From a virus, in IMG/VR virus record IMGVR_UViG_3300024346_000031, positions 1 to 64,000 of that record: 64,000 nt of DNA. One strand, 5' to 3'. The translations under genes were made by a program, and so were the position numbers. Position 1 is the first letter of the stretch. Every line of letters starts with the position of its first letter. Under the pieces are notes generated by a model. It worked only from the letters and a program-made list of their open reading frames with translations. It was not told the origin of the DNA and did no database searches. Of this stretch, positions 1 to 64,000 are shown one piece after another.

Positions 1-90
1 CTCAAGGTACTACAGGTGCTAATGGTTCTCAAGGTACTACAGGTACTAATGGAGCTCAAGGTACTCAAGGTACTAACGGAAGTCAAGGTA
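1..90 (+). repeat. 90-bp perfect direct repeat, copy 1
   Basis: Bases 1-90 are identical to 1903-1992, at an offset of 1902 bp (634 codons, so in frame). The match may extend left beyond the window. It lies inside collagen-triplet coding sequence and flanks the C1q-like domain. Confidence 0.9.
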
Positions 91-2327
91 CTACAGGTAC
101 TAATGGAGCTCAAGGTACTACAGGTACTAATGGAGCTCAAGGTACTCAAGGTACTAACGGAAGTCAAGGTACTACAGGTACTAATGGAGCTCAAGGTACT
201 ACAGGTACTAACGGAGCTCAAGGTACTCAAGGTACTACAGGTACTAACGGAAGTCAAGGTACTACAGGTACTAATGGAGCTCAAGGTACTCAAGGTGCTA
301 ATGGTACTCAAGGTACTACAGGTACTAATGGAGCTCAAGGTACTCAAGGTGCTAATGGTACTCAAGGTACTCAAGGTACTACAGGTACTAACGGAAGTCA
401 AGGCGTCCAAGGAATTACAGGAGCAACAGGTTCTGTTGTTGGAGGTGTAGCATATACTCAATTATTTGAAACTAATGGAGCTGCAAGAGCCATAACTACT
501 ACGTACACAGGTTGGAATACAACTACATTAGGTGAAAATTCAGGGATGACCTATACAGCTGGTACGGGCGTCACTCCAAGCATAGTTACATGCCAAACAG
601 GGTATGAAGGAGTTTATCAAATCAATGCTGCACTATCATTATCGGTAGATACAAATAATGTAGATGTATATATGGTGATAGAATTAAACGGTTCACCAAT
701 AGCATCTACTGAAGTCGTTAGGCAATTTGATTCAGGTACTATTGGCTCATTTTCAATGACTGAGCTAGTTGACTTATCAGTAGGCGATACATTGGGAGTA
801 TACAAAAAAAGAGTAGGTGGAGGTGCAACGGTGAATATGACCCCAGTTAATTTTTCAGTTGATTTTGTTAAAGTTGTAGGTGTAGGTGCTCAAGGTATTC
901 AGGGAAATACAGGAATACAAGGAATACAAGGAACCCAAGGAATACAAGGAACTACCGGTTCTCAAGGAACAACGGGAATTCAAGGTTTAATTGGAACGCA
1001 AGGAACAACAGGAACAGGTATACAAGGAACAACAGGAAGCCAAGGAATTACAGGTTCACAAGGAACAACAGGAACACAAGGAATTCAAGGAATCACAGGA
1101 GCTCAAGGTACATCTGGTTTAAACGGAGCTCAAGGTACTACAGGTACATCTGGTTTAAACGGAGCTCAAGGTACTACAGGTACGTCTGGTTTAAACGGAG
1201 CTCAAGGTACAAATGGAGCTCAAGGTACTTCAGGTACAAATGGTACTAATGGTTCTCAAGGTACAACTGGTACTAATGGTTCTCAAGGTACTTCAGGTAC
1301 TAATGGAAGTCAAGGTACTTCAGGTACTAATGGTACAAATGGAGCTCAAGGTACTTCAGGTACTAATGGAAGTCAGGGAATAGCAGGTACTAATGGTACA
1401 AATGGAGCTCAAGGTACTTCAGGTACAAATGGAGCTCAAGGTACTTCAGGTACAAATGGAGCTCAAGGTACTTCAGGTACTAATGGAAGTCAGGGAATAG
1501 CAGGCACAAATGGTACTAATGGTTCTCAAGGTACAGCTGGTACTAATGGAAGTCAGGGAATAGCAGGTACTCAAGGTACTACAGGTACTAACGGAGCTCA
1601 AGGTACTTCAGGTACAAATGGTACTAATGGTACTCAAGGAACAACTGGTACTAATGGAGCTCAAGGTACTTCAGGTACTAACGGAGCTCAAGGTACAACT
1701 GGTGCTAATGGTTCTCAAGGTACAACTGGTACTAATGGAGCTCAAGGTACTTCAGGTACTAACGGAGCTCAAGGTACAACTGGTGCTAATGGTTCTCAAG
1801 GTACAACTGGTACTAATGGAGCTCAAGGTACTCAAGGTACTAACGGAAGTCAAGGTACTACAGGTACTAATGGAGCTCAAGGTACTTCAGGTACTAACGG
1901 AGCTCAAGGTACTACAGGTGCTAATGGTTCTCAAGGTACTACAGGTACTAATGGAGCTCAAGGTACTCAAGGTACTAACGGAAGTCAAGGTATTCAAGGC
2001 GTAAAAGGACCACAAGGAGCAACGGGAAGTCAAGGTATTCAAGGAGCAACAGGAAGTCAAGGTATTCAAGGCGTAAAAGGACCACAAGGCGCAACGGGAA
2101 GTCAAGGTATTCAGGGTGTTTTAGGAACAATAGGTTCACAAGGTATACAAGGAATACAAGGTATTGAGCAGCAGCATACTTTTTCATCTGCATCAAGTGC
2201 TGCGGGTCAATATGGATTTAGAGAACGTCAAGTGCCCGACAATGCAGGATTACTTGCAGCCGGATGGGTACAGGTAGTAGTAGGTTCAAAAACTTATTGG
2301 TTACCTGCTTGGCAAGAAGAGGGCTAG
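1..2327 (+). CDS. Collagen-like / C1q-like tail fibre protein (5' partial)
   Basis: The frame is open from base 3 to the TAG at 2325-2327, giving 774 visible codons; the start lies upstream of the window. Visible residues 1-140 and about 292-720 are uninterrupted Gly-X-Y triplets (GTT, GTN, GAQ, GSQ, GTS types) almost free of charge and proline, ending in GVKGPQGATGSQ-type triplets. Between them residues 142-290 form a beta-rich globular domain starting YTQLFETNGAA and containing VDVYMVIELNGS, which resembles C1q/TNF-type jelly rolls. The C-terminal ~55 residues (from EQQHTFSSASSAAG to LPAWQEEG) are a small aromatic-rich tip. Collagen triple helices with trimeric heads are common in phage fibres, so a receptor-binding or side fibre is likely. 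An ATG at 546 is internal and in frame, and is not needed as a start. Confidence 0.85.
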   Translation, partial: QGTTGANGSQGTTGTNGAQGTQGTNGSQGTTGTNGAQGTTGTNGAQGTQGTNGSQGTTGTNGAQGTTGTNGAQGTQGTTGTNGSQGTTGTNGAQGTQGANGTQGTTGTNGAQGTQGANGTQGTQGTTGTNGSQGVQGITGATGSVVGGVAYTQLFETNGAARAITTTYTGWNTTTLGENSGMTYTAGTGVTPSIVTCQTGYEGVYQINAALSLSVDTNNVDVYMVIELNGSPIASTEVVRQFDSGTIGSFSMTELVDLSVGDTLGVYKKRVGGGATVNMTPVNFSVDFVKVVGVGAQGIQGNTGIQGIQGTQGIQGTTGSQGTTGIQGLIGTQGTTGTGIQGTTGSQGITGSQGTTGTQGIQGITGAQGTSGLNGAQGTTGTSGLNGAQGTTGTSGLNGAQGTNGAQGTSGTNGTNGSQGTTGTNGSQGTSGTNGSQGTSGTNGTNGAQGTSGTNGSQGIAGTNGTNGAQGTSGTNGAQGTSGTNGAQGTSGTNGSQGIAGTNGTNGSQGTAGTNGSQGIAGTQGTTGTNGAQGTSGTNGTNGTQGTTGTNGAQGTSGTNGAQGTTGANGSQGTTGTNGAQGTSGTNGAQGTTGANGSQGTTGTNGAQGTQGTNGSQGTTGTNGAQGTSGTNGAQGTTGANGSQGTTGTNGAQGTQGTNGSQGIQGVKGPQGATGSQGIQGATGSQGIQGVKGPQGATGSQGIQGVLGTIGSQGIQGIQGIEQQHTFSSASSAAGQYGFRERQVPDNAGLLAAGWVQVVVGSKTYWLPAWQEEG
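1096..2140 (+). repeat. Degenerate tandem array coding for Gly-X-Y triplets
   Basis: A run of 9-bp multiples built from CAAGGTACT, TCAGGTACT, AATGGAGCT and AATGGTTCT units, with blocks of 36-60 bp repeated exactly several times. It encodes the second collagen-like stalk. Such DNA is prone to expansion and contraction by slippage or recombination. Confidence 0.85.
1903..1992 (+). repeat. 90-bp perfect direct repeat, copy 2
   Basis: Second copy of the sequence at 1-90. Identity stops at base 1993 (T here, C in copy 1). Both copies are in the same reading frame of the fibre gene. Confidence 0.9.
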
Positions 2328-2360
2328 CAATTGACTGGGTAACTATTATAGAACCTAAAA

Positions 2361-2380
2361 TATAGTTTTTGTATAATATA
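2361..2380 (+). promoter_or_regulatory. TTTTTG-TATAATATA promoter-like element
   Basis: TATAGTTTTTGTATAATATA ends 4 bases before the ATG at 2385. It resembles the other host-type elements of the window (TAnnTTT(A)G then TATAATAT). If it is used, the transcript would have only a few leader bases. Confidence 0.45.
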
Positions 2381-2384
2381 AAAC

Positions 2385-4604
2385 ATGTATGATATCTGTA
2401 AACAATCAATAATAAGAGGCGGAAGGATAGCTCCTTTAATTTTACCTTTTAAAGTATCTGACGGTTTAGGTTTAACTAACCCTACAATATTAAAAATAAA
2501 GAATAAAATTTATATTAATATAAGGCACGTTGGATACGCATTATATCATTCTGAAAAAGATCAAAAATTTCAGAGTCCTTATGGATCCCTATGTTACTTA
2601 AATCCAGAAGATGATATTACATTAACTACTAAAAATTTTATTTGTGAATTAAATCCAGATACACTGGAGATAGTTAAATATAAAGAGGTAGATACATCAT
2701 TATTAGATGTAAAGCCAGTTTGGGAGTTTGTAGGATTAGAGGATGCGCGATTAGTTAACTGGGATAATAAGATGCAACTAACTGGTGTAAGAAGAGACAC
2801 AACTACAAATGGAGTAGGTAGAATGGAGTTGTCTGAATTAAAAAACAACTTTAAAGAAATTTCACGAAAAAGAATTGAATCTACTGATGAAAACAGTTAC
2901 TGTGAAAAGAATTGGATGCCAATATCAGATATGCCATATCATTATGTAAAATGGACATGTCCCACAGAAGTAGTAAAGTATGATATTAATACAGGTGTTA
3001 CTACTCAAGTCTCTTTAGTTCAACAAGATGTTTCCTTTAAACGTGACGTAAGGGGTGGTTCACAAGTAGTTAAATATAAAGACTATTATGTAGCATTAAC
3101 TCACGAGGTTGATTTATGGAATGATGAGCAAGGTAGAAAAGATGCACAGTACTATCATAGATTCATAGTTTGGGATAAAGATTGGAATATTGTTTATAAT
3201 TCTGATGAGTTTAAATTTGCTGATGCTAGGATAGAATTTTCTTGTGGTATTCATTTTGAAAAAAATGAACTTTTAATTACATTTGGATTTCAAGATACTA
3301 CATCTTTTATCTTAACAATGCCAAACATATATTTTGAAGAATTAGTTGGAATGAAAAATAACTCTAACTTTTTTGCTCGCGATACAGCAAAAGATATTTT
3401 TACTAAATATGCACTTGATTATGACAATGGCAAAAATAACTTTAACTTAGGTTTATATTATTATCAGCAGTCTCAATGGGCTTCATCGTTATCTTTCTTT
3501 TTAAGAGCAGCTGAAATTGATTTAGATAAAGATCTTATTTATGAGTCTTTGCTTTTTATTGCAAAATGCATATGCAACTTAGGTAGAAGAAAGGTAACAG
3601 AGCTATCGTTATGGAATAATGCACTTAGATTCTGCCCTACGAGACCTGAGGCATATTTATTCATATCTCAGTATTATGAATCCTTTAGTAAGTTTTCTGA
3701 AGCACAATCATTTGCAAAAATCGGTTTAGAATTCAAAGATAATCACGTTCCTTTAAATTCTGAGTTAGGTTATCATCATTATTATCAATTATTATTTCAA
3801 GAAGCCATATGTGATTGGAATTTAGGACAAGGTAACTCGGCAAGAAACAAACTATTAAAACTAGGAAAGTCCATATACCCATTTAATTCTTTCTATAAAG
3901 ATTTGATTCAAAAAAATATTACTTCATTAGGTTCTTCCGGAGATCCATTTTTACCATATAATAAGTCTATGTCCAATAGACTTAAATATAAATTTACTGA
4001 TTATGAAAAAATAGAAAAAAACTATTCGCAAACTTTTCAAGACATGTTTATATTATCTATGCTTAATGGTAAAAAAGATGGTAGATATTTAGAGATAGGT
4101 TCTGCTGATCCCTATCATGGAAGTAATACGGCTTTACTAGAAGAACTAGGCTGGACAGGGCTATCGTTAGAAATTTTAGAAAGAGAAGTAGAAAAGTTTA
4201 AAGAGCATAGAACTAATGAAGTAATTCTATGCGATGCTACTAAATATGATTATCAATCATTAGTAGGGGACTTTGATTATTTACAGGTAGATTGCGAGCC
4301 GCCGGCTACGACATATTATATACTTACAAAAATCCCATTTGATAAGATTAAGTTTTCAGTTATAACTTACGAACACGATCATTATACAGACATGGACAGT
4401 GTATATAGAGAAAAATCAAGAGAATTATTAAAAGAAAAAGGGTATGTAATGGTAGTGGGAAATATTGCACCCGATGATACTTCTACGTATGAAGATTGGT
4501 ATGTTCATCCAGAATGCGTTGATCCAGTTATTTTAGACATTATGAAGCAAAGTAATGATGAAATAAAAAATGCAAAAAAATATATGCTTAATTCATTGTT
4601 GTAA
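2385..4604 (+). CDS. GH130-like beta-propeller + TPR + FkbM-type methyltransferase fusion
   Basis: A 739-aa protein with three parts. Residues 1-325 look like the five-bladed propeller of GH130/GH43-type glycan proteins: LGLTNPTILKIKNKIYI, FVGLEDARLV, CEKNWMPIS, GGSQVVKYKDYYVALTH, IEFSCGIHF. Residues ~345-505 are TPR-like helical repeats (ASSLSFFLRAAEIDL, ALRFCPTRPEAYLFISQYY). Residues ~545-739 match FkbM-type SAM methyltransferases: FQDMFILSMLNGKKDGRYLEIGS, TGLSLEILE, LQVDCEPP. It follows the collagen-like fibre gene on the same strand, so a role in glycan modification or binding on that fibre or on host surface sugar is plausible, but this is inference from position. Hydrolase or phosphorylase activity of the propeller cannot be judged from motifs alone. 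Confidence 0.7.
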   Translation: MYDICKQSIIRGGRIAPLILPFKVSDGLGLTNPTILKIKNKIYINIRHVGYALYHSEKDQKFQSPYGSLCYLNPEDDITLTTKNFICELNPDTLEIVKYKEVDTSLLDVKPVWEFVGLEDARLVNWDNKMQLTGVRRDTTTNGVGRMELSELKNNFKEISRKRIESTDENSYCEKNWMPISDMPYHYVKWTCPTEVVKYDINTGVTTQVSLVQQDVSFKRDVRGGSQVVKYKDYYVALTHEVDLWNDEQGRKDAQYYHRFIVWDKDWNIVYNSDEFKFADARIEFSCGIHFEKNELLITFGFQDTTSFILTMPNIYFEELVGMKNNSNFFARDTAKDIFTKYALDYDNGKNNFNLGLYYYQQSQWASSLSFFLRAAEIDLDKDLIYESLLFIAKCICNLGRRKVTELSLWNNALRFCPTRPEAYLFISQYYESFSKFSEAQSFAKIGLEFKDNHVPLNSELGYHHYYQLLFQEAICDWNLGQGNSARNKLLKLGKSIYPFNSFYKDLIQKNITSLGSSGDPFLPYNKSMSNRLKYKFTDYEKIEKNYSQTFQDMFILSMLNGKKDGRYLEIGSADPYHGSNTALLEELGWTGLSLEILEREVEKFKEHRTNEVILCDATKYDYQSLVGDFDYLQVDCEPPATTYYILTKIPFDKIKFSVITYEHDHYTDMDSVYREKSRELLKEKGYVMVVGNIAPDDTSTYEDWYVHPECVDPVILDIMKQSNDEIKNAKKYMLNSLL

Positions 4605-4649
4605 AATAACATAAGTAAATTACATAACCATTTCATAAGTTTTGTGCTG

Positions 4650-4657
4650 TATAAATA
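4650..4657 (+). promoter_or_regulatory. Late promoter TATAAATA
   Basis: TGTATAAATAATATT is an exact match to the T4 late promoter -10 element recognised by gp55-type factors, and gp55 is encoded in this window. It lies 50 bp upstream of the membrane-protein gene at 4707. Confidence 0.6.
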
Positions 4658-4706
4658 ATATTATAGATTTCTCTATATAAACAATTTTAAAGCTACAAAA
4701 AATAAT

Positions 4707-5183
4707 ATGATTGGTGGAAGCATGACGAAGTTTGACTATTTACTCAGAATAAGTGTGGTTATATTTGCCTCAATTTCACCTTTATTATGCCTATGTATTT
4801 CAGGGTATGAAGAATCATTATCTTCTTATTGGAATACTGAAACGCAACCTATGTTTATAATATCTAATTTAATAACAGGTTATTATTTAATAGGAATTCC
4901 TAAGTGGAGACTATCTTCATGCTTATTGCTATTAGTTACGGCTTTTTCTATAGAGTACTATCCTAACGTACATAACGTATTAGCTATTATATTTTTTATA
5001 TCATGCATATATCCTCTTTACAAAGCTAATAATTACAGATTCTGTATGTGTATATATTTAATATCTATTTTAGCTGTTCCGTTTAGTTTATTAGTTGCTG
5101 AATTAATAGCTATACTTTCAATATGTTTATTTCATTTATTAACACTTAATAAATTATATAGTATTCAAAAAGAAAGAGTATGA
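4707..5183 (+). CDS. Small multi-pass membrane protein, function unknown
   Basis: A 158-aa protein with four or five hydrophobic segments: LRISVVIFASISPLLCLCI, FIISNLITGYYLIGI, LSSCLLLLVTAF, VLAIIFFISCIYPLY, and a long one near ISILAVPFSLLVAELIAILS. Two ATGs are possible (4707 or 4722, MTKFDYLL); neither has a clear ribosome site. A TATAAATA box upstream suggests late expression. A holin or superinfection-exclusion role would fit a late phage membrane protein, but nothing specific supports either. It ends 6 bp from the convergent minus-strand gene at 5189. Confidence 0.6.
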   Translation: MIGGSMTKFDYLLRISVVIFASISPLLCLCISGYEESLSSYWNTETQPMFIISNLITGYYLIGIPKWRLSSCLLLLVTAFSIEYYPNVHNVLAIIFFISCIYPLYKANNYRFCMCIYLISILAVPFSLLVAELIAILSICLFHLLTLNKLYSIQKERV

Positions 5184-5188
5184 ATAAA

Positions 5189-5737
5189 CTAACTAAAATC
5201 TACCTTTAAATCAAAATCATAATACTTGAATTTTATATCAAACGTATTAAATTGCGGAGTTACTGAGCTATATGATAATTTTATTCCAGTTTGAGATGTA
5301 AGTATTGGTCTATTAAATATTATAGAAGACACTGAATAGCCTTCATTATTTAACATCATTAGTCTAATAGGAGAAAGGGTTTGTTTTTTATTTGAGAAGT
5401 CTAAAAATTCAAGTGAATTTTCTAAAAAAATAAAATAATTTAAATATGCATCTGATATTTTCATAGTGAGAGTTATTTCTCTATTAAATAATTCCTTTAA
5501 AGGTTTAGAGCTTTTATAATCTTGTTGTTTACCTAAAGGCCTGGTTTGCTCAGCTGTTGTCATACTCCATGCAGGAAAATCTATTTGCTGAACCGTAGAT
5601 GACATAAAATCATCTATGGTATCATACGGTAATATCAGACTTTGATAATAATCTTTATACTTTTCTTTTATTGAATCAGTAAAAAAATTTTCAGGAAATA
5701 GAAAAACAAAACTATTATTTCTTACGTTTAAAATCAT
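5189..5737 (-). CDS. Putative tail-tube-fold structural protein
   Basis: A 182-aa protein at the downstream end of the minus-strand tail operon. The pattern IDFPAWSMTTAEQTRPLGKQ, then LFNREITLTMKISDAYLNYF, then SYSSVTPQFNTFDIKFKYYDF resembles the beta-sandwich of gp19/gp54-type tail-tube and tube-initiator proteins: a Pro-rich early strand, a central helix, and a closing strand pair. No short signature clinches this, so the fold is inferred from overall pattern and position. The start ATG is 2 bp from the upstream gene end at 5740, indicating cotranscription. Confidence 0.45.
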   Translation of the reverse strand: MILNVRNNSFVFLFPENFFTDSIKEKYKDYYQSLILPYDTIDDFMSSTVQQIDFPAWSMTTAEQTRPLGKQQDYKSSKPLKELFNREITLTMKISDAYLNYFIFLENSLEFLDFSNKKQTLSPIRLMMLNNEGYSVSSIIFNRPILTSQTGIKLSYSSVTPQFNTFDIKFKYYDFDLKVDFS

Positions 5738-5739
5738 AA

Positions 5740-6183
5740 TTAATCAAAATGGCCTATTTGTATGTTGTATTCCCACTTACTAGTGTCAAATGTATTATTC
5801 ATATCGATCACTACGGTATCTATGTATAATGGAAGTTCTCCCATTTCCTCGTCATATTTCTCATGAGTTATATCGTCGTCTATTATATCAAAAGAATCTC
5901 GCTCTTCACTTTCAAAGTCTAAGACTGCTCCTTCTACTGCAACACTTTTCAATATAAACATTATTCCATCTATTCCACTTCTTTTGTATTGTACATTTAG
6001 ATCAAATGTAATAACAATCTTGTTTAATACGATTTCAGAATCTTCGCCTATATTTTCACCTTTACTAGTGGTCTTTGGTCTATTATATAAATCAACTCTA
6101 CCATATACATCACTGTCTATAGTTTCTACATAAGATGAATCGTATTTAGATTCAAATAATTTTATATGTTTTCTATTTTTCAT
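5740..6183 (-). CDS. Hypothetical protein with capsid-targeting-like N-terminus
   Basis: A 147-aa protein of unknown family. It starts MKNRKHIKLFESKYDSS; the short basic/aromatic segment followed by LFE|S resembles the N-terminal capsid-targeting peptides of T4 internal proteins, which prohead protease gp21 cuts after (L/I)xE. Three other proteins in the window start similarly (32215-33624, 45107-45649, 45659-46417). The body is acidic and beta-strand rich (EIVLNKIVITFDLNVQY, LPLYIDTVVIDMNN). Its start overlaps the end of the CCA-adding enzyme gene by 11 bp. Confidence 0.5.
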   Translation of the reverse strand: MKNRKHIKLFESKYDSSYVETIDSDVYGRVDLYNRPKTTSKGENIGEDSEIVLNKIVITFDLNVQYKRSGIDGIMFILKSVAVEGAVLDFESEERDSFDIIDDDITHEKYDEEMGELPLYIDTVVIDMNNTFDTSKWEYNIQIGHFD

Positions 6184-7336
6184 AATTTACGAACTCTTTT
6201 ATGTATTTAAATTGATATGATTCATTTGACATTAATTCTTTAAATATATCAACTTCCATTTGTTTTATATATTCACCAACTTTAGGTCCACCTTTAATAT
6301 TCATCTTATCCATTACATCTTTACCACTTACACTAGGTATATACTGAATAAATGTGCGTATTAATTTTTCATCTATGTTATTTAGTTTAGCAAATTTTAA
6401 CATTTGATTATCGTTAACTGAGGTATTATACTGAGACTTTTTAATATCTAATACATTTTCTTGGTTTAAATGAAGAAGAGATTTTAAAAACAATATGTTT
6501 TTAATTTCTTCATTTGAATATGTTACTTTATTTAAAATATCTCTAATTTCTATTGAGTCATTTTCTCTAAGAAGTGTTGCAAGATTTATTATGTAGTCTT
6601 TTTCTTCTACATAGCTTGCGTTTATATTTAGATTTGGGAAAATATATTGAAAAAAGTTATATTTGTCTAAAAGATTCATAAAATATACAACAGAGGAAGA
6701 TTTAGCAATACCTTTTAAAAACTCATCTCTGATTCTTTCAGATGATATTTGATCTAAATCAGGGTCTTTAAGTAAATAATCATGTATACCTTTATCTAAT
6801 TCTGAACCCGTTACGCCTGCGAAACGTATAGCTCTAAGTTTTCTTAGTTTATCGTCTGAAAAGCGATCCGCGGGATCTCCTACTGTTTTTACAACTCCAT
6901 TTTTTAAATCGTCTATTCCTCCTACTAAGTCTACTATTTCTTCTGTTTCAATATCGTAAAATAAAGCATTTATAGTTAAATCTCTTCGTTTAACGTCGTT
7001 TTCTATAGTGGTAAAGGTAACATCATCAGGTCTTCTTCCAGTTCCTACATCTTCTCTAAAAGTAGCTATTTCAAATTCTCCGGTAGGTGTCATAGCTAAC
7101 CATATTCCAAATTGCTCGCCTATAGGTAACATCTTATATATAGGAGATAACATTCTATTTACTTCATCGGGTAATGCATCAGTAGCTAAATCATAGTCCT
7201 TAGGGGTCATTCCAGATAGTGCATCTCTCACTGCGCCTCCTACTAGATATAACTTATATCCATTCTTTTTAAATACATCTCGTATCATTAGAATGTCTTT
7301 TGGTAAATCTATGGTATATTTCTTTTTTATTTTCAT
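6173..7336 (-). CDS. cca: CCA-adding tRNA nucleotidyltransferase (class II)
   Basis: A 387-aa protein with the full class II motif set: LVGGAVRD at residues 31-38, the metal-binding DYD at 47-49 within PKDYDLATDA, GRRPDDVTF, RRDLTINALFYD, IVDLVGGIDDL and LRKLRAIRFAG. The C-terminal ~180 residues are helical, as in the neck/body/tail of these enzymes. The family repairs or completes the 3' CCA of tRNAs using CTP and ATP. It sits inside a tail-gene operon, overlapping its downstream neighbour by 11 bp and only 2 bp after the gp15-like gene. No tRNA genes were seen in the window, so its substrates are either phage tRNAs elsewhere or host tRNAs. Confidence 0.92.
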   Translation of the reverse strand: MKIKKKYTIDLPKDILMIRDVFKKNGYKLYLVGGAVRDALSGMTPKDYDLATDALPDEVNRMLSPIYKMLPIGEQFGIWLAMTPTGEFEIATFREDVGTGRRPDDVTFTTIENDVKRRDLTINALFYDIETEEIVDLVGGIDDLKNGVVKTVGDPADRFSDDKLRKLRAIRFAGVTGSELDKGIHDYLLKDPDLDQISSERIRDEFLKGIAKSSSVVYFMNLLDKYNFFQYIFPNLNINASYVEEKDYIINLATLLRENDSIEIRDILNKVTYSNEEIKNILFLKSLLHLNQENVLDIKKSQYNTSVNDNQMLKFAKLNNIDEKLIRTFIQYIPSVSGKDVMDKMNIKGGPKVGEYIKQMEVDIFKELMSNESYQFKYIKEFVNYEK

Positions 7337-7338
7337 AA

Positions 7339-8121
7339 CTATTCGCTAGGCGGGTGATCTTTGTCTATCCAGGCATTGTTTATATTTACACCTGTATCTT
7401 CTAATTTGGTATTTAGGCCTATTTGATTTATAGTATTTCCTTTATAGAATACAGAGTCTTCGTTAAAGCTAGGAAAATACGTTTCCATATCTATACTAAA
7501 GGTTATATTAACTCTTTGATCTGTGGTATAATCAAAATCGTATTTTTTTTCAAAGGATTCAGTATCAGGAAAAGTAAACTGTCCAGGTATTCTAACGCCT
7601 TTGTACTGGAAATAAACAACTCTATTTTTATAAAATAAATCTATTAGTCTTTCTATTATTTTAAATGTTTTATTTAAATTATCACATATTATTTTAGCTG
7701 AGAATTTTAACCCCATTGGCATACTATATAATCTAGCTGAAAATGCTTTATTTACCTTTTGATCATTATCATCAAGAACCTGTTGATTAAAACTACCTCT
7801 AACAAATTTATTGGTTATATCGCTAGTTTTTATCTGAAAGGAATCTAAAGTTATAATGCCTCTTGGAACTATATCATAATTTCCTTCAGCCATTACTGGG
7901 ACTTTACAGCCATCTGGGACTTGTATAAAGAAGTCTTTCATGAAGCCTTCGTCCGCCGCCATATTATAAAAGAAAGGTATCTCATGTTTTTCTATTTCTC
8001 CATTTCTAACTAGGTCTATTACAATTTCCCTGTTTAAAATGTCTAACAGTGCTAATACAGCATTTCTTAAAAAGATATCTTGCGTATTTGAATTTCTTAT
8101 ATTTTGATTATCAGTATTCAT
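7339..8121 (-). CDS. gp15-like tail completion / sheath terminator protein
   Basis: A 260-aa protein. The order of elements matches T4 gp15: an N-terminal helix (DIFLRNAVLALLDILNREIV), EIPFFYNMAADEGFMKDFF, a PRGIITLDSF strand, LYSMPMGLKFSAKIICDNLN followed by the helix TFKIIERLIDLFYKN, and a late strand VNITFSIDMETYFPSF. gp15 caps the tail and joins it to the neck. Assignment rests on pattern and length (T4 gp15 is 272 aa), with little exact identity. It lies between a large structural gene and the CCA-adding enzyme gene. Confidence 0.55.
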   Translation of the reverse strand: MNTDNQNIRNSNTQDIFLRNAVLALLDILNREIVIDLVRNGEIEKHEIPFFYNMAADEGFMKDFFIQVPDGCKVPVMAEGNYDIVPRGIITLDSFQIKTSDITNKFVRGSFNQQVLDDNDQKVNKAFSARLYSMPMGLKFSAKIICDNLNKTFKIIERLIDLFYKNRVVYFQYKGVRIPGQFTFPDTESFEKKYDFDYTTDQRVNITFSIDMETYFPSFNEDSVFYKGNTINQIGLNTKLEDTGVNINNAWIDKDHPPSE

Positions 8122-8131
8122 GTATTATTAT

Positions 8132-8139
8132 TATTTATC
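8132..8139 (-). promoter_or_regulatory. Late promoter-like GATAAATA
   Basis: On the minus strand AGATAAATAATAATA lies 11 bp upstream of the gp15-like start codon. It is one base from the T4 late element and identical to the boxes upstream of the sheath gene and the 1007-aa gene. Confidence 0.45.
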
Positions 8140-10291
8140 TATTTCTTGTTATAAAAGGTACCTTGACCTGAGGTCTACAATTATCTATCAATAATAACAT
8201 AGATTCGTCTTTTATAAATTGCTGACTTAATATAAAGTCATGTTGTTCTTCTTTTATCATAGTTTTAAATAATCTAATATTAGATATCTTTAAATTAGAA
8301 GTAGGTATTGTGTATGGCTGTTCTAGATTAAATGTTTTTTCTTGCATGGAAGATACATTTTCAAATATTTTACTAAAATCTGTATGATTAGTTAAATCAG
8401 AAGGGTCTTCTATCGTTTTATATAGGTAAATTCCCATTTGCTTAAATTCATTAGATATAGAAATAACAGCAGAATGCCATTTTCCAGATTCAAAATTATT
8501 TATAGTAAAGGTACTTAAAGAATCATTTACTTTAACGTTCAATATTAAATCTCCTTCTGGCTGATCGCTGAAGTATTTATTAAATTGAGCGTAAAAATAT
8601 ATCCCAGATTCAGATTCGTTATCATAGCCGTTTATAAAACTAATTATTTCAGAGTTTCCAGGAACATTAAACATACATGTATATGATAAATTGTCTATTC
8701 CATTTGAACCAAATTCAGGAAGTCTATTATATACAATAGAAGTTTCTCTTAACTTTAAAGTAACTGCTGGTTTAGAATCAACACTACTTGTCATTATATT
8801 TCTTTGATTGGTAAAACTTAAATCTTTATATGCTTCTAATTGTAAATATCGGCCAGATTCAGACTGACCTACGTGATCAGGTAATGTATCAAAAGGACCT
8901 CTAACTCTTAAATATTTTACGTTTATTCCTAATACATTTTTATCATTTGTCATTAATGAATTATTTTGCCAAGTCTTGAAAATAGGACTATCTTGATATG
9001 CTCTAATTACGTTATATGATTTTTTGTCATTTACAGTTCCCGATGTGTCTACTAATTCTTGAGAAGTAGATGTTAGCGGGGAATCACTAGTTAAAAAATA
9101 ATCGTTAGAAGTTGCTTCTATTCCACTAAGGTCATAATAATTTTCCATTAGCGATGCAAAATTAAAGTTAAACTTTATATTCTTTATTTTTAGATCAGGA
9201 TGAATAGAGCCTCTAGTAATGTCATATCTAGTAGATATAGTTTCATATTGCTGAGGCATTTTAGCGTCCTGTATGTCTTCTTTGACCTCCTCTGCAAACA
9301 GTTCTTCAGCGCTAGTTATAATATTATCCATGTATTGACGATTTTCGTCTTTCATTAACATGTCAATGTTTGGATTAAATTTATAAAGTTGTATTTTCCA
9401 AAAACTGGGTTCCATCATAAATCCCCTGTGTAAATAGGATCCTTGTATTTCAAACATCCTGTTGATTAATGGAAAATATAAGAAATCTCTTTTTCTTGGT
9501 TCTGCTTCGTTTCCAAAAACAGATTGAAAATATCTATGATCTACATGTATTTCAAAAGGAACTTCAAAGTCTATTCCAAATTCAGAAAATTTAGGCTTAT
9601 TGTCTGGAAAATTATTATCAGGTACAAGTATTTTTACACATTTCCTATCAACGTTTTTATATAGTGTCCATTCTTTAAAAATATAATCTCCACTGTCTGA
9701 TTCAGGAACAGTTCTAAAATAAACAACTTCGTGTCCAAAGATTTTATTGGTATGGAAACTCAGTTCTTTATAAATTCCAATTGCACTATCTACTTGATAG
9801 GGTCTAAAACTAGCCTCTCTTTCAAATATAAGAGCTGGGCATTTTTCGTCAGTACAACACACAACGGGCGTTAAAACGTTAGGTAAACCTGGATCATTTC
9901 GTTTTGCTCTTATTTTTATTTCATCTATTTCTATTGGAGACTCTAACTCTTCAAAGGTACCATTATCGTATTCATATTTTATTTCTATATAGACGCATTG
10001 ATCTGGTTCTATTTCAATACTCTTTACACTGTCTAATCCCAAAGGGTCTATTGATTCTGGAGAAAATCCATACCAAAGAGACCAATCTATATTGTTAGAG
10101 GAATATCTAAAATATCTTTTTAAGAATGTTAAATCAATTGAACCGGGCGAAGTAGTTTCAATGTCTTCTAATATATCAGATATACCTGTTATTCCTGTAA
10201 TAGGGTCGGCTATAGAAAATATTCTAAAATTTTTACTAAATGTTAGCGTGTTTGAACCTGATTCAGGTATGATTTTTATAGTAATGTTCAT
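8135..10291 (-). CDS. Large virion structural protein with C-terminal LamG-like domain
   Basis: A 718-aa protein of no clearly recognised T4 family. The N-terminal half is beta-rich, with a Cys cluster VVCCTDEKCPALIF near residue 170. Residues ~490-690 look like a concanavalin/LamG-type sandwich: SYTCMFNVPGNSEIISFING, GIYFYAQFNKYF, LNVKVNDSLSTFTINN, GKWHSAVISISN, LKISNIRLFKTMI. Such domains in tail proteins commonly bind glycans. A baseplate or neck-associated adhesin is likely from its place in the tail operon. Its minus-strand start is preceded directly by GTATAAATG, a late-box-like sequence that overlaps the ATG. Confidence 0.6.
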   Translation of the reverse strand: MNITIKIIPESGSNTLTFSKNFRIFSIADPITGITGISDILEDIETTSPGSIDLTFLKRYFRYSSNNIDWSLWYGFSPESIDPLGLDSVKSIEIEPDQCVYIEIKYEYDNGTFEELESPIEIDEIKIRAKRNDPGLPNVLTPVVCCTDEKCPALIFEREASFRPYQVDSAIGIYKELSFHTNKIFGHEVVYFRTVPESDSGDYIFKEWTLYKNVDRKCVKILVPDNNFPDNKPKFSEFGIDFEVPFEIHVDHRYFQSVFGNEAEPRKRDFLYFPLINRMFEIQGSYLHRGFMMEPSFWKIQLYKFNPNIDMLMKDENRQYMDNIITSAEELFAEEVKEDIQDAKMPQQYETISTRYDITRGSIHPDLKIKNIKFNFNFASLMENYYDLSGIEATSNDYFLTSDSPLTSTSQELVDTSGTVNDKKSYNVIRAYQDSPIFKTWQNNSLMTNDKNVLGINVKYLRVRGPFDTLPDHVGQSESGRYLQLEAYKDLSFTNQRNIMTSSVDSKPAVTLKLRETSIVYNRLPEFGSNGIDNLSYTCMFNVPGNSEIISFINGYDNESESGIYFYAQFNKYFSDQPEGDLILNVKVNDSLSTFTINNFESGKWHSAVISISNEFKQMGIYLYKTIEDPSDLTNHTDFSKIFENVSSMQEKTFNLEQPYTIPTSNLKISNIRLFKTMIKEEQHDFILSQQFIKDESMLLLIDNCRPQVKVPFITRNR

Positions 10292-10353
10292 TTATACGAT
10301 ATATTATGTTTGTGTTATATACTGTTATTTATTTAATTTTACAATACTCTATT

Positions 10354-11223
10354 ATGATAGAACCAATAGATCGTTTCTTTGTAAAATATATAAAAATAAA
10401 CGTGTTAACTTTGAAGCCTAAAAATATTTTAGATCCAATGTGGATCGCTAAAAAAGATTATATTGATTCTGAATACTTTAATTATGTATTACTAGCGGCT
10501 GAGCAAAAATATTCTAAAGAATTAGAAAGCGGAAATAATGAATACTTTTATGAAGTAATGTTTCACTATTTAAATTTAAATAATTTAGTACTGGATGGAA
10601 ACATGTTTGATTTTAAAATGAATTCTTCATGGAGAAACGATAGAATTATAGAAATATCAAATGAACTATCGCTTTTTTATAAGAAGGACAATGAAGCGGG
10701 TGAAACTGTAAAGCGAGCCAATGAGATATTTAAAAGTCTATGTATAACTTACCTAAAGAAACAATGCGATATATTTAACATAAAAGATTTTAATGTGTAT
10801 TATGTAAATAGTAAGATACAATTGTTAAATACAATTTATGTTTTAATAAACGTTAATGAAACGCAATCATATGAAATATGGAAATTAAAAATGGACAGAC
10901 GTTTTTCTAAAGGGTACAAATTTTTAAAAGTTGAAACATTGCATGTAGAAAACATAGAAGAAACTCCTATTAAAGATATTATTAAAGAATTAAATAACGT
11001 AGAATTAAACAAATTAGACCCAGATTTAAATTTACTTTTTTGTATATGTAAAAATAAAGAACTAGACCTAGATAACATATCCGACTCTATAAAAAATACA
11101 ATTCTGCTAAATAAACTAATGGCTAATGAGAGCAGATTTGATCCAAACTTGCTTGAAAATGCACTTGATATTATATTAGACGAAAATATCTTACCGTTTA
11201 AACTATCAGAAGATTTTATCTAA
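10354..11223 (+). CDS. Hypothetical protein on a plus-strand island
   Basis: About 289 aa from the ATG at 10354 (MIEPIDRFFVKYIK). An in-frame ATG at 10306 would add 16 hydrophobic residues but falls in the AT-rich likely promoter, so I prefer 10354. The protein is Lys/Asn/Leu-rich and mostly helical with no motif I recognise. It is the only plus-strand gene inside the 26-kb minus-strand structural block, transcribed away from the 718-aa gene and converging on the 107-aa gene, which suggests different timing or later insertion. Confidence 0.6.
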   Translation: MIEPIDRFFVKYIKINVLTLKPKNILDPMWIAKKDYIDSEYFNYVLLAAEQKYSKELESGNNEYFYEVMFHYLNLNNLVLDGNMFDFKMNSSWRNDRIIEISNELSLFYKKDNEAGETVKRANEIFKSLCITYLKKQCDIFNIKDFNVYYVNSKIQLLNTIYVLINVNETQSYEIWKLKMDRRFSKGYKFLKVETLHVENIEETPIKDIIKELNNVELNKLDPDLNLLFCICKNKELDLDNISDSIKNTILLNKLMANESRFDPNLLENALDIILDENILPFKLSEDFI

Positions 11224-11229
11224 ATAATT

Positions 11230-11553
11230 CTAAGATAAAGAATCAACAACAACTAATCCTTTACTTTCAAGTACTGATTTTATTTCTTCATATGATACTT
11301 CATATAGTGTTTCTGAAGAAAATAATGAAGTAACACTGGGACTTCCCTGGTTACTTATTCCAAATCTCCTAGGAATCATTTGAGATAAAACTGTACTATT
11401 AGAGTTGCTTTCTCTAGACTCTTCATTTAAGTATAAGTTAACCCATACATCACAGGCTCTGTTCTTTGAAAAAGCTAATTTTTCTATATTTAAATATGCA
11501 GCTGAGGTTATTCCTCCGCTTGTTGCTATTTCAGTTGATATTTTTAATCCCAT
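11230..11553 (-). CDS. Small hypothetical protein in tail operon
   Basis: A 107-aa protein (MGLKISTEIATSGG...). It has an N-terminal beta pattern ending with AFSKNRACDVWVNLYLNEES and a C-terminal helix YEVSYEEIKSVLESKG. No family recognised. It follows the 1111-aa fibre gene with a 21-bp gap and has an AAATAAATAAAA late-box-like tract just upstream on the minus strand. A small virion or baseplate accessory protein is the likely class. Confidence 0.5.
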   Translation of the reverse strand: MGLKISTEIATSGGITSAAYLNIEKLAFSKNRACDVWVNLYLNEESRESNSNSTVLSQMIPRRFGISNQGSPSVTSLFSSETLYEVSYEEIKSVLESKGLVVVDSLS

Positions 11554-11574
11554 TTTATTTTTTATTTATTTTTT

Positions 11575-14500
11575 CTATATTCCAAATGTACGATAATAAG
11601 CTTGCGCTGAGCCTGTTGCACTAATATCTATTTGAACTCGACAGTTGGCCGGTACTAGTACGTTTCCATACGCTTGAGGTGTACCACCGCTATATCGTTC
11701 TCTGTAATTAGGAACATATATTCCGCTTAATGGAGCAGTTTCAACGCCTATGTATAAATATGAGTATGCTCCGCCAAACCAGAAATATGTAGTTTTATCA
11801 GATGATAATACAGGAGTAGTAGCTTGACCACCGGATCCTGAGGCAGTAAAAAATAAACTAATAGCTGTAGTAGCACTTTGTAATGCGCCAACTTTATCTC
11901 CACTTACTTGCAATTCTCCGCCTACGATTAAGTCTCCTGATAGATAATTACTATCTTCTCCAAAAACTGTTATTCCTTGCACAGATCCTGTTGTAGTTAT
12001 TCCAGCCATATTTATAGAAATAGCTGATATTTGAGTAACATTTGTAACATTAGAAACGGTTATAGCTTGGGGATAGACGACAGTAGCATCTATATTATTC
12101 ATAGCAATGCTCTGCCCTATCGTAAAAAGAAGTGCAGAAGCAACAACATCTGATATATCATTGATTTTTATATCTTGACCGAGTATGGACGGGAAGCTGG
12201 ACGGCGCTGTCGAATATTTAACTCCATTTGCTTCTATAGAGACACCTGTTACAGCGTTGTTAGTCACATCAGTGATACTTTTAGGTTTAATTGCTACGTT
12301 AACTCCACCATCGGTATGTATACCCTGTCCACTGTCTACCCATAGGCCTCCTGAACCTATAGTTGCAGAATTTCTAACCTGTAAATTTTTACCAATTGAA
12401 ACGTTATTAGATACTTTAATATCTTTAGATTGAATATTTCCTATCATGGCGGTAGGTGCGTTTATTCCATCTATTTCTATAGAACGTACACCGCCTGTAT
12501 CTGTATTATTAGTTACGGCAAGAGTATAAATCTTATTACCAACCATAGTCATTTTTCCGGGTTTCCCATTACCTGTTCCAGTTCCAAAGGTCTCAACGGG
12601 ATCTAACAATAAAGGAAACGAATAATCTGTGATATCGTAATTTATAATACACGATCTAGCATTAGCCACATCTTCTGCATAGACATATAAATATCTACCT
12701 GATATTTCAACGTCATGGCCTGTGTAATTAACGGGGAGAGCAGTTGCACTTATTAAAGCAGGTGTAGATGAAATTCTATTTGTTCTATATATGTATAGTT
12801 TATTTAAGTAGACTACAAATATCCTATCTCCTATTACTTTAATTGAACCCGAGATACTACCGGTCGTAGGAATAACTGTGAAGCTATCTATAGTAGTAGC
12901 ATTTGTTAAAGTTGTACTTAACTTAGTTGGTTCGTGTAAAGATACTTTATAGATTTGCAAAGCTCCTAGTGAAGTCATAGACAAAGTATACGCTACGTTA
13001 TTCTGTATGTCAAAATCAATATGTCTACAAAGACTCTTGGTATCTATATAAGCGCCATCTACATACGGACGTCTTGGGTCAGTTATATCAATTGCTATTA
13101 TATTGGAATCATTTAATGCAGTATCTGATTTATCTGTCATTACATAAGCCCAGTTTCCATTTATTTTTACTCTTCTAGAATAATTTAGATCAGGAATGGT
13201 AGTGCCTTGATATGTCGAACCTGTCATAAAAGAGGAAAACGTTGTGGACGCACCTAGCCAGGAAACAATTTTAACGTCACTTTTATCTGAATCTAATTCA
13301 AACACTAAAAATGAATCTTTGAAATGAACATCTGGGCTAATTGGAGGGGCAAAAGAAATGGGTATTTTTCTAACTATTATTCCATATTTTCCAGCAAAAA
13401 CAATATCTCTAGCGTTAGTTAGTGGAATTGATCCGTTAAACACACGACTAGAATTTACGTATCCAGGAAAAGGCCCATCTCCATGTGGGTTTCCATGTAT
13501 ATCATAAGAGTCACTGCCATCTCCTGCATTAATATCGGAATTTTGAACAAAGCTGTTTACTAGCATTGTAGAATTAGGATCTGATATGTCCCATATTTTA
13601 AGAGTACCTGCGACACTAACAGAGGCAGGTAAAGTACCATTGTTTGACTGTACTGCCATCAAATATTGGCCATCTGAAAATATATTACCATAACCTTGTG
13701 CATCTGTTGTCGTTTGAAGAATGGAATCTAGCATTTCAGATTCATAAGGGCTATAGCTATCTGTATATATTTTATTTAGAGAACCTTTATCAAAGTATAA
13801 ATCTCCTTTTATGTAAGTTCTGTCTAAAAAGTCACTTACATTAATAATACCATAGTCTCCATATAAAGATGTTGGTAAGGTTCCTGTTAGTTGACTCTCT
13901 ATGTTTCTAACGATTCCTATAGAAATAGAATAGTTATCAAGTTTAAATTCTATACCGTCTGATGAAATATCTAACACTGAAGTTTCTTTTAAAGGTTCAG
14001 ATGTTCCTATTTTTGTATAAAACCTAGATTGTTGAGGAGTTCCTGTGTCTATATTATACACGGGTGTTTCGAATTCAAAGAAACCTTGTTGATCTATAAG
14101 AGTTAGATTACCCTCATCTTCAGGTAAAGTTAATGAAAATTTAGCTTTGTTAATAATTTCATTAGACAACGGATAATAACTAGGTGTAGATATAGACTTA
14201 GTATATTTTAATTTTAAATTATTATTGATTTCACTAAGCAAGGTGTCTGGACCGTCTGTATATAAAGAACCTAATTCTAAATGGTACCTTCCAAGAGGCG
14301 ATGCTGTATGATCAACCGATATAGTTTGTATAGCATTAAATTCATCATCTGTGCTTGCTGGAAAATTATCTATTGTAGTAACTTTTTCATTCCAATTATT
14401 GAGAAGCAAAGTATCATTATTAGCAGAATTAGCTAGAGTAATGTCTGTGTTTATATCAGCTAAGTCATTTCCATGTCTAGTGAATGTTATATACCTATTA

Positions 14501-14910
14501 TCGTCTGGGCTAGCTAGTCCAAACCCTCTTATAAAAGGAGTAGATCCACTTGATATAATATTATTTACTATACTAGTAAAGTCAGTTATTTGAATCCAAG
14601 TGGATGGAGAACCTTGATATTGATATACACTGCTGCTTATAGTTTCTAAGTAAAAATCTCCTATTAATAAATCTGTAAAAATCTGAGTGTTAGGATCTCC
14701 TACTCCAACGAACCACTTATTTCCTCGTTGACCGTTGTCGCCTTGAATACCCTGAGGTCCAGCGGATCCTAATGGACCGGCTATACCCTGAGGACCAGGT
14801 TGACCTATTCCTAATTCTAATAGTTTGTTAAAGTTAAAATTTACCTTGTCTACATAGATATCCTGTGCATCAGATGAAAATAGTTCTTTAAGATTTATAA
14901 TGACTGCCAT
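11575..14910 (-). CDS. Tail fibre protein: short collagen segment + beta-propeller + distal domain
   Basis: A 1111-aa protein. After an N-terminal attachment-like segment (MAVIINLKELFSSDAQDIYV), residues 36-63 are Gly-X-Y triplets with prolines (GQPGPQGIAGPLG). Residues ~420-830 carry LVIVD-type propeller repeats such as LKIWDISDPNS, IIAIDITDPRRPYVDG and IINYDITDYSFPLL. Then come repetitive beta segments (KDIKVSNNVSIGKNLQVRN) typical of trimeric fibres, and an aromatic/Gly-rich tip (YFWFGGAYSYLYIGVE, QAYYRTFGI). A host-recognition fibre or baseplate spike is likely. Its start lies 3 bp from the end of the 1665-aa gene. Confidence 0.7.
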   Translation of the reverse strand: MAVIINLKELFSSDAQDIYVDKVNFNFNKLLELGIGQPGPQGIAGPLGSAGPQGIQGDNGQRGNKWFVGVGDPNTQIFTDLLIGDFYLETISSSVYQYQGSPSTWIQITDFTSIVNNIISSGSTPFIRGFGLASPDDNRYITFTRHGNDLADINTDITLANSANNDTLLLNNWNEKVTTIDNFPASTDDEFNAIQTISVDHTASPLGRYHLELGSLYTDGPDTLLSEINNNLKLKYTKSISTPSYYPLSNEIINKAKFSLTLPEDEGNLTLIDQQGFFEFETPVYNIDTGTPQQSRFYTKIGTSEPLKETSVLDISSDGIEFKLDNYSISIGIVRNIESQLTGTLPTSLYGDYGIINVSDFLDRTYIKGDLYFDKGSLNKIYTDSYSPYESEMLDSILQTTTDAQGYGNIFSDGQYLMAVQSNNGTLPASVSVAGTLKIWDISDPNSTMLVNSFVQNSDINAGDGSDSYDIHGNPHGDGPFPGYVNSSRVFNGSIPLTNARDIVFAGKYGIIVRKIPISFAPPISPDVHFKDSFLVFELDSDKSDVKIVSWLGASTTFSSFMTGSTYQGTTIPDLNYSRRVKINGNWAYVMTDKSDTALNDSNIIAIDITDPRRPYVDGAYIDTKSLCRHIDFDIQNNVAYTLSMTSLGALQIYKVSLHEPTKLSTTLTNATTIDSFTVIPTTGSISGSIKVIGDRIFVVYLNKLYIYRTNRISSTPALISATALPVNYTGHDVEISGRYLYVYAEDVANARSCIINYDITDYSFPLLLDPVETFGTGTGNGKPGKMTMVGNKIYTLAVTNNTDTGGVRSIEIDGINAPTAMIGNIQSKDIKVSNNVSIGKNLQVRNSATIGSGGLWVDSGQGIHTDGGVNVAIKPKSITDVTNNAVTGVSIEANGVKYSTAPSSFPSILGQDIKINDISDVVASALLFTIGQSIAMNNIDATVVYPQAITVSNVTNVTQISAISINMAGITTTGSVQGITVFGEDSNYLSGDLIVGGELQVSGDKVGALQSATTAISLFFTASGSGGQATTPVLSSDKTTYFWFGGAYSYLYIGVETAPLSGIYVPNYRERYSGGTPQAYGNVLVPANCRVQIDISATGSAQAYYRTFGI

Positions 14911-14912
14911 GT

Positions 14913-17900
14913 TTAAATAAATTTCATTTTAATTTTTGGACTAACTAAGGTTCCGCTCTCACTGTTTTTGTTAAAGCTAAATCTCAATATCAATCTTTCA
15001 TATTTATTTATCTCTAGATTTTTATTAATAAAAAAATCTTGCTCATTACGTTGGTTATCGTCTAATGAAACAAATTTTATATTATTTGAGTTATCAGGAG
15101 TTTGTAATTGAGATACTAGTTTTCTATCTTGTTTTGTATAAAAGAATAGCTCCTGGGTTTCATATAATTTTAATATATTAAGTTTGATATATTTGTTTAC
15201 ATATTCATCTATAGATTCATAAGGTCCTAGGTATTGTTCTTCATTTACCAAGTACTCATAGAATTTATTAGATATGCCAGAATCTGTAAAGTACCTAGTT
15301 AAAATATTATTTAAGTTTATGAATCCTTCTATTCCTTTGGAAGTTTCTTTTGAAACAATTTCTATGTTATCTAAGTTAACGTTCTCTAATAGTTCTAGCT
15401 CAGATAATTCTAAAACATTGTAATTTTCTAAAGATACTTCATTTGGTAAATTTATAAGTTTTCCAATAAAAGAATCATCTTCTTCTATTCTAAGGGAACC
15501 GGCTACCGGTTTAGAAGAAGATTTATCTAAATATCCATGATGAAATCCAAATTCCCAATTAGAATTAAATAAGAAGTATGGTTTTTTACCAATTGCTATT
15601 TCATCTATTAGCTCGTATCTAGGTTCAAAGGAGTCGTTAGCTTCTAAATCTAGTATTTTAATTGGAGATATTTTTATATGAGAAAAATTTTCGATTGTTC
15701 CAAATGAATCAACACTTGTGTTATAAGAAACATTAGCTAAATCTAAATTTTTTAAAGTAACATTTTTAGTAAAGGTATAACTAGAGTTAAAAAACAATAC
15801 GTCTGTAAAGATAGGTTCAAATGTTCCTTTGTATCTGTTTATTTCATAGTTATTATCTAATTTAGAGGTATAGTAATCGTAACCTATAGTTTCTATAAAA
15901 GAAAAATTAGAAGGTCTATTGCTATCATATAAAGCGGCTAACCCTTGTTTTTTAATTATAGTTTCATTATCAGGTATTTCAATATAATACTTAGGTGATG
16001 CTATTTGAGTTGGTGTGCCGCTTGAGTCTAGTTCCCAACTTTCATATTCTATAAAATCGTTTAATTCGTTTACATATTGTTTGAATCTTGCAAAAGAAAG
16101 TTTTTCTATTATTTTTTCATAATAACCTTCTCCTGAAACCATAGATTTAAATGTAAATAGATCTCGGTATACCGGGGTTGGAATACCTGTTGGGATATTT
16201 CCAGCAAATGAAGAAACATTGCTTGTTAAAGATATATTTACACCTGAAGGTAAATTTTTTATTTCTAAACCATTGCTTACTGCTTTTAAAACTCCGTTAT
16301 TTAGCAATGGAGTAAACCCGGTTTGAGTGTCTAAGAAAGAATCAGTTGATATAGATTTAAATCTAGGGATAATAAAAGTATCAGACTTAGATTTAACTAC
16401 TTCATCTAAAATATTAGATGGATAATTTAATATATTTGGGTTATCAATAGTTTCAATTAAATTAGAGCCTCCTAAGAAAGCACCACTTGGTCCTAAATCT
16501 ACCTTTGAACTTAATTTTATGTTTGAATAATTATCAAGTATATTATTATATTTTTTATGTTTTAAAGAATACAATAAAGAGTATGTTATATTTGAAATAT
16601 CTATACCCGTAGAAGGCTCATTTTCAAAAGATATTCTATAGTCTCCGTTAACCGTGTTATAAAGTTGATTAAATGGATCTAAAGGGTCTGGGGAAAGAAA
16701 GTTGCTAGTTTTAACTGATGTTATTCCGCTTAAATCCTGTTCTGCTAATTCTTTCCATAAATCTCCTATGTTATCATATGATCCTATTTGTAATTCTATA
16801 ACTATTAATATAAACTTAAAATCTTTATGCTCTATTGATCTATATTTTATAGGTGGTTTAGTGTCATCATTTATGTCTTCTTTTACCGTTTTTAGAATAC
16901 ATGAAAATTTATAATTTTCAAAACGAGTAGTGCTTGGGTTTGAGATAGGCTTTCTGTCTGCTCCTAAATCATTTACGTTTATAACATCTTCAAAACTTAC
17001 TTTAAATCCTTTTAGAAATGTTTCAAACTGACTAACTTCGTTTTTTGAAATTATAGAATATCTAGTTTGTGTTTCACCTACTTCTTTTCCTGCAAAAGAA
17101 GGAGTATATGTAAAATAATTTATGAAATAATCTTCTTCACTTAACAGCTTTGATTCGTCTAGTGGAACGTCAAAATAGCTATTATTTAACTTTGAAGTTT
17201 TTTCATCATTTAAATATTCAAACCTTGATTCTAAATAAAACCATTCATGTGTAAAATTAGAAGGATTTTGAGTAGTATCATCGTGACTAGGTGAAAAATT
17301 ATTAAACCCAAATATTAATTCATCGTTTAATCTATAAGGATTATTTCTAGCGTCTTTACCATTTAGCAAAGACCATTTTGTTATATAAGGAATAAGCTTA
17401 GATTCTAAAGAAAAATCTTTTGTGTAGTTTTCTTTATAGTAATCATACTCTGTTTGAGTAATACCATTTAAATATCGTTCTCTTCTGTTAAATTGTTCAT
17501 TATTTTCTTCATCTACTACTTTTGAAGGATCTTTAAGTAAGAAAAAGCCTTCGAAATCTTGTATTTCTTGATTTTGATCGTTGTATGGTATAACAGACGA
17601 CCCTACATTAGACGTCAAGTCTACGTCTTCATAAGAAACAACAGGATTACCTGATTCAATATCATAAAATTTAGGATCACCTGTGCTTATTGGTCCAAAA
17701 ACATCTCCACCAGAGTAAGAAGCACCATTCCATGTAATAGAAGAACCTCTCCCATATACTTGATATGTAGATCCTTCTTTTAATATATTAGTTTTACTAG
17801 GTATATAATAAAATTGATATAGGTCATTTATAGGAAAGTTTAAATATTTACTTGAATAGAAATCGAAATCAAAATCGCGGATAGGTAAAAACGAAACAAA

Positions 17901-19910
17901 ACCAAAGGAAGGCCTATGTATTAATTTTAGAATAGCCTCTCCAAATCTTATGAATGGTTTTTCCTCTAATTCAAGAACAACGGCTATTTTATTGAAGTAA
18001 TCGTTATATCCTGATGAAATAGTATCTATATAGTTAGACACTTTTTTTATTTTAGACCAACCATTTTCTGTTCTAACTACTACATCACCTATGTTGTTTT
18101 CTAGTTTTTCCCTTTGATCAACTTCCATTATTAATCTATTTCCAGAATAAGAAGAACCTCCTTCAAAATTAAAGATGGTACCTATTAAAGAACTGCCCGT
18201 AGAATTTTTTATTTCTATAGGACTATAATCTAAGCTTGGTGATTGGAATTCAAATGAAAACTTAGTATCATGATCACCATATGAAGATGATCTAACAAAT
18301 ATGTACTCGTCTATTTGAGTGACCCTGAACGCTCTGTTTCTAAAATTACTTAGACAACCAATAATTGCATTACTTATTTCACTAGGATCACCCGTTGCAT
18401 TAAAATAAAAAGTATCATAACCCGTTATATTATCTATATCATTGTAATAGTAATAGTCACCTGGGTTAGGAACAGATGGATAACCTATAGCCGCAATTAT
18501 TTCATCATGTTTTCCATTAGTGTCAGTCTTAGTTCCACTTGGGTGATAAAATTTTATAATATCACCGTTTTTGAATTCAGATAATATTTTAAAGTATGAA
18601 CTTGAGTATCCTGGATTAGATGTTGAAAAAGCTGTATCCTGTAAAAAGTCTCTACCTGGTCCAAAAAACTTACCTATGTTTATTTCTGTTTTAGATAATC
18701 TTATTTTACCAGTATCTAATTCATTAGACGAATTATCTAAGTCTTCGTTTATAGGATTATCGTTAAGTTTAAAAGAATATAGGTTTCCATCTTTATCATT
18801 AACATAATTCATATACATATTATCTTTATCAGAATAGGTATCATTGAATTCTGACATTAATAATTGAGTATCTTTATATGGAAAAAGTACACCATTTGAA
18901 TTTTTTTGAATAATATTAATGTCTTCGTAATCTTTTACATTTCTTCTTATTCTAGGAGTATTTTGCCAAGTTGCACGTTCATTGTAAACTCGATCTATAT
19001 CAGTTGATATTTTATCTAATTCTATTTTATTAATATAAAAACCTACATATCTATTAAAATCGTATTGATCGGAAGTTTCATCGTTAAATATAAATTCAAT
19101 GTTGATTATATTAGGATATATTATTCCATTTCTTTCATATCCTTGTGTAATAAATTGTTCAAAATGCTTTAATGGAGCAGCTGATGAATAGAAATCAGAT
19201 AATAATTCACTTTTGCTTCCAAATGAACCTGAGTTCATTAATATACCATTAAATTTAGTGTAAGAATCATCTTCATAATTCATAGTTAGCCCTCCTGTTG
19301 GAAAGTTTAAATCGGAAACGTATTTTCTTAAGTATGACCCGACTTTGCTAGATTCTGTTAAGTCGAATGTTTTAATTATTGTTGATTTCTCAAACATATC
19401 AATTAAATATTCGTCTTTAGTAAATGGGTATTTAGCCTTTGATTTATCTATTTTGTAATTTATAGGGTCGTTTATTTTAAAAATTACAAAATACTCAGGC
19501 AAATCTTTCTTTAAGTATATCGGAGCAAAGTAAGATAACCTTTCTTCGTATTGTTTAGAAGGAAAGTATCGAGCTCCGCTAAAGTATTCTGAAAAATCAT
19601 ACTGATCTTTATAATCATTAGAAGTCTTTGTTTTAGATAAAGTTTCATTTAATGAAAATGCTATTTCATTTGGAGTTTTACCGTTACCATAAAAGTTATA
19701 AAGGTTAGCTGGATGAGTTATACCAGGATTAACTGAGAATTTTTTATATTTATCGTCTGCTAATTCTGAAGATACTTCAATTGAATCTAACCACATTTGA
19801 TCGGATTCATTAACTGTAAGTTTTACATTTGTTGTTAATTTAGGGTTAGTCCTGATTAACTGAAAACTAGTAGTATCATTTAATATTTTATTATACTTTA
19901 TATTTTTCAT
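14913..19910 (-). CDS. Giant virion structural protein (baseplate/fibre), family not recognised
   Basis: At 1665 aa this is the longest gene here. It begins MKNIKYNKILNDTTSFQLIR and is rich in Tyr, Asp, Asn and Phe, with alternating beta segments and few helices. No signal peptide, transmembrane segment or enzyme motif is visible. Repeated short elements (YxYYNDI, FDFYSSKYLNFPIND, FEYLNDEKTSKLNNSYFDVP) suggest a multi-domain beta architecture. It is flanked at 2-6 bp by the 1182-aa and 1111-aa genes, so all three are probably one translational unit. Location among tail genes suggests a baseplate wedge or fibre-network component. Confidence 0.55.
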   Translation of the reverse strand: MKNIKYNKILNDTTSFQLIRTNPKLTTNVKLTVNESDQMWLDSIEVSSELADDKYKKFSVNPGITHPANLYNFYGNGKTPNEIAFSLNETLSKTKTSNDYKDQYDFSEYFSGARYFPSKQYEERLSYFAPIYLKKDLPEYFVIFKINDPINYKIDKSKAKYPFTKDEYLIDMFEKSTIIKTFDLTESSKVGSYLRKYVSDLNFPTGGLTMNYEDDSYTKFNGILMNSGSFGSKSELLSDFYSSAAPLKHFEQFITQGYERNGIIYPNIINIEFIFNDETSDQYDFNRYVGFYINKIELDKISTDIDRVYNERATWQNTPRIRRNVKDYEDINIIQKNSNGVLFPYKDTQLLMSEFNDTYSDKDNMYMNYVNDKDGNLYSFKLNDNPINEDLDNSSNELDTGKIRLSKTEINIGKFFGPGRDFLQDTAFSTSNPGYSSSYFKILSEFKNGDIIKFYHPSGTKTDTNGKHDEIIAAIGYPSVPNPGDYYYYNDIDNITGYDTFYFNATGDPSEISNAIIGCLSNFRNRAFRVTQIDEYIFVRSSSYGDHDTKFSFEFQSPSLDYSPIEIKNSTGSSLIGTIFNFEGGSSYSGNRLIMEVDQREKLENNIGDVVVRTENGWSKIKKVSNYIDTISSGYNDYFNKIAVVLELEEKPFIRFGEAILKLIHRPSFGFVSFLPIRDFDFDFYSSKYLNFPINDLYQFYYIPSKTNILKEGSTYQVYGRGSSITWNGASYSGGDVFGPISTGDPKFYDIESGNPVVSYEDVDLTSNVGSSVIPYNDQNQEIQDFEGFFLLKDPSKVVDEENNEQFNRRERYLNGITQTEYDYYKENYTKDFSLESKLIPYITKWSLLNGKDARNNPYRLNDELIFGFNNFSPSHDDTTQNPSNFTHEWFYLESRFEYLNDEKTSKLNNSYFDVPLDESKLLSEEDYFINYFTYTPSFAGKEVGETQTRYSIISKNEVSQFETFLKGFKVSFEDVINVNDLGADRKPISNPSTTRFENYKFSCILKTVKEDINDDTKPPIKYRSIEHKDFKFILIVIELQIGSYDNIGDLWKELAEQDLSGITSVKTSNFLSPDPLDPFNQLYNTVNGDYRISFENEPSTGIDISNITYSLLYSLKHKKYNNILDNYSNIKLSSKVDLGPSGAFLGGSNLIETIDNPNILNYPSNILDEVVKSKSDTFIIPRFKSISTDSFLDTQTGFTPLLNNGVLKAVSNGLEIKNLPSGVNISLTSNVSSFAGNIPTGIPTPVYRDLFTFKSMVSGEGYYEKIIEKLSFARFKQYVNELNDFIEYESWELDSSGTPTQIASPKYYIEIPDNETIIKKQGLAALYDSNRPSNFSFIETIGYDYYTSKLDNNYEINRYKGTFEPIFTDVLFFNSSYTFTKNVTLKNLDLANVSYNTSVDSFGTIENFSHIKISPIKILDLEANDSFEPRYELIDEIAIGKKPYFLFNSNWEFGFHHGYLDKSSSKPVAGSLRIEEDDSFIGKLINLPNEVSLENYNVLELSELELLENVNLDNIEIVSKETSKGIEGFINLNNILTRYFTDSGISNKFYEYLVNEEQYLGPYESIDEYVNKYIKLNILKLYETQELFFYTKQDRKLVSQLQTPDNSNNIKFVSLDDNQRNEQDFFINKNLEINKYERLILRFSFNKNSESGTLVSPKIKMKFI

Positions 19911-19916
19911 CTATTT

Positions 19917-22900
19917 CTAGAAAGAAGCACTTGAAAGACCGCTTGCTGGAATAATTGGTGCATCTAAACTGGTTACTTTTTTATATTGACAATTAACTTT
20001 TAAATCAAAAGAAAATGGTACATCATCTTTTATATAGATATCTATCCCTAGTTTCTTAGAATATTTTATATTAGTTAATGCCCCATTGGTTCTGTAACCT
20101 CCAACATTTCCTAATTTGTCAGAACATCTGAATTGAAATAGTATTGGGATATTTAAAGAATTTTCCGAGCCCGTTATAATTTCTTTATAAGAAAGTCTTG
20201 GGTGATTTCCTTCAACTGATATGGTTTCATAATTTAAAGGAAAAGGATATAGATAAGCTCCACATGTATATTTACCTATTAAGTATTCGTCATTTGGTAT
20301 AAACCCTAGTTTAATAGGATAATCTTCATCGCTTCTAAGTGGATTACTGACAGGTATATTAGGTAAACGTCTAGTTACTTGATTTAAATAATTTACTCCA
20401 AATACGTTTGTTCTATCTGTTTCAGAAGTTTCAAAATGAAGTGCGTGTGAAAATTTATAATAAACTTGATTTGAAACAGATACCGGTGTATTGAATAAAG
20501 GTCTAAATAAATCTTCTCCTTGAGTACCTGTAGAAAAATCCCATGAGTTTCCTAACGATTGTATTTCAGGATGGTCTACGTGTATACAAAATTCGCTTAT
20601 TACACCTCCATCTTCAGGAAGACCTGTTACATCTGTTGTTCCTTTCCATACATTCGACCGCGTACCTCCATCCGGATACGTTGCAGTAACACCAGGAGTA
20701 AAAGGTAAATAGTTACCGCCATTGTATGGAACGGTGTCTGAACCTACAGTTTGTCCATTAAAAGTATAACCTCCTAAATAATTCTCAAAAGTATCATATA
20801 AAGAATTAGATAATCCAAAATCTTTATATCTTGAATATAAAACTTGACTTTTAACTTGAGAAGATTGATTACCGGGCGATTGTTTAATACTACCTAATTC
20901 TGAACTTCCTATTTCAGTTATGCTTAAAGAAGGTAAATCGTACCTACGGTTAACGTGATAATCCTGATCGGGATTAGCCGATGGATCAGATAAAGGAGCT
21001 GCTTCGTCTATTCCTCCCATTAGTAAAGATATCAGCTCTAAAGAGGTTGCAGATGAATTTTCTATAGAAAGAATATATTGTGATGTAATAATTTGTCCTT
21101 CATTGTATACAGTTGTACCTCCAGTTGTATCTTTTATAAGATCTTTATAAAATCCAGCGAAAAGATCTACAGTTTGACCATTTTTTATTTCTGTACTATC
21201 GCCGTTTGGTGAAATTACTGATACTTTTATTACACCTTTTGCTTCAGATATCGATTGCTGTAAAGATTCTAGACTAGATTGAACGCTTCTTAATTGTTCA
21301 AATAGATCTACGACGTTTCCTTCGTTTGTAAAAAATCCACTTGATATATCCTTGGCTTGATGAGCAAAGAATCTTTCACCTGTTGTAAATTGAGAATCTA
21401 AGTGTAAATCAAGACCTTTAGCGTTCAATTCATCTTGAAATTCTATTCTAGATTTTTCAGCTATGAATCGGGTTGCAATTGCATTTCCCTCTTCTTCTGA
21501 TTCTATTTCTGAAGGAAACTCTACCTGAACGGACTCTGACCAATCGGATTGAGCTGAGTTTTCAGGCCAACCTGCTTCTGAAATAGACTTAACTTGTAAT
21601 TCTAGTATTTCACCTTTTCTAATTGTTATCGCTAATTGATTCACATTTACTGCGTCTGCGTCTGAAACGTTTTCATCTGCCCATTCATATAAACCTGTAT
21701 TCTCATTAAGAGTTCTACTTTTTGATTTAGTTAATCGTTCAGTCCATGGAGAAAATACTGCAAATTTCTTAGTACCATTGCTTTCCACAAACTCGCTTTG
21801 AGTAGCATTAGCGGCAGTTCCTTTTTTGCTTAAGTATCTAAACCTATATTTAAATTGAACAATCTCTTGTTTTCCGTATTGGCTAGGTTTGGCTTCAGGT
21901 ATTTGCCAAAATCCTCTAACTTGATATTTAGAAGAAGTAACAAATTGAGGTGTTGTTGCAACAGTCAAAGTAACATCTCTAACTAAGGTAGATATTCTAT
22001 CCTGTAATACTTTCCTATCCTCTGTTTTCTTTTTAATTTCTTTTTCTATACGTTGTTTTTCAGCTTGCGTCTTTACCTTAGTTGTAATTTCAGCTTTTAA
22101 ATCAGTTATTTTTCTATCTGTTTCTTTTTGCTGGGAAAGAGCGTCTTCTTTTTCTTTTATCTTAGATTTTAATTGTAACGTGTTTTCTGCCTCTTTTATA
22201 TGAGAATCTATTTGAATAACCTGAAAATTACCTGAGTCTAGGACTGGCGCATCAGGCGTTTCTGCTAAAATAGCAGGTATCTTTTTATCTTTTGCTAAAT
22301 TTAGTAGAATTAATCCAAAATCAGAAACAAAATTATTGTAATAATCTTCTAAAGTACTTTCACTATCATCATCTAATGGAATAGTTAATTCATTAGTATA
22401 TACACCAAATCCTTTTGAATATGAATCAACTGTTAAGTTTTGTTTTTTACTTATGGGTTTTGCAAAAACTATTTCTCTTTCATTAAAACCTACGTTTACT
22501 TGTAACTCTGGAATTACGTATACACTAGGCTTTATCTTAAGGATAGATGCGCCTATAGTAATAGGATCTACTCCAAACACAGATTCTAAAACAACTTCGG
22601 TGTTTGTTGCGTTTACAGAAGTTACTTCATATTCGGAATCTTCTTTCGTAATTAGTCTATCTCCTACTGAAATAAACAAAGCTCCTTCTTCATCTGAAAG
22701 AACATCCGAATATTGTAATGTATTTAATATGTATTTTCTTCTTATGACAGAGACATCTGACCCAGTTGTATTGTCAGTTATTTCTTCTTCTAAAATTCTA
22801 AGTACATCAAAATCTCCTCTGTATCTATTGATTCCAACAGGTAAGTCAACAATATTATCGTCTTCTACATAATCTATTCCTTCTGCTTCTAAATCATCTA

Positions 22901-23465
22901 TAACAGTGTCTAAATCTAAATTATTAACACCTTTATAATTCGTATCAAAATAACTTAGATCATCGTCTAAGATAGAATTAATAATTATTCTTTTTACTGA
23001 AAATCTATTAATATCATCAGTTACAATAGAACTTATATCTAAACTAACAAAAAGAAGAGGATTTAAAAAGGATTCAAAAAACCAGTTGTTTTTAACTCTA
23101 AAATCCGTTGGTACTGTGAAAGTGGTTTCATCGATGCTTTCTAACTCACTAATTAGTGAAGATATTTTTTGTAATTCAAATTTCCTTACATCTCCATTCT
23201 CAGATTTAATACCTATTACATCGTCATTATTGTTTATTAAAGTATTAAAATTGTTATTGATATCTTCTATTTTACCTTTCATGTATCCAAAGGATGGTAC
23301 ACTTATGTTATATTTAGAACCATCATCTTTAGTTTGACTAACGTCTACATTGTCAGATTTAGATATTAAAATATTATTTAAGCTATACAAAAAAGAATTC
23401 ATGTTATCAATGTCAACTGATAATCTATTTAGTACGTCCTGTAATGAATTTTGTGTTTTAGGCAT
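19917..23465 (-). CDS. Large structural protein with central coiled coil and FN3/Ig-like domains
   Basis: A 1182-aa protein. It starts MPKTQNSLQDVLNRLSVDID with a heptad-like helix. A strongly charged coiled coil spans about residues 425-510 (EAENTLQLKSKIKEKEDALS, KITDLKAEITTKVKTQAEKQ). The next ~170 residues have an FN3-like pattern: SKYQVRGFWQIPEAKPS, EIVQFKYRFRYLSKKG, VNQLAITIRKGEILELQVKS. The C-terminal part is beta-rich and ends IIPASGLSSASF. Probable baseplate or fibre-base protein; no T4 counterpart can be named. Confidence 0.55.
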   Translation of the reverse strand: MPKTQNSLQDVLNRLSVDIDNMNSFLYSLNNILISKSDNVDVSQTKDDGSKYNISVPSFGYMKGKIEDINNNFNTLINNNDDVIGIKSENGDVRKFELQKISSLISELESIDETTFTVPTDFRVKNNWFFESFLNPLLFVSLDISSIVTDDINRFSVKRIIINSILDDDLSYFDTNYKGVNNLDLDTVIDDLEAEGIDYVEDDNIVDLPVGINRYRGDFDVLRILEEEITDNTTGSDVSVIRRKYILNTLQYSDVLSDEEGALFISVGDRLITKEDSEYEVTSVNATNTEVVLESVFGVDPITIGASILKIKPSVYVIPELQVNVGFNEREIVFAKPISKKQNLTVDSYSKGFGVYTNELTIPLDDDSESTLEDYYNNFVSDFGLILLNLAKDKKIPAILAETPDAPVLDSGNFQVIQIDSHIKEAENTLQLKSKIKEKEDALSQQKETDRKITDLKAEITTKVKTQAEKQRIEKEIKKKTEDRKVLQDRISTLVRDVTLTVATTPQFVTSSKYQVRGFWQIPEAKPSQYGKQEIVQFKYRFRYLSKKGTAANATQSEFVESNGTKKFAVFSPWTERLTKSKSRTLNENTGLYEWADENVSDADAVNVNQLAITIRKGEILELQVKSISEAGWPENSAQSDWSESVQVEFPSEIESEEEGNAIATRFIAEKSRIEFQDELNAKGLDLHLDSQFTTGERFFAHQAKDISSGFFTNEGNVVDLFEQLRSVQSSLESLQQSISEAKGVIKVSVISPNGDSTEIKNGQTVDLFAGFYKDLIKDTTGGTTVYNEGQIITSQYILSIENSSATSLELISLLMGGIDEAAPLSDPSANPDQDYHVNRRYDLPSLSITEIGSSELGSIKQSPGNQSSQVKSQVLYSRYKDFGLSNSLYDTFENYLGGYTFNGQTVGSDTVPYNGGNYLPFTPGVTATYPDGGTRSNVWKGTTDVTGLPEDGGVISEFCIHVDHPEIQSLGNSWDFSTGTQGEDLFRPLFNTPVSVSNQVYYKFSHALHFETSETDRTNVFGVNYLNQVTRRLPNIPVSNPLRSDEDYPIKLGFIPNDEYLIGKYTCGAYLYPFPLNYETISVEGNHPRLSYKEIITGSENSLNIPILFQFRCSDKLGNVGGYRTNGALTNIKYSKKLGIDIYIKDDVPFSFDLKVNCQYKKVTSLDAPIIPASGLSSASF

Positions 23466-23470
23466 TTTTT

Positions 23471-25576
23471 CTATCTTATTTTATCTACTTCAAAGTTTAA
23501 TAACATATTATCTGTACATGTTATTTTTAAAATAGGTGTATCGTTTGGTTGGAAATCTAGGTCAGTTAGATTTATTATATTTTTACCGAATGGACCTAAT
23601 CCTATTTTATTAGTTGCATCAGTATATATTTTAACATTGTAAATGTTTACATCTATAGGATCTTCGAATATTAATTCTAAAGATTGGCCTTTAGACCAAT
23701 TGTTACTTGTATCATCTATAAAAATATCTAGATCTCTAGATAAAGTTATACCTAACCCTGCGTTTTCATGTTTAATATAGTTAGTGTATTTCCCAAGTTT
23801 TACATTATTGTTAGTAAACACATTCGTTAAAGAATTATTTTCTATGTTATACTCTTGATTTGAATTAATTATTTTAAGTCTATTTGGAATAGTCTTATCA
23901 AGAGTTATTCCAGGACCTGCTTTAATTACGTCTAAATTATATGAAACTTCTATTGAGGTATTTCCATTTATGATATCATTTACTCTACTATTTACGCTTT
24001 CTATCATTTCAACAACGGCGTTGGTATTATTGAATAATGCTTGATTTGCATTTAATGAGGTTTCTAGATTAGAGACCCTTATGCTTAGTTCATTTAAGTC
24101 TTCTTGGTTTAGTAATAAATCTTTTAAACCTTCTACTTCTGTTTGTAAATTATTTAATTCAAGAAGTTTGTCTGAATATAACACTTGAAGTTGTTTAAAC
24201 TGTGTCAGTACATCTAAAAATAGATCCATAGAAAAAGTTGAATAATCGTTTATTGATTTTTCAACTAAAACATTTTCAACAGAGGTGTCTAATTTTAAAT
24301 TTGGTTTATGAGAAAACGCGTTTCCATTAGTTCCGTTTAACGGATCTGGCATATATTTAGTGATAGGAGGAATTATAAATTCTAAACCGTCCTGTTCTAC
24401 TTTGTCTAAAAATAAAACTCCATATAAATTAGTTTTAGGATCTATCGGATTACCACTTGAATCTAAATTGTTAGGATCAAATACATCGTAATAAATTAAA
24501 ACCGCGTTGTATTCAAAGTTTTTATTATTTACATAATCATTTAACTGAGTGAAAGCTTTTATTTCTTGATTTTCAGCAGCTAATTTATAATTCTGTAAAT
24601 CAAAGTCTATACATATTCCATCTAAAGTATTTCTAACGTATTCAACCGACGTAGATCCAAACTGCTTTCTTATTAATTGATCTTCAGATACGTCATATTC
24701 TCCAGTTGAATTATAATCATCTGTAAAATATGAATTATTAGTAAGTTCAGTATACCAATTACCTGGCAATAAAGATGCTGGATCAGTAGGATCATCTGTA
24801 ATCTCTGTGTTTACGCTTCCGTCATCTTTATCATAAAAAGCTTTCAGGCTTAAACCAAATGGATTTATCTCGTCGTAATGTCTGCCTTTTAAGTATTCTA
24901 TGTCTAAAGGGTCAGGTGGATTATTAGTTATAGTTTGATTAGGGTAATAGTTTTCATCTTTTACAGATTTAAACAATACATAAGGAGTAGTACCGACATT
25001 AGTTGGTACATGTAAAAATATTTCGGTATAGGCATTATCAGCTGACCTAATAGAATTAACGACGTCGATATCAGCTACATACTGAACCATTCGTTTATAC
25101 GTAGAAGTAGGATCATCTGGTTCTACAAATCTTTTATCTGTTCCTAAGGAATCTACATTTTTTTGGAGGTTATTAGCATCTGTAAATCTAATAGAGCCAA
25201 GTTCTTTTGCCCATTTAAAAAATACCCTTTCAGCTACTGTTAGCTTATTTTCATAGTTGTAATCATTTTGACTAACAAGCAATGCTTCTAAATTAAGAGC
25301 ATAATTTTGAAAACTCTCTGCTAAGTTTATATTGTTGTCGGGGTTAAGGCCTTCTATTATTGGACTTTCTCCTGGTGCTAAGAACTGTATTTTATTATCA
25401 GTAGCTAAAGTATCGGGCGTACCTATTTCAGGAAGTCTTACTAGTGCAAATTTAGAATATCTAACCCCATTAGGATTATTAGTTAAATTTAATTGTATGT
25501 CTTCAATTGAACTTTGAAAATTATATAATATACCTTTCTTGTTCTGTATTGGTTTTATTAAAGGTGTAACTGCCAT
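23471..25576 (-). CDS. Putative baseplate/tail structural protein with coiled coil
   Basis: A 701-aa protein beginning MAVTPLIKPIQNKKGILYNF. The N-terminal 150 residues contain KLTVAERVFFKWAKELGSIR; residues ~475-560 are a leucine-heptad coiled coil (LLELNNLQTEVEGLKDLLLN, LSIRVSNLETSLNANQ), and a small beta domain closes the protein (LTDLDFQPNDTPILKITC). No enzyme motif. Gap to the next upstream gene is 18 bp and to the downstream gene 5 bp, so it belongs to the tail operon. The exact tail role is not determinable from the sequence. Confidence 0.5.
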   Translation of the reverse strand: MAVTPLIKPIQNKKGILYNFQSSIEDIQLNLTNNPNGVRYSKFALVRLPEIGTPDTLATDNKIQFLAPGESPIIEGLNPDNNINLAESFQNYALNLEALLVSQNDYNYENKLTVAERVFFKWAKELGSIRFTDANNLQKNVDSLGTDKRFVEPDDPTSTYKRMVQYVADIDVVNSIRSADNAYTEIFLHVPTNVGTTPYVLFKSVKDENYYPNQTITNNPPDPLDIEYLKGRHYDEINPFGLSLKAFYDKDDGSVNTEITDDPTDPASLLPGNWYTELTNNSYFTDDYNSTGEYDVSEDQLIRKQFGSTSVEYVRNTLDGICIDFDLQNYKLAAENQEIKAFTQLNDYVNNKNFEYNAVLIYYDVFDPNNLDSSGNPIDPKTNLYGVLFLDKVEQDGLEFIIPPITKYMPDPLNGTNGNAFSHKPNLKLDTSVENVLVEKSINDYSTFSMDLFLDVLTQFKQLQVLYSDKLLELNNLQTEVEGLKDLLLNQEDLNELSIRVSNLETSLNANQALFNNTNAVVEMIESVNSRVNDIINGNTSIEVSYNLDVIKAGPGITLDKTIPNRLKIINSNQEYNIENNSLTNVFTNNNVKLGKYTNYIKHENAGLGITLSRDLDIFIDDTSNNWSKGQSLELIFEDPIDVNIYNVKIYTDATNKIGLGPFGKNIINLTDLDFQPNDTPILKITCTDNMLLNFEVDKIR

Positions 25577-25594
25577 TTACATTAGTTTCTTTTT

Positions 25595-26518
25595 TTATGA
25601 TAACGTCATATTAATATTAGACTTAACCATTATTCTATCAGCCGATGTTGAGTCTAAAATATAAATCATATCTACATTTGATGCGTATTCGGCGATACTA
25701 CCAGGTGTTATGCCTAATGTAGATGTTCCATCATGTAAAGTGATAGGCTGACTTGTGTTTTGATTAGTTCCTGCTTCAATATAGAAAGGTAACAGCGCTG
25801 TGTTAATATCGGTTATTATGCTAGTTATACTCGGCTGTCCTTGTTCTTTTATATTTACTAAAAATATACTAAACACTGTATCTTGTGCTGGAGGGTTAGC
25901 TGCATCAAAATCTAATTTTATTTTTAATTCTGAAATACTTCCAACTATAGAACCACCAGTATATACAGAAGGATCTGCATCTAATGTTACAAAAATATTT
26001 TGTCTAGATGTATCCGTTAAGTTAATTACACCTTCAGCAACTCCTCCGTTATCCGAAAGAGTAACTAGTATAGATTCTTTGGATTCAGAAACTGATGACA
26101 TATTATCTACTGAAGCGTTAAATGTAACGGCACCATTACTAATTAAAGAATCTGCTACGATAATACTATTAGAACTTATAGAATTTACTTGTAAAGTATC
26201 ATCTACGCTTAATAAGTCAACATTCAAATTAGATTGATTACTTCCGTTTTTAGTCAAACTTGATATGATCTGTGTTGGACTACCTGTTTGAAAAATAAAA
26301 CCCGTATCTTCCATGATTAATGAATCGGTTCTTAAAAAACTAATGGGAGTATTAGTTCCTATTGATAAGGAATTGGTATCTATTTCTAAATTGTTAACTA
26401 AGGCTTCTAAAGAATCTTTTAGAAGAAGCACGTTAGCGTTACTTATTACTCTTAAATCTACTACAAAATCTGTTTCTAAAATTTCCTGCGTAGGTATATC
26501 TATTGGTGTAAATGCCAT
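25595..26518 (-). CDS. Putative small fibre-like structural protein
   Basis: A 307-aa protein, Ser/Thr/Asn/Ile-rich and low in Lys, with repeated short beta segments (LNVDLLSVDDTLQVNSISS, SIIVADSLISNGAVTFNA) like those in trimeric phage fibres. The N-terminus MAFTPIDIPTQEILETDF resembles the conserved attachment leader of other fibres. It has its own late promoter box about 20 bp upstream. No cysteine and no catalytic motif. Confidence 0.5.
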   Translation of the reverse strand: MAFTPIDIPTQEILETDFVVDLRVISNANVLLLKDSLEALVNNLEIDTNSLSIGTNTPISFLRTDSLIMEDTGFIFQTGSPTQIISSLTKNGSNQSNLNVDLLSVDDTLQVNSISSNSIIVADSLISNGAVTFNASVDNMSSVSESKESILVTLSDNGGVAEGVINLTDTSRQNIFVTLDADPSVYTGGSIVGSISELKIKLDFDAANPPAQDTVFSIFLVNIKEQGQPSITSIITDINTALLPFYIEAGTNQNTSQPITLHDGTSTLGITPGSIAEYASNVDMIYILDSTSADRIMVKSNINMTLS

Positions 26519-26537
26519 TGTTGTTAATTATTTTAAT

Positions 26538-26545
26538 TATTTATA
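26538..26545 (-). promoter_or_regulatory. Late promoter TATAAATA
   Basis: Exact TATAAATA on the minus strand (context CTTTATAAATAATTAAAAT), about 20 bp upstream of the ATG of the 307-aa structural gene. Confidence 0.6.
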
Positions 26546-26554
26546 AAGAATAAA

Positions 26555-29500
26555 CTAAGAACTTAATACGTTTAATTTTCTATTGTTTAATCTTGTTTCA
26601 ATATTTTCTATATAGTTTATTTTATTGTTCACCGTAACAAAGTTTTCTATTTCTTGTAAATATGTCCCTCCAGCGTTATCTTTTACTTCAACACTAATGT
26701 CATATTTTCCTAAATCACTGAACTTCCATACAAAGAAAGGTACTCCTTTTACTTTAGTAATTTCCTTCTTTGTAAACGAGTCTTTAAGCGTCCATATGTA
26801 TTCTTGTTTTCCATCTAAGTTGTTGACTACAAAGAAAACCGGCGCATGTTGGGGAACTTTAAATCTTTCATTAAAAAACTTAAGGCTATTTATTTTTAAA
26901 GAATTTTCATCTATTGTAGACGGTAAGTATCCTATTTGTTTATCGTTTTCAAATCTCCAATAATCTTTATCTTGCCAAAAATAAGGATCCTGAACTGCTC
27001 CTGTTATAATATCGCTTGTTTTAGCAAATAGAAACAACGTATCTTCATCAAACATTGGAAAAGTATTTTTAAGATAATCAACCAATCTTTGAGAATATAC
27101 ATTTCTAGGATGAAAGAATGTATATTTACTACTATCTTTTTCTAAATCTGGACTAATCGGGCTATACCAATTTACATAAGAAAGTATGTGATACATATCT
27201 TTACTTAAATAATTAGCTTGGGCATGTATTTTACCTCCTATTATTTCATAGTTAAATTTACTTATCCCATTATGGATAGATTCAGCATTTAGCAAATCAA
27301 CTAATTCTATTAATGTTGAAAAATTAGGCAAATAATAAGTAGAATATAAAGATATTTGTATAGCATCTCCTGGAGTAGGATCTGCTATGTAGAATCCTGC
27401 TAAAAAATCTCCTTGATATACTAAATCAGTAAATCTCATGTAGTATAGATCTTTTAAAGTTTTTTGCTCAAAATCACTTATCTTGAATGGTATGTTATTT
27501 TTACCTAGTCCCCAGTTGTTTTTTGCCTCTAGATTGTTTAAAGGATCGTTATATGAAATAAATGAATCAGTGTTTTCATCATAAAATTCTACATCGTACA
27601 TGTCTTTTCCTGAACCATATCTATGTTGAAAAAATGTTTCAAATTCTAATAAGTTTTTATATATGTCAAAATTGTTTAGACTAGTATTTAGTACATTAAT
27701 TTTTGGAAAGTATAGTGTTGAAGTTCCAAAGTCTTTTACTTGAACGTTATCTAAATTATCTAATCTTAAACTAAATTTATCCTCTAGTCTAGAAAAAGCT
27801 ATTATTTCTGGTTTCTTGGCTTCATCAACTGTTATCTTTTTAGAATAAGTACTAGTGTTTCCATTAAATGTATGTATACTGATATCTACATTATATTCAC
27901 CAACATATGGTAAAAAATGAGGAAGCCTCTTTAGGTCTTTGGCAAGACCTCTGTATTCAAAGTTATATGGATTAGGAGTAGGTTTTGTTATTTTCCAAGT
28001 TACTTCATAAACATTTTTTAAATCTATATTTTCAAAAGTCCAATATAATGGCGTATTTGAAAGATCTAACCATGTTATTCCATTAAAAGTTTTACATGTA
28101 AATTTATCTATTCCTATTTCAAGTATAATAGGCGCACCGACTTTTTTATCAGGGCCATCGCCTGTGTCCCATGATAACATAGAAGATATATTTGGGTATC
28201 TTTGATTTTTAACAGATGTATAATACTCTTTTATATAGTCGCATATTGAATCTATATCAGTTGGGCTATATTTTTGAAAAGACGAATATGGATTAGGAGA
28301 GTTTTTGTTAATTCTATTAACACCCATATCAATTCCATTCAAATAGCTTTGGGAATAAAGAGGGTCTAAAGAAACTATAGTAAGCCTATCACTATTACTG
28401 GGTGAATTTTCAATACTAACCCTTTCGTTTAAATCATAATCTAATATATCCGTTCTGTCTGGCCAATACTTTATAGTAAACTTTTGAAAATAGATAAATT
28501 CACCAATAATATCTTTTATTTTTACATTTATTGGTATAATTTCATTTTTTAATTTCTTGTCTAACTGATTTAACTTATAGAATATCTCATCAACCGTAAA
28601 GTCAGTTGTTTCTACTACTTTAGGTAAACCATCATCATCGAATTCATCTGTTGCTTTTGTGAATTCATAAGTGAGAGCTAAGAATTCTGTTTTTACAAAT
28701 TGCTTTCCTGATTTTACATTTTTATTTAGATTTAATAGATTAAGGTTGTCTATTTTACCGTCATCTAGTATGTCTGTTAGGTCTACTAAAAATAATTTGT
28801 CAAAGTAAGGAGAATCAACATTTACATTTTTCCAATACTCTTTTATATGAAGAGTGTCTTTGTAACCTAACATATTAATGAAATTAACTAATCCCTTATA
28901 GGTTCCTATATATGGATATATTTCACTATGATTTACAAGTAAACTTTTTCGTGTTGAATTTATTTTTTTCCAATCTGGATATACCTCTTTTATGTCGTAT
29001 GTTGCTAGTATATTAGCGTCTTGTCTGTTAAATTTAATACCAAAGTTTTCTAACCATACTCTAAATCTTTCATCTTCGTCTTCCCCTTCTCCGTAAAATA
29101 ATAGTTTGGCAACTGTTTCACTAGTGCCTGTTATTTCGTCTTCTAGGTAAATAGTTAAAGATCTAACATACTCTATTTCTTCGTTTGGGTTAAAACCTAC
29201 ATTCAATTGAAGAGGAACTTTTAAATCTATAGCTGCTCCGGTTCCGTTAGGTAAAATGTCTTCATAGGAAACTTTTATTGAATCCTTTTTATTAATTACA
29301 TATTCTCCTATTTTAAATTCTTTTTCAACGTCATATAGGAAAAAAGGAGATTCATTGATGCTATCCCATTTAACAACTATAGACTGGCCTCCAGTTAATG
29401 TTGGAAATTTATAATCAGATCCTACTTTTTCAAGTATAAAAAAGTTTTCATTATCATATAGAGCAATAGATAATTGTTCGAAATACATGTTTGCCTCTAA

Positions 29501-29578
29501 TATACCAGTGTCAGGGTTTTCCTGAAGGTTTATTAATTCGCCATCTCTATCAAAAAAATGAAGATTATCTATTTGCAT
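26555..29578 (-). CDS. Large baseplate-type structural protein with PKD/Ig-like domains
   Basis: A 1007-aa protein. Residues ~180-260 include NFGIKFNRQDANILATYDIK and then PYIGTYKGLVNFINMLGY, a pattern like the (R/K)GT..gl helix of baseplate wedge/gpI-type proteins (weak inference). At least two PKD/Ig-like modules follow: one near VTWKITKPTPNPYNFEY ... GEYNVDISIHTFNGNTS, the other near the C-terminus (EYIWTLKDSFTKKEI ... GKYDISVEVKDNAGG). It is the first large structural gene of the minus-strand block downstream of gp55 and carries a GATAAATA late box. Confidence 0.6.
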   Translation of the reverse strand: MQIDNLHFFDRDGELINLQENPDTGILEANMYFEQLSIALYDNENFFILEKVGSDYKFPTLTGGQSIVVKWDSINESPFFLYDVEKEFKIGEYVINKKDSIKVSYEDILPNGTGAAIDLKVPLQLNVGFNPNEEIEYVRSLTIYLEDEITGTSETVAKLLFYGEGEDEDERFRVWLENFGIKFNRQDANILATYDIKEVYPDWKKINSTRKSLLVNHSEIYPYIGTYKGLVNFINMLGYKDTLHIKEYWKNVNVDSPYFDKLFLVDLTDILDDGKIDNLNLLNLNKNVKSGKQFVKTEFLALTYEFTKATDEFDDDGLPKVVETTDFTVDEIFYKLNQLDKKLKNEIIPINVKIKDIIGEFIYFQKFTIKYWPDRTDILDYDLNERVSIENSPSNSDRLTIVSLDPLYSQSYLNGIDMGVNRINKNSPNPYSSFQKYSPTDIDSICDYIKEYYTSVKNQRYPNISSMLSWDTGDGPDKKVGAPIILEIGIDKFTCKTFNGITWLDLSNTPLYWTFENIDLKNVYEVTWKITKPTPNPYNFEYRGLAKDLKRLPHFLPYVGEYNVDISIHTFNGNTSTYSKKITVDEAKKPEIIAFSRLEDKFSLRLDNLDNVQVKDFGTSTLYFPKINVLNTSLNNFDIYKNLLEFETFFQHRYGSGKDMYDVEFYDENTDSFISYNDPLNNLEAKNNWGLGKNNIPFKISDFEQKTLKDLYYMRFTDLVYQGDFLAGFYIADPTPGDAIQISLYSTYYLPNFSTLIELVDLLNAESIHNGISKFNYEIIGGKIHAQANYLSKDMYHILSYVNWYSPISPDLEKDSSKYTFFHPRNVYSQRLVDYLKNTFPMFDEDTLFLFAKTSDIITGAVQDPYFWQDKDYWRFENDKQIGYLPSTIDENSLKINSLKFFNERFKVPQHAPVFFVVNNLDGKQEYIWTLKDSFTKKEITKVKGVPFFVWKFSDLGKYDISVEVKDNAGGTYLQEIENFVTVNNKINYIENIETRLNNRKLNVLSS

Positions 29579-29600
29579 AATTATAACTTAGTGTTTGAAT

Positions 29601-29608
29601 TATTTATC
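29601..29608 (-). promoter_or_regulatory. Late promoter-like GATAAATA
   Basis: Minus-strand TTGATAAATAATTC lies 23 bp upstream of the ATG of the 1007-aa gene, the spacing seen for other late boxes here. It would drive the main tail operon. Confidence 0.5.
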
Positions 29609-29623
29609 AAAATTTAATTTAAA

Positions 29624-30037
29624 TTAAATGGTGTATACTGAACTGTCACCGCCTGTGCTTAAAGATATAGTTTCAATAGTTTCTCCGTCTTCTAATCCTG
29701 TTTTTTTATGAATTTTCTTCCATTCTTTTGCATATCCATTTTTACACATTTGAGTAAAGTAAGCAAAAGCGTTAGGTGGACTTGATTTAGTTGGATCAAA
29801 ATTTCTCCAATATTTAATGCAATCTACTAAAGCTGATTGTATACAGTCTTCTTTGTCGCGAGGATCTTTAAAATATAATCTCTCTACTGCTCTATTAGCT
29901 AGCATTACAAAACAATCTATTGTAAATTTGGTTAATTCGTCTGCTTCTTTAGATTCAATAACAGCTGCGGTGAATTCCTTGTTATTTATGTAGTTTTTAT
30001 CACCCTTTTTTCTACGAGTTCTCTTTTGTTGAGGCAT
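29624..30037 (-). CDS. 55: gp55-like late-transcription sigma factor
   Basis: A 137-aa protein matching T4 gp55 in order: KNYINNKEFTAAVIESK (T4 YNYVNNKELLQAIIDWK), a helix DCFVMLANRAVERLYF, DCIQSALVDCIKYWRNFDPT (T4 has a similar helix followed by FDETK), and PPNAFAYFTQMCKNGYAKEW (T4 NPHAYITQACFNAFVQR). gp55 replaces the host sigma and directs core RNA polymerase to TATAAATA late promoters, which are visible in front of structural genes here. The protein is shorter than T4 gp55 (185 aa) and lacks an obvious acidic, hydrophobic C-terminal sliding-clamp motif. The N-terminus is strongly basic (KRTRRKKGDK). It starts 1 bp after the resolvase gene. Confidence 0.85.
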   Translation of the reverse strand: MPQQKRTRRKKGDKNYINNKEFTAAVIESKEADELTKFTIDCFVMLANRAVERLYFKDPRDKEDCIQSALVDCIKYWRNFDPTKSSPPNAFAYFTQMCKNGYAKEWKKIHKKTGLEDGETIETISLSTGGDSSVYTI

Positions 30038-30038
30038 T

Positions 30039-30707
30039 TCATTTTTCGTTATTTTTTAAAATGTTATGTATCTTTACAATGGGTAAATATGAATCTATCA
30101 TGTCCATGTAAGGTGATTTAACATTTTTTCCATTAAAAATAACGCCTTCGTCTCGGTTTAATAATTTGTATAAATCGGATTGTTTTGCTTTTTCTATTAC
30201 AGGGTCTTCTTTGAACTTATTATATACATCTATCTTAGATGCATTACCTTTACAGCCTATGGCGTTTTTTAATTCACTGGGACTAAATACAAATATTTTC
30301 TGTATTGAGTCTGTTAATGTAAGTAATTTAGATTTTATTATACCTGTCGCCTGTGATATGTCTACTAAGCTGTTTCCTGATGATCCAAATGATATTCCTT
30401 CTATTGCTATTATATTATCTTTTGTTTTGGTATGCTCTTTTATTTGTTTTATTATAAAGTCGGTTAGTTTAATATAGTTTTCTAGTTTATTTCTTTCATT
30501 AATATGATATTGATCTACTTTTTTAGTACGTTCACCTAAAGAATGTAATTTTAAATTAGGATAGGTTAAAACAAGATCTTCCATTAATCTTGTATCTTTT
30601 TTAGTTATTTTATTGTTAGCTATTCCAATCCATTTAAATTCTTTAAAGTCTTTTGATATACATATACCTGGATAAAGAATAGAAAAATCTATACCTATAA
30701 TGTTCAT
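30039..30707 (-). CDS. RuvC-like Holliday junction resolvase (RNase H fold)
   Basis: A 222-aa protein. The RNase H-fold acids are visible: D7 in IIGIDFSILYPG, E103 in IIAIEGISFGSSGN, and D202/D205 in YMDMIDSYLP; GCKGNASKIDVYNKF matches the conserved GxGxAxK segment before the last acid of the RuvC/A22 family. These enzymes cut four-way DNA junctions, needed to resolve concatemers for packaging. T4 uses endonuclease VII (gp49) instead, so this is a different solution. It is cotranscribed with gp55 (1-bp gap). Confidence 0.75.
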   Translation of the reverse strand: MNIIGIDFSILYPGICISKDFKEFKWIGIANNKITKKDTRLMEDLVLTYPNLKLHSLGERTKKVDQYHINERNKLENYIKLTDFIIKQIKEHTKTKDNIIAIEGISFGSSGNSLVDISQATGIIKSKLLTLTDSIQKIFVFSPSELKNAIGCKGNASKIDVYNKFKEDPVIEKAKQSDLYKLLNRDEGVIFNGKNVKSPYMDMIDSYLPIVKIHNILKNNEK

Positions 30708-30806
30708 TCATAATGGATAATTTTAATAAAAATATTATATTGTAAAATATAAAATAGTTTCGTAGCTACTTTTTCTAATTTTTTTAAAAAAAAATAAAAC
30801 CTTGTC

Positions 30807-30882
30807 CACGTGTAAAGTACAAAAGGGTTAGTGGGTGGGTACTTTATAATTACTTTAATCCTTACTTTTATACTTATACTTT
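30807..30882. promoter_or_regulatory. Intergenic control region with phased ACTTT repeats
   Basis: The 204-bp gap upstream of the resolvase/gp55 pair holds a CACGTG palindrome (30807-30812), a 7-bp inverted repeat AAAGTAC/GTACTTT (30814-30820 and 30839-30845), and ACTTT motifs starting at 30841, 30852, 30864 and 30878, i.e. 11-14 bp apart on one face of the helix. This could be an operator or promoter region for the minus-strand pair. No protein-coding ORF of note lies in the gap. Confidence 0.4.
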
Positions 30883-30911
30883 AGTAACTACTATAGTAAC
30901 GCGCGAAACAA

Positions 30912-31595
30912 TTAAAATAAATGTTTAATAATATAATCTTTTAATTGAAAATGCTTTCCGCTACGTATTATTTCACTATTAAAGACGTTAGACTTTATAA
31001 GAGTCCACTTGGCTATTCCCAAGTCTGTTGCTCTTATTAAGGTTTTACCTTTTTCGTTTTCATATTTTATAAATTCTGAATCTTCATCTTCATATTGCTC
31101 AAGCTCTATTTTAGCTCCCCTATCTATGCTTGGCATCTTTGATACTAAAAACCTCGAAGGCTCTTCTAATAATTTCATTTTATATAAATAATGCGGACCT
31201 TTTTCGTCTTCAACGTTTGGGTATTTACCTAACATTTGTTGAAACCAATCTGCTGTTTTTACTTGATTGTACACTTTTTGTGTTCTTGTTATTCGTCCCG
31301 TATTATCCCAAGTATTTTGATATATTGCATCGTTATTTACTATACTTAAGATTTTTATTGTTCCAGGACCCTGTACTTGCTCAGGATCTGTTATTAATTC
31401 CCATTCAGTATCATCGTTTCTATCAAGAGTTATCCATGCTTCCCATTTACTTCCATCTTCTCCGATGCCTGTCATTACACCGTTAATATAATGATCATTT
31501 ATATCATTTGCTTCTTCATCAGATATATCAGCCGTATCCCATACTATTCTGATATCATCTCCGGCTTTATTTTTTCTAATTTCAAAATGTTCCAT
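30912..31595 (-). CDS. Hypothetical protein, late expressed
   Basis: A 227-aa acidic protein (MEHFEIRKNKAGDDIRIVWD). It has a predicted beta-rich N-terminal half (ITLDRNDDTEWELITD) and an EYEDED-type acidic patch near residue 175. No family recognised and no membrane segment or signal. It has an exact TATAAATA box 24 bp upstream, so a virion or morphogenesis role is likely. Confidence 0.55.
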   Translation of the reverse strand: MEHFEIRKNKAGDDIRIVWDTADISDEEANDINDHYINGVMTGIGEDGSKWEAWITLDRNDDTEWELITDPEQVQGPGTIKILSIVNNDAIYQNTWDNTGRITRTQKVYNQVKTADWFQQMLGKYPNVEDEKGPHYLYKMKLLEEPSRFLVSKMPSIDRGAKIELEQYEDEDSEFIKYENEKGKTLIRATDLGIAKWTLIKSNVFNSEIIRSGKHFQLKDYIIKHLF

Positions 31596-31618
31596 GAATA
31601 AAAAGACACTCTTTGGTT

Positions 31619-31626
31619 TATTTATA
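31619..31626 (-). promoter_or_regulatory. Late promoter TATAAATA
   Basis: Exact minus-strand TATAAATA (context ACGTATAAATAAACC), 24 bp upstream of the ATG at 31595. Confidence 0.6.
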
Positions 31627-31671
31627 CGTAAAAAATAGTATTATATTTTTATAACAACAAATACATATTTT

Positions 31672-32160
31672 ATGAAAACTTTATTTACATTAATATCAAT
31701 ACTGGTTTTTTCATTTTCTTACTCTCAAAACATGATTGTAAAATCACTAACTCTAGATAGTTTAGTATGGAAAAAAATTAATGAATACAGGGTTTCTAAA
31801 AATGTAGCTCCCTTTAATGCGTTTGAGTATTCAGATATTAGAGATTATAGTTATAGCGTAACTACTAGTAACTCTAAATTAGAAATGATAGAACATTCTG
31901 GAAATAACTTTCATATTTATAATATAGAATGCATTTATTCCTGGGTAAAAACTTATCCCGATGGTTTTTTAGATATAATCAAAGTTAAAGATTGGGAATA
32001 TTTAGCAGACGATATAGTAAATTCCTGGATAGCGTCTCCTCCTCATGAAATAGGAATATCGTCTGATCAATTTACCAAAGCAACAATTACTACGATACTA
32101 ACTATCGATTCAAACGCTGATAATTATAGACTTGATGCATCATACCATGGAAAATACTAA
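31672..32160 (+). CDS. Secreted CAP/SCP-like domain protein
   Basis: A 162-aa protein with a clear Sec signal peptide, MKTLFTLISILVFSFSYSQ; cleavage before or after the SQ is typical of flavobacterial exported proteins. The mature part has the CAP (SCP/PR-1) layout: an N-terminal helix LDSLVWKKINEYRVSKNVAP, a middle segment MIEHSGNNF, and the helix IVNSWIASPPHEIGISSDQF followed by strand ATITTIL. CAP proteins are extracellular or periplasmic; functions vary and are often unknown. Here it could act on the cell envelope or be a moron gene altering the infected cell. A bidirectional terminator follows. Confidence 0.75.
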   Translation: MKTLFTLISILVFSFSYSQNMIVKSLTLDSLVWKKINEYRVSKNVAPFNAFEYSDIRDYSYSVTTSNSKLEMIEHSGNNFHIYNIECIYSWVKTYPDGFLDIIKVKDWEYLADDIVNSWIASPPHEIGISSDQFTKATITTILTIDSNADNYRLDASYHGKY

Positions 32161-32163
32161 TCA

Positions 32164-32195
32164 AAAAAAAAGAGAGACTTAAAGTCTCTCTTTTT
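32164..32195. terminator. Bidirectional terminator hairpin
   Basis: AAAAAGAGAGACTT/AAGTCTCTCTTTTT is a nearly perfect palindrome with A-run and T-run on either side. It can end both the plus-strand CAP gene and the convergent minus-strand gene that stops at 32215. Confidence 0.85.
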
Positions 32196-32214
32196 ATATT
32201 ATCATTAAATGATA

Positions 32215-33624
32215 TTAAGCGTTTGGTGATGGGAATTTAAGTCTATATGCAAATATTTTACCTGACATAAGTCCTTCTTCTCTAGTCTTATCTCCTCCAG
32301 AAGCTCTTGATCCAGCAGGTGTTTTAAAAGTCTTACCTGGATCGTTTGCTTTGTTCCAAGTATACTTGGCATGTTTTCCACTTCCTGGTTCGTCTGTTGA
32401 GATTTTCCAACTAATATCCATTGTTCCTGGTAACCTGTCTCCTAAAGCAGCTTTAAGGGCCATTGCTAATATATTACCTCTTTCATAAGCCAATTTAGCA
32501 TTTTTACTTGCATAATCGTTACCAACTCCAGGGTCAGAATTACCCGCTGTTGTTTTTCCTTCGTTTTTATAAAGTTCCATTGTTTGATTAGCATTATCCC
32601 AAACCGGACTTGCTGAAGAAACTAAAGTCATAGTATCTATATAATCATTATCAGTTAATAACGATAGTATCTTTTTAGCTTCTTCTTTTACTAATGGATG
32701 ATTACTATCTATTTTTACTCCGCTCTTGTCTTTATCTGATACACCGTTGTTATATGCTAGTTGCATAGCTCCTTCTCCACCGGCTTTAGCACCAACTGTT
32801 TTAGTATCTCCTCCTTTTTTTGCTATATTAATAGCATCAACTGTTGTGTTTGATCTGCTATATAAATATGGCGATTTCATATCGCTTACTCTGGAAGTAT
32901 CTGTCAGTGATACGTATTTTCCTTCTGAGTCTCGACTATCATCTTTGTTTACTAATCCTGTTTTAGGTAAAACATAGTAGTCTTGATGTCCTTTTGCAAA
33001 ATTACTAAAATTCCATGTGTTCATGTATCTAATTACATTCGCATAACCGGAAGTTTTTGGCTTTGTTGTATCTTTAACAGGACCGTTTCTTGATATAATT
33101 CTTCCAATAGTATACATATAACCATCTTCTTTTATAGATACATCTATTGGGTTTGCTATTTTTACAAGTGATATGCCTTTGGCTTTTGTTTTTAACAAGT
33201 AATTTTGAAAACCATCCCATAAAGAACTTTCGTTTTCAATAGTCCACCATTTTCTTTCAGGTGCATTTTCTTTAAACCATGTTTTAAATGCTTTTTTATC
33301 TCTTCCTGGTGCAAATGGACTTGATCTCCAAACTCCTTGTAATAATATATCAATAAGATCTTCTCTGTATTCTTGAGGCGTAGATCTTTCAACACCCGAC
33401 TTACTAAGGTCACTTTTTAATTTTTGCAACTGTGCTAGGTTTTTAACCTCTTCACTTAAACTTACGCCAATCCTTTGACTGTAATCAAGTTTAACAGAAT
33501 TCTGATTAGCAGGCTTACCGCCTGGTGTTAATTTAGCTTCTAAAATAGATTCGCTATTCAAATAATTTAAATTGTTATTCTCTAATAACTTCTTAAAATT
33601 TTTAAAATCTGATATGTGTGCCAT
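32215..33624 (-). CDS. Putative capsid-targeted internal protein, function unknown
   Basis: A 469-aa protein. The N-terminus MAHISDFKNFKKLLENNN, with a further SESILE|AKL at about residue 29, looks like a T4-type capsid-targeting propeptide with an IxE|A prohead-protease site. The body has a Trp-rich region (APERKWWTIENESSLWDGFQ). Near residues 320-410 the pattern MTLVSSASPVWDNANQ, then KNAKLAYERGNILAMALKAAL, is like an OmpA-type segment (weak). Codon use and AT content match neighbours. It might be packaged and injected with DNA or form the prohead core. No catalytic motif is certain. Confidence 0.55.
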   Translation of the reverse strand: MAHISDFKNFKKLLENNNLNYLNSESILEAKLTPGGKPANQNSVKLDYSQRIGVSLSEEVKNLAQLQKLKSDLSKSGVERSTPQEYREDLIDILLQGVWRSSPFAPGRDKKAFKTWFKENAPERKWWTIENESSLWDGFQNYLLKTKAKGISLVKIANPIDVSIKEDGYMYTIGRIISRNGPVKDTTKPKTSGYANVIRYMNTWNFSNFAKGHQDYYVLPKTGLVNKDDSRDSEGKYVSLTDTSRVSDMKSPYLYSRSNTTVDAINIAKKGGDTKTVGAKAGGEGAMQLAYNNGVSDKDKSGVKIDSNHPLVKEEAKKILSLLTDNDYIDTMTLVSSASPVWDNANQTMELYKNEGKTTAGNSDPGVGNDYASKNAKLAYERGNILAMALKAALGDRLPGTMDISWKISTDEPGSGKHAKYTWNKANDPGKTFKTPAGSRASGGDKTREEGLMSGKIFAYRLKFPSPNA

Positions 33625-33690
33625 CTTTAAATTTTATTTTTATTTATTTACATAAAGTGTTTGCTTTTATAAAAAAACTAAACCTATGAA

Positions 33691-33710
33691 AAGTATTTTA
33701 GTTTAATATA
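33691..33710 (+). promoter_or_regulatory. Host-type promoter TATTTTAG-TTTAATATA
   Basis: AAGTATTTTAGTTTAATATA ends 2 bp before the ATG at 33713. It resembles the elements before gp32 and the ncRNA. The implied transcript is near leaderless. Confidence 0.45.
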
Positions 33711-33712
33711 AC

Positions 33713-34549
33713 ATGAACACTACAAAAGAAAATGTAAATACTTTTAAAAAATTTAAAGACTCTAATTTTAAGTTTAATAAAGAACTACATAAATATACAT
33801 ATCATGATGAATCTACAGGTAAAGTTTTACAAACCTTTAAATCTGTTTCTGGGTTTGCTGATAATTTTAAAGAACCTTTTAATGGTAGGCTTATTGCTGA
33901 AAACCTTTCAACTAGCAATCCTCTTTATGGAAAACCCGTAGATGATATACTTGCGATATGGAAAGAAAAAGGAAGAGTAGCAGCTGACTTGGGAACAACT
34001 GTTCATGAATGGATAGAAGATTTTTATAAAACAATAACTGATGATAATATATTTGCTACAATAGATCACCAAAACCTATTAAAAAATCCAATTGAATTAG
34101 AAGACAAAGAAGCTGTGTCAAGGGTAGAAAAATTTAGAACATATTACACCGAAAGGTTAACTTCTTTAAAATCAGTTTTTCAAGAAGTCAAGGTTTTTTC
34201 TAGAAAATGGGGATATGCAGGAACGATAGACGGTATATTTTCTATTGATGGTGAAAGGTTAATAATATGTGATTATAAAACCAATAAAGAGTTTACAACA
34301 GATTCTGATTGGAAAGGAAGTAGAAATAGACTATTTGAACCGTTTAACGATACTTTTGATAATAAGCATAATAATTACTCTATACAGGTCAGTCTATATA
34401 GGCTAATAATAGAAGAAGAATGTGGTATAGAGATGCAAGATCCTTTTCTACTTTGGATACCTCCAAAAGGACCTTGTAAAGCATTTAAAGCAAAAGATTA
34501 TAGAAATAAAATAAGAACATATTTAAATGATAAAAATTTAGTCATATAA
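33713..34549 (+). CDS. PD-(D/E)XK nuclease (RecB/Cas4-like fold)
   Basis: A 278-aa protein. The motifs fit the RecB-type PD-(D/E)XK family: GTTVHEWIEDFYK (helix with the conserved His), GYAGTIDGIFSIDG (the Asp), LIICDYKTNKEF (the D-x-K pair), and SIQVSLYRLIIEEE (the QxxxY-type helix). Such enzymes are DNA exonucleases or endonucleases. It stands alone between a minus-strand gene and groEL, and may act in host DNA breakdown, recombination or DNA ends processing. Confidence 0.8.
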   Translation: MNTTKENVNTFKKFKDSNFKFNKELHKYTYHDESTGKVLQTFKSVSGFADNFKEPFNGRLIAENLSTSNPLYGKPVDDILAIWKEKGRVAADLGTTVHEWIEDFYKTITDDNIFATIDHQNLLKNPIELEDKEAVSRVEKFRTYYTERLTSLKSVFQEVKVFSRKWGYAGTIDGIFSIDGERLIICDYKTNKEFTTDSDWKGSRNRLFEPFNDTFDNKHNNYSIQVSLYRLIIEEECGIEMQDPFLLWIPPKGPCKAFKAKDYRNKIRTYLNDKNLVI

Positions 34550-34565
34550 TAAAAACTAAATTTGA

Positions 34566-34573
34566 TATCTTTG
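34566..34573 (+). promoter_or_regulatory. Bacteroidetes-type -7 box TATCTTTG
   Basis: TATCTTTG matches the Bacteroidetes consensus TAnnTTTG exactly and lies 30 bp upstream of the groEL ATG, followed by an A-rich leader lacking a Shine-Dalgarno sequence. The -33 TTTG element at the expected distance is not clear. Confidence 0.6.
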
Positions 34574-34578
34574 TATAA

Positions 34579-36210
<1,632 letters not shown>

Positions 36211-36233
36211 TACTTTTATTTAGATGCTATATT

Positions 36234-36260
36234 AAAAGACCCTTTATGGGTCTTTTTTTT
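36234..36260 (+). terminator. Rho-independent terminator after groEL
   Basis: AAAAGACCC-tttat-GGGTCTTTT with a following T-run (TTTTTTTT), 24 bp after the groEL stop. Confidence 0.9.
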
Positions 36261-36265
36261 TGTTT

Positions 36266-36275
36266 TAAATAAATA
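36266..36275 (+). promoter_or_regulatory. Late promoter-like TAAATAAATA
   Basis: TTTTAAATAAATAATAAAA follows the groEL terminator and lies 22 bp before the next start codon. It is close to, but not identical with, TATAAATA. Confidence 0.35.
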
Positions 36276-36297
36276 ATAAAAAATCAAGTGTTTTTAA

Positions 36298-39200
36298 ATG
36301 TCCTGTGAAAATAAAAAAGCAAGTTTAGACGAATTAATTATAGATATATCAAAAGATATTGAATTAAATCAAAAAGAATTAGGGTTCGATATATCTAATT
36401 TAACCTCAATCGATTCTTTAAAGGGAATTATAGATGAACTTACTTCTCAGGATCTATGTAAATCTCCATCTAACCCTGTTTTTTCAATGGAACAACTAAG
36501 TGAAGTTGGTTGCGATAAGGATTCTTCTAATGAATTACCTAATATAAACGTAAATTTAGGAGATATAAATACTTCGGCTAATGAAAAATCACATAGCTGT
36601 CAGGATGCGTTGAATAAAGCTAATATTATATTAAAAGCAGAACAGGAGGAATATTCAGATTTAAACATACTACTTCAAAAGCTTTTAGAATATCAGGACA
36701 ATTACAAAGTTTTGAATGAATATTACGTTGAAAGGTCTAAAGAGTCAGCGCGGCTTTTAAATTTATTTCAACCTATATTAAAAGAAATACGTAGATTAGA
36801 AAACCTTTATCAAGAAGTATTAGCAGAGAGATCTGATATTTTAGTTCAGAGGAATTCTGCATCATACTTTTCAGCTGAACGCTCTGCTTTAACAGATACA
36901 TATAACAAGTTATCTCTTGAATTAAACACTATATCTAACGAGAAGTCAGAATCTGAAAATGAATTATCGTCAGTGACAAGCCAAGAAGATATTTTTTCAG
37001 ACACTGGTTTCTCTTCCGCTGTATCATCACTTTTCGATACCGGAACAAATTACTCTAGTTATTTTTATTATGCAGTTAACAACTTTTTAGACGCAGCTGG
37101 CTTTAGTCAAATAAAAAATTCAATAGAGCAATACTCAACATGTGTAAAAGCAAATTCTAATTTATCATATAATGTAAACACATATATTGAAACACCAATT
37201 ATAGAATTTTCAATAGATTTCATAGGTATAAATTTTATAAAATCTCAAAAGGATTTGTATAATGAAGAAACAGGGAAAAGAACAAATGTTGATTTTAATT
37301 TTAAAATCAAGGATAACCCAAGACTTCTTAAAAACGATTATTTTAATAATACACCCGGTTTAAATATAACAAATGCTAGCTTCGACAAAACGTTTTCTGG
37401 AGTACTTTACGAAGAATATTATAATAAATTAAACGATCCTATTAATAATTTATTTTCTTTAAACGAAAGAGGATTGACTAGTACAGAATCGTTAATAGAT
37501 ACTAATCTTAAAGACAAAACCTTTAATAAAAAGAGAGAGGGTTCATCGGAGTATTACATACAAGATCAGCAAAAATTAGAGTCTTTCTATGAAAACTTTG
37601 AAATAAATTTAGCAAACAAAAAAGAATTAATACGAAATGAAAAAGTAAAACCTGCATTTTCATTAGTATCATTGAACTTAAAAAAGCTAGCTAGGGTCGA
37701 TATCAAGCTTTTATTAATGATAGGTGGAGCTAATGTAAACATTCTAGATGAAAGTAACAATTTAAGCACAATCGTAGAGTCCATATCTGCTTCTCAAGAA
37801 GATTTTATAACAAAGATAACTAACTTAGAATCTGAAATATCTAGGATAAAATTAAGAATGAAAGAAATTAAACCTACATCTGATAGGGTTAAATCATTAT
37901 TAATAGAATTTGATAGTAATTGTTTTTCTAAAGAAAATCTAGAAGTGTCCGACTCTTTATTAGAGAAAAAAGCAGAAGATATAAAAGGTAACGATCCCTT
38001 TGGAATAGATTCTTTAAATGAAACAGATCCTACTATGCCAACGTTGTTAGATCTTAAATATTGGTTAGAATTTTCAAAGGTTCTAAATAAAGTAGCACTT
38101 TTACCTTTACCTGAAAATCCAACAACTTTAAGATATTGGCCTGTAGGTTTATTTTTTCCAACTCCAGCTGGTACTCTGATAAAGATTCCGTTACCTATAA
38201 TCTGGATACCATTAATAGTTATACCTAGTCCCACTGGCGTTATAGTGGTTTTCTTAACTATAAATGGTATCTTTATAAGTCCTATTATGTTTACTATAAA
38301 TGCAACCGGGACTAAACAACATTTACTTACTGTTAGAGGTCCGAGTAAGCAATTTGGTTACTCCGGAGATTCAATTAGTGATTTGCTTAAAATTCCTTTA
38401 AATATAGTAGCTGCTAAAAAATCGGTTTTAAATAAAGGATTGCTTTCTAAATTACCAGAAAACGAAAAAGAAGAATACGAAATAAAACTAGAAGCTTTAG
38501 AAAAAAAATTAAGTAAAGCAAAACCTGAGTCTTACAAGTATAAACGAATACAGATTAAAATATCTGATCTAAAAGAATCTGTTTCTGGAAAATCAGAAGA
38601 CGAAAAAACAGTAGAAGCATTAGATAAAAAAGAGTCTGCTGAAGACGCTATAAACAAAGCTAAAGATTCTATAAAAGATAAAATGAATCAGTTAGGAGAA
38701 CCTGAGTTTTTAAATAGTTTAAATATTCAAAACGAAATAGAAAACATAAGGTTACAAAAACGCAAAGAAATAGACGAGGTATACAAATCGGACCTTTCTC
38801 CTAAAGAAAAAAGAAAAAAGCTAAAAACATTAAGAAATGAATTAAAAAAAGAAGGTATATCTAAAGAGTCAAAAGAGGAAGCTATAAAAAAAGACGTCAT
38901 GGAATTCTTTGAAAAATTAAAGCTTCCTTCTATTAAAATACCAGCTGATTCTACTAAACTTAATCCTCCGCCTACACCTTTGTCACAATTAAAGGAATCT
39001 ACCGAAGAAAGTATAAGTGATTATAAAAATGATCCAACTGCAGATAGAAATAGAATAGTGAAAGATATGATGAAGCGGGAACTTCCTAGTATATCAGACT
39101 TAATAAACATTAATGATATACCTGTAAATTCAAAAAATAGAATAGTCATATCAGATAGTTATTTAAAAATTAAGGATAAACTGAATCAAATAAATGAAGC

Positions 39201-39813
39201 CATTATCGATACCCTAAAAGGAAGCGTTAATTTAAACACGAAACAGATTGAAACTAAAATAGAAGAACTAAAAAAAGATATTTCTTTAGAAGAAAATAGA
39301 ACCGCTAAAAGGAAATTAAAAACAAGTCTTAGAAAAGAGGAATCTATCTTAAATAATTACAACAAATCTGAGGAATTTAAAAAAGACAACTCTTTAAACA
39401 AAGACAAAAGAAAAGAAATATCTGATGTAAAATTTAAATTTAACGCGTTTAAACGCTTAGATGAGATGTTACCTACTAAGGTTGATTTTTTACCAAGTAA
39501 AAGTGATATATTACCAATAACTCAAGCTGGGTCTTTGCTTAAAACTTATATAGATTCTTTAAAATTAAATGACGTTAAATCTATTTTTGGAGGAGCAGAT
39601 GAAATAACTGTATCATCTATACAAGATGTATATTTTAATATTTTAAATAAAGAAATTCCTAATGATTTAATAATGAAAAATGAAACCAGTGCTAAAGATA
39701 TTCTAAAATCTTCATCCGGTGTTCTGTCCTCTATAGCTATTCCTTCTAAATCTATAAATTTACTTAAACCTTTTACTATGTCTAAAAAGATTCCAATCGA
39801 TTTAAACATGTGA
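36298..39813 (+). CDS. Large coiled-coil virion-type protein
   Basis: A 1171-aa Lys/Glu/Ser-rich protein. The N-terminal third has helices with Cys residues and a coiled coil (EIRRLENLYQEVLAERSDIL). Around residues 615-680 is a strongly hydrophobic, Pro-rich stretch (VGLFFPTPAGTLIKIPLP, IIWIPLIVIPSPTGVIVVF) that could insert in a membrane or line a tube. The C-terminal 450 residues are long charged helices. This helix-hydrophobic-helix layout is compatible with a tape-measure or injected virion protein, but no family is recognised. It stops at TGA (39811-39813), and the next base begins an ATG in the same frame. Confidence 0.55.
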   Translation: MSCENKKASLDELIIDISKDIELNQKELGFDISNLTSIDSLKGIIDELTSQDLCKSPSNPVFSMEQLSEVGCDKDSSNELPNINVNLGDINTSANEKSHSCQDALNKANIILKAEQEEYSDLNILLQKLLEYQDNYKVLNEYYVERSKESARLLNLFQPILKEIRRLENLYQEVLAERSDILVQRNSASYFSAERSALTDTYNKLSLELNTISNEKSESENELSSVTSQEDIFSDTGFSSAVSSLFDTGTNYSSYFYYAVNNFLDAAGFSQIKNSIEQYSTCVKANSNLSYNVNTYIETPIIEFSIDFIGINFIKSQKDLYNEETGKRTNVDFNFKIKDNPRLLKNDYFNNTPGLNITNASFDKTFSGVLYEEYYNKLNDPINNLFSLNERGLTSTESLIDTNLKDKTFNKKREGSSEYYIQDQQKLESFYENFEINLANKKELIRNEKVKPAFSLVSLNLKKLARVDIKLLLMIGGANVNILDESNNLSTIVESISASQEDFITKITNLESEISRIKLRMKEIKPTSDRVKSLLIEFDSNCFSKENLEVSDSLLEKKAEDIKGNDPFGIDSLNETDPTMPTLLDLKYWLEFSKVLNKVALLPLPENPTTLRYWPVGLFFPTPAGTLIKIPLPIIWIPLIVIPSPTGVIVVFLTINGIFISPIMFTINATGTKQHLLTVRGPSKQFGYSGDSISDLLKIPLNIVAAKKSVLNKGLLSKLPENEKEEYEIKLEALEKKLSKAKPESYKYKRIQIKISDLKESVSGKSEDEKTVEALDKKESAEDAINKAKDSIKDKMNQLGEPEFLNSLNIQNEIENIRLQKRKEIDEVYKSDLSPKEKRKKLKTLRNELKKEGISKESKEEAIKKDVMEFFEKLKLPSIKIPADSTKLNPPPTPLSQLKESTEESISDYKNDPTADRNRIVKDMMKRELPSISDLININDIPVNSKNRIVISDSYLKIKDKLNQINEAIIDTLKGSVNLNTKQIETKIEELKKDISLEENRTAKRKLKTSLRKEESILNNYNKSEEFKKDNSLNKDKRKEISDVKFKFNAFKRLDEMLPTKVDFLPSKSDILPITQAGSLLKTYIDSLKLNDVKSIFGGADEITVSSIQDVYFNILNKEIPNDLIMKNETSAKDILKSSSGVLSSIAIPSKSINLLKPFTMSKKIPIDLNM

Positions 39814-40416
39814 ATGGAACCTCTAAGAAAAAAGATAGAAAATGACATGCAAAATTTAAATGGATGTTTGCCGGTAGATATAGATAACAACTTTAGTAAT
39901 CTTAATCCAACTGATATCAAAGTATATTTGGAAGATAGTATTTTGTCTAAATTAGATGACTTATTAAGTATCATTTCTCCTATATACGCTATAATATCTT
40001 TTCTAAAGTCAACTAAGGGGATAAATTTATCTCAATCTCAAATATCCTCATTTCTAAAACCTCCGTTCGGTTCTTTAGATTTTGCTTTATTTACAGCAGA
40101 TGCTTTAATTAAAATAAATTCGCCTAACTCTGCGAACATGCCTTCATTTAATTTAGAAGCTTTGCAAAAAGCAAAAAGTGTTATAGATGAAGTAGTATCT
40201 CCCATAATGGATAATCCCGCTAGTTATATAATACCAGCAAGTACGGCTAGCATTGGATTGTCTGACACTCTACGAGTATTTCATCCAGTAATGAAAGCAG
40301 ATGATATTCCACCTTGGGAAAGATTGTCGAGTAGAAACTTTTTATTTGTATTATTTCTAGATGAATTTATTTCAGAAGCCGCTAAAAAAGTAGGATTTTT
40401 TAGATCATTTATTTAA
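39814..40416 (+). CDS. Hypothetical protein, in frame after TGA of the preceding gene
   Basis: A 200-aa protein starting MEPLRKKIENDMQNLNGCLP. It directly follows the stop of the 1171-aa gene (ATG TGA ATG) in the same frame, so it could be made by stop-restart coupling, or as a readthrough extension giving a ~1372-aa fusion. It is helical, with a hydrophobic segment LLSIISPIYAIISFL and an aromatic C-terminus (NFLFVLFLDEFISEAAKKVG). No family recognised. Probably a partner of the upstream protein. Confidence 0.5.
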   Translation: MEPLRKKIENDMQNLNGCLPVDIDNNFSNLNPTDIKVYLEDSILSKLDDLLSIISPIYAIISFLKSTKGINLSQSQISSFLKPPFGSLDFALFTADALIKINSPNSANMPSFNLEALQKAKSVIDEVVSPIMDNPASYIIPASTASIGLSDTLRVFHPVMKADDIPPWERLSSRNFLFVLFLDEFISEAAKKVGFFRSFI

Positions 40417-40423
40417 AACTAAA

Positions 40424-40451
40424 AGTACTTTTTTCAATATAATATTTAAAA
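40424..40451 (+). promoter_or_regulatory. Host-type promoter element before the S1-like gene
   Basis: AGTACTTTTTTCAATATAATAT (TAnnTTT-like box then ATATAATAT) is followed by an A-rich leader of about 15 bases without Shine-Dalgarno sequence before the ATG at 40461. Confidence 0.4.
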
Positions 40452-40460
40452 ATATAAAAT

Positions 40461-41654
40461 ATGCAAAACAGTAGCCGGGAATATGGACAACCATTAGATG
40501 ATTTTGACTGGGATAATCTATCTAATGACAAATATAATAAGAAAGTAATTATATCTGAACAAGATCGTAAAGAGAATACTAAGATATTATGTAAAGAGCC
40601 ATATGCACAGGAATTATATGACATGTATAAGAAATATGAAGAAAATAGTTCTGTTAATCCTTACGTAAGCAAAGATTTAGAAATAGGCCAATTATATAAA
40701 GTAAATGCCAAAAGTATATGCTTGAAAACAGGAGTTATTAAATCTATTGAGGAGAACTCCGGTGTTGAGATAAGTATTCCATTAAAAGAATATGGAGGTG
40801 ACTTAGATGAGCTTAAAAGTGGAATAGGCACAGCTTTTAAAGTCATGCTCTACAAATCAACTGGGAATTGCGAATATATTGCTTCTGAAAAGAAAAGTAG
40901 ATCTATTAATTATAGAGATGAACTTATTGCACATTTAGAAAATAATACATGGTTCGATGTAACTATAAGAAAACTAATTAAGGGTGGATATATTGCTACC
41001 TATAAGAACGAAATAGATTGTTTTATACCAGGATCACAAGCAGGTGCCAATGTTATAAAAGACTTTTCTATTCTTTTAAACAAGACTATTTCAGTCATGG
41101 TAGACAACTATGATAAATCTAATAACTTATTCATCGTTTCTTATAAAAAATATATTAAACATAGTTTACCTGAAAAAGTATCTGATTTAAGGTTTGGTAA
41201 AATGTATACGGGTAAGTTAACTAACAAACCATATCCTTTTGGAGTATTCGTTGAATTAGAAAATTACTATACTGGTCTTGTTCATAGCTCAGATTTTGAA
41301 AATTACGATGAGGTTTCTAGAAACTTAAGAGCAGGAGATGATATAGATGTTTACGTTAAAGGTGTTACTTATAAGAAAAATCAGTATAGAATAGTATTGT
41401 CTCTTAAAAAAGAATCTATACCGGATGAACTTATAAAATGGGATAATTTAAAAGAAGATTTAGAAGGAAATACATTTGATTTTACTGAACATGAAACAAA
41501 GAGAAATACTATTGTAATGTATTATAATGGAGAGTCAGTAGAGTTACAATTAGGTAAACAGTATAGAGATCTTAAAGTATCTGACTTTTCTAAAGTACTG
41601 ATTCATCATGTAGATTCTTTAAATAAAGTTATGAATTTTTCATTAATTAATTAA
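40461..41654 (+). CDS. Ribosomal protein S1-like translation factor
   Basis: A 397-aa protein. Residues 13-20 (DDFDWDNL) reproduce the conserved N-terminal signature that I recall from Bacteroidetes bS1 (E/DDFxWD). Three S1/OB repeats follow: ~74-145 (degenerate), ~162-233 (GGYIATYKNEIDCFIPGSQAG, IVSYKKYI) and ~241-317 (MYTGKLTNKPYPFGVFVELE, YTGLVHSSDF, IVLSLKK). GG.I...I..FiPGSQ and YGVF.eL...GL.H are typical S1 elements. Host S1 has six repeats, so this is a shortened version. bS1 brings mRNA to the 30S subunit; in hosts that barely use Shine-Dalgarno pairing, a phage version could bias initiation to phage mRNA. That role is inference. Confidence 0.88.
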   Translation: MQNSSREYGQPLDDFDWDNLSNDKYNKKVIISEQDRKENTKILCKEPYAQELYDMYKKYEENSSVNPYVSKDLEIGQLYKVNAKSICLKTGVIKSIEENSGVEISIPLKEYGGDLDELKSGIGTAFKVMLYKSTGNCEYIASEKKSRSINYRDELIAHLENNTWFDVTIRKLIKGGYIATYKNEIDCFIPGSQAGANVIKDFSILLNKTISVMVDNYDKSNNLFIVSYKKYIKHSLPEKVSDLRFGKMYTGKLTNKPYPFGVFVELENYYTGLVHSSDFENYDEVSRNLRAGDDIDVYVKGVTYKKNQYRIVLSLKKESIPDELIKWDNLKEDLEGNTFDFTEHETKRNTIVMYYNGESVELQLGKQYRDLKVSDFSKVLIHHVDSLNKVMNFSLIN

Positions 41655-41709
41655 TAAAAAACATATCCACTTGTTTCGGTTTACTATAATCTTAAATAAA
41701 TAAATCTGT

Positions 41710-41742
41710 AATGGGCAACCCCTAAAAGGATTGCCCATTTTT
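41710..41742 (+). terminator. Rho-independent terminator upstream of nrdB
   Basis: AATGGGCAA/TTGCCCATT 9-bp stem with a 12-nt loop followed by TTTTT. It closes the S1-like transcript. A TAAATAAATAAA late-like tract sits immediately upstream (41693-41705). Confidence 0.85.
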
Positions 41743-41790
41743 AAACTGATAGATCTTGCAAAAAGGTTTATATTAAAAATAATTTTACGT

Positions 41791-42750
41791 ATGTATTTAA
41801 AAAATTCTGACACTGAGAAAAGATATTCTATATTTCCAATTAAAAATCAAGATTTATGGGATGCTTATAAAGCCGCTGAAAAACAAACTTGGGTTGCCGA
41901 GGAAGTCAATTTAGCTCAAGACGACTATAATTCATTGAGTGACGATGAAAAATTCTACTTAAAAAATATACTTGCCTTTTTTACTATATCAGATGGTTTA
42001 GTAATAGACAATTTATGTGATAATGTAATAGACAATGTAGAAATATCAGAAGCAAAATATTATTATAATCATCAAATGTTCATGGAACAAGTTCATGCTA
42101 ATGGATATGCTCTACTAATAGATACATACATAGATGATCCTGAAGAAAAAAACAAGTTGTTTAATTCTATGTTAACTAATGATGCTGTTAGAGACAAAGC
42201 GGAATGGGCAGAAAATTGGTTAAATAATGGTTCTTTTGTTGAAAAATTAATAGCTTTCGCTTGCGTTGAAGGCATTGCTTTTTCTTCAGTTTTCGCTGGA
42301 GTATTTTGGTTTAGAAGTAGAAATAAAATGCCAGGGTTAGCTGAAATGAATGAACTTATATTAAGAGATGAGTCTTTTCATTACGAGTTTGCTTTACAAA
42401 TGTTTAATAATTACGTAAAAGAAGAACATAAACCTTCTAAAGAAAGAATTAAAGAAGTTATACTTTCTTGTTTTGAAACTGAAAAAACTTTTGTAGAAAA
42501 AAGCTTACCCGATGGACTTCAAGGTATGTCCAAACAAATGATGATTGAATATGTTGAATTTGTAACAGATATTGTATTGAATGATTTCATAGGAGAAACA
42601 AAATTTAGTACAAAAAATCCTTTAGACTTCATGAAAAAGATAGGATTGTCTTCAAAAAACAATTTCTTTGAGAGAAGAACGGGCGGAGGATATACTAGAG
42701 TAGATATACCTACCAGTAATTTAGGTATATTTGATGACGCAGACTTTTAA
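41791..42750 (+). CDS. nrdB: Ribonucleotide reductase class Ia small subunit
   Basis: About 319 aa from the ATG at 41791 (MYLKNSDTEKRYSIF). A TTG 60 bp upstream is in frame but falls inside the terminator stem, so I reject it. The di-iron ligands and radical tyrosine are present: WVAEEVNLAQDD, FMEQVHANGY (E, H and Tyr in the spacing of E115, H118, Y122 of E. coli NrdB), FACVEGIAF and LRDESFHYEF. It makes the tyrosyl radical for dNTP synthesis together with NrdA, whose gene starts 18 bp downstream. The C-terminus NLGIFDDADF is the NrdA-binding tail type. Confidence 0.96.
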   Translation: MYLKNSDTEKRYSIFPIKNQDLWDAYKAAEKQTWVAEEVNLAQDDYNSLSDDEKFYLKNILAFFTISDGLVIDNLCDNVIDNVEISEAKYYYNHQMFMEQVHANGYALLIDTYIDDPEEKNKLFNSMLTNDAVRDKAEWAENWLNNGSFVEKLIAFACVEGIAFSSVFAGVFWFRSRNKMPGLAEMNELILRDESFHYEFALQMFNNYVKEEHKPSKERIKEVILSCFETEKTFVEKSLPDGLQGMSKQMMIEYVEFVTDIVLNDFIGETKFSTKNPLDFMKKIGLSSKNNFFERRTGGGYTRVDIPTSNLGIFDDADF

Positions 42751-42768
42751 TATAAAAAAAATAGACAG

Positions 42769-44937
42769 ATGAAAATAATAAAAAGAGATGGCTCAAAGCA
42801 GTCTTTTATGCCTAATAAAATTTTAAGTAGAATAAAAACCCAATCTATAGGGCTTAGTATCAAAGCTGAAAAGTTATTTCAAAGAGTTATTCCACACATA
42901 AAAGACGGAATGACAGCAACTGACATTGATGAAATAATAGCCTTTCAGACTGCTGATTTACAAATAGAACACCCCGACTACGCTATTTTAGGAGGTAGGA
43001 TATTGATATCTAGACAAGGAAAGCTATTAGAGGTAGAAGAGAAAGAAATAGATGAAAAATTTGATTCATTTGCCGCTTCTACGTTTCTTACTAAATATTC
43101 TCAAAAAGATAACGATAAGAGGCCTATTGAAATACCTTCTATGATGTATAATAGAGTTGCTTCTCACTTGTATCCTGATTCATTCAAAGATAGGAGAAAG
43201 TTATTAAATGAATTATATGCTAAAAGAGGAAATTTTGCAACTCCTATTCTTTCTAATTCAGGCGTAGAAGGAAGAAACGGGTTAATTAGTTGCAATCTTA
43301 CTACTCTCATGGATGATAGTATAGAAGGAATAAATGCCACCTTAGATAAAATAGCTCATGGATCAAAAGAAGGATCCGGTATAGGTTTTTGTATAGACAT
43401 GTTAAGGAGTAGTAAGAGCATGGTCAATAGTTTTAAAGGACATGCCGGAGGTGTCGTTAGATTCGCAGACATGGTTCAAGCTAAAATGAGATTCTTTAAA
43501 CAGGGAAATAGATCAGGTAGCTGTGCATTATACTTATCAGTATGGCATAGAGATATAATGCCTTTTTTAGAATTAAGATTACCTATAGGAGAAGAACTAA
43601 ATAGAGCTAGGGATCTTTTTACTGCTATTACTATTGATAACGTTTTTATGGAAGCTTTAACAAATGGAGGAAAGTACCATTTGTTTTGTCCTAATGATAT
43701 TAAAAAAGCAGGATTAAAGCCTTTTTATGAAATACATGGAGAAGAATTTAAAGAAGAATACAATAAAGCAGTTGAATTAGGAATAGGAGAAGAAATTGAT
43801 CCTAGGAAAATTTGGGATGCAGCTATTAGATCTCAAGTTGAAAGTGGAACTCCTTATACTTTTTATAAAGACAATGCTAACGTTCGTAATATGCAAAAAA
43901 ACATAGGTATTGTAAATCAATCTAATCTATGTATCGAAATAATGCAAGCAAGTAAGCCTGAATACACACCTCAGTGTACCTTAGCCTCTGTAAATCTAGC
44001 TGAACATGATTCTTTAAAGAGTATAGCTAAAACCACTAAAGTACTCGTAAGAGCCCTTAATAGGGTCATTGATAAAAATAAATGGTCAGACGAATGGAGT
44101 AAAAACGCAGGAGAAGATCAAAGAGCAATAGCAATAGGAGTAGCTGGTCTTGCTGATTTTTTCGCTAAAAAGAAAATTTCTTTTGAAAGTGAAGATGCTA
44201 AAACATGGAATCACGATATATTTGAAACAATGTATAAAGCGGCTGTTGAAGAGAGTATGTCTATTGCTATTGAAGACGATAATTCTTATCCAGCATGGGA
44301 AGGAAGTCCTTATAGTAAAGGTGAAACTTATATAGAAGGATGGTCCCCTGTGAAAAAAGGTGAACCTATTCCTATGAAAAATTCTTTACTTTTAGGTCTA
44401 ATGCCCACTGCCTCAAGCGCAATATTATTAGGGGCCTTTGAATGTTTTGAACCTATTACATCTAACGTTTTTACTAGAATGGTTGGAGATGGTGAATTTA
44501 TTGTAGTTAATAAATATTTAGCAAGGGAATTAGATGAATTAGGCCTATGGAACGATAATATACGAAATAAAATAATAGCTAACGAAGGAAGCGTTCAAGA
44601 AATTCAAGAAATTCCAGATGACATTAGATATAGATATAAAACAGTATGGGAAATACCTCAAAAGGTTCTTTTAGACTTAGCTATTATTAGAAATAAATTT
44701 ATAGATCAGTCTCAAAGTTTAAACGTATACCATAGGGATGCTAAATATAGCAAAATATCAAGCGCTTTAGTATATGCTTGGAAAAATGGTCTTAAAACTG
44801 GATCGTATTACACAAGAACAGAACCTAAATTAGGTAAAAACAAGAAATTATCAGCTTCTGAAAATAATTCTACTAAAGCTCCTAAAAGACCTGAAAACTC
44901 AATGTTTACTTGCGCTGGAGGTGGATGTGACGCATAA
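42769..44937 (+). CDS. nrdA: Ribonucleotide reductase class Ia large subunit
   Basis: A 722-aa protein. An N-terminal ATP-cone is present (KIIKRDGSKQSFMPNKI ... EHPDYAILGGRI), so allosteric activity control by ATP/dATP is possible. The active site is complete: SCNLTTL (first Cys), QSNLCIEIMQ (Asn, Cys, Glu) and PQCTLASVNL (second Cys). The C-terminal shuttle pair CAGGGC is intact. It reduces ribonucleoside diphosphates for phage DNA synthesis, with NrdB. No thioredoxin or glutaredoxin gene is adjacent. Confidence 0.97.
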   Translation: MKIIKRDGSKQSFMPNKILSRIKTQSIGLSIKAEKLFQRVIPHIKDGMTATDIDEIIAFQTADLQIEHPDYAILGGRILISRQGKLLEVEEKEIDEKFDSFAASTFLTKYSQKDNDKRPIEIPSMMYNRVASHLYPDSFKDRRKLLNELYAKRGNFATPILSNSGVEGRNGLISCNLTTLMDDSIEGINATLDKIAHGSKEGSGIGFCIDMLRSSKSMVNSFKGHAGGVVRFADMVQAKMRFFKQGNRSGSCALYLSVWHRDIMPFLELRLPIGEELNRARDLFTAITIDNVFMEALTNGGKYHLFCPNDIKKAGLKPFYEIHGEEFKEEYNKAVELGIGEEIDPRKIWDAAIRSQVESGTPYTFYKDNANVRNMQKNIGIVNQSNLCIEIMQASKPEYTPQCTLASVNLAEHDSLKSIAKTTKVLVRALNRVIDKNKWSDEWSKNAGEDQRAIAIGVAGLADFFAKKKISFESEDAKTWNHDIFETMYKAAVEESMSIAIEDDNSYPAWEGSPYSKGETYIEGWSPVKKGEPIPMKNSLLLGLMPTASSAILLGAFECFEPITSNVFTRMVGDGEFIVVNKYLARELDELGLWNDNIRNKIIANEGSVQEIQEIPDDIRYRYKTVWEIPQKVLLDLAIIRNKFIDQSQSLNVYHRDAKYSKISSALVYAWKNGLKTGSYYTRTEPKLGKNKKLSASENNSTKAPKRPENSMFTCAGGGCDA

Positions 44938-44940
44938 TTA

Positions 44941-44985
44941 AAAGTTCTGTGTTAATCACAGACTTTAGGACCGGGATAGTTCCGG
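44941..44985 (+). other. Two small hairpins in the nrdA 3' region
   Basis: AAAG-TCTGTG-ttaat-CACAGA-CTTT (44941-44966, one bulged base) is followed by a CCGG-gatagtt-CCGG hairpin (44971-44985). With the terminator hairpin they form three consecutive stems in a 169-bp gene-free gap. They could be mRNA 3' end protection or a small RNA; a canonical tRNA fold is absent. Confidence 0.45.
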
Positions 44986-44991
44986 AATATT

Positions 44992-45023
44992 AAAGCAGGG
45001 GATTCGCTACTCCTGCTTTTTTT
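44992..45023 (+). terminator. Rho-independent terminator after nrdA
   Basis: AAAGCAGGGG-attcgcta-CTCCTGCTTT, a 10-bp stem with one G-U, followed by a T-run. Confidence 0.85.
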
Positions 45024-45106
45024 ATTTTACAATAAGATTAGAGTTTTGTAAACTTACTATTTTGATTTACTTATTCGAATAAATAAATTAAATAAAGATG
45101 TAAACC

Positions 45107-45649
45107 GTGGTAAAAAGATACATAAAAGATTTTAATAATTTTATACTAATCGAACAAGATATGGGTATGGGCATGGGTATGGAAGAAGACGGACAACAAC
45201 CCGCTGCTCCAAAACAAAAATTCTACTCTTTCATATTTTTAGACGATGGTAAGAAAATATCATCAACAGGACCTTTAGAAAAAAGATATAACTTATATAG
45301 AATAAAAGAGACTGAGCTAGACGCTTGGATAGATAAAAGTATATCTTCTAAAAAAGAAAGATTATCAGACGCCACTAGTACTGAAATAGATAAAGTAAAA
45401 CTAGATGTTAAAAACGCTATTATAGGAGAAAGATTTTCAATATCAAACATAGACAGATCTTTTTTAAAGAAATTTAAAAACGATGTTAAAGCTGGTTTGA
45501 TAGACGGTACTGATTCAGTTCAACATTACAAAGATAAGAATAATAAAGACGCCTATAACTCTTTAGAAACTATTACTGTAGAATTTGATAAAAACAATAT
45601 ACCAGTAACCACTGAGCTAGAAGTTACATTTATTGAAACAGAAAAATAA
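45107..45649 (+). CDS. Putative capsid-internal protein, GTG start
   Basis: A 180-aa protein whose start must be GTG at 45107: the in-frame ATG at 45098 is followed at once by TAA. The N-terminus VKRYIKDFNNFILIE|QDMG fits a T4-type capsid-targeting peptide with an LxE protease site, which supports this start. Next come MGMGMGME and QQPAAPKQ linkers, then a Lys-rich alpha/beta body (FYSFIFLDDGKKISSTG, LETITVEFDKNN). Family unknown. It is 9 bp upstream of the metalloprotease-like gene with a similar N-terminus. Confidence 0.55.
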   Translation: MVKRYIKDFNNFILIEQDMGMGMGMEEDGQQPAAPKQKFYSFIFLDDGKKISSTGPLEKRYNLYRIKETELDAWIDKSISSKKERLSDATSTEIDKVKLDVKNAIIGERFSISNIDRSFLKKFKNDVKAGLIDGTDSVQHYKDKNNKDAYNSLETITVEFDKNNIPVTTELEVTFIETEK

Positions 45650-45658
45650 GTAAATTCT

Positions 45659-46417
45659 TTGAAAAATTTAATATCTTATTCAAATTACGTATTAGAACAC
45701 TCTCACAACAGTGAATTGAATGAGCTAATAACCACGCTTTCCGATTTTTGTTTTTCTAGTATAAACGAAGCTTCTGATACTAACGGTGAATATGTTATTT
45801 TACAGGAATTAGAAGTATCTGAACCAGGAATAGACGTAGATATTCGCTTTCTTCTTAGAAAAGAACAAGACATTTCTTTAAAAAACGATTCTCATTTCTC
45901 TAAAATGAATTGGCAATCTGTAAAACTTGACAACAATGGATATGTCGTAAGTGGAAATACATTTATGACAGATGGCAATATACCTGAAATAGAAATAATA
46001 ATAGCACTAGATTCAAATAAAGTAAACTCTGAGACGAATAAAAAACTGTATTTAAATTTAAATAACACAATTTCTCATGAATTAAATCACTTGAAACAAA
46101 CAGGTTGGAATATGGACTTTCAGAATATAGAACCTTCATCGATGGAACACCGTAAGAAAAACAATAAAAAACATTCTTACTTCATATTGCCTGAAGAAAT
46201 AGAATCAATGGTATATGGAATGAATAAACAAGCTGAAAAACAAGGCGTTCCAATTGATACCTTATTTGATTCATACCTAAAACCATTTGTAGAATCTGAG
46301 TTTATGACATATTCAGAGATGATGGAAATAATTAGAAAATGGATATCTCATACATTAAAAATGTATCCTAACGCTTCTATGTCTAATAAATATGATAATA
46401 TTATAGACAATATTTAA
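45659..46417 (+). CDS. HExxH zinc-metalloprotease-like protein with capsid-targeting-like N-terminus, TTG start
   Basis: A 252-aa protein. HELNH at residues 140-144 in NNTISHELNHLKQTGW is a zinc-binding HExxH; the downstream FILPEEIESMVYGMNK (Glu at 179-182) could give the third ligand, as in gluzincin-type proteases. The only start giving the full N-terminus is TTG at 45659, because an in-frame TAA lies 12 bp upstream. MKNLISYSNYVLE|HSHN resembles capsid-targeting propeptides. A protease packaged in the head and delivered to the host, or acting in head maturation, is possible; both are inference. Members of this fold family are often uncharacterised. Confidence 0.6.
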   Translation: MKNLISYSNYVLEHSHNSELNELITTLSDFCFSSINEASDTNGEYVILQELEVSEPGIDVDIRFLLRKEQDISLKNDSHFSKMNWQSVKLDNNGYVVSGNTFMTDGNIPEIEIIIALDSNKVNSETNKKLYLNLNNTISHELNHLKQTGWNMDFQNIEPSSMEHRKKNNKKHSYFILPEEIESMVYGMNKQAEKQGVPIDTLFDSYLKPFVESEFMTYSEMMEIIRKWISHTLKMYPNASMSNKYDNIIDNI

Positions 46418-46430
46418 AACCTTTAAGTTA

Positions 46431-46461
46431 CTTATTTGTAGAATATAAAAAAACAAATAAG
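46431..46461 (+). promoter_or_regulatory. Inverted repeat over promoter/leader of the H1-like gene
   Basis: CTTATTTGT and ACAAATAAG form a perfect 9-bp inverted repeat separated by 13 bp that contain AGAATATA, a promoter-like core. It ends one base before the ATG at 46463. It can act as an operator on DNA or as an RNA hairpin next to the start codon. Confidence 0.55.
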
Positions 46462-46462
46462 T

Positions 46463-46726
46463 ATGAATAATCAATTTGAAGAATTAAGAAAAACAATCTA
46501 TGACGTAAAAGAAAGTATCTTTTCTGAAATAGAAGGATTAATCGCAACTTGCGAAGAAGACGCTGATAAATTTTACGACAAAGGAAATAAAAGCGCAGGT
46601 ACCAGAATCAGAAAAAGTGCCCAATTAATTAGAAAACAGATTCATCACCCATCTATTAGAAAACAAATGGTTAAGATAGAAGAAGCTGCCAAAGAATTAA
46701 GATCGACTATTTCTGAAACTAAATAA
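46463..46726 (+). CDS. Histone H1-like (Hc1-type) DNA-binding protein
   Basis: An 87-aa protein. DADKFYDKGNKSAGTRIRKS (residues 33-52) is nearly the conserved core of the small histone H1/Hc1-like proteins common in Bacteroidetes (KFYxKGNKxAGTRxRK). The rest is helical and charged. The Lys-rich C-terminal tail of the host proteins is short or missing. It may compact phage DNA or displace host chromatin proteins. The gene lies directly upstream of gp32 and has its own promoter with an inverted repeat. Confidence 0.82.
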   Translation: MNNQFEELRKTIYDVKESIFSEIEGLIATCEEDADKFYDKGNKSAGTRIRKSAQLIRKQIHHPSIRKQMVKIEEAAKELRSTISETK

Positions 46727-46732
46727 AATACA

Positions 46733-46745
46733 TTTAGTATAATAT
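46733..46745 (+). promoter_or_regulatory. Promoter element TTTAGTATAATAT before gp32
   Basis: TACATTTAGTATAATAT, identical in 13 bases to the element before the ncRNA at 51360. A 34-nt A-rich leader follows to the ATG at 46780. Confidence 0.55.
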
Positions 46746-46779
46746 ACAAATATACAATAACTAAAAAAATACATTAAAA

Positions 46780-47784
46780 ATGAACGACTTTTTTAACTTA
46801 CCGGATGAAACATTATCATCTACTAATCAAAATCAATCTTACGAAAAAAAGGTTGATACTAATTTATATGACCCTAATCCTGATTTAAGTAACGGTGTTT
46901 ACAAATCAGTTATTAGATTCATACCTAATTTAAGAGACAAAACATTAAAATATACTAAATACAGTGCTAAGATTTGGAATCCTGTTGCTAGAAAATCAGT
47001 AGTAGTGGATTGTCCTTCTAATGAAAACAAACCTTCTGTTTTATGGACACTGAGTACTATATTAGGAAGACTATACAAAGAAGAACCTACTATTGTTAAA
47101 GAAATAAATGAAAACTTTTCAAGATGGTATACTCATCACTCTTATGTATATGTATCTAAAGATCCTACTATACCTGAGCTGCAAGGCCAAATCAAAATTT
47201 TTAAATACAGAGCTCAAATAAACGAGCTACTAGAGCAGCAGATGAACCCAGAAGAAGATGGTTTATTAGAAAATACAACTAAAATAAATCCTTTTCACAT
47301 GCTAGAAGGAAAAGATTTCTTATGTGTAGTTGGTAAAAAGACTAAAACATGGAGAGACTGGACTAAATGTAAATTCATGGACGAAGTAACACCTTTCAGA
47401 TTTTCTATAAAGGATACTGAAGTTGTAATGAAAAATGAAGAAGGAGCTATAAAACTAGTAACAGAATTCTTTGAAAAAACAGCTCCGTCTATGAAAGAAT
47501 ATGAACACCAGCCATGGACAGAAGAAACTTACACTCAAGTAGCAGAGGCATTGAAGGCTGCTATTCCCTATAAACAAGTGTTAGATATGTTAGTTAATGA
47601 AACTAGAGATGAAAAAATGAAAGCACTATTAAAAGGTGAAACTTCATCTTCTTTGTCTCAAGAGTCTTTCTCTAAGGAAACTACTGAAGTCACTCCTACT
47701 ACTGAAGTCACTTCTGCTACTGAAACTAGTAATTCATCTGATCTTAAATCTGATGAATATGACGATATATTCAGTAATTTATAA
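46780..47784 (+). CDS. 32: gp32-like single-stranded DNA-binding protein
   Basis: A 334-aa protein with the T4 gp32 layout: a core with NGVYKSVIRFIPNLRDKTLK, YTKYSAKIWNPV and SVVVDCPSNENKPSVLWTL, FKYRAQINELLEQQMNPEED, then a Thr/Ser-rich linker and an acidic C-terminus SDEYDDIFSNL. In T4 the acidic tail recruits replication and recombination proteins. The zinc-finger residues of T4 gp32 are not obvious (only scattered Cys). It coats ssDNA for the replisome and for UvsX. The promoter upstream suggests middle expression. Confidence 0.88.
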   Translation: MNDFFNLPDETLSSTNQNQSYEKKVDTNLYDPNPDLSNGVYKSVIRFIPNLRDKTLKYTKYSAKIWNPVARKSVVVDCPSNENKPSVLWTLSTILGRLYKEEPTIVKEINENFSRWYTHHSYVYVSKDPTIPELQGQIKIFKYRAQINELLEQQMNPEEDGLLENTTKINPFHMLEGKDFLCVVGKKTKTWRDWTKCKFMDEVTPFRFSIKDTEVVMKNEEGAIKLVTEFFEKTAPSMKEYEHQPWTEETYTQVAEALKAAIPYKQVLDMLVNETRDEKMKALLKGETSSSLSQESFSKETTEVTPTTEVTSATETSNSSDLKSDEYDDIFSNL

Positions 47785-47806
47785 TAATAAAAAAAACAAC
47801 AAGTAT

Positions 47807-48112
47807 ATGTCAACCGATGTAAAAAATAAAGCAACAGAGACAGAGGACGCTGTTCAAGAAAAAGATCCCAATCAAGTAGTTCTCCTAGGAAGTATTTCAT
47901 ATAATGATGAAAAAGAATATATGCAATGGCTTTCTAAAATGGACGTAAGTCAAGCTATTTTTGTATTAGTAGCAGGCGCAAACTTTGCACAATCCAAAGG
48001 CTTATTAAACCTAGCTGAATCTGAATTAATTTCATCAGCTATACGGTCAATAAAAAATGGATCTACAGATACCACTGCCACTGAAATGCCTACTAACGAA
48101 GAAACTAAATAA
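47807..48112 (+). CDS. Small hypothetical protein downstream of gp32
   Basis: A 101-aa acidic protein from the ATG at 47807 (MSTDVKNKATETEDAVQEKD). A longer in-frame start lies inside gp32 and is not credible. The middle is helical (EYMQWLSKMDVSQAIFVLVA) with low-complexity polar ends. No family recognised. The 22-bp gap to gp32 and 14-bp gap to the exonuclease gene suggest one operon. Confidence 0.55.
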   Translation: MSTDVKNKATETEDAVQEKDPNQVVLLGSISYNDEKEYMQWLSKMDVSQAIFVLVAGANFAQSKGLLNLAESELISSAIRSIKNGSTDTTATEMPTNEETK

Positions 48113-48126
48113 TAGTTAATTTTAAT

Positions 48127-49227
48127 ATGATTTACCTGATAGACGGAAACGCGTACTTAAACGTTGCAATAAATGTAGTAAAGAGAATGCTATACACCGA
48201 CAAAACATCAGGAAAAGAATATTATATGAGAGACATCTTCAATGAAGATAGGTATATCTTAAAGGAAACTGCAAGAATAAAATTTAGAGATTTTTCACTA
48301 AATTACCTATCTTCATTGATTTCTCCTGTTAGCGACTCAGTAAACGAAGTTCACATAGTCTTTGATTCTAAAAGTTGGAGAAAAGAATATGTAACATCTA
48401 AGCTCAAAACTCTTTCTTTACCTTCAGGTGATTTTAAGTATAAAGACAGGAAAAAAGACAATATGATATATTTGTTTTTTGAGTATTTTCAAAATGAAAT
48501 TCAAAGTTATCTTGAAAAAAATTCAGGTATTGTTTTTCATAGAACGCCTGGTATGGAAGGTGATGATATAATCGCTCAACTTTGTGAAAATACTAATAAG
48601 AATATGATTATCTATACAGTAGATAAAGATATGTTTCAATTAGTAGAAGATTCTAGCAGATTCATTATTTTAGCCATGCCCAAAATGATGTCAAAGAACA
48701 AAAAAATATTCTACACTAAAAAAAGTGACGCTGGAGATTTCTTTAGTTTAACTGAGACAAATAGTGTTGAAGGAACTATTTCAAAATTTGAAAAGAGAGG
48801 GTATGTTAGAAATGAAATAGGCCCGATTAATGAAATAGTAACTAAGGTTTTTACTGGAGATAAATCAGATAATATCCCTAGAATACATAAAATGACTCCT
48901 TCTAAAGTTAAAAAAGTAGCAGCCTATCTTATAGAAAAATATGACTCTGAAATATTAGATAAACTAGATAACTATAAAAATGATATTTCATTTATAGAAG
49001 AATGCGCTAAAAAAGTAATTGAAGTAGCCAAAATAAAAGACAGCGATGTCATTTTATCTTTAAACGAAGCGATATGCCTGAATATTAAATTAATGAGGTT
49101 ATCCACCAAAATGATACCTTCTCATGTTAAAACAGAGGAGTATGATAAAATATACAAAAATAAAGTATATACCAAATTTAACTATAATAAATTAGTAGAA
49201 ATAAAAAATAATTCAGTACTTATATGA
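48127..49227 (+). CDS. rnh: T4 RNase H-type 5'-3' exonuclease (FEN family)
   Basis: A 366-aa protein with FEN/5' nuclease motifs: LIDGNAYLN at the start, FDSKSWRKEY, GMEGDDIIAQL, YTVDKDMFQLV and VFTGDKSDNIPRI (metal-binding Asp cluster and H3TH start). In T4 this enzyme removes RNA primers and DNA flaps from lagging-strand fragments. Its 3' end overlaps the groES-like start (ATGA). Confidence 0.88.
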   Translation: MIYLIDGNAYLNVAINVVKRMLYTDKTSGKEYYMRDIFNEDRYILKETARIKFRDFSLNYLSSLISPVSDSVNEVHIVFDSKSWRKEYVTSKLKTLSLPSGDFKYKDRKKDNMIYLFFEYFQNEIQSYLEKNSGIVFHRTPGMEGDDIIAQLCENTNKNMIIYTVDKDMFQLVEDSSRFIILAMPKMMSKNKKIFYTKKSDAGDFFSLTETNSVEGTISKFEKRGYVRNEIGPINEIVTKVFTGDKSDNIPRIHKMTPSKVKKVAAYLIEKYDSEILDKLDNYKNDISFIEECAKKVIEVAKIKDSDVILSLNEAICLNIKLMRLSTKMIPSHVKTEEYDKIYKNKVYTKFNYNKLVEIKNNSVLI

Positions 49228-49523
49228 AACCGTTATACGAAAGAATTTTAATTAAACCAGTAGAAAAAGAAACTCAGACTAAGTCTGGTATTCTATTACC
49301 TGGAAAAGCAGTAAAAAGACCTAATATAGGAACAGTTGTTGCTTGCGGAGAAGGAACTCCTCATAATCCAATGAAAGTAAAAGCAGGTGATATTGTATTA
49401 TGTAATAGATACGCGGGTATCGATATAAATTACAAAGATACTTCTCACTATGTTATTATGTCTAATGAAATTATCGCAGTATTGGACACTGTAGATGAAG
49501 TTAAGTTAGACGAATATGAATAG
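49224..49523 (+). CDS. groES: GroES-type co-chaperonin
   Basis: A 99-aa Cpn10. Visible are MKPLYERILIKPVEKE, a mobile loop with SGILLPGKAVKRP (ILL at the place of the GroEL-binding IVL), GTVVACGEGTPHNPMKVKAGD, and the closing strand YVIMSNEIIAVLD. It is a true GroES rather than a T4 gp31-type analogue. It caps GroEL, probably the phage GroEL encoded 13 kb upstream. Translation is coupled to the exonuclease gene (4-bp overlap) and to the next gene (8-bp overlap). Confidence 0.95.
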   Translation: MKPLYERILIKPVEKETQTKSGILLPGKAVKRPNIGTVVACGEGTPHNPMKVKAGDIVLCNRYAGIDINYKDTSHYVIMSNEIIAVLDTVDEVKLDEYE

Positions 49524-50544
49524 GAAGTTTGATTTCAATGACATACTAATATGTCCAGCAATCCAAACATCTATACAATCTAGAGATAATATAGATATTT
49601 ATTATCCAGATGGTAATCTCCCAATAATAACGGCTCCAATGGATACTGTTATATCAAGACAAAACGAACATGCATTTAGCTCTAATAGAATTATAGCGTG
49701 TTTACCTAGGGGTGAAAAGACAGGATTTTCAGGAATAGAATCGTATTCATTGCACGATATAACTAAAATGTTTAATTCTGGTGAACTTAAGAAACACTCA
49801 GGTTACTTAATAGATATAGCCAATGGTCATATCAATGATTTAGAAAGTATCACTAGAAGCATTAAAAACAAATATGGTGATGACATATATCTAATGGTAG
49901 GTAATGTAGCTCATCCTAAAACATATAAAATATTATCTGAAGCGGGTGCAGATTCAATTAGAGTAGGGATAGGTAATGGAGCAGGTTGCTTAACAACACA
50001 GCAAACAGGAGTAGGTTATCCAATGGCTTCTCTTATTCAAGAATGTTATCATGAATCTTGTTCTTTAGATAAACCTGCTATGATAGTGGCAGATGGAGGA
50101 ATGAAGACGTATTCTGATATAATAAAGGCTCTAGCATTAGGCGCAGATTTCGTTATGCTGGGATCTATTTTAAATAAAGCGCTAGAAAGTTGTTCACCAT
50201 GTATGTATGAATCTAAATTTGCAGGAAACTCTACTGGTTTAAATGAATTAACTCATACAGAAGCGTTGGAAATGTTTAACAATGGACAACCCATATTTAA
50301 AAACTTTAGAGGCATGTCAACTAAAGAAGTTCAAAAGAAATGGGGAAAACAAAATATAAAAACCTCAGAAGGTATATCTGAAATTAGACAAGTTGAATAT
50401 ACTCTTTCAGGCTGGACTGACAATTTTAAACACTACTTAAAGTCAGCAATGAGCTACACTAATTCTATAAATCTAAATGAATTTATAGGAAAAGTTGTTA
50501 TTGATATGATAACAAATAACGCTTACGAAAGATTTAAAAAATAA
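49516..50544 (+). CDS. GMP reductase / IMP dehydrogenase family enzyme (GuaC-like)
   Basis: A 342-aa TIM-barrel protein without CBS domains. It has ITAPMDTV, LMVGNVAHPKTYKILSEAGA, the active-site loop IRVGIGNGAGCLTTQQTGVG with the catalytic Cys, VADGGMKTYSDIIKALALGA, and FRGMSTKEVQKK ... TSEGI. The TGVGYP sequence, length (about 345) and missing CBS domains favour GMP reductase (GMP to IMP) over IMP dehydrogenase, though this is not certain. A phage could use it to rebalance purine pools drawn from degraded host RNA. Confidence 0.82.
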   Translation: MNRKFDFNDILICPAIQTSIQSRDNIDIYYPDGNLPIITAPMDTVISRQNEHAFSSNRIIACLPRGEKTGFSGIESYSLHDITKMFNSGELKKHSGYLIDIANGHINDLESITRSIKNKYGDDIYLMVGNVAHPKTYKILSEAGADSIRVGIGNGAGCLTTQQTGVGYPMASLIQECYHESCSLDKPAMIVADGGMKTYSDIIKALALGADFVMLGSILNKALESCSPCMYESKFAGNSTGLNELTHTEALEMFNNGQPIFKNFRGMSTKEVQKKWGKQNIKTSEGISEIRQVEYTLSGWTDNFKHYLKSAMSYTNSINLNEFIGKVVIDMITNNAYERFKK

Positions 50545-50550
50545 CCAAAA

Positions 50551-51129
50551 ATGAAAATGGCAGATATGAATAGCCTACCGCTTCCTTTACATAGAACTCT
50601 TATGTTTGCAAAGGACGTTAATTTAGAGTCAATTGAGGCTTTATCTAGAAATATACTTAGGATAAATGAAGACGATGATCATCTTGAAAAATTGTACAAA
50701 GTCTACGATATAGATTATATCAGAAGACCCATTAAAATAATGATAGATAGTTATGGAGGATATGTATATCAATGTATGGGATTACTTGGTATAATGGAAA
50801 AATCAGTTACTCCTGTGCATACCTATGCAACAGGTGCTGCAATGTCCTGTGGTTTTATGATACTTATATCTGGACATAAAAGGTTTGCCTATAGACATGC
50901 TACTCCTATGTATCATCAAGTATCTACTGGTTTTTGGGGAAAAACACAGGATATGGAAGAAAGTTATAAAGAAACTAAAAGACTTCAACAAAAATTTGAA
51001 AACATAACATTAGAATCAACAAAAATATCTAAAACTAAGTTAAAAGATATTCTTAAAACAAAGCAAGATTGGTACATGGATGCTAAAGAAGCTTTATCAC
51101 ATGGGGTAATAGATAAAATAATAGATTAA
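50551..51129 (+). CDS. ClpP-like serine protease
   Basis: A 192-aa protein. The catalytic triad of ClpP appears intact: Ser in YATGAAMSCGFMIL, His in TPMYHQVSTGFWG, Asp in QDWYMDAKEALSHGVID; IKIMIDSYGGYVYQCMGLLG is the oxyanion strand (IDSyGG). No Clp ATPase gene is near. It may join host ClpX/ClpA, work alone as a peptidase, or serve morphogenesis; some phage prohead proteases are ClpP-like, but this gene is far from capsid genes. The spacing of 6 bp from the GMP reductase gene suggests cotranscription. Confidence 0.85.
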   Translation: MKMADMNSLPLPLHRTLMFAKDVNLESIEALSRNILRINEDDDHLEKLYKVYDIDYIRRPIKIMIDSYGGYVYQCMGLLGIMEKSVTPVHTYATGAAMSCGFMILISGHKRFAYRHATPMYHQVSTGFWGKTQDMEESYKETKRLQQKFENITLESTKISKTKLKDILKTKQDWYMDAKEALSHGVIDKIID

Positions 51130-51130
51130 T

Positions 51131-51352
51131 ATGAACAAAGAATTATACATAATGCTAGAAACAATGGCTTTAGCAGAAATTGCAAAAGCTAAAATGAGTT
51201 TACACCTTTTAGGAGAAAAATCAGTTGGCATAGGAGACCATTCAACTGCTGATTTTTATAATAACGCAGACGAAGCTCTCGCTAAATTAGCCGAAGCTGA
51301 AGATAAACTACAATGCTTAGAAAAAAATTATACACAAAAAGTTAAACTTTAA
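51131..51352 (+). CDS. Small helical hypothetical protein
   Basis: A 73-aa protein (MNKELYIMLETMALAEIAKA), mostly two amphipathic helices separated by GIGDHSTADFY. Family unknown. It follows the ClpP-like gene after one base, so it may be an adaptor or accessory, but nothing beyond position suggests it. Confidence 0.55.
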   Translation: MNKELYIMLETMALAEIAKAKMSLHLLGEKSVGIGDHSTADFYNNADEALAKLAEAEDKLQCLEKNYTQKVKL

Positions 51353-51359
51353 TAAAAAC

Positions 51360-51372
51360 TTTAGTATAATAT
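51360..51372 (+). promoter_or_regulatory. Promoter element TTTAGTATAATAT before the ncRNA
   Basis: The same 13 bases as before gp32 (46733-46745), starting 8 bp after the previous stop codon and followed by no ORF but by a structured stretch. Confidence 0.55.
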
Positions 51373-51374
51373 TT

Positions 51375-51866
51375 TACAAGTAAGAAAAACGTTCTTTAAT
51401 TTATTGGTGAAAGGTGTCAGATATCGACGGATTGATGACATTGATATGTGCCTGAATAATAAGTGAAGCGAAGCTTATAAAGGAATGTATTAGATCGATG
51501 GATCGCAATTAAAGTCCTATACCAAGGACCTACTCTAATGAGAATATTGAACTAAGATAGCTCTTAGAATACATGTGCATAATAACAAGAATCTAAAAGA
51601 TTCGCAAATTGTTTATAGGTAATACAAAAATCCTATTTAATGACTGAATAACCATTACGTTTGCGTGGTAAGGTGTTTCTTAGACCATAGTGGTCCTAAC
51701 GATGTGATGAACGAGTACAAGTTTAAAATGAGTTAGTTCTTTGACAGAAGAAATAGAAAGCAACAATAATTTGTAGTAAACGATTAAGTTAGAGGTAATC
51801 TTTAATCCTCTCATATCATCTTTCACTTTTTATATTTAAACCCAATCTTTTTAGATTGGGTTTTTT
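51375..51866 (+). ncRNA. Large structured non-coding RNA candidate, class unknown
   Basis: This is the only gap above 300 bp in the window and it has no ORF longer than a few codons on the plus strand. It has a promoter element at its 5' end and an intrinsic terminator at its 3' end. GTGAAAGGTG (51407-51416) pairs over 10 bp with CATCTTTCAC (51817-51826), closing a ~420-nt domain. Internal hairpins include GTCCT/AGGAC (near 51513-51528), GAATC/GATTC, ATAGG/CCTAT, TTAG-ACC/GGT-CCTAA and GAGG/CCTC. The base composition is visibly less AT-rich than the flanks. No tmRNA, RNase P or group I intron signature could be matched. The 5' end is an estimate. Confidence 0.6.
51838..51866 (+). terminator. 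Rho-independent terminator of the ncRNA
   Basis: AAACCCAATC-ttttta-GATTGGGTTT followed by TTT, 12 bp past the closing stem of the ncRNA. Confidence 0.9.
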
Positions 51867-51909
51867 AGGTATACCTGATTTTTTTAAAATTCCTTTCTCT
51901 CTAAACTAA

Positions 51910-51935
51910 AAGAAGAGAGCAATTGCTCTCTTCTT
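51910..51935 (-). terminator. Perfect palindrome terminator of the sheath gene
   Basis: A 26-bp perfect palindrome (AAGAAGAGAGCAA and its complement) followed on the minus strand by TTTTAG. It lies 24 bp after the sheath stop codon and could also block plus-strand readthrough. Confidence 0.8.
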
Positions 51936-51958
51936 TATACTTTCGTATGAATGTTTAG

Positions 51959-54895
51959 TTAGAAACTTGGAGTAAATCCAGTTGAATCTGAGCTTAATCC
52001 TCCACCAACTCTAGTAATAGTAATTCTATTGATGAATTTATGAATTCCTCTTGGGAAGTCTACACTAATATCAACAATCGCAGTATTAGCTTCAATTACT
52101 TCATTAGTATTATTCTCAGTATCAAATTGTACTGTATAGCCTTGAAGACCTCTAGCATTTACAACTGAGTCCATGTAGTTTTCTAATATTCCTTTAACTC
52201 TTAATCTTGTGATTTCATCATTAAAGTCAAATAAGAAATTAACTAATATTTGTTCAATGTCTCTTTCAATAGTAGATAGGTTATCTCTAATATGAGCATT
52301 GTTAAGAGCTGATTTAACTCTTTGGTATGCAGTGTTATTACTAAATACTGTAATTCCAAATCCTCTTCTTTTAACTATTAAATTATGACCAACTGGCTCT
52401 AAGAAATCTCTATCGTCATTTGTTAAATCATATTCTAATCCAACTACTTCTGGATCAGTGATAATAGCTCTTTTACCAGCAGTAATCAAGAAAGGTGTTC
52501 CGTTCTTGAATTTTCTAACATACGCGTTAGATACATAAGCTGCTGGTGGAACTGATTTAGTTTTACCGCCTTCTCTAATAAGCATGTTTGGCATTACAAA
52601 ATATTCGTAAGATGACAATGGCACTCCATTAACATCTTCATCTGCAAATTTAAAGGTATAGCTTGGATTCAAACTTAAATTACCTCCTTTAGAAATATAT
52701 TCTGTTGAAACTAATTTATTTACAACGTTAACAAAACTAGGGTCAACTGATTTTTCAAATTGTTCAAATGAAGGATCGTTTAATATCGCCATGACCTTTC
52801 CATTCATTGCTGCTATTTTTCCAAGATGATACTTAGAAGATTGAGATAGATCTCCTTCATAAGAATCTACTATATATCTATAATCTATAGTTTCTCTGTC
52901 TGAAAGAGCAGAAGGTATTGCTGTATATTTAAACAGATACTCTAATATCTCTTTTTGTCTATCTGATGTAGAGTTAGGTAACAATCCAGTTCTTATTTTG
53001 AATCCTTTCATACATTGTCCCTTTAAAGAACCTACAAAGTTTGCAATTCCTTTATATACGGATATTGTATTTCCAGTAGTGTCTAATCCATCTACTTCGT
53101 TTATGCTAGGTACCATAGTAGTAATAACATATTCTAACCTATAAGGGCTTAAATCTTCGCTTGATGTAATTGAAATTATCTTAAGCAGCCTAGGTCTTGA
53201 ATCTCCTACTAATCTAGCTTTAATATAGTGATTAACTTTTAAAAATTCATCAATCTCTGCTTTTTCAGCAGCATTAGCTGTATTTATACCTAATACTAAT
53301 TTATTAGGTTGTTGTATTTGATAATCAGTAAAATAATCAGTGTCAGTTAAATCAAATACCTTTTTAAAATCTGAACCTGAATCTAATACATATTTTATGT
53401 AGTCGTCTACGTTATTATACGTATTTACTGCGATTCTATTTAATAAACTGGAATCCTGATATGTGTAAATCTTAATGTAAGAATAATCATTTCCTCCAAG
53501 GTCTTGTATAAAACCATCTTCTATTTTAGAATAATAAGTGTTTACGCCATCAATAGATTCGTCTCCTGTTCTTAAGAAGCCATCTGTATATGCTTTATAA
53601 ACTTTACTATCTTCAAAAGCTATTAAATAATCATCAGCAGCTGTCCATTTAATTAAACTACTTGTTGTTGCTCCAGTAAAATCATTCTCTGGCAAAGACA
53701 AATCTATTTTGTAAATAAGTTCCTTGTCTCCAGGTTTACTATAACTCAATATGTCTATTAAAGGTGTACTATCTGCTACAGTTCCAGATGGTTCAAAACC
53801 ACCGTTGTCTATTGAATATACATCGTCTGAATCTAATTCATCATATCCATGTCCTATTGTATCAACTCTATGTGTTTCCATGTTGATATCGCTAAAATTG
53901 TCGTCTTCTAAGTCTATCAAATCTAATTTATCTGCGTCTAATGCACATAATAAACCGGTAGTGGCAAATAATCTATTTACTAATGAATCAACTGATGCAA
54001 TAGTACCACTTTGATCTTTAAATTCTGGTATCAAACATCCTGTTACTCTAGCGATTGCTTGTACTTCTTGTAAAGCTAAGAATGAAGGTACTTGACTGTC
54101 TATCAATCCGCTTTCATCAAAGAATTGACTAAATAGAGCATCTTTTGATAATCTAATGTTATTAGACCAATCTCCATCTACTATGATTACTTCTACGAAA
54201 TAATCTGAAATAAAATCGTCTGCGCTAACAAAATTAGGAAAGTCAATTGATTCTCCAAAACTAGCATACCATTCTTTAGCTGTTACATCAAATCCAGTAA
54301 CGGTTGCTTTTCTAACCCACACCGTCATATTAGTGTTTCCTGTATTAGCAAAACTTAATATTTTATTTGATGCGATAGATGCGTTACCAAATGAACTAGG
54401 ATTTAATATATAATCATCTCCTAATGCTAAGTTTTTTGATTTATTTAAGCTTTCATCATCCGCGAACCACAGTTTTCTCTTGTTAAAGAATTCAACTAGT
54501 GGATATTGATATGGTGCAGAGTCTTCATTATTAGAAGAAGATTCAGTATTATATGTTGTAAAGTAGGCTTTATCTAAGTTAGCAACAACGTCAGTGTCTG
54601 TATCTAAAGGCAGTACATTCATTGCAAAAACGGGACCTTCCCGTAATGCTACTTCTATTGTTCTATGAAAGTAACTTCCTTGTTTTTCTAATTGAGTATC
54701 TCTGTCTCCATATACTGCGTTTAATGTACGTACATCGTTTATTAATACCACTGTATTAAAAGGACCTTTTCTACTAGATCCTATGATTAATCTTCCTGTC
54801 GTAAGCGGTAGAGCTAGACCTTGACTTTGGTCTATTTCAACTGTATACACACCAGATGATTTAAAGTTGTTTAAGTTTAATACTTTTTCGGCCAT
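51959..54895 (-). CDS. 18: Tail sheath protein (gp18-like)
   Basis: A 978-aa protein, much longer than T4 gp18 (659 aa). The N-terminus NFKSSGVYTVEIDQSQ, then LTTGRLIIGSSRKGPFNTVV, is the sheath family start. The C-terminal domain has PPAAYVSNAYVRKFKNGTPF, GLEYDLTNDDRDFLEPVGHN, LIVKRRGFGITVFSNNTA and an end FPRGIHKFINRITITRVGGG, all typical of gp18. The extra residues are in the middle (about 110-640) and probably form surface-exposed insert domains. It is the contractile outer tube. A GATAAATA late box precedes it. Confidence 0.92.
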   Translation of the reverse strand: MAEKVLNLNNFKSSGVYTVEIDQSQGLALPLTTGRLIIGSSRKGPFNTVVLINDVRTLNAVYGDRDTQLEKQGSYFHRTIEVALREGPVFAMNVLPLDTDTDVVANLDKAYFTTYNTESSSNNEDSAPYQYPLVEFFNKRKLWFADDESLNKSKNLALGDDYILNPSSFGNASIASNKILSFANTGNTNMTVWVRKATVTGFDVTAKEWYASFGESIDFPNFVSADDFISDYFVEVIIVDGDWSNNIRLSKDALFSQFFDESGLIDSQVPSFLALQEVQAIARVTGCLIPEFKDQSGTIASVDSLVNRLFATTGLLCALDADKLDLIDLEDDNFSDINMETHRVDTIGHGYDELDSDDVYSIDNGGFEPSGTVADSTPLIDILSYSKPGDKELIYKIDLSLPENDFTGATTSSLIKWTAADDYLIAFEDSKVYKAYTDGFLRTGDESIDGVNTYYSKIEDGFIQDLGGNDYSYIKIYTYQDSSLLNRIAVNTYNNVDDYIKYVLDSGSDFKKVFDLTDTDYFTDYQIQQPNKLVLGINTANAAEKAEIDEFLKVNHYIKARLVGDSRPRLLKIISITSSEDLSPYRLEYVITTMVPSINEVDGLDTTGNTISVYKGIANFVGSLKGQCMKGFKIRTGLLPNSTSDRQKEILEYLFKYTAIPSALSDRETIDYRYIVDSYEGDLSQSSKYHLGKIAAMNGKVMAILNDPSFEQFEKSVDPSFVNVVNKLVSTEYISKGGNLSLNPSYTFKFADEDVNGVPLSSYEYFVMPNMLIREGGKTKSVPPAAYVSNAYVRKFKNGTPFLITAGKRAIITDPEVVGLEYDLTNDDRDFLEPVGHNLIVKRRGFGITVFSNNTAYQRVKSALNNAHIRDNLSTIERDIEQILVNFLFDFNDEITRLRVKGILENYMDSVVNARGLQGYTVQFDTENNTNEVIEANTAIVDISVDFPRGIHKFINRITITRVGGGLSSDSTGFTPSF

Positions 54896-54916
54896 TACTG
54901 ATACTATATTTTTAAT

Positions 54917-54924
54917 TATTTATC
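54917..54924 (-). promoter_or_regulatory. Late promoter-like GATAAATA before the sheath gene
   Basis: Minus-strand TTGGATAAATAATTAAAAA lies 22 bp upstream of the sheath ATG and shares GATAAATAATT with the box before the 1007-aa gene. Confidence 0.55.
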
Positions 54925-55018
54925 CAATATTCTAACTAATAAAATTAAAAATGCAAAAAAAATAAACCTTTTGCAAATATTTAGTAAAAGATTATACAGT
55001 TTTAAAAAAATAAATAGT

Positions 55019-55483
55019 ATGGCAAACTCAGACAACAAATGTTCAGATTTAGAAGTAAAGGATACATATACTGATGCAAAAGATACATTCGGTATGATTT
55101 ACAATAAACAAAAGGAACTACAGCAACGATTAGGATTAGATTATACGAACCTTTCTCTACAGGAAATAGCAGAGTCTTGGATGGTAAATAAGCATGCAAT
55201 GAGCGATGAATTAAATGAAATGTTTGATGCATTAGGCGGTATAAATGACGGTATAGGCTCATCTGCTTGGAAATACTGGAAAAAAGACCATTATAAATCA
55301 AGCGAAATGACTATTAAGGATTTATCAGATGAAGATAAATTAGAATTATATTACGAATGGATAGATGGACTTCATTTTTATATGAATTTTGCAATAGCAA
55401 TAGGTATGACAAGTAAAGACATTGTAAATTTATACATGGCTAAAAACGCAGAAAATCACGACCGTCAGGATAGAGGTTACTAA
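55019..55483 (+). CDS. dUTPase/dCTPase, all-alpha NTP pyrophosphatase (gp56-like)
   Basis: About 154 aa from ATG 55019 (MANSDNKCSDLEVKD); an upstream in-frame ATG at 54971 would add 16 residues but lies in the AT-rich promoter zone. Motifs of the dimeric all-alpha dUTPases are present: ESWMVNKHAMSDELNEMFDA (E-x-x-E type helix), SSAWKYWKKDH, ELYYEWIDGLHFYM and NLYMAKNAENHDRQDRGY. It hydrolyses dUTP (and in T4 dCTP) to the monophosphate, protecting phage DNA and feeding thymidylate synthesis. Confidence 0.82.
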   Translation: MANSDNKCSDLEVKDTYTDAKDTFGMIYNKQKELQQRLGLDYTNLSLQEIAESWMVNKHAMSDELNEMFDALGGINDGIGSSAWKYWKKDHYKSSEMTIKDLSDEDKLELYYEWIDGLHFYMNFAIAIGMTSKDIVNLYMAKNAENHDRQDRGY

Positions 55484-55496
55484 AAAAATAAAAGAT

Positions 55497-55754
55497 ATGA
55501 AAATACTAGACGATAACGAACAAACAGGATCAACACCAGGTCCAACTAATAATCCATCGATCAACGCTCACTTAAAGGATGCTGAATGGCTTGCTTGCGA
55601 AAAATGTGATTGTAAAACGTTTGTAGAAGCAATGCAAATTAAAAAAATATCAAAGTTTTTGACAGGTTCAGAAAGAGATAGTATTGCACCTATGCCAGTA
55701 ATAGCCTGTGCTTCATGTGGACATGTAAATGCTGAAATGCAGCCTAACTTATAA
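55497..55754 (+). CDS. Small zinc-ribbon protein
   Basis: An 85-aa protein with two CxxC pairs, ACEKCDCKTF and IACASCGHVNAE, about 40 residues apart, forming a probable zinc ribbon. The N-terminus is a polar linker (NEQTGSTPGPTNNP). It sits between the dUTPase and polymerase genes with gaps of 9-13 bp. A role in replication or transcription is possible but unproven. Confidence 0.6.
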   Translation: MKILDDNEQTGSTPGPTNNPSINAHLKDAEWLACEKCDCKTFVEAMQIKKISKFLTGSERDSIAPMPVIACASCGHVNAEMQPNL

Positions 55755-55763
55755 AAAATACAT

Positions 55764-57179
55764 ATGATAATAGGAAGCGAATATAATGAAAAAATACAAT
55801 CTTTACTTATCTCATATATAAATGAGGCAGGTAAATGTTCTTTCATGAAGAAAAAGTTACATAGATCAGAACTTTTTAACTGGACTATTTCTAAAAATCC
55901 TACCGTAGATAAAAATTGGGATGGAAGATTTATTAAAAGAACACCTTCATCTGGAAAATGGTTAACTAAAGAACGAGTATTTGAATTAATTCAAACTAAA
56001 TTTTCAAAAGAAGATTTAAATACTATATACGAGTCTGATTTCACTGCAAGTAAAGCATACTTAGATATTGAAATAGAATTAATAAGTGATGATTTTCCAG
56101 AAGCAGATAAAGCAGCAATGCCAGTTAATCTTATAACTTTTTGTAATAGTAATAACGATTGTTACGTGTTAAGTACTATGAAAGATCAAAATACAGGAGA
56201 TCCTTTATCAATAGACGAACAAAAAACTATCAATGAAGACGTTCATACATATTTTAAAAATATAAAAAATACAAAGGAAGGTGATAGAAAAATACTGGAT
56301 CAAACCTTTAATATAAATTATATACAATTTAGTACTGAGAAAGAAATGATGGAATGTTTTTTTCATAAAATACTTCCAAAAATACCTCTTATAACTGGTT
56401 GGAATGTCATAAATTTTGACTGGATATATTTAATGAATAGATGTAAAAATATAGGAGTTGATGCATTTTTAAACTTACCGAGTGAAAGAATAGTTTCAAG
56501 ACATAATAAAGTTCCTATACATACTGCTGTTCTTGATTATATGGAAATGGTAATGCAAATGAAACCTTATAAAGTAATGGAAAATTACAAATTAGATTAT
56601 TTTGCTAACCTTTCATTAGGTGTAACTAAACTTAAAAGCAATCATAAGTCAATGCGAGAAGCTCAAAAACATGTAGCTGAATTTACTATGTATAACATAA
56701 TAGACGTATTAATAGTTAAAATGCTAGATGATAAACATGAATTACTAGATGTTGCTCTTAGTTTATCAAAAGTGGCAAGGGTTGAAATAAACAAAGTTTT
56801 TAACCCTGTTCATATAACGGAAACTTTAATATGCAGAGAATTTTTATCAAATGGAATGAGAATGGCAAAGGATGGAAAACCTGAGAATGCAAATAAGTCT
56901 GGTACTTACGCAGGCGCCTTTGTTATGCCTCCTATACCTGGACATTATGATTATGTAGCTTGTTACGATTTTGCCTCAATGTATCCTAATGTTCAAATGC
57001 AATTTAATATATCACCGGATTCCTTTTTAGGAAAAGGAAGTATTAAAAAAACAGGAACAGAAATACCTACAAAAAATGACACATTGTTTTCAGGAGAAAA
57101 GGATTCTGTAACCCGTGTCATATTAAATAGGTTATATAATAAAAGAGTAGAGACAAAGAAAAAAATGAAAACTCTGTGA
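55764..57179 (+). CDS. 43: DNA polymerase gp43-like, N-terminal part only (exonuclease + palm motif A)
   Basis: A 471-aa family B polymerase fragment. Exo I is AYLDIEIEL, Exo II TGWNVINFDWIYLMNR, Exo III YNIIDVLIVKMLD, and palm motif A CYDFASMYPNVQMQFNISPD. It ends at KRVETKKKMKTL, matching the region just before the fingers helix (motif B) of T4 gp43, then stops with TGA TAA. Motif B (KxxxNSxYG) and motif C (DTDS) are absent, and no C-terminal half appears in the following 6.8 kb. T4 gp43 is 898 aa. The three reading frames after the stop give no polymerase motifs for at least 100 bp, so a simple frameshift is unlikely. Split gene 43 is known in some Aeromonas T4-like phages. Confidence 0.88.
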   Translation: MIIGSEYNEKIQSLLISYINEAGKCSFMKKKLHRSELFNWTISKNPTVDKNWDGRFIKRTPSSGKWLTKERVFELIQTKFSKEDLNTIYESDFTASKAYLDIEIELISDDFPEADKAAMPVNLITFCNSNNDCYVLSTMKDQNTGDPLSIDEQKTINEDVHTYFKNIKNTKEGDRKILDQTFNINYIQFSTEKEMMECFFHKILPKIPLITGWNVINFDWIYLMNRCKNIGVDAFLNLPSERIVSRHNKVPIHTAVLDYMEMVMQMKPYKVMENYKLDYFANLSLGVTKLKSNHKSMREAQKHVAEFTMYNIIDVLIVKMLDDKHELLDVALSLSKVARVEINKVFNPVHITETLICREFLSNGMRMAKDGKPENANKSGTYAGAFVMPPIPGHYDYVACYDFASMYPNVQMQFNISPDSFLGKGSIKKTGTEIPTKNDTLFSGEKDSVTRVILNRLYNKRVETKKKMKTL

Positions 57180-57279
57180 TAACATATACATATAATATAG
57201 ACATTAATAATTATTTTACCTATTATAACGTAAGTTGTTCTTATGTAAATATTATACCTAAATATGAAATCAGGGAGAT

Positions 57280-58041
57280 ATGATAGGATTTCTAAAAAAA
57301 ATATTCAATAAAAAAAATAAGAATAGTATGAATACTGAAAGATTAATAAGCTTAAAAGAAAACTTTACAGGTCAGCAGTTTCAATGGATAAAAACTCCAG
57401 ATAGAAACTTACTTGGTAAAATAGTCAAATGTAGAGATATAGAACCGAAGGGAAGAGGTTTTGTAGCAACTTTTAATGATGGATCTAGTATAAACACTGA
57501 ATTATTAAATAGAAATTTAATGATGATCACCGAAGGAATGCAACCTCTATCTAAATCAGAAGTACAAGCTATAGCAGGTCCCCCTGTTCCCACTAGCGTA
57601 CCTAATTCCAATGAAACATTAAAAGCAGGTCCAACTGGAAGCGGGCCTATTCAAATGCCAGATAACTTGAAACAATTTCAAACGCCTCCTTCTCAAAAAA
57701 TAACTGAACCTGCTAAAGACAAGGTAGGAGAAAACCCATATACAAAACAAACCCCTGTTCATGCAACAAATATGTTTAGCATGTTTAACGCAGACGAAAC
57801 TACCTTAAATATTTCAGTTAGCTTAAAGTTACCTAATAAGAAACTTCTTAAGATGATGTATGAAAACGCAGATAATAAAGAAGTATTCTTATCTGATCTA
57901 TCTCAATACGTTTATTCAAAGATAAATAATAACATAGTTAAAGAATCTCTTAAAAACAATTTAGTCCCACTTAAAAAAAAGACTAAAACTAACAAGACAA
58001 CCGAAGTAACTATAACTGAAATAACAGATAATCATGAATAA
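57280..58041 (+). CDS. Hypothetical protein with proline-rich linker
   Basis: A 253-aa protein. Its ATG at 57280 follows AGGGAGAT, one of the few Shine-Dalgarno-like sequences here. Residues ~25-85 may be a small beta barrel (FQWIKTPDRNLLGKIVKCRD, GRGFVATFNDGSSINTELLN). Residues ~90-165 are a Pro/Thr/Asn linker; the C-terminal ~80 residues have strand-helix (LNISVSLKLPNKKLLKMMYE) and a Lys/Thr-rich tail. No family recognised. The location right after the polymerase fragment suggests a replication role. The next gene overlaps its 3' end by 8 bp. Confidence 0.55.
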   Translation: MIGFLKKIFNKKNKNSMNTERLISLKENFTGQQFQWIKTPDRNLLGKIVKCRDIEPKGRGFVATFNDGSSINTELLNRNLMMITEGMQPLSKSEVQAIAGPPVPTSVPNSNETLKAGPTGSGPIQMPDNLKQFQTPPSQKITEPAKDKVGENPYTKQTPVHATNMFSMFNADETTLNISVSLKLPNKKLLKMMYENADNKEVFLSDLSQYVYSKINNNIVKESLKNNLVPLKKKTKTNKTTEVTITEITDNHE

Positions 58042-58597
58042 AGAAGAAAATATCAAACAATTATTATATTCAAATGATGACAATCTAGAAGTAAATTGGA
58101 TATCTCAAGGAAAATCTGGATTTCAAAGAACTAGCGACTCCAAAGAAGCTATTTCTATTTTATTATTTGACTTGACAGATGGAATGAAAATTAACAACAT
58201 ATATTTGTTAAATCAAGCGGACTATTTAAATGGAAAAGAATGTTCTTCATGCTTAATAGAAGACATTAACTATAAAATAGAAGACAATGAATACGATACT
58301 TTTTTGAGATGCATTCATAAAGATTTAAACATAAAAAAACCTAATGTAGATCATTGTTATTATTTAGGTAAGGTTAATCACAACATACCTTTTAAAAAGA
58401 CATATAATGCATATGCTCTTTGTTTAAACGATTATATAAAATCTCCAAAGGGATTCAAATTAGATATCCCAGAAGGTGATATCAATGGAAATCATTATTC
58501 CTTGAAAAAAATGAAATTTTCAAGAGTAATAAAAGGCGAATGCGAAGACTCACTAGTCTTATCTAGTTGTATGCTTCTTCTTTCGTATTTATCTTAA
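58034..58597 (+). CDS. Hypothetical protein
   Basis: A 187-aa protein starting MNKEENIKQLLYSNDDNLEV. Mixed alpha/beta, with eight cysteines (CSSCLIEDINYK, FLRCIHKDL, HCYYLG and others), a high content for this phage. No transmembrane segment except a mildly hydrophobic end (LVLSSCMLLLSYLS). Unknown family. The 8-bp overlap with the previous gene suggests translational coupling. Confidence 0.55.
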   Translation: MNKEENIKQLLYSNDDNLEVNWISQGKSGFQRTSDSKEAISILLFDLTDGMKINNIYLLNQADYLNGKECSSCLIEDINYKIEDNEYDTFLRCIHKDLNIKKPNVDHCYYLGKVNHNIPFKKTYNAYALCLNDYIKSPKGFKLDIPEGDINGNHYSLKKMKFSRVIKGECEDSLVLSSCMLLLSYLS

Positions 58598-58731
58598 TAC
58601 ACCTTATATATGATATAATAATTCATAAGGAATTAAATAATGAGCGCGTTTATTTTAAATTTTAGTAAATAAGAATAAATGTATGAAAACCCACGCATCT
58701 TTTTTAGTACAAAAATAAAAATATAACAAAC

Positions 58732-59940
58732 ATGAGTAGAAGTACAGCAGATACATTAGCAGCTTTTAGTAAATTTAACGACAAGTTAGCAAAAGAAACA
58801 AAAGGAAGAGTAAAATTAAGAGGATTTTCTGATATAGATGAATTTATTCATACTGGAAATTATTTACTTAACGCTCAAATGTCAGGTAGCCTAAGAGGCG
58901 GATATCCAAATGCTAGAAGTTTAGGCGTATCTGGAGATTCTGGAACAGGTAAAACCTTCTTAGCGATGAACGCAGTTCATAACGCACAAAAACAGGGATA
59001 CGTTGCTTTTTATATAGATTCAGAGGGAGCTTTAGATTCAAAAGACTTTGAAAACTTTGGAATAGATATGAGTCTTTTAAATTATAAAAGAATGGCAAAA
59101 ATATCAGAAGTAAAGTTTTACATAAATGATATTATAAAAACAGCTGAGGCAAATCCAGGTTTAAAAATGATATTGGTTGTAGATTCTTTAACTCACTTGA
59201 ACACAGATAAAGAAGTAAACGATATTAGTAAAGGAAGCAACGCTCAAGATATGGGACTAAGAGCAAAAGAGTTAAGAGCTCTTTTCAAATCATTTACACT
59301 AGACTTATCTAATTTAAAAATACCTTTAATTTTTACCGCCCATAACTATGCAGGACAGGATCAATATGCTGGAAAAACAATGTCAGGCGGAGGTGGTCCT
59401 TTGTATGCCGCTTCAGTAGTAATGATGTTGGCTAAAGGACATCTTAAAGATGATGAAGAAGATGAAAAAAAGAAAACTGGAGTAATAGTTAGATGTAATA
59501 CCGATAAGAATCGTTTAGCTAAACCTGAAAGAATAGAATTCCATATAGGTTTTCACAAAGGAATGAATCCATATGTTGGATTACAGGATTACATTAGCTG
59601 GGATGCATGTGGAGTAGGTAGAGGAAGTGTTATATCCGAAAAAGAATTTAGTAAGCTTTCAGAATCAGATCAAGCACAGTGTAGACCTTTTAAAGAAGGA
59701 GATAAAGATGTATATTTTCAACCTAAAAAATCAGCACGAAACTATATAAACAAATGGACAGGCGATAGGATACCTTGGAGGGAAATATTTACAGAAAAGG
59801 TATTTACCGATAAAGTAATAGATGAACTTGATGAAAACGTAATAAAGCCAAAGTTTAAATATAGTTCTATCTCAGAAGTTTTAAAAGATGAATTAGAGGA
59901 ATTAGAAGACTCTTTTGAAATAGAAGCTAGCGATGATTGA
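58732..59940 (+). CDS. uvsX: UvsX recombinase (RecA family)
   Basis: A 402-aa protein. Walker A GDSGTGKT is at residues 68-75 and Walker B MILVVDSLTHLN follows; FTAHNYAGQD and SGGGGPLYAASVVMMLAKG match the RecA/UvsX L2 and core region. The acidic C-terminus (ELEELEDSFEIEASDD) is as in T4 UvsX. It pairs homologous DNA for recombination-dependent replication, working with gp32 and the gp46/47 nuclease encoded nearby. A gap of 134 bp upstream holds an AT-rich promoter region but no gene. Confidence 0.95.
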   Translation: MSRSTADTLAAFSKFNDKLAKETKGRVKLRGFSDIDEFIHTGNYLLNAQMSGSLRGGYPNARSLGVSGDSGTGKTFLAMNAVHNAQKQGYVAFYIDSEGALDSKDFENFGIDMSLLNYKRMAKISEVKFYINDIIKTAEANPGLKMILVVDSLTHLNTDKEVNDISKGSNAQDMGLRAKELRALFKSFTLDLSNLKIPLIFTAHNYAGQDQYAGKTMSGGGGPLYAASVVMMLAKGHLKDDEEDEKKKTGVIVRCNTDKNRLAKPERIEFHIGFHKGMNPYVGLQDYISWDACGVGRGSVISEKEFSKLSESDQAQCRPFKEGDKDVYFQPKKSARNYINKWTGDRIPWREIFTEKVFTDKVIDELDENVIKPKFKYSSISEVLKDELEELEDSFEIEASDD

Positions 59941-60277
59941 ACTCAAAAAAAATCTTGAATTAAAGTATTATTTAAATATGCACTTAAATAGTGCTTTACT
60001 TGAAAAGGAATCTATATTGTTTGAGATAATAAATTACATATTAGAAAACAATACTAAAGACAAAGAAGTAACTTACAAAAATTGTAAATTTTCAACTAAG
60101 ACTTTAAAATATATTTTTGGCGAAAGATTTGTAACTGATGAATCAAAAGATAGTATAATATACATGATAAAGGGATTGGTTGAAGATGGATACATAGACG
60201 TAAACTCTAAAACCTTCCATATATCTAAAAAAGGAATAGGTAAATTCTATAACATAACTGAAAAATATAAAGCATGA
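59933..60277 (+). CDS. Small hypothetical protein between uvsX and gene 41, winged-helix-like
   Basis: A 114-aa protein overlapping uvsX by 8 bp and the helicase gene by 4 bp (ATGA). The N-terminal helices contain LNSALLEKESILFEIINYIL; the C-terminal half (SIIYMIKGLVEDGYIDVNSK then FHISKKGIGKFY) looks like a winged helix with its wing. T4 has gene 40 at the same place and of similar length, but I see no clear similarity to gp40. Possible helicase-loading or DNA-binding accessory. Confidence 0.55.
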   Translation: MIELKKNLELKYYLNMHLNSALLEKESILFEIINYILENNTKDKEVTYKNCKFSTKTLKYIFGERFVTDESKDSIIYMIKGLVEDGYIDVNSKTFHISKKGIGKFYNITEKYKA

Positions 60278-61779
60278 TAGACTTCATAGAAAACATTGAG
60301 CTTCTTGAAAAAATGGTTTGGAACTTTGTTTTAAACCCAAATGCAGATGAAGATTTATTAAAACCTTCTAATTCCGAAGAATATCTAGATAAAAAAGATT
60401 TAATAAGTAAAATCAAAGCTAAATATTTTTCAAATGAAGATTTACAAGTTACTTGGAAGTATGCTACTCTATATTATAAAGACCATAAAAAAATACCTAC
60501 TAAAAAAGAATTAAAAGTATTTCTAGGCCTTAAGAATGAAGAAATAGATCAATTAGTTTTAGACGAGATTTATAACTATAACTTGTCTGATCATAATTAT
60601 AGTTTTTTATATAAGTATGTAAAAGCTTTTGTTTTGTTAAGAGGATTTAACATATTATTAATAGATATGTTAACTACTTTGAAAACTACTAACGTTAATC
60701 CTGAAAACATAGAACAGGTTATTGAAAGCGTTAGAAATAAAATGAACGATAAGTTATCTATTAATTTTGAAAATGGCAAGTCAGGGCTTAACTTTTTAAA
60801 TCCAATGCACCACATTCAAATATCTAAAGAAGGTTGTCCATCAGGTTTTAAATTCTTTGATAAGACACAGGGAGGAGGTTGGAATGCAAAATCATTAGTT
60901 GTTTTTCAAGGTAGACCAAAAGTAGGAAAATCAATAGTTCTTGGAAATATAGCAACACGTTCTTTTCTAGCTGGAAATAACACAGGGGTAGTCACCGTTG
61001 AATTATCTGAAGGTAAATACATGAAAAGATTAGGTTCAAACATATTGGGTATTGAAACTATCAAATATGATGCCTTTACTAATGAAAAGGCAATGGCTAT
61101 GGTTCAAGGAAAATTAAAAGAACTTAAAGATTCTGGAAAACAATACGGAGAACTTTTAATAAAAGAATTTGCAACAGGTGGCGCAACCGCTATTGATGTA
61201 GAAAATTACTTTATTAGACAGGAAAAAGAAATGAATAAAAAGTTTACCGTAATCGTTGTTGATTATATAAACTTAATGAGACCTATTACTGAACAGGGAG
61301 GTTTGTATGAAAAGATAAAAGTAATATCCGAAGAATTAAGAGGAGTTGCTATGAGAAATAAATGGTGTATAATAACAGCTACTCAAATTAAAAGAGATGC
61401 TATCGATGACTTTGATTTAGGAATGGATTCAGTAGCTGAATCTTTTGGGTTAATACATACAGTAGATGCATTATACGGGTTAATGCGAGGTCCTCTTGAA
61501 TCAAGAATGAAAATAAAACTTATAGCAAATCGTGATAATGGATACGAAGAAAGTTATAAATTTTATGATATGAAAAAAGACTATATGAGATTAGATGAAT
61601 CGTTTGGAGAAAATAGCGAATATTACAGCGATGATGACTCAACTAACAACATGGAAACTGAATTAAGAGATTCTTATAAAAATATTAACTCTGTTAAATC
61701 TGATGATATTGATTCTAATAACCAAGAGCACACGTCTACTAAGTTAGATGACTACACTGACTTGCTTAGTCAGATATAA
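60274..61779 (+). CDS. 41: Replicative DnaB-type helicase (gp41-like)
   Basis: A 501-aa protein. A helical N-terminal domain (~1-165) precedes the RecA-like domain: GGGWNAKSLVVFQGRPKVGK (Walker A at 213-220), TGVVTVELSEGKYMKRLGS (H1a type), FTVIVVDYINLM (Walker B), KWCIITATQIKRDA (H3) and KIKLIANRDNGYE (H4). It unwinds the fork on the lagging strand. The C-terminal ~45 residues are acidic and polar. The order uvsX - small gene - 41 is the T4 order. Confidence 0.95.
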   Translation: MIDFIENIELLEKMVWNFVLNPNADEDLLKPSNSEEYLDKKDLISKIKAKYFSNEDLQVTWKYATLYYKDHKKIPTKKELKVFLGLKNEEIDQLVLDEIYNYNLSDHNYSFLYKYVKAFVLLRGFNILLIDMLTTLKTTNVNPENIEQVIESVRNKMNDKLSINFENGKSGLNFLNPMHHIQISKEGCPSGFKFFDKTQGGGWNAKSLVVFQGRPKVGKSIVLGNIATRSFLAGNNTGVVTVELSEGKYMKRLGSNILGIETIKYDAFTNEKAMAMVQGKLKELKDSGKQYGELLIKEFATGGATAIDVENYFIRQEKEMNKKFTVIVVDYINLMRPITEQGGLYEKIKVISEELRGVAMRNKWCIITATQIKRDAIDDFDLGMDSVAESFGLIHTVDALYGLMRGPLESRMKIKLIANRDNGYEESYKFYDMKKDYMRLDESFGENSEYYSDDDSTNNMETELRDSYKNINSVKSDDIDSNNQEHTSTKLDDYTDLLSQI

Positions 61780-61798
61780 AAAAGTATTGAATAATAAT

Positions 61799-62341
61799 AT
61801 GAAAAAAAAAGAAGTTGATTCTAAAGCTAAAAAAATAGCAGCCGCAGAAAAAAGAGAAGATAAAATATTTAATAATAGATATAATCAAGGAGAAGGTTTA
61901 AAAGACCCAAATGACTACGAATACAATAGAAATATACAGGTCGAAGCTAATTACTCTAAAAGTTATCTAAATGATTTGTATGATTATGAAAACAATGTCG
62001 AATATAAAATTTTTTTAGATCACATATTTAAAATAATAAAAGAAAACATTGAATTATCTAAAATGGTACAAGAAAAAGAAGGTACCAGAAATAAGTTCAA
62101 CAAAGATGAAGTTAATTTTATTTTTGAAAAAGTTAGCCATGTATTAGAAACACAGAAAGAATACGAAACTTTTTCAAATCCTATATACATATTAGAAGCT
62201 ATTTCTAATGTAACTGCAATGGACTATAAAAAAATATTTGATTTTTTAGAATACACTCATAAGGAACTTCTTTTATCTGAGCTTAATAAAAAATACAAAT
62301 TCCTAGATTGGAAGATGAATAAGAATAACAAAATGTTTTAA
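61799..62341 (+). CDS. Hypothetical protein between helicase and gp47
   Basis: About 180 aa from ATG 61799 (MKKKEVDSKAKKIAAAEKRE). An in-frame ATG 51 bp upstream lies inside the helicase gene and is less likely. Basic N-terminus, then a helical domain (FLDHIFKIIKENIELSKMVQ, FIFEKVSHVLETQKEYETF). Unknown family. The 19-bp gap to gene 41 and immediate junction with the gp47-like gene indicate an operon for replication/recombination. Confidence 0.55.
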   Translation: MKKKEVDSKAKKIAAAEKREDKIFNNRYNQGEGLKDPNDYEYNRNIQVEANYSKSYLNDLYDYENNVEYKIFLDHIFKIIKENIELSKMVQEKEGTRNKFNKDEVNFIFEKVSHVLETQKEYETFSNPIYILEAISNVTAMDYKKIFDFLEYTHKELLLSELNKKYKFLDWKMNKNNKMF

Positions 62342-63481
62342 ATGATATCACTGGAAAAAATAAACAAAATATTCCTTTTAGGAGACCTTCACTTAGGCAT
62401 ACGTAACAATTCTGTAGAATGGGCTAATTCTCAAAAGTCTTATTTAATCGAGCATTTTTTAAATGACATAACTAAACATAATTTTAACGAAGATACCGAT
62501 ATTCTAATACAAGAAGGTGATTGGTTTCATAACCGTGAGCATACTAATAATAGAATATGGAGCGATTCTTTAGAAATATTAAGCGCTTTATCTAAAAAAT
62601 TTAAACGTGGTGTTTATATTATTTTAGGAAATCATGATGTTTATTATAAAGATAATAATAGTATTCATTCTTTAAAGGGCATAGAAAAAATATTTCCTAA
62701 TATACATGTATTTGAAAAATCTGAAATTCTAAGCCTTAATTCTATTCATAAATTTTTAATGCTTCCTTGGATAGAAGACGAAGTTAAAATAACTAAGGAA
62801 GTAAAATCTTACGTAGGAAAGGTTGATTATATAATATGCCATGCAGACATTAAAAACTTTAAATTAAATAAATGGGTAAAGTTACACTCTGGATTAGACA
62901 CAAAACTATTAAGTAATTTTTCTAGAGTATTCTCAGGTCATATTCATATACATCAGGAAGACGGAAACGTATTATACACTGGAACACCTTTTGAATTAGA
63001 TAGAGGTGATAGAGGTAACTCAAAAGGCTATCATGTAATAGATTTAATTAATGAAAATGGAAAAAGTAAAATATTAGAAACATTTGAAGAAAACAACTTT
63101 TCACCAAGATTTATTAAAGTAGACGCATTTGATTTATTAGATATGAAATTAAATGATATCAAAAGCATGTTTGATAACAATTACGTTGATATAATGATGC
63201 GCATAGATAAAGCTTCTTCTTTTCCTGTTACTAAATTTATGGACTTAGTAGAAGGTTTTAATTATAAAAAAATAGAAATAGCTACATACAATCCTACTAT
63301 AAAAGAAAACATAAAAGAAGAAGAGAAAAGCATAGAAGAAATAAAAGATTATGATATACATGATATTTTTATAAAGTCTCTATCTGAGCGAGAATACCCT
63401 GAATCATATAACAACACTATGAAAATGTATTTTCAAAAATTAAGTGATAGGGTAAAAAATAAAGAAAAAAACTATGAGTAA
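62342..63481 (+). CDS. 47: gp47-like SbcD/Mre11 nuclease subunit
   Basis: A 379-aa metallophosphoesterase with all main motifs: FLLGDLHLG, QEGDWFHNREHT, IILGNHDVYY, ICHADIK and FSGHIHIHQED. With gp46 (beginning at 63840) it resects DNA ends for recombination and degrades host DNA in T4. Its stop overlaps the next gene by 8 bp. Confidence 0.94.
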   Translation: MISLEKINKIFLLGDLHLGIRNNSVEWANSQKSYLIEHFLNDITKHNFNEDTDILIQEGDWFHNREHTNNRIWSDSLEILSALSKKFKRGVYIILGNHDVYYKDNNSIHSLKGIEKIFPNIHVFEKSEILSLNSIHKFLMLPWIEDEVKITKEVKSYVGKVDYIICHADIKNFKLNKWVKLHSGLDTKLLSNFSRVFSGHIHIHQEDGNVLYTGTPFELDRGDRGNSKGYHVIDLINENGKSKILETFEENNFSPRFIKVDAFDLLDMKLNDIKSMFDNNYVDIMMRIDKASSFPVTKFMDLVEGFNYKKIEIATYNPTIKENIKEEEKSIEEIKDYDIHDIFIKSLSEREYPESYNNTMKMYFQKLSDRVKNKEKNYE

Positions 63482-63836
63482 CCTATACAACTATAGAGCA
63501 AAGTTAGATAGAGTAGTAGATGGCGATACTATAGATGCTTTAGTGGATTTAGGATTCGATACTTGGAAAAAAGTTAGAATTAGAATGATGGGAATGAATG
63601 CTCCAGAATCTAGAACAAGAGATAAAGAAGAAAAGAAGAAAGGTTTAGCTGCTAAAAAGTATTTGCAAACTCTTTTAGAATCTTACGATTTTGTTTTTAT
63701 TTTGAAATCACATGGAGTTGGAAAATTTGGAAGGTGTTTAGGTGAAATATTATTTGAAGATTCTGACATAAGCGCAAATCAAATAATGATAAACGAAGGA
63801 CACGCAGTAGAATATCATGGAGGTAAACGAAAATAA
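63474..63836 (+). CDS. Staphylococcal nuclease (SNase)-like protein
   Basis: A 120-aa protein. DRVVDGDTIDALVDLGFD, VRIRMMGMNAPESRT, KGLAAKKYLQTLL and GKFGRCLGEILFE follow the thermonuclease pattern: Asp of DGDT, Arg of VRIR, Glu of APES and Arg of FGR are all present. No signal peptide, so it would act inside the cell. It is inserted between the gp47 and gp46 genes (8-bp overlap upstream, 3-bp gap downstream) and may help degrade DNA along with them. Confidence 0.85.
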   Translation: MSNLYNYRAKLDRVVDGDTIDALVDLGFDTWKKVRIRMMGMNAPESRTRDKEEKKKGLAAKKYLQTLLESYDFVFILKSHGVGKFGRCLGEILFEDSDISANQIMINEGHAVEYHGGKRK

Positions 63837-63839
63837 TAT

Positions 63840-64000
63840 ATGAAATTATTAAAAATAGCTTGGAGAAACATATGTTCATATGGAAATAAATTGCAAGAAT
63901 TTACATTTTCAAATGATCCAGAACTAATATTAGTAGAAGGTAAAAATGGAAGCGGTAAATCTTCAATAAAAGAAGCCTTGACTATTTCATTATATGGAAA
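63840..64000 (+). CDS. 46: gp46-like SbcC/Rad50 ATPase subunit (3' partial)
   Basis: The first 53 codons are visible: MKLLKIAWRNICSYGNKLQE, then LILVEGKNGSGKSSIKEALT with Walker A GKNGSGKS. This is the typical start of Rad50/SbcC/gp46, and it follows gp47 as in T4. The remainder lies outside the window. Confidence 0.93.
   Translation, partial: MKLLKIAWRNICSYGNKLQEFTFSNDPELILVEGKNGSGKSSIKEALTISLYG

What the first reader, a model, noticed from the sequence alone, without database searches (positions are those of the whole stretch)
2385..4604. Propeller-TPR-FkbM fusion beside a collagen-like fibre gene
A glycan-type propeller, TPR repeats and a SAM methyltransferase in one phage protein is an unusual combination. 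It lies 57 bp after the collagen/C1q fibre gene. It may glycan-modify or methylate the Thr/Asn-rich triple helix, or cap host surface sugars to mask receptors.
Basis: partly seen in the sequence, partly recalled or inferred. Interest (0 to 1): 0.6.

Follow-up and report, generated by a model that had tools for sequence, protein, structure and literature searches.

The report
Phage collagen fibre's sugar-modifying partner enzyme
Next to a very long collagen-like tail-fibre gene, this large Bacteroidota phage carries one protein that joins a sugar-enzyme-like propeller, a protein-binding repeat domain and a methyltransferase; relatives across aquatic phages sit downstream of collagen genes far more often than chance, which suggests the phage decorates its own fibre with methylated sugars.

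Summary
Observation confirmed. ORF 2385-4604 (+, 739 aa) starts 57 nt after the collagen ORF and has three parts: a GH130/GT108-like five-bladed propeller (1-330), a TPR superhelix (336-530) and an FkbM-type SAM methyltransferase (531-739). An AlphaFold model (pLDDT 89) and Foldseek agree; Pfam alone sees almost nothing in this member. The family is widespread: 14 clusters of fused relatives, in phages nearly lacking Shine-Dalgarno sites; in cyanophage-like contigs the parts are separate adjacent genes, the TPR part joined to FkbM, GT17, GT25, GT2 or radical-SAM domains. Collagen linkage is real: 11 of 14 fused clusters have collagen upstream, none downstream on the same strand; 22 of 24 propeller-bearing contigs carry collagen versus 1 of 21 T4-like controls and 2 of 10 related Bacteroidota jumbo phages. 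Linked collagens are proline-poor and Thr/Gln-rich. Best explanation: a cytoplasmic fibre-modifying enzyme; TPR docks the fibre, the propeller adds a (probably mannose-type) sugar, FkbM O-methylates it. Substrate and activity are inferred, not shown. It works like known viral (A064R) and bacterial (FlmG) systems: a new variant of a known kind.

The parts
3..2327 (+). Collagen-like fibre gene, 5' end cut by the end of the record; 774 aa, 190 G-X-Y triplets in long runs (GTN 40, GTT 27, GAQ 26, GSQ 24), 158 Thr, 7 Pro; putative substrate
   Evidence: (PF01391 E 5e-88)
432..878 (+).
   Evidence: no relative in loci; no Pfam match other than Collagen
2160..2324 (+). Non-collagen C-terminal tail of the fibre, shared with the collagens next to the enzyme in L002, L003 and L005
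   Evidence: phmmer E 1.6e-12 to 3.9e-9
2328..2384 (+). 57-nt spacer; no terminator-like site and no Shine-Dalgarno
2385..4604 (+). Propeller-TPR-FkbM fusion gene, 739 aa; no signal-peptide-like N-terminus by eye
   Evidence: AlphaFold model pLDDT 89.4, pTM 0.81
2385..3374 (+). Residues 1-330: GH130/GT108-like five-bladed beta-propeller, putative glycosyltransferase
2733..2750 (+). GLEDAR motif (residues 117-122), aligned with GLEDPR/GVEDPR of GH130 mannoside phosphorylases; D120 invariant in 29 of 29 propellers
3390..3974 (+). Residues 336-530: TPR superhelix, putative docking of the protein substrate
3975..4601 (+). Residues 531-739: FkbM-type SAM-dependent methyltransferase with conserved YLEIGSADP, SLEI, DYLQVD, ITYEHD and EDWYVHP motifs

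Best explanation
The gene encodes a cytoplasmic enzyme that decorates the phage's own collagen-like tail fibre. Proposed steps: (1) the TPR superhelix docks the fibre chain (inferred from fold and from TPR-glycosyltransferases such as FlmG and OGT); (2) the GH130/GT108-like propeller transfers a sugar, most likely mannose-type from GDP-mannose or mannose-1-phosphate, to Thr/Ser (or Asn) of the G-X-Y repeats or to a sugar already there (inferred from fold and the conserved catalytic-type Asp); (3) the FkbM domain O-methylates that sugar, capping it (inferred). The likely benefit is stabilising a proline-poor triple helix and/or changing or masking the fibre surface (inferred). Shown here: the domains, their conservation, the modular relatives and the collagen linkage. 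Not shown: activity, donor, substrate.
For: Fold: the propeller matches beta-1,2-mannobiose phosphorylases and Leishmania GT108 enzymes, including GDP-Man-dependent mannosyltransferases, with the GLED-x-R motif aligned and invariant. The C-terminus is a class-I SAM methyltransferase of FkbM type. The TPR region is most like consensus TPRs and O-GlcNAc transferase. Linkage: 11 of 14 fused clusters have collagen upstream; all 31 same-strand collagen ORFs lie upstream, none in 586 kb downstream; 22 of 24 propeller contigs carry PF01391 against 1 of 21 PhoH-anchored T4-like contigs (Fisher 1.5e-9, or 18 of 20 vs 1 of 21 after clustering, 1.7e-8) and 2 of 10 related Bacteroidota jumbo phages, none of which has the propeller. 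In L004 the gene is 86.5% identical in DNA and accompanied by collagen repeats, while the rest of the window finds no DNA match there, so gene and collagen seem to travel together. Linked collagens have 1.1% Pro at X vs 21% in 124 other viral collagens (p 3.9e-5; 0.03 with GC-matched controls), with more Thr and Gln. Relatives swap FkbM for other glycan enzymes (GT17, GT25, GT2). No other glycan gene was recognised in the ORFs scanned.
Against: No activity or virion glycan data. Collagen without the enzyme is common: only 2 of 120 collagen-anchored viral loci carry the propeller, so collagen fibres do not need it. Tail-fibre regions of aquatic phages collect glycan genes anyway (PMC7029224), so linkage could reflect a shared host-recognition island. 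In the split, cyanophage-like forms the collagen is often farther away. The composition bias may partly reflect lineage. GH130 relatives are mostly phosphorylases or hydrolases, so synthesis is inferred.
Confidence: 0.52

Rival explanations
1. Host-surface modifier: during infection the enzyme adds a methylated sugar to host LPS/EPS to block superinfection; it sits beside the fibre because both belong to the host-recognition island.
For: This is the usual interpretation for glycosyltransferases in the host-recognition cluster of pelagimyophages (PMC7029224). Glycosyltransferase-rich clusters with FkbM genes also occur elsewhere in DSL-LC02, a carrier of the split form. Sequence cannot exclude it.
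Against: The TPR docking module is typical of protein glycosylation (FlmG, PMC7591256; OGT by fold). The gene is one-sidedly downstream of collagen. The window's phage shows no other recognised surface-glycan gene in the ORFs scanned.
Confidence: 0.25
2. The propeller is not catalytic but a glycan- or fibre-binding scaffold; only the FkbM domain acts, methylating a host-made glycan or the fibre itself.
For: P0001 itself does not match PF04041 and relatives match only weakly; sequence identity to GH130/GT108 structures is about 8-14%.
Against: 14 propeller residues including E119-D120, K175-N176-W177 and D304 are invariant over 29 diverse members, as expected for an active site; stand-alone propeller genes exist.
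Confidence: 0.13
3. Catabolic or DNA-related role: a GH130-type phosphorylase feeding on mannosides, or a DNA-hypermodification enzyme.
For: The nearest solved folds are phosphorylases; some phage glycosyltransferases glycosylate DNA (cited in PMC12619734).
Against: Placement with the fibre gene and not with replication genes, the TPR module, and fusion to FkbM; propeller contigs carry collagen far more often than controls.
Confidence: 0.06

Closest known systems
Chlorovirus PBCV-1 A064R (GT-GT-methyltransferase, virion glycan; PMC9614988)
   Same: One viral multidomain protein joining sugar transfer to O-methylation of the sugar; makes a glycan on the virus's own structural protein (the major capsid protein).
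   Different: A064R has a GT-A-like and a novel GT domain, no TPR and no propeller; the substrate is an N-glycan of a capsid protein in a eukaryotic virus. Homology was not tested here.
FlmG of Caulobacter (TPR-glycosyltransferase for flagellins; PMC7591256)
   Same: TPR plus sugar-transfer domain in one cytoplasmic protein; the TPR alone binds the filament protein.
   Different: GT-B enzyme transferring pseudaminic acid; no methyltransferase, and the TPR is N-terminal.
GH130 / GT108 mannoside phosphorylases and mannosyltransferases (PMC8950772)
   Same: Five-bladed propeller, GxED[PA]R motif, Foldseek E 6.7e-10 to 5e-8.
   Different: 8-14% identity, no Pfam match for this member, TPR and FkbM fusion, phage origin.
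Mimivirus collagen galactosylhydroxylysyl glucosyltransferase (PMC9546862)
   Same: Virus-encoded glycosylation of virus-encoded collagen.
   Different: Acts on hydroxylysine; no relation to the propeller was tested; eukaryotic virus. The collagen here has few Lys (6 of 774 residues).
Bacillus BclA glycosylated collagen-like spore filaments (PMC8968730)
   Same: Prokaryotic collagen-like filament carrying sugars that may support the triple helix.
   Different: Bacterial exosporium protein, not a phage fibre; its enzymes were not compared here.
Synechococcus phages DSL-LC02 and S-SCSM2R
   Same: Same propeller (47-52% identity) and TPR parts; DSL-LC02 has them 112 nt from a collagen gene.
   Different: Split into two genes; in DSL-LC02 the collagen is divergent; annotated only as 'beta-mannosyltransferase', 'MGP protein', 'FkbM'.

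Membership tests
GH130 / GT108 clan | Five-bladed beta-propeller fold | tested here: met
   AlphaFold pLDDT 89.4; the best Foldseek hits are GH130 and GT108 structures
GH130 / GT108 clan | Catalytic Asp in the GxEDPR motif | tested here: met
   GLEDAR aligned with GLEDPR/GVEDPR; D120 invariant in 29 of 29; Pro is replaced by Ala
GH130 / GT108 clan | Sequence score above the Pfam PF04041 gathering cut-off | tested here: not met
   No PF04041 match for P0001; best relative only E 1.3e-4. Hence not filed as a GH130 member
GH130 / GT108 clan | Mannoside phosphorolysis or mannosyl transfer | not testable with these tools
   Needs biochemistry
FkbM methyltransferases (PF05050) | Profile match | tested here: inconclusive
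   9 of 20 relatives match, best E 4.5e-6; the window's own domain does not reach the report limit
FkbM methyltransferases (PF05050) | Class-I Rossmann SAM fold with SAM motif | tested here: met
   Model pLDDT 91.4, 512 PDB hits with E <= 0.001; conserved E-x-G..P..N motif
TPR-containing protein glycosyltransferases (FlmG/OGT type) | TPR superhelix joined to a sugar-transfer-type domain | tested here: met
TPR-containing protein glycosyltransferases (FlmG/OGT type) | GT41/GT-B catalytic domain | tested here: not met
   The catalytic-type part is a propeller; works like, but is not a member
Virus-encoded collagen glycosylation | Collagen encoded together with the enzyme | tested here: met
Virus-encoded collagen glycosylation | Demonstrated modification of the collagen | not testable with these tools
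   Needs mass spectrometry of virions

The most novel reading that the evidence does not exclude
A prokaryotic-virus collagen glycosylation system: a new glycosyltransferase family on a GH130-type propeller that acts directly on Thr/Ser (or Asn) of phage collagen fibres, with an in-line O-methyl cap, spread as a fibre-plus-enzyme cassette between phages of different bacterial phyla and allowing nearly proline-free triple helices.
Probability: 0.3. Interest if true: 0.75.

Novelty: new variant of a known kind. Interest (0 to 1): 0.52.

Why it matters
Phage collagen-like fibres are common, but how they stay stable without hydroxyproline, and whether phages decorate them, is open. A conserved enzyme tied to proline-poor, Thr-rich collagens makes that question directly testable in isolated phages (DSL-LC02, S-SCSM2R). 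If true, it would add a propeller-type enzyme to protein glycosylation and matter for how phages in lakes and seas recognise their hosts.

Tried and rejected
Absence in close relatives: contigs with a near-identical helicase (G001, G002) lack the gene and the collagen tail, but alignment showed they cover only window 32157-64000 or 54043-64000, so nothing follows. Cellular relatives: a peptide-pattern scan of GTDB genomes found none; this scan sees close relatives only. A baseplate-anchored control found one contig and was replaced by PhoH. The single-protein PDB and Pfam searches gave only TPR noise, so family profiles were used. Asn sequons: 29 of 60 Asn fit N-x-S/T, but this follows from the G-X-Y repeat and was not taken as evidence. 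The T4-type late promoter word TATAAATA is not upstream of 2385 (nearest at 4650), so late expression of this gene is not shown.

Full report
WHAT IS THERE. The window is bases 1-64000 of an 85,550-base linear virus record. ORF 2385-4604 (+) encodes 739 aa, 57 nt after the stop of a collagen-like ORF whose 5' end is off the record. Pfam sees almost nothing in the single protein (TPR_2, E 0.046). Aligning it with relatives and folding it (pLDDT 89.4, pTM 0.81) resolves three domains. Residues 1-330 form a five-bladed propeller whose best solved matches are GH130 beta-mannoside phosphorylases (7fir, E 6.7e-10) and GT108 Leishmania enzymes, including GDP-Man-dependent mannosyltransferases (6q4x, 6q4w). 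Eight to nine relatives match PF04041, best 1.3e-4. The GLEDAR motif aligns with GLEDPR and GVEDPR of two phosphorylases; G117, E119, D120, K175-N176-W177, H240, D304 and others are invariant over 29 propellers. Residues 336-530 are TPRs resembling designed TPRs and O-GlcNAc transferase. Residues 531-739 are an FkbM-type class-I SAM methyltransferase (PF05050 in 9 of 20 relatives; separate model pLDDT 91.4).

RELATIVES. A viral-contig scan gave 80 loci. In 14 clusters (80% identity) the three domains are fused as here; in others the propeller is one gene and the TPR part the next, joined to FkbM or to GT17, GT25, GT2, radical SAM/SPASM or DUF6445. Isolated phages S-SCSM2R and DSL-LC02 carry the split form. 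A propeller tree puts 18 of 19 fused members in one group, which also holds one unfused 'long' row (support 94/92, just short of the strict threshold); fused loci almost lack Shine-Dalgarno sites, split loci often have them. The window's phage itself has 0 of 38 genes with a Shine-Dalgarno, a Gp23-type capsid and tail proteins closest to Flavobacterium, Chryseobacterium, Tenacibaculum and Prevotella jumbo phages. It is therefore most likely a T4-like Bacteroidota myophage, and the fusion looks like a form favoured in Bacteroidota phages (inference). Related propellers occur in Pithovirus-type giant viruses.

LINKAGE TO COLLAGEN. Eleven of 14 fused clusters have a collagen ORF upstream on the same strand (plus L005). 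Over all loci, 31 same-strand collagen ORFs lie upstream and none in 586 kb downstream (near-copies included). Of 24 propeller contigs, 22 carry PF01391. Controls: 1 of 21 PhoH-anchored T4-like contigs over the cut-off, none with the propeller; Fisher 1.5e-9, and 1.7e-8 after merging near-copies. Of 10 complete Bacteroidota jumbo phages related by tail genes, 8 have neither, 2 have collagen only, none the propeller, while positive controls rang. So the enzyme almost implies collagen, but collagen does not imply the enzyme: 2 of 120 collagen-anchored loci have it, both downstream of collagen on its strand. L004 shares the gene at 86.5% DNA identity and has collagen repeats, while the rest of the window finds no DNA match in it, as expected of a mobile fibre-plus-enzyme cassette. 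The collagen C-terminal tail is shared with L002, L003 and L005.

COMPOSITION. In 16 linked collagen clusters, Pro at position X has median 1.1% against 21% in 124 other viral collagens (p 3.9e-5), Thr 26% vs 16%, Gln 24% vs 8%, charged residues fewer; with controls of GC < 0.36 the differences persist weakly (Pro p 0.03, Thr p 0.02). Thr+Ser together is not significant after GC matching. Glycosylation is thought to help the BclA collagen of Bacillus (PMC8968730), so this is suggestive; lineage is an uncorrected confounder.

MECHANISM. The favoured reading: TPR docks the fibre (as FlmG's TPR binds flagellin, PMC7591256), the propeller transfers a sugar, FkbM methylates it (as A064R joins rhamnosyl transfer to O-methylation on a virion glycan, PMC9614988). 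A mannose-type donor is inferred only from GH130/GT108. Virion glycosylation is known in mycobacteriophages (cited in PMC12619734). The main rival is host-surface modification, the usual view of glycosyltransferases in host-recognition islands (PMC7029224). Against it here: the TPR, the one-sided synteny, and no other recognised glycan gene among the ORFs scanned in the record; small ORFs were not all scanned, and the record is incomplete.

VERDICT. Observation confirmed; interpretation partly supported. The protein works like TPR-glycosyltransferases and like viral GT-methyltransferase fusions, but it is not a member of GH130 by curated cut-off and not of GT41. It is a new variant of a known kind: a collagen-linked, propeller-based candidate fibre-modifying enzyme.

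Noticed in passing
window 1-64000: None of 38 genes checked has a Shine-Dalgarno-like site and GC is 0.30; with tail proteins close to Flavobacterium/Tenacibaculum/Prevotella jumbo phages this points to a Bacteroidota host.
   Followed up: partly
window 34603-36210, 49516-50544, 50551-51129, 6173-7336: Phage-encoded GroEL, IMP dehydrogenase-like protein, Clp protease and CCA-adding tRNA nucleotidyltransferase.
   Followed up: no
window 4650-4657: Exact T4 late-promoter word TATAAATA upstream of the 158-aa hydrophobic ORF 4707-5183 that follows the fusion gene.
   Followed up: no
window 14719-14805 (-), in ORF 11575-14910: A second, short collagen stretch near the N-terminus of a 1111-aa tail-fibre-like protein.
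   Followed up: no
L047:1455-4420, L049:7974-10810, L051:1476-4444: Tandem pairs of propeller genes, the second strongly diverged, in large phage contigs (one of 413 kb).
   Followed up: no
L062:2561-6160, L041:6018-9473, L083:12938-15088: Multi-enzyme proteins with GT17, GT25, GT2, FkbM and radical SAM/SPASM domains joined to the same TPR or propeller parts: a modular toolkit in the tail-fibre region.
   Followed up: partly
BFVD hits: Related propellers in giant viruses (Pithovirus, Satyrvirus, Solivirus, Indivirus), some in proteins annotated as pyruvyl transferase, fucosyltransferase or LicD.
   Followed up: no
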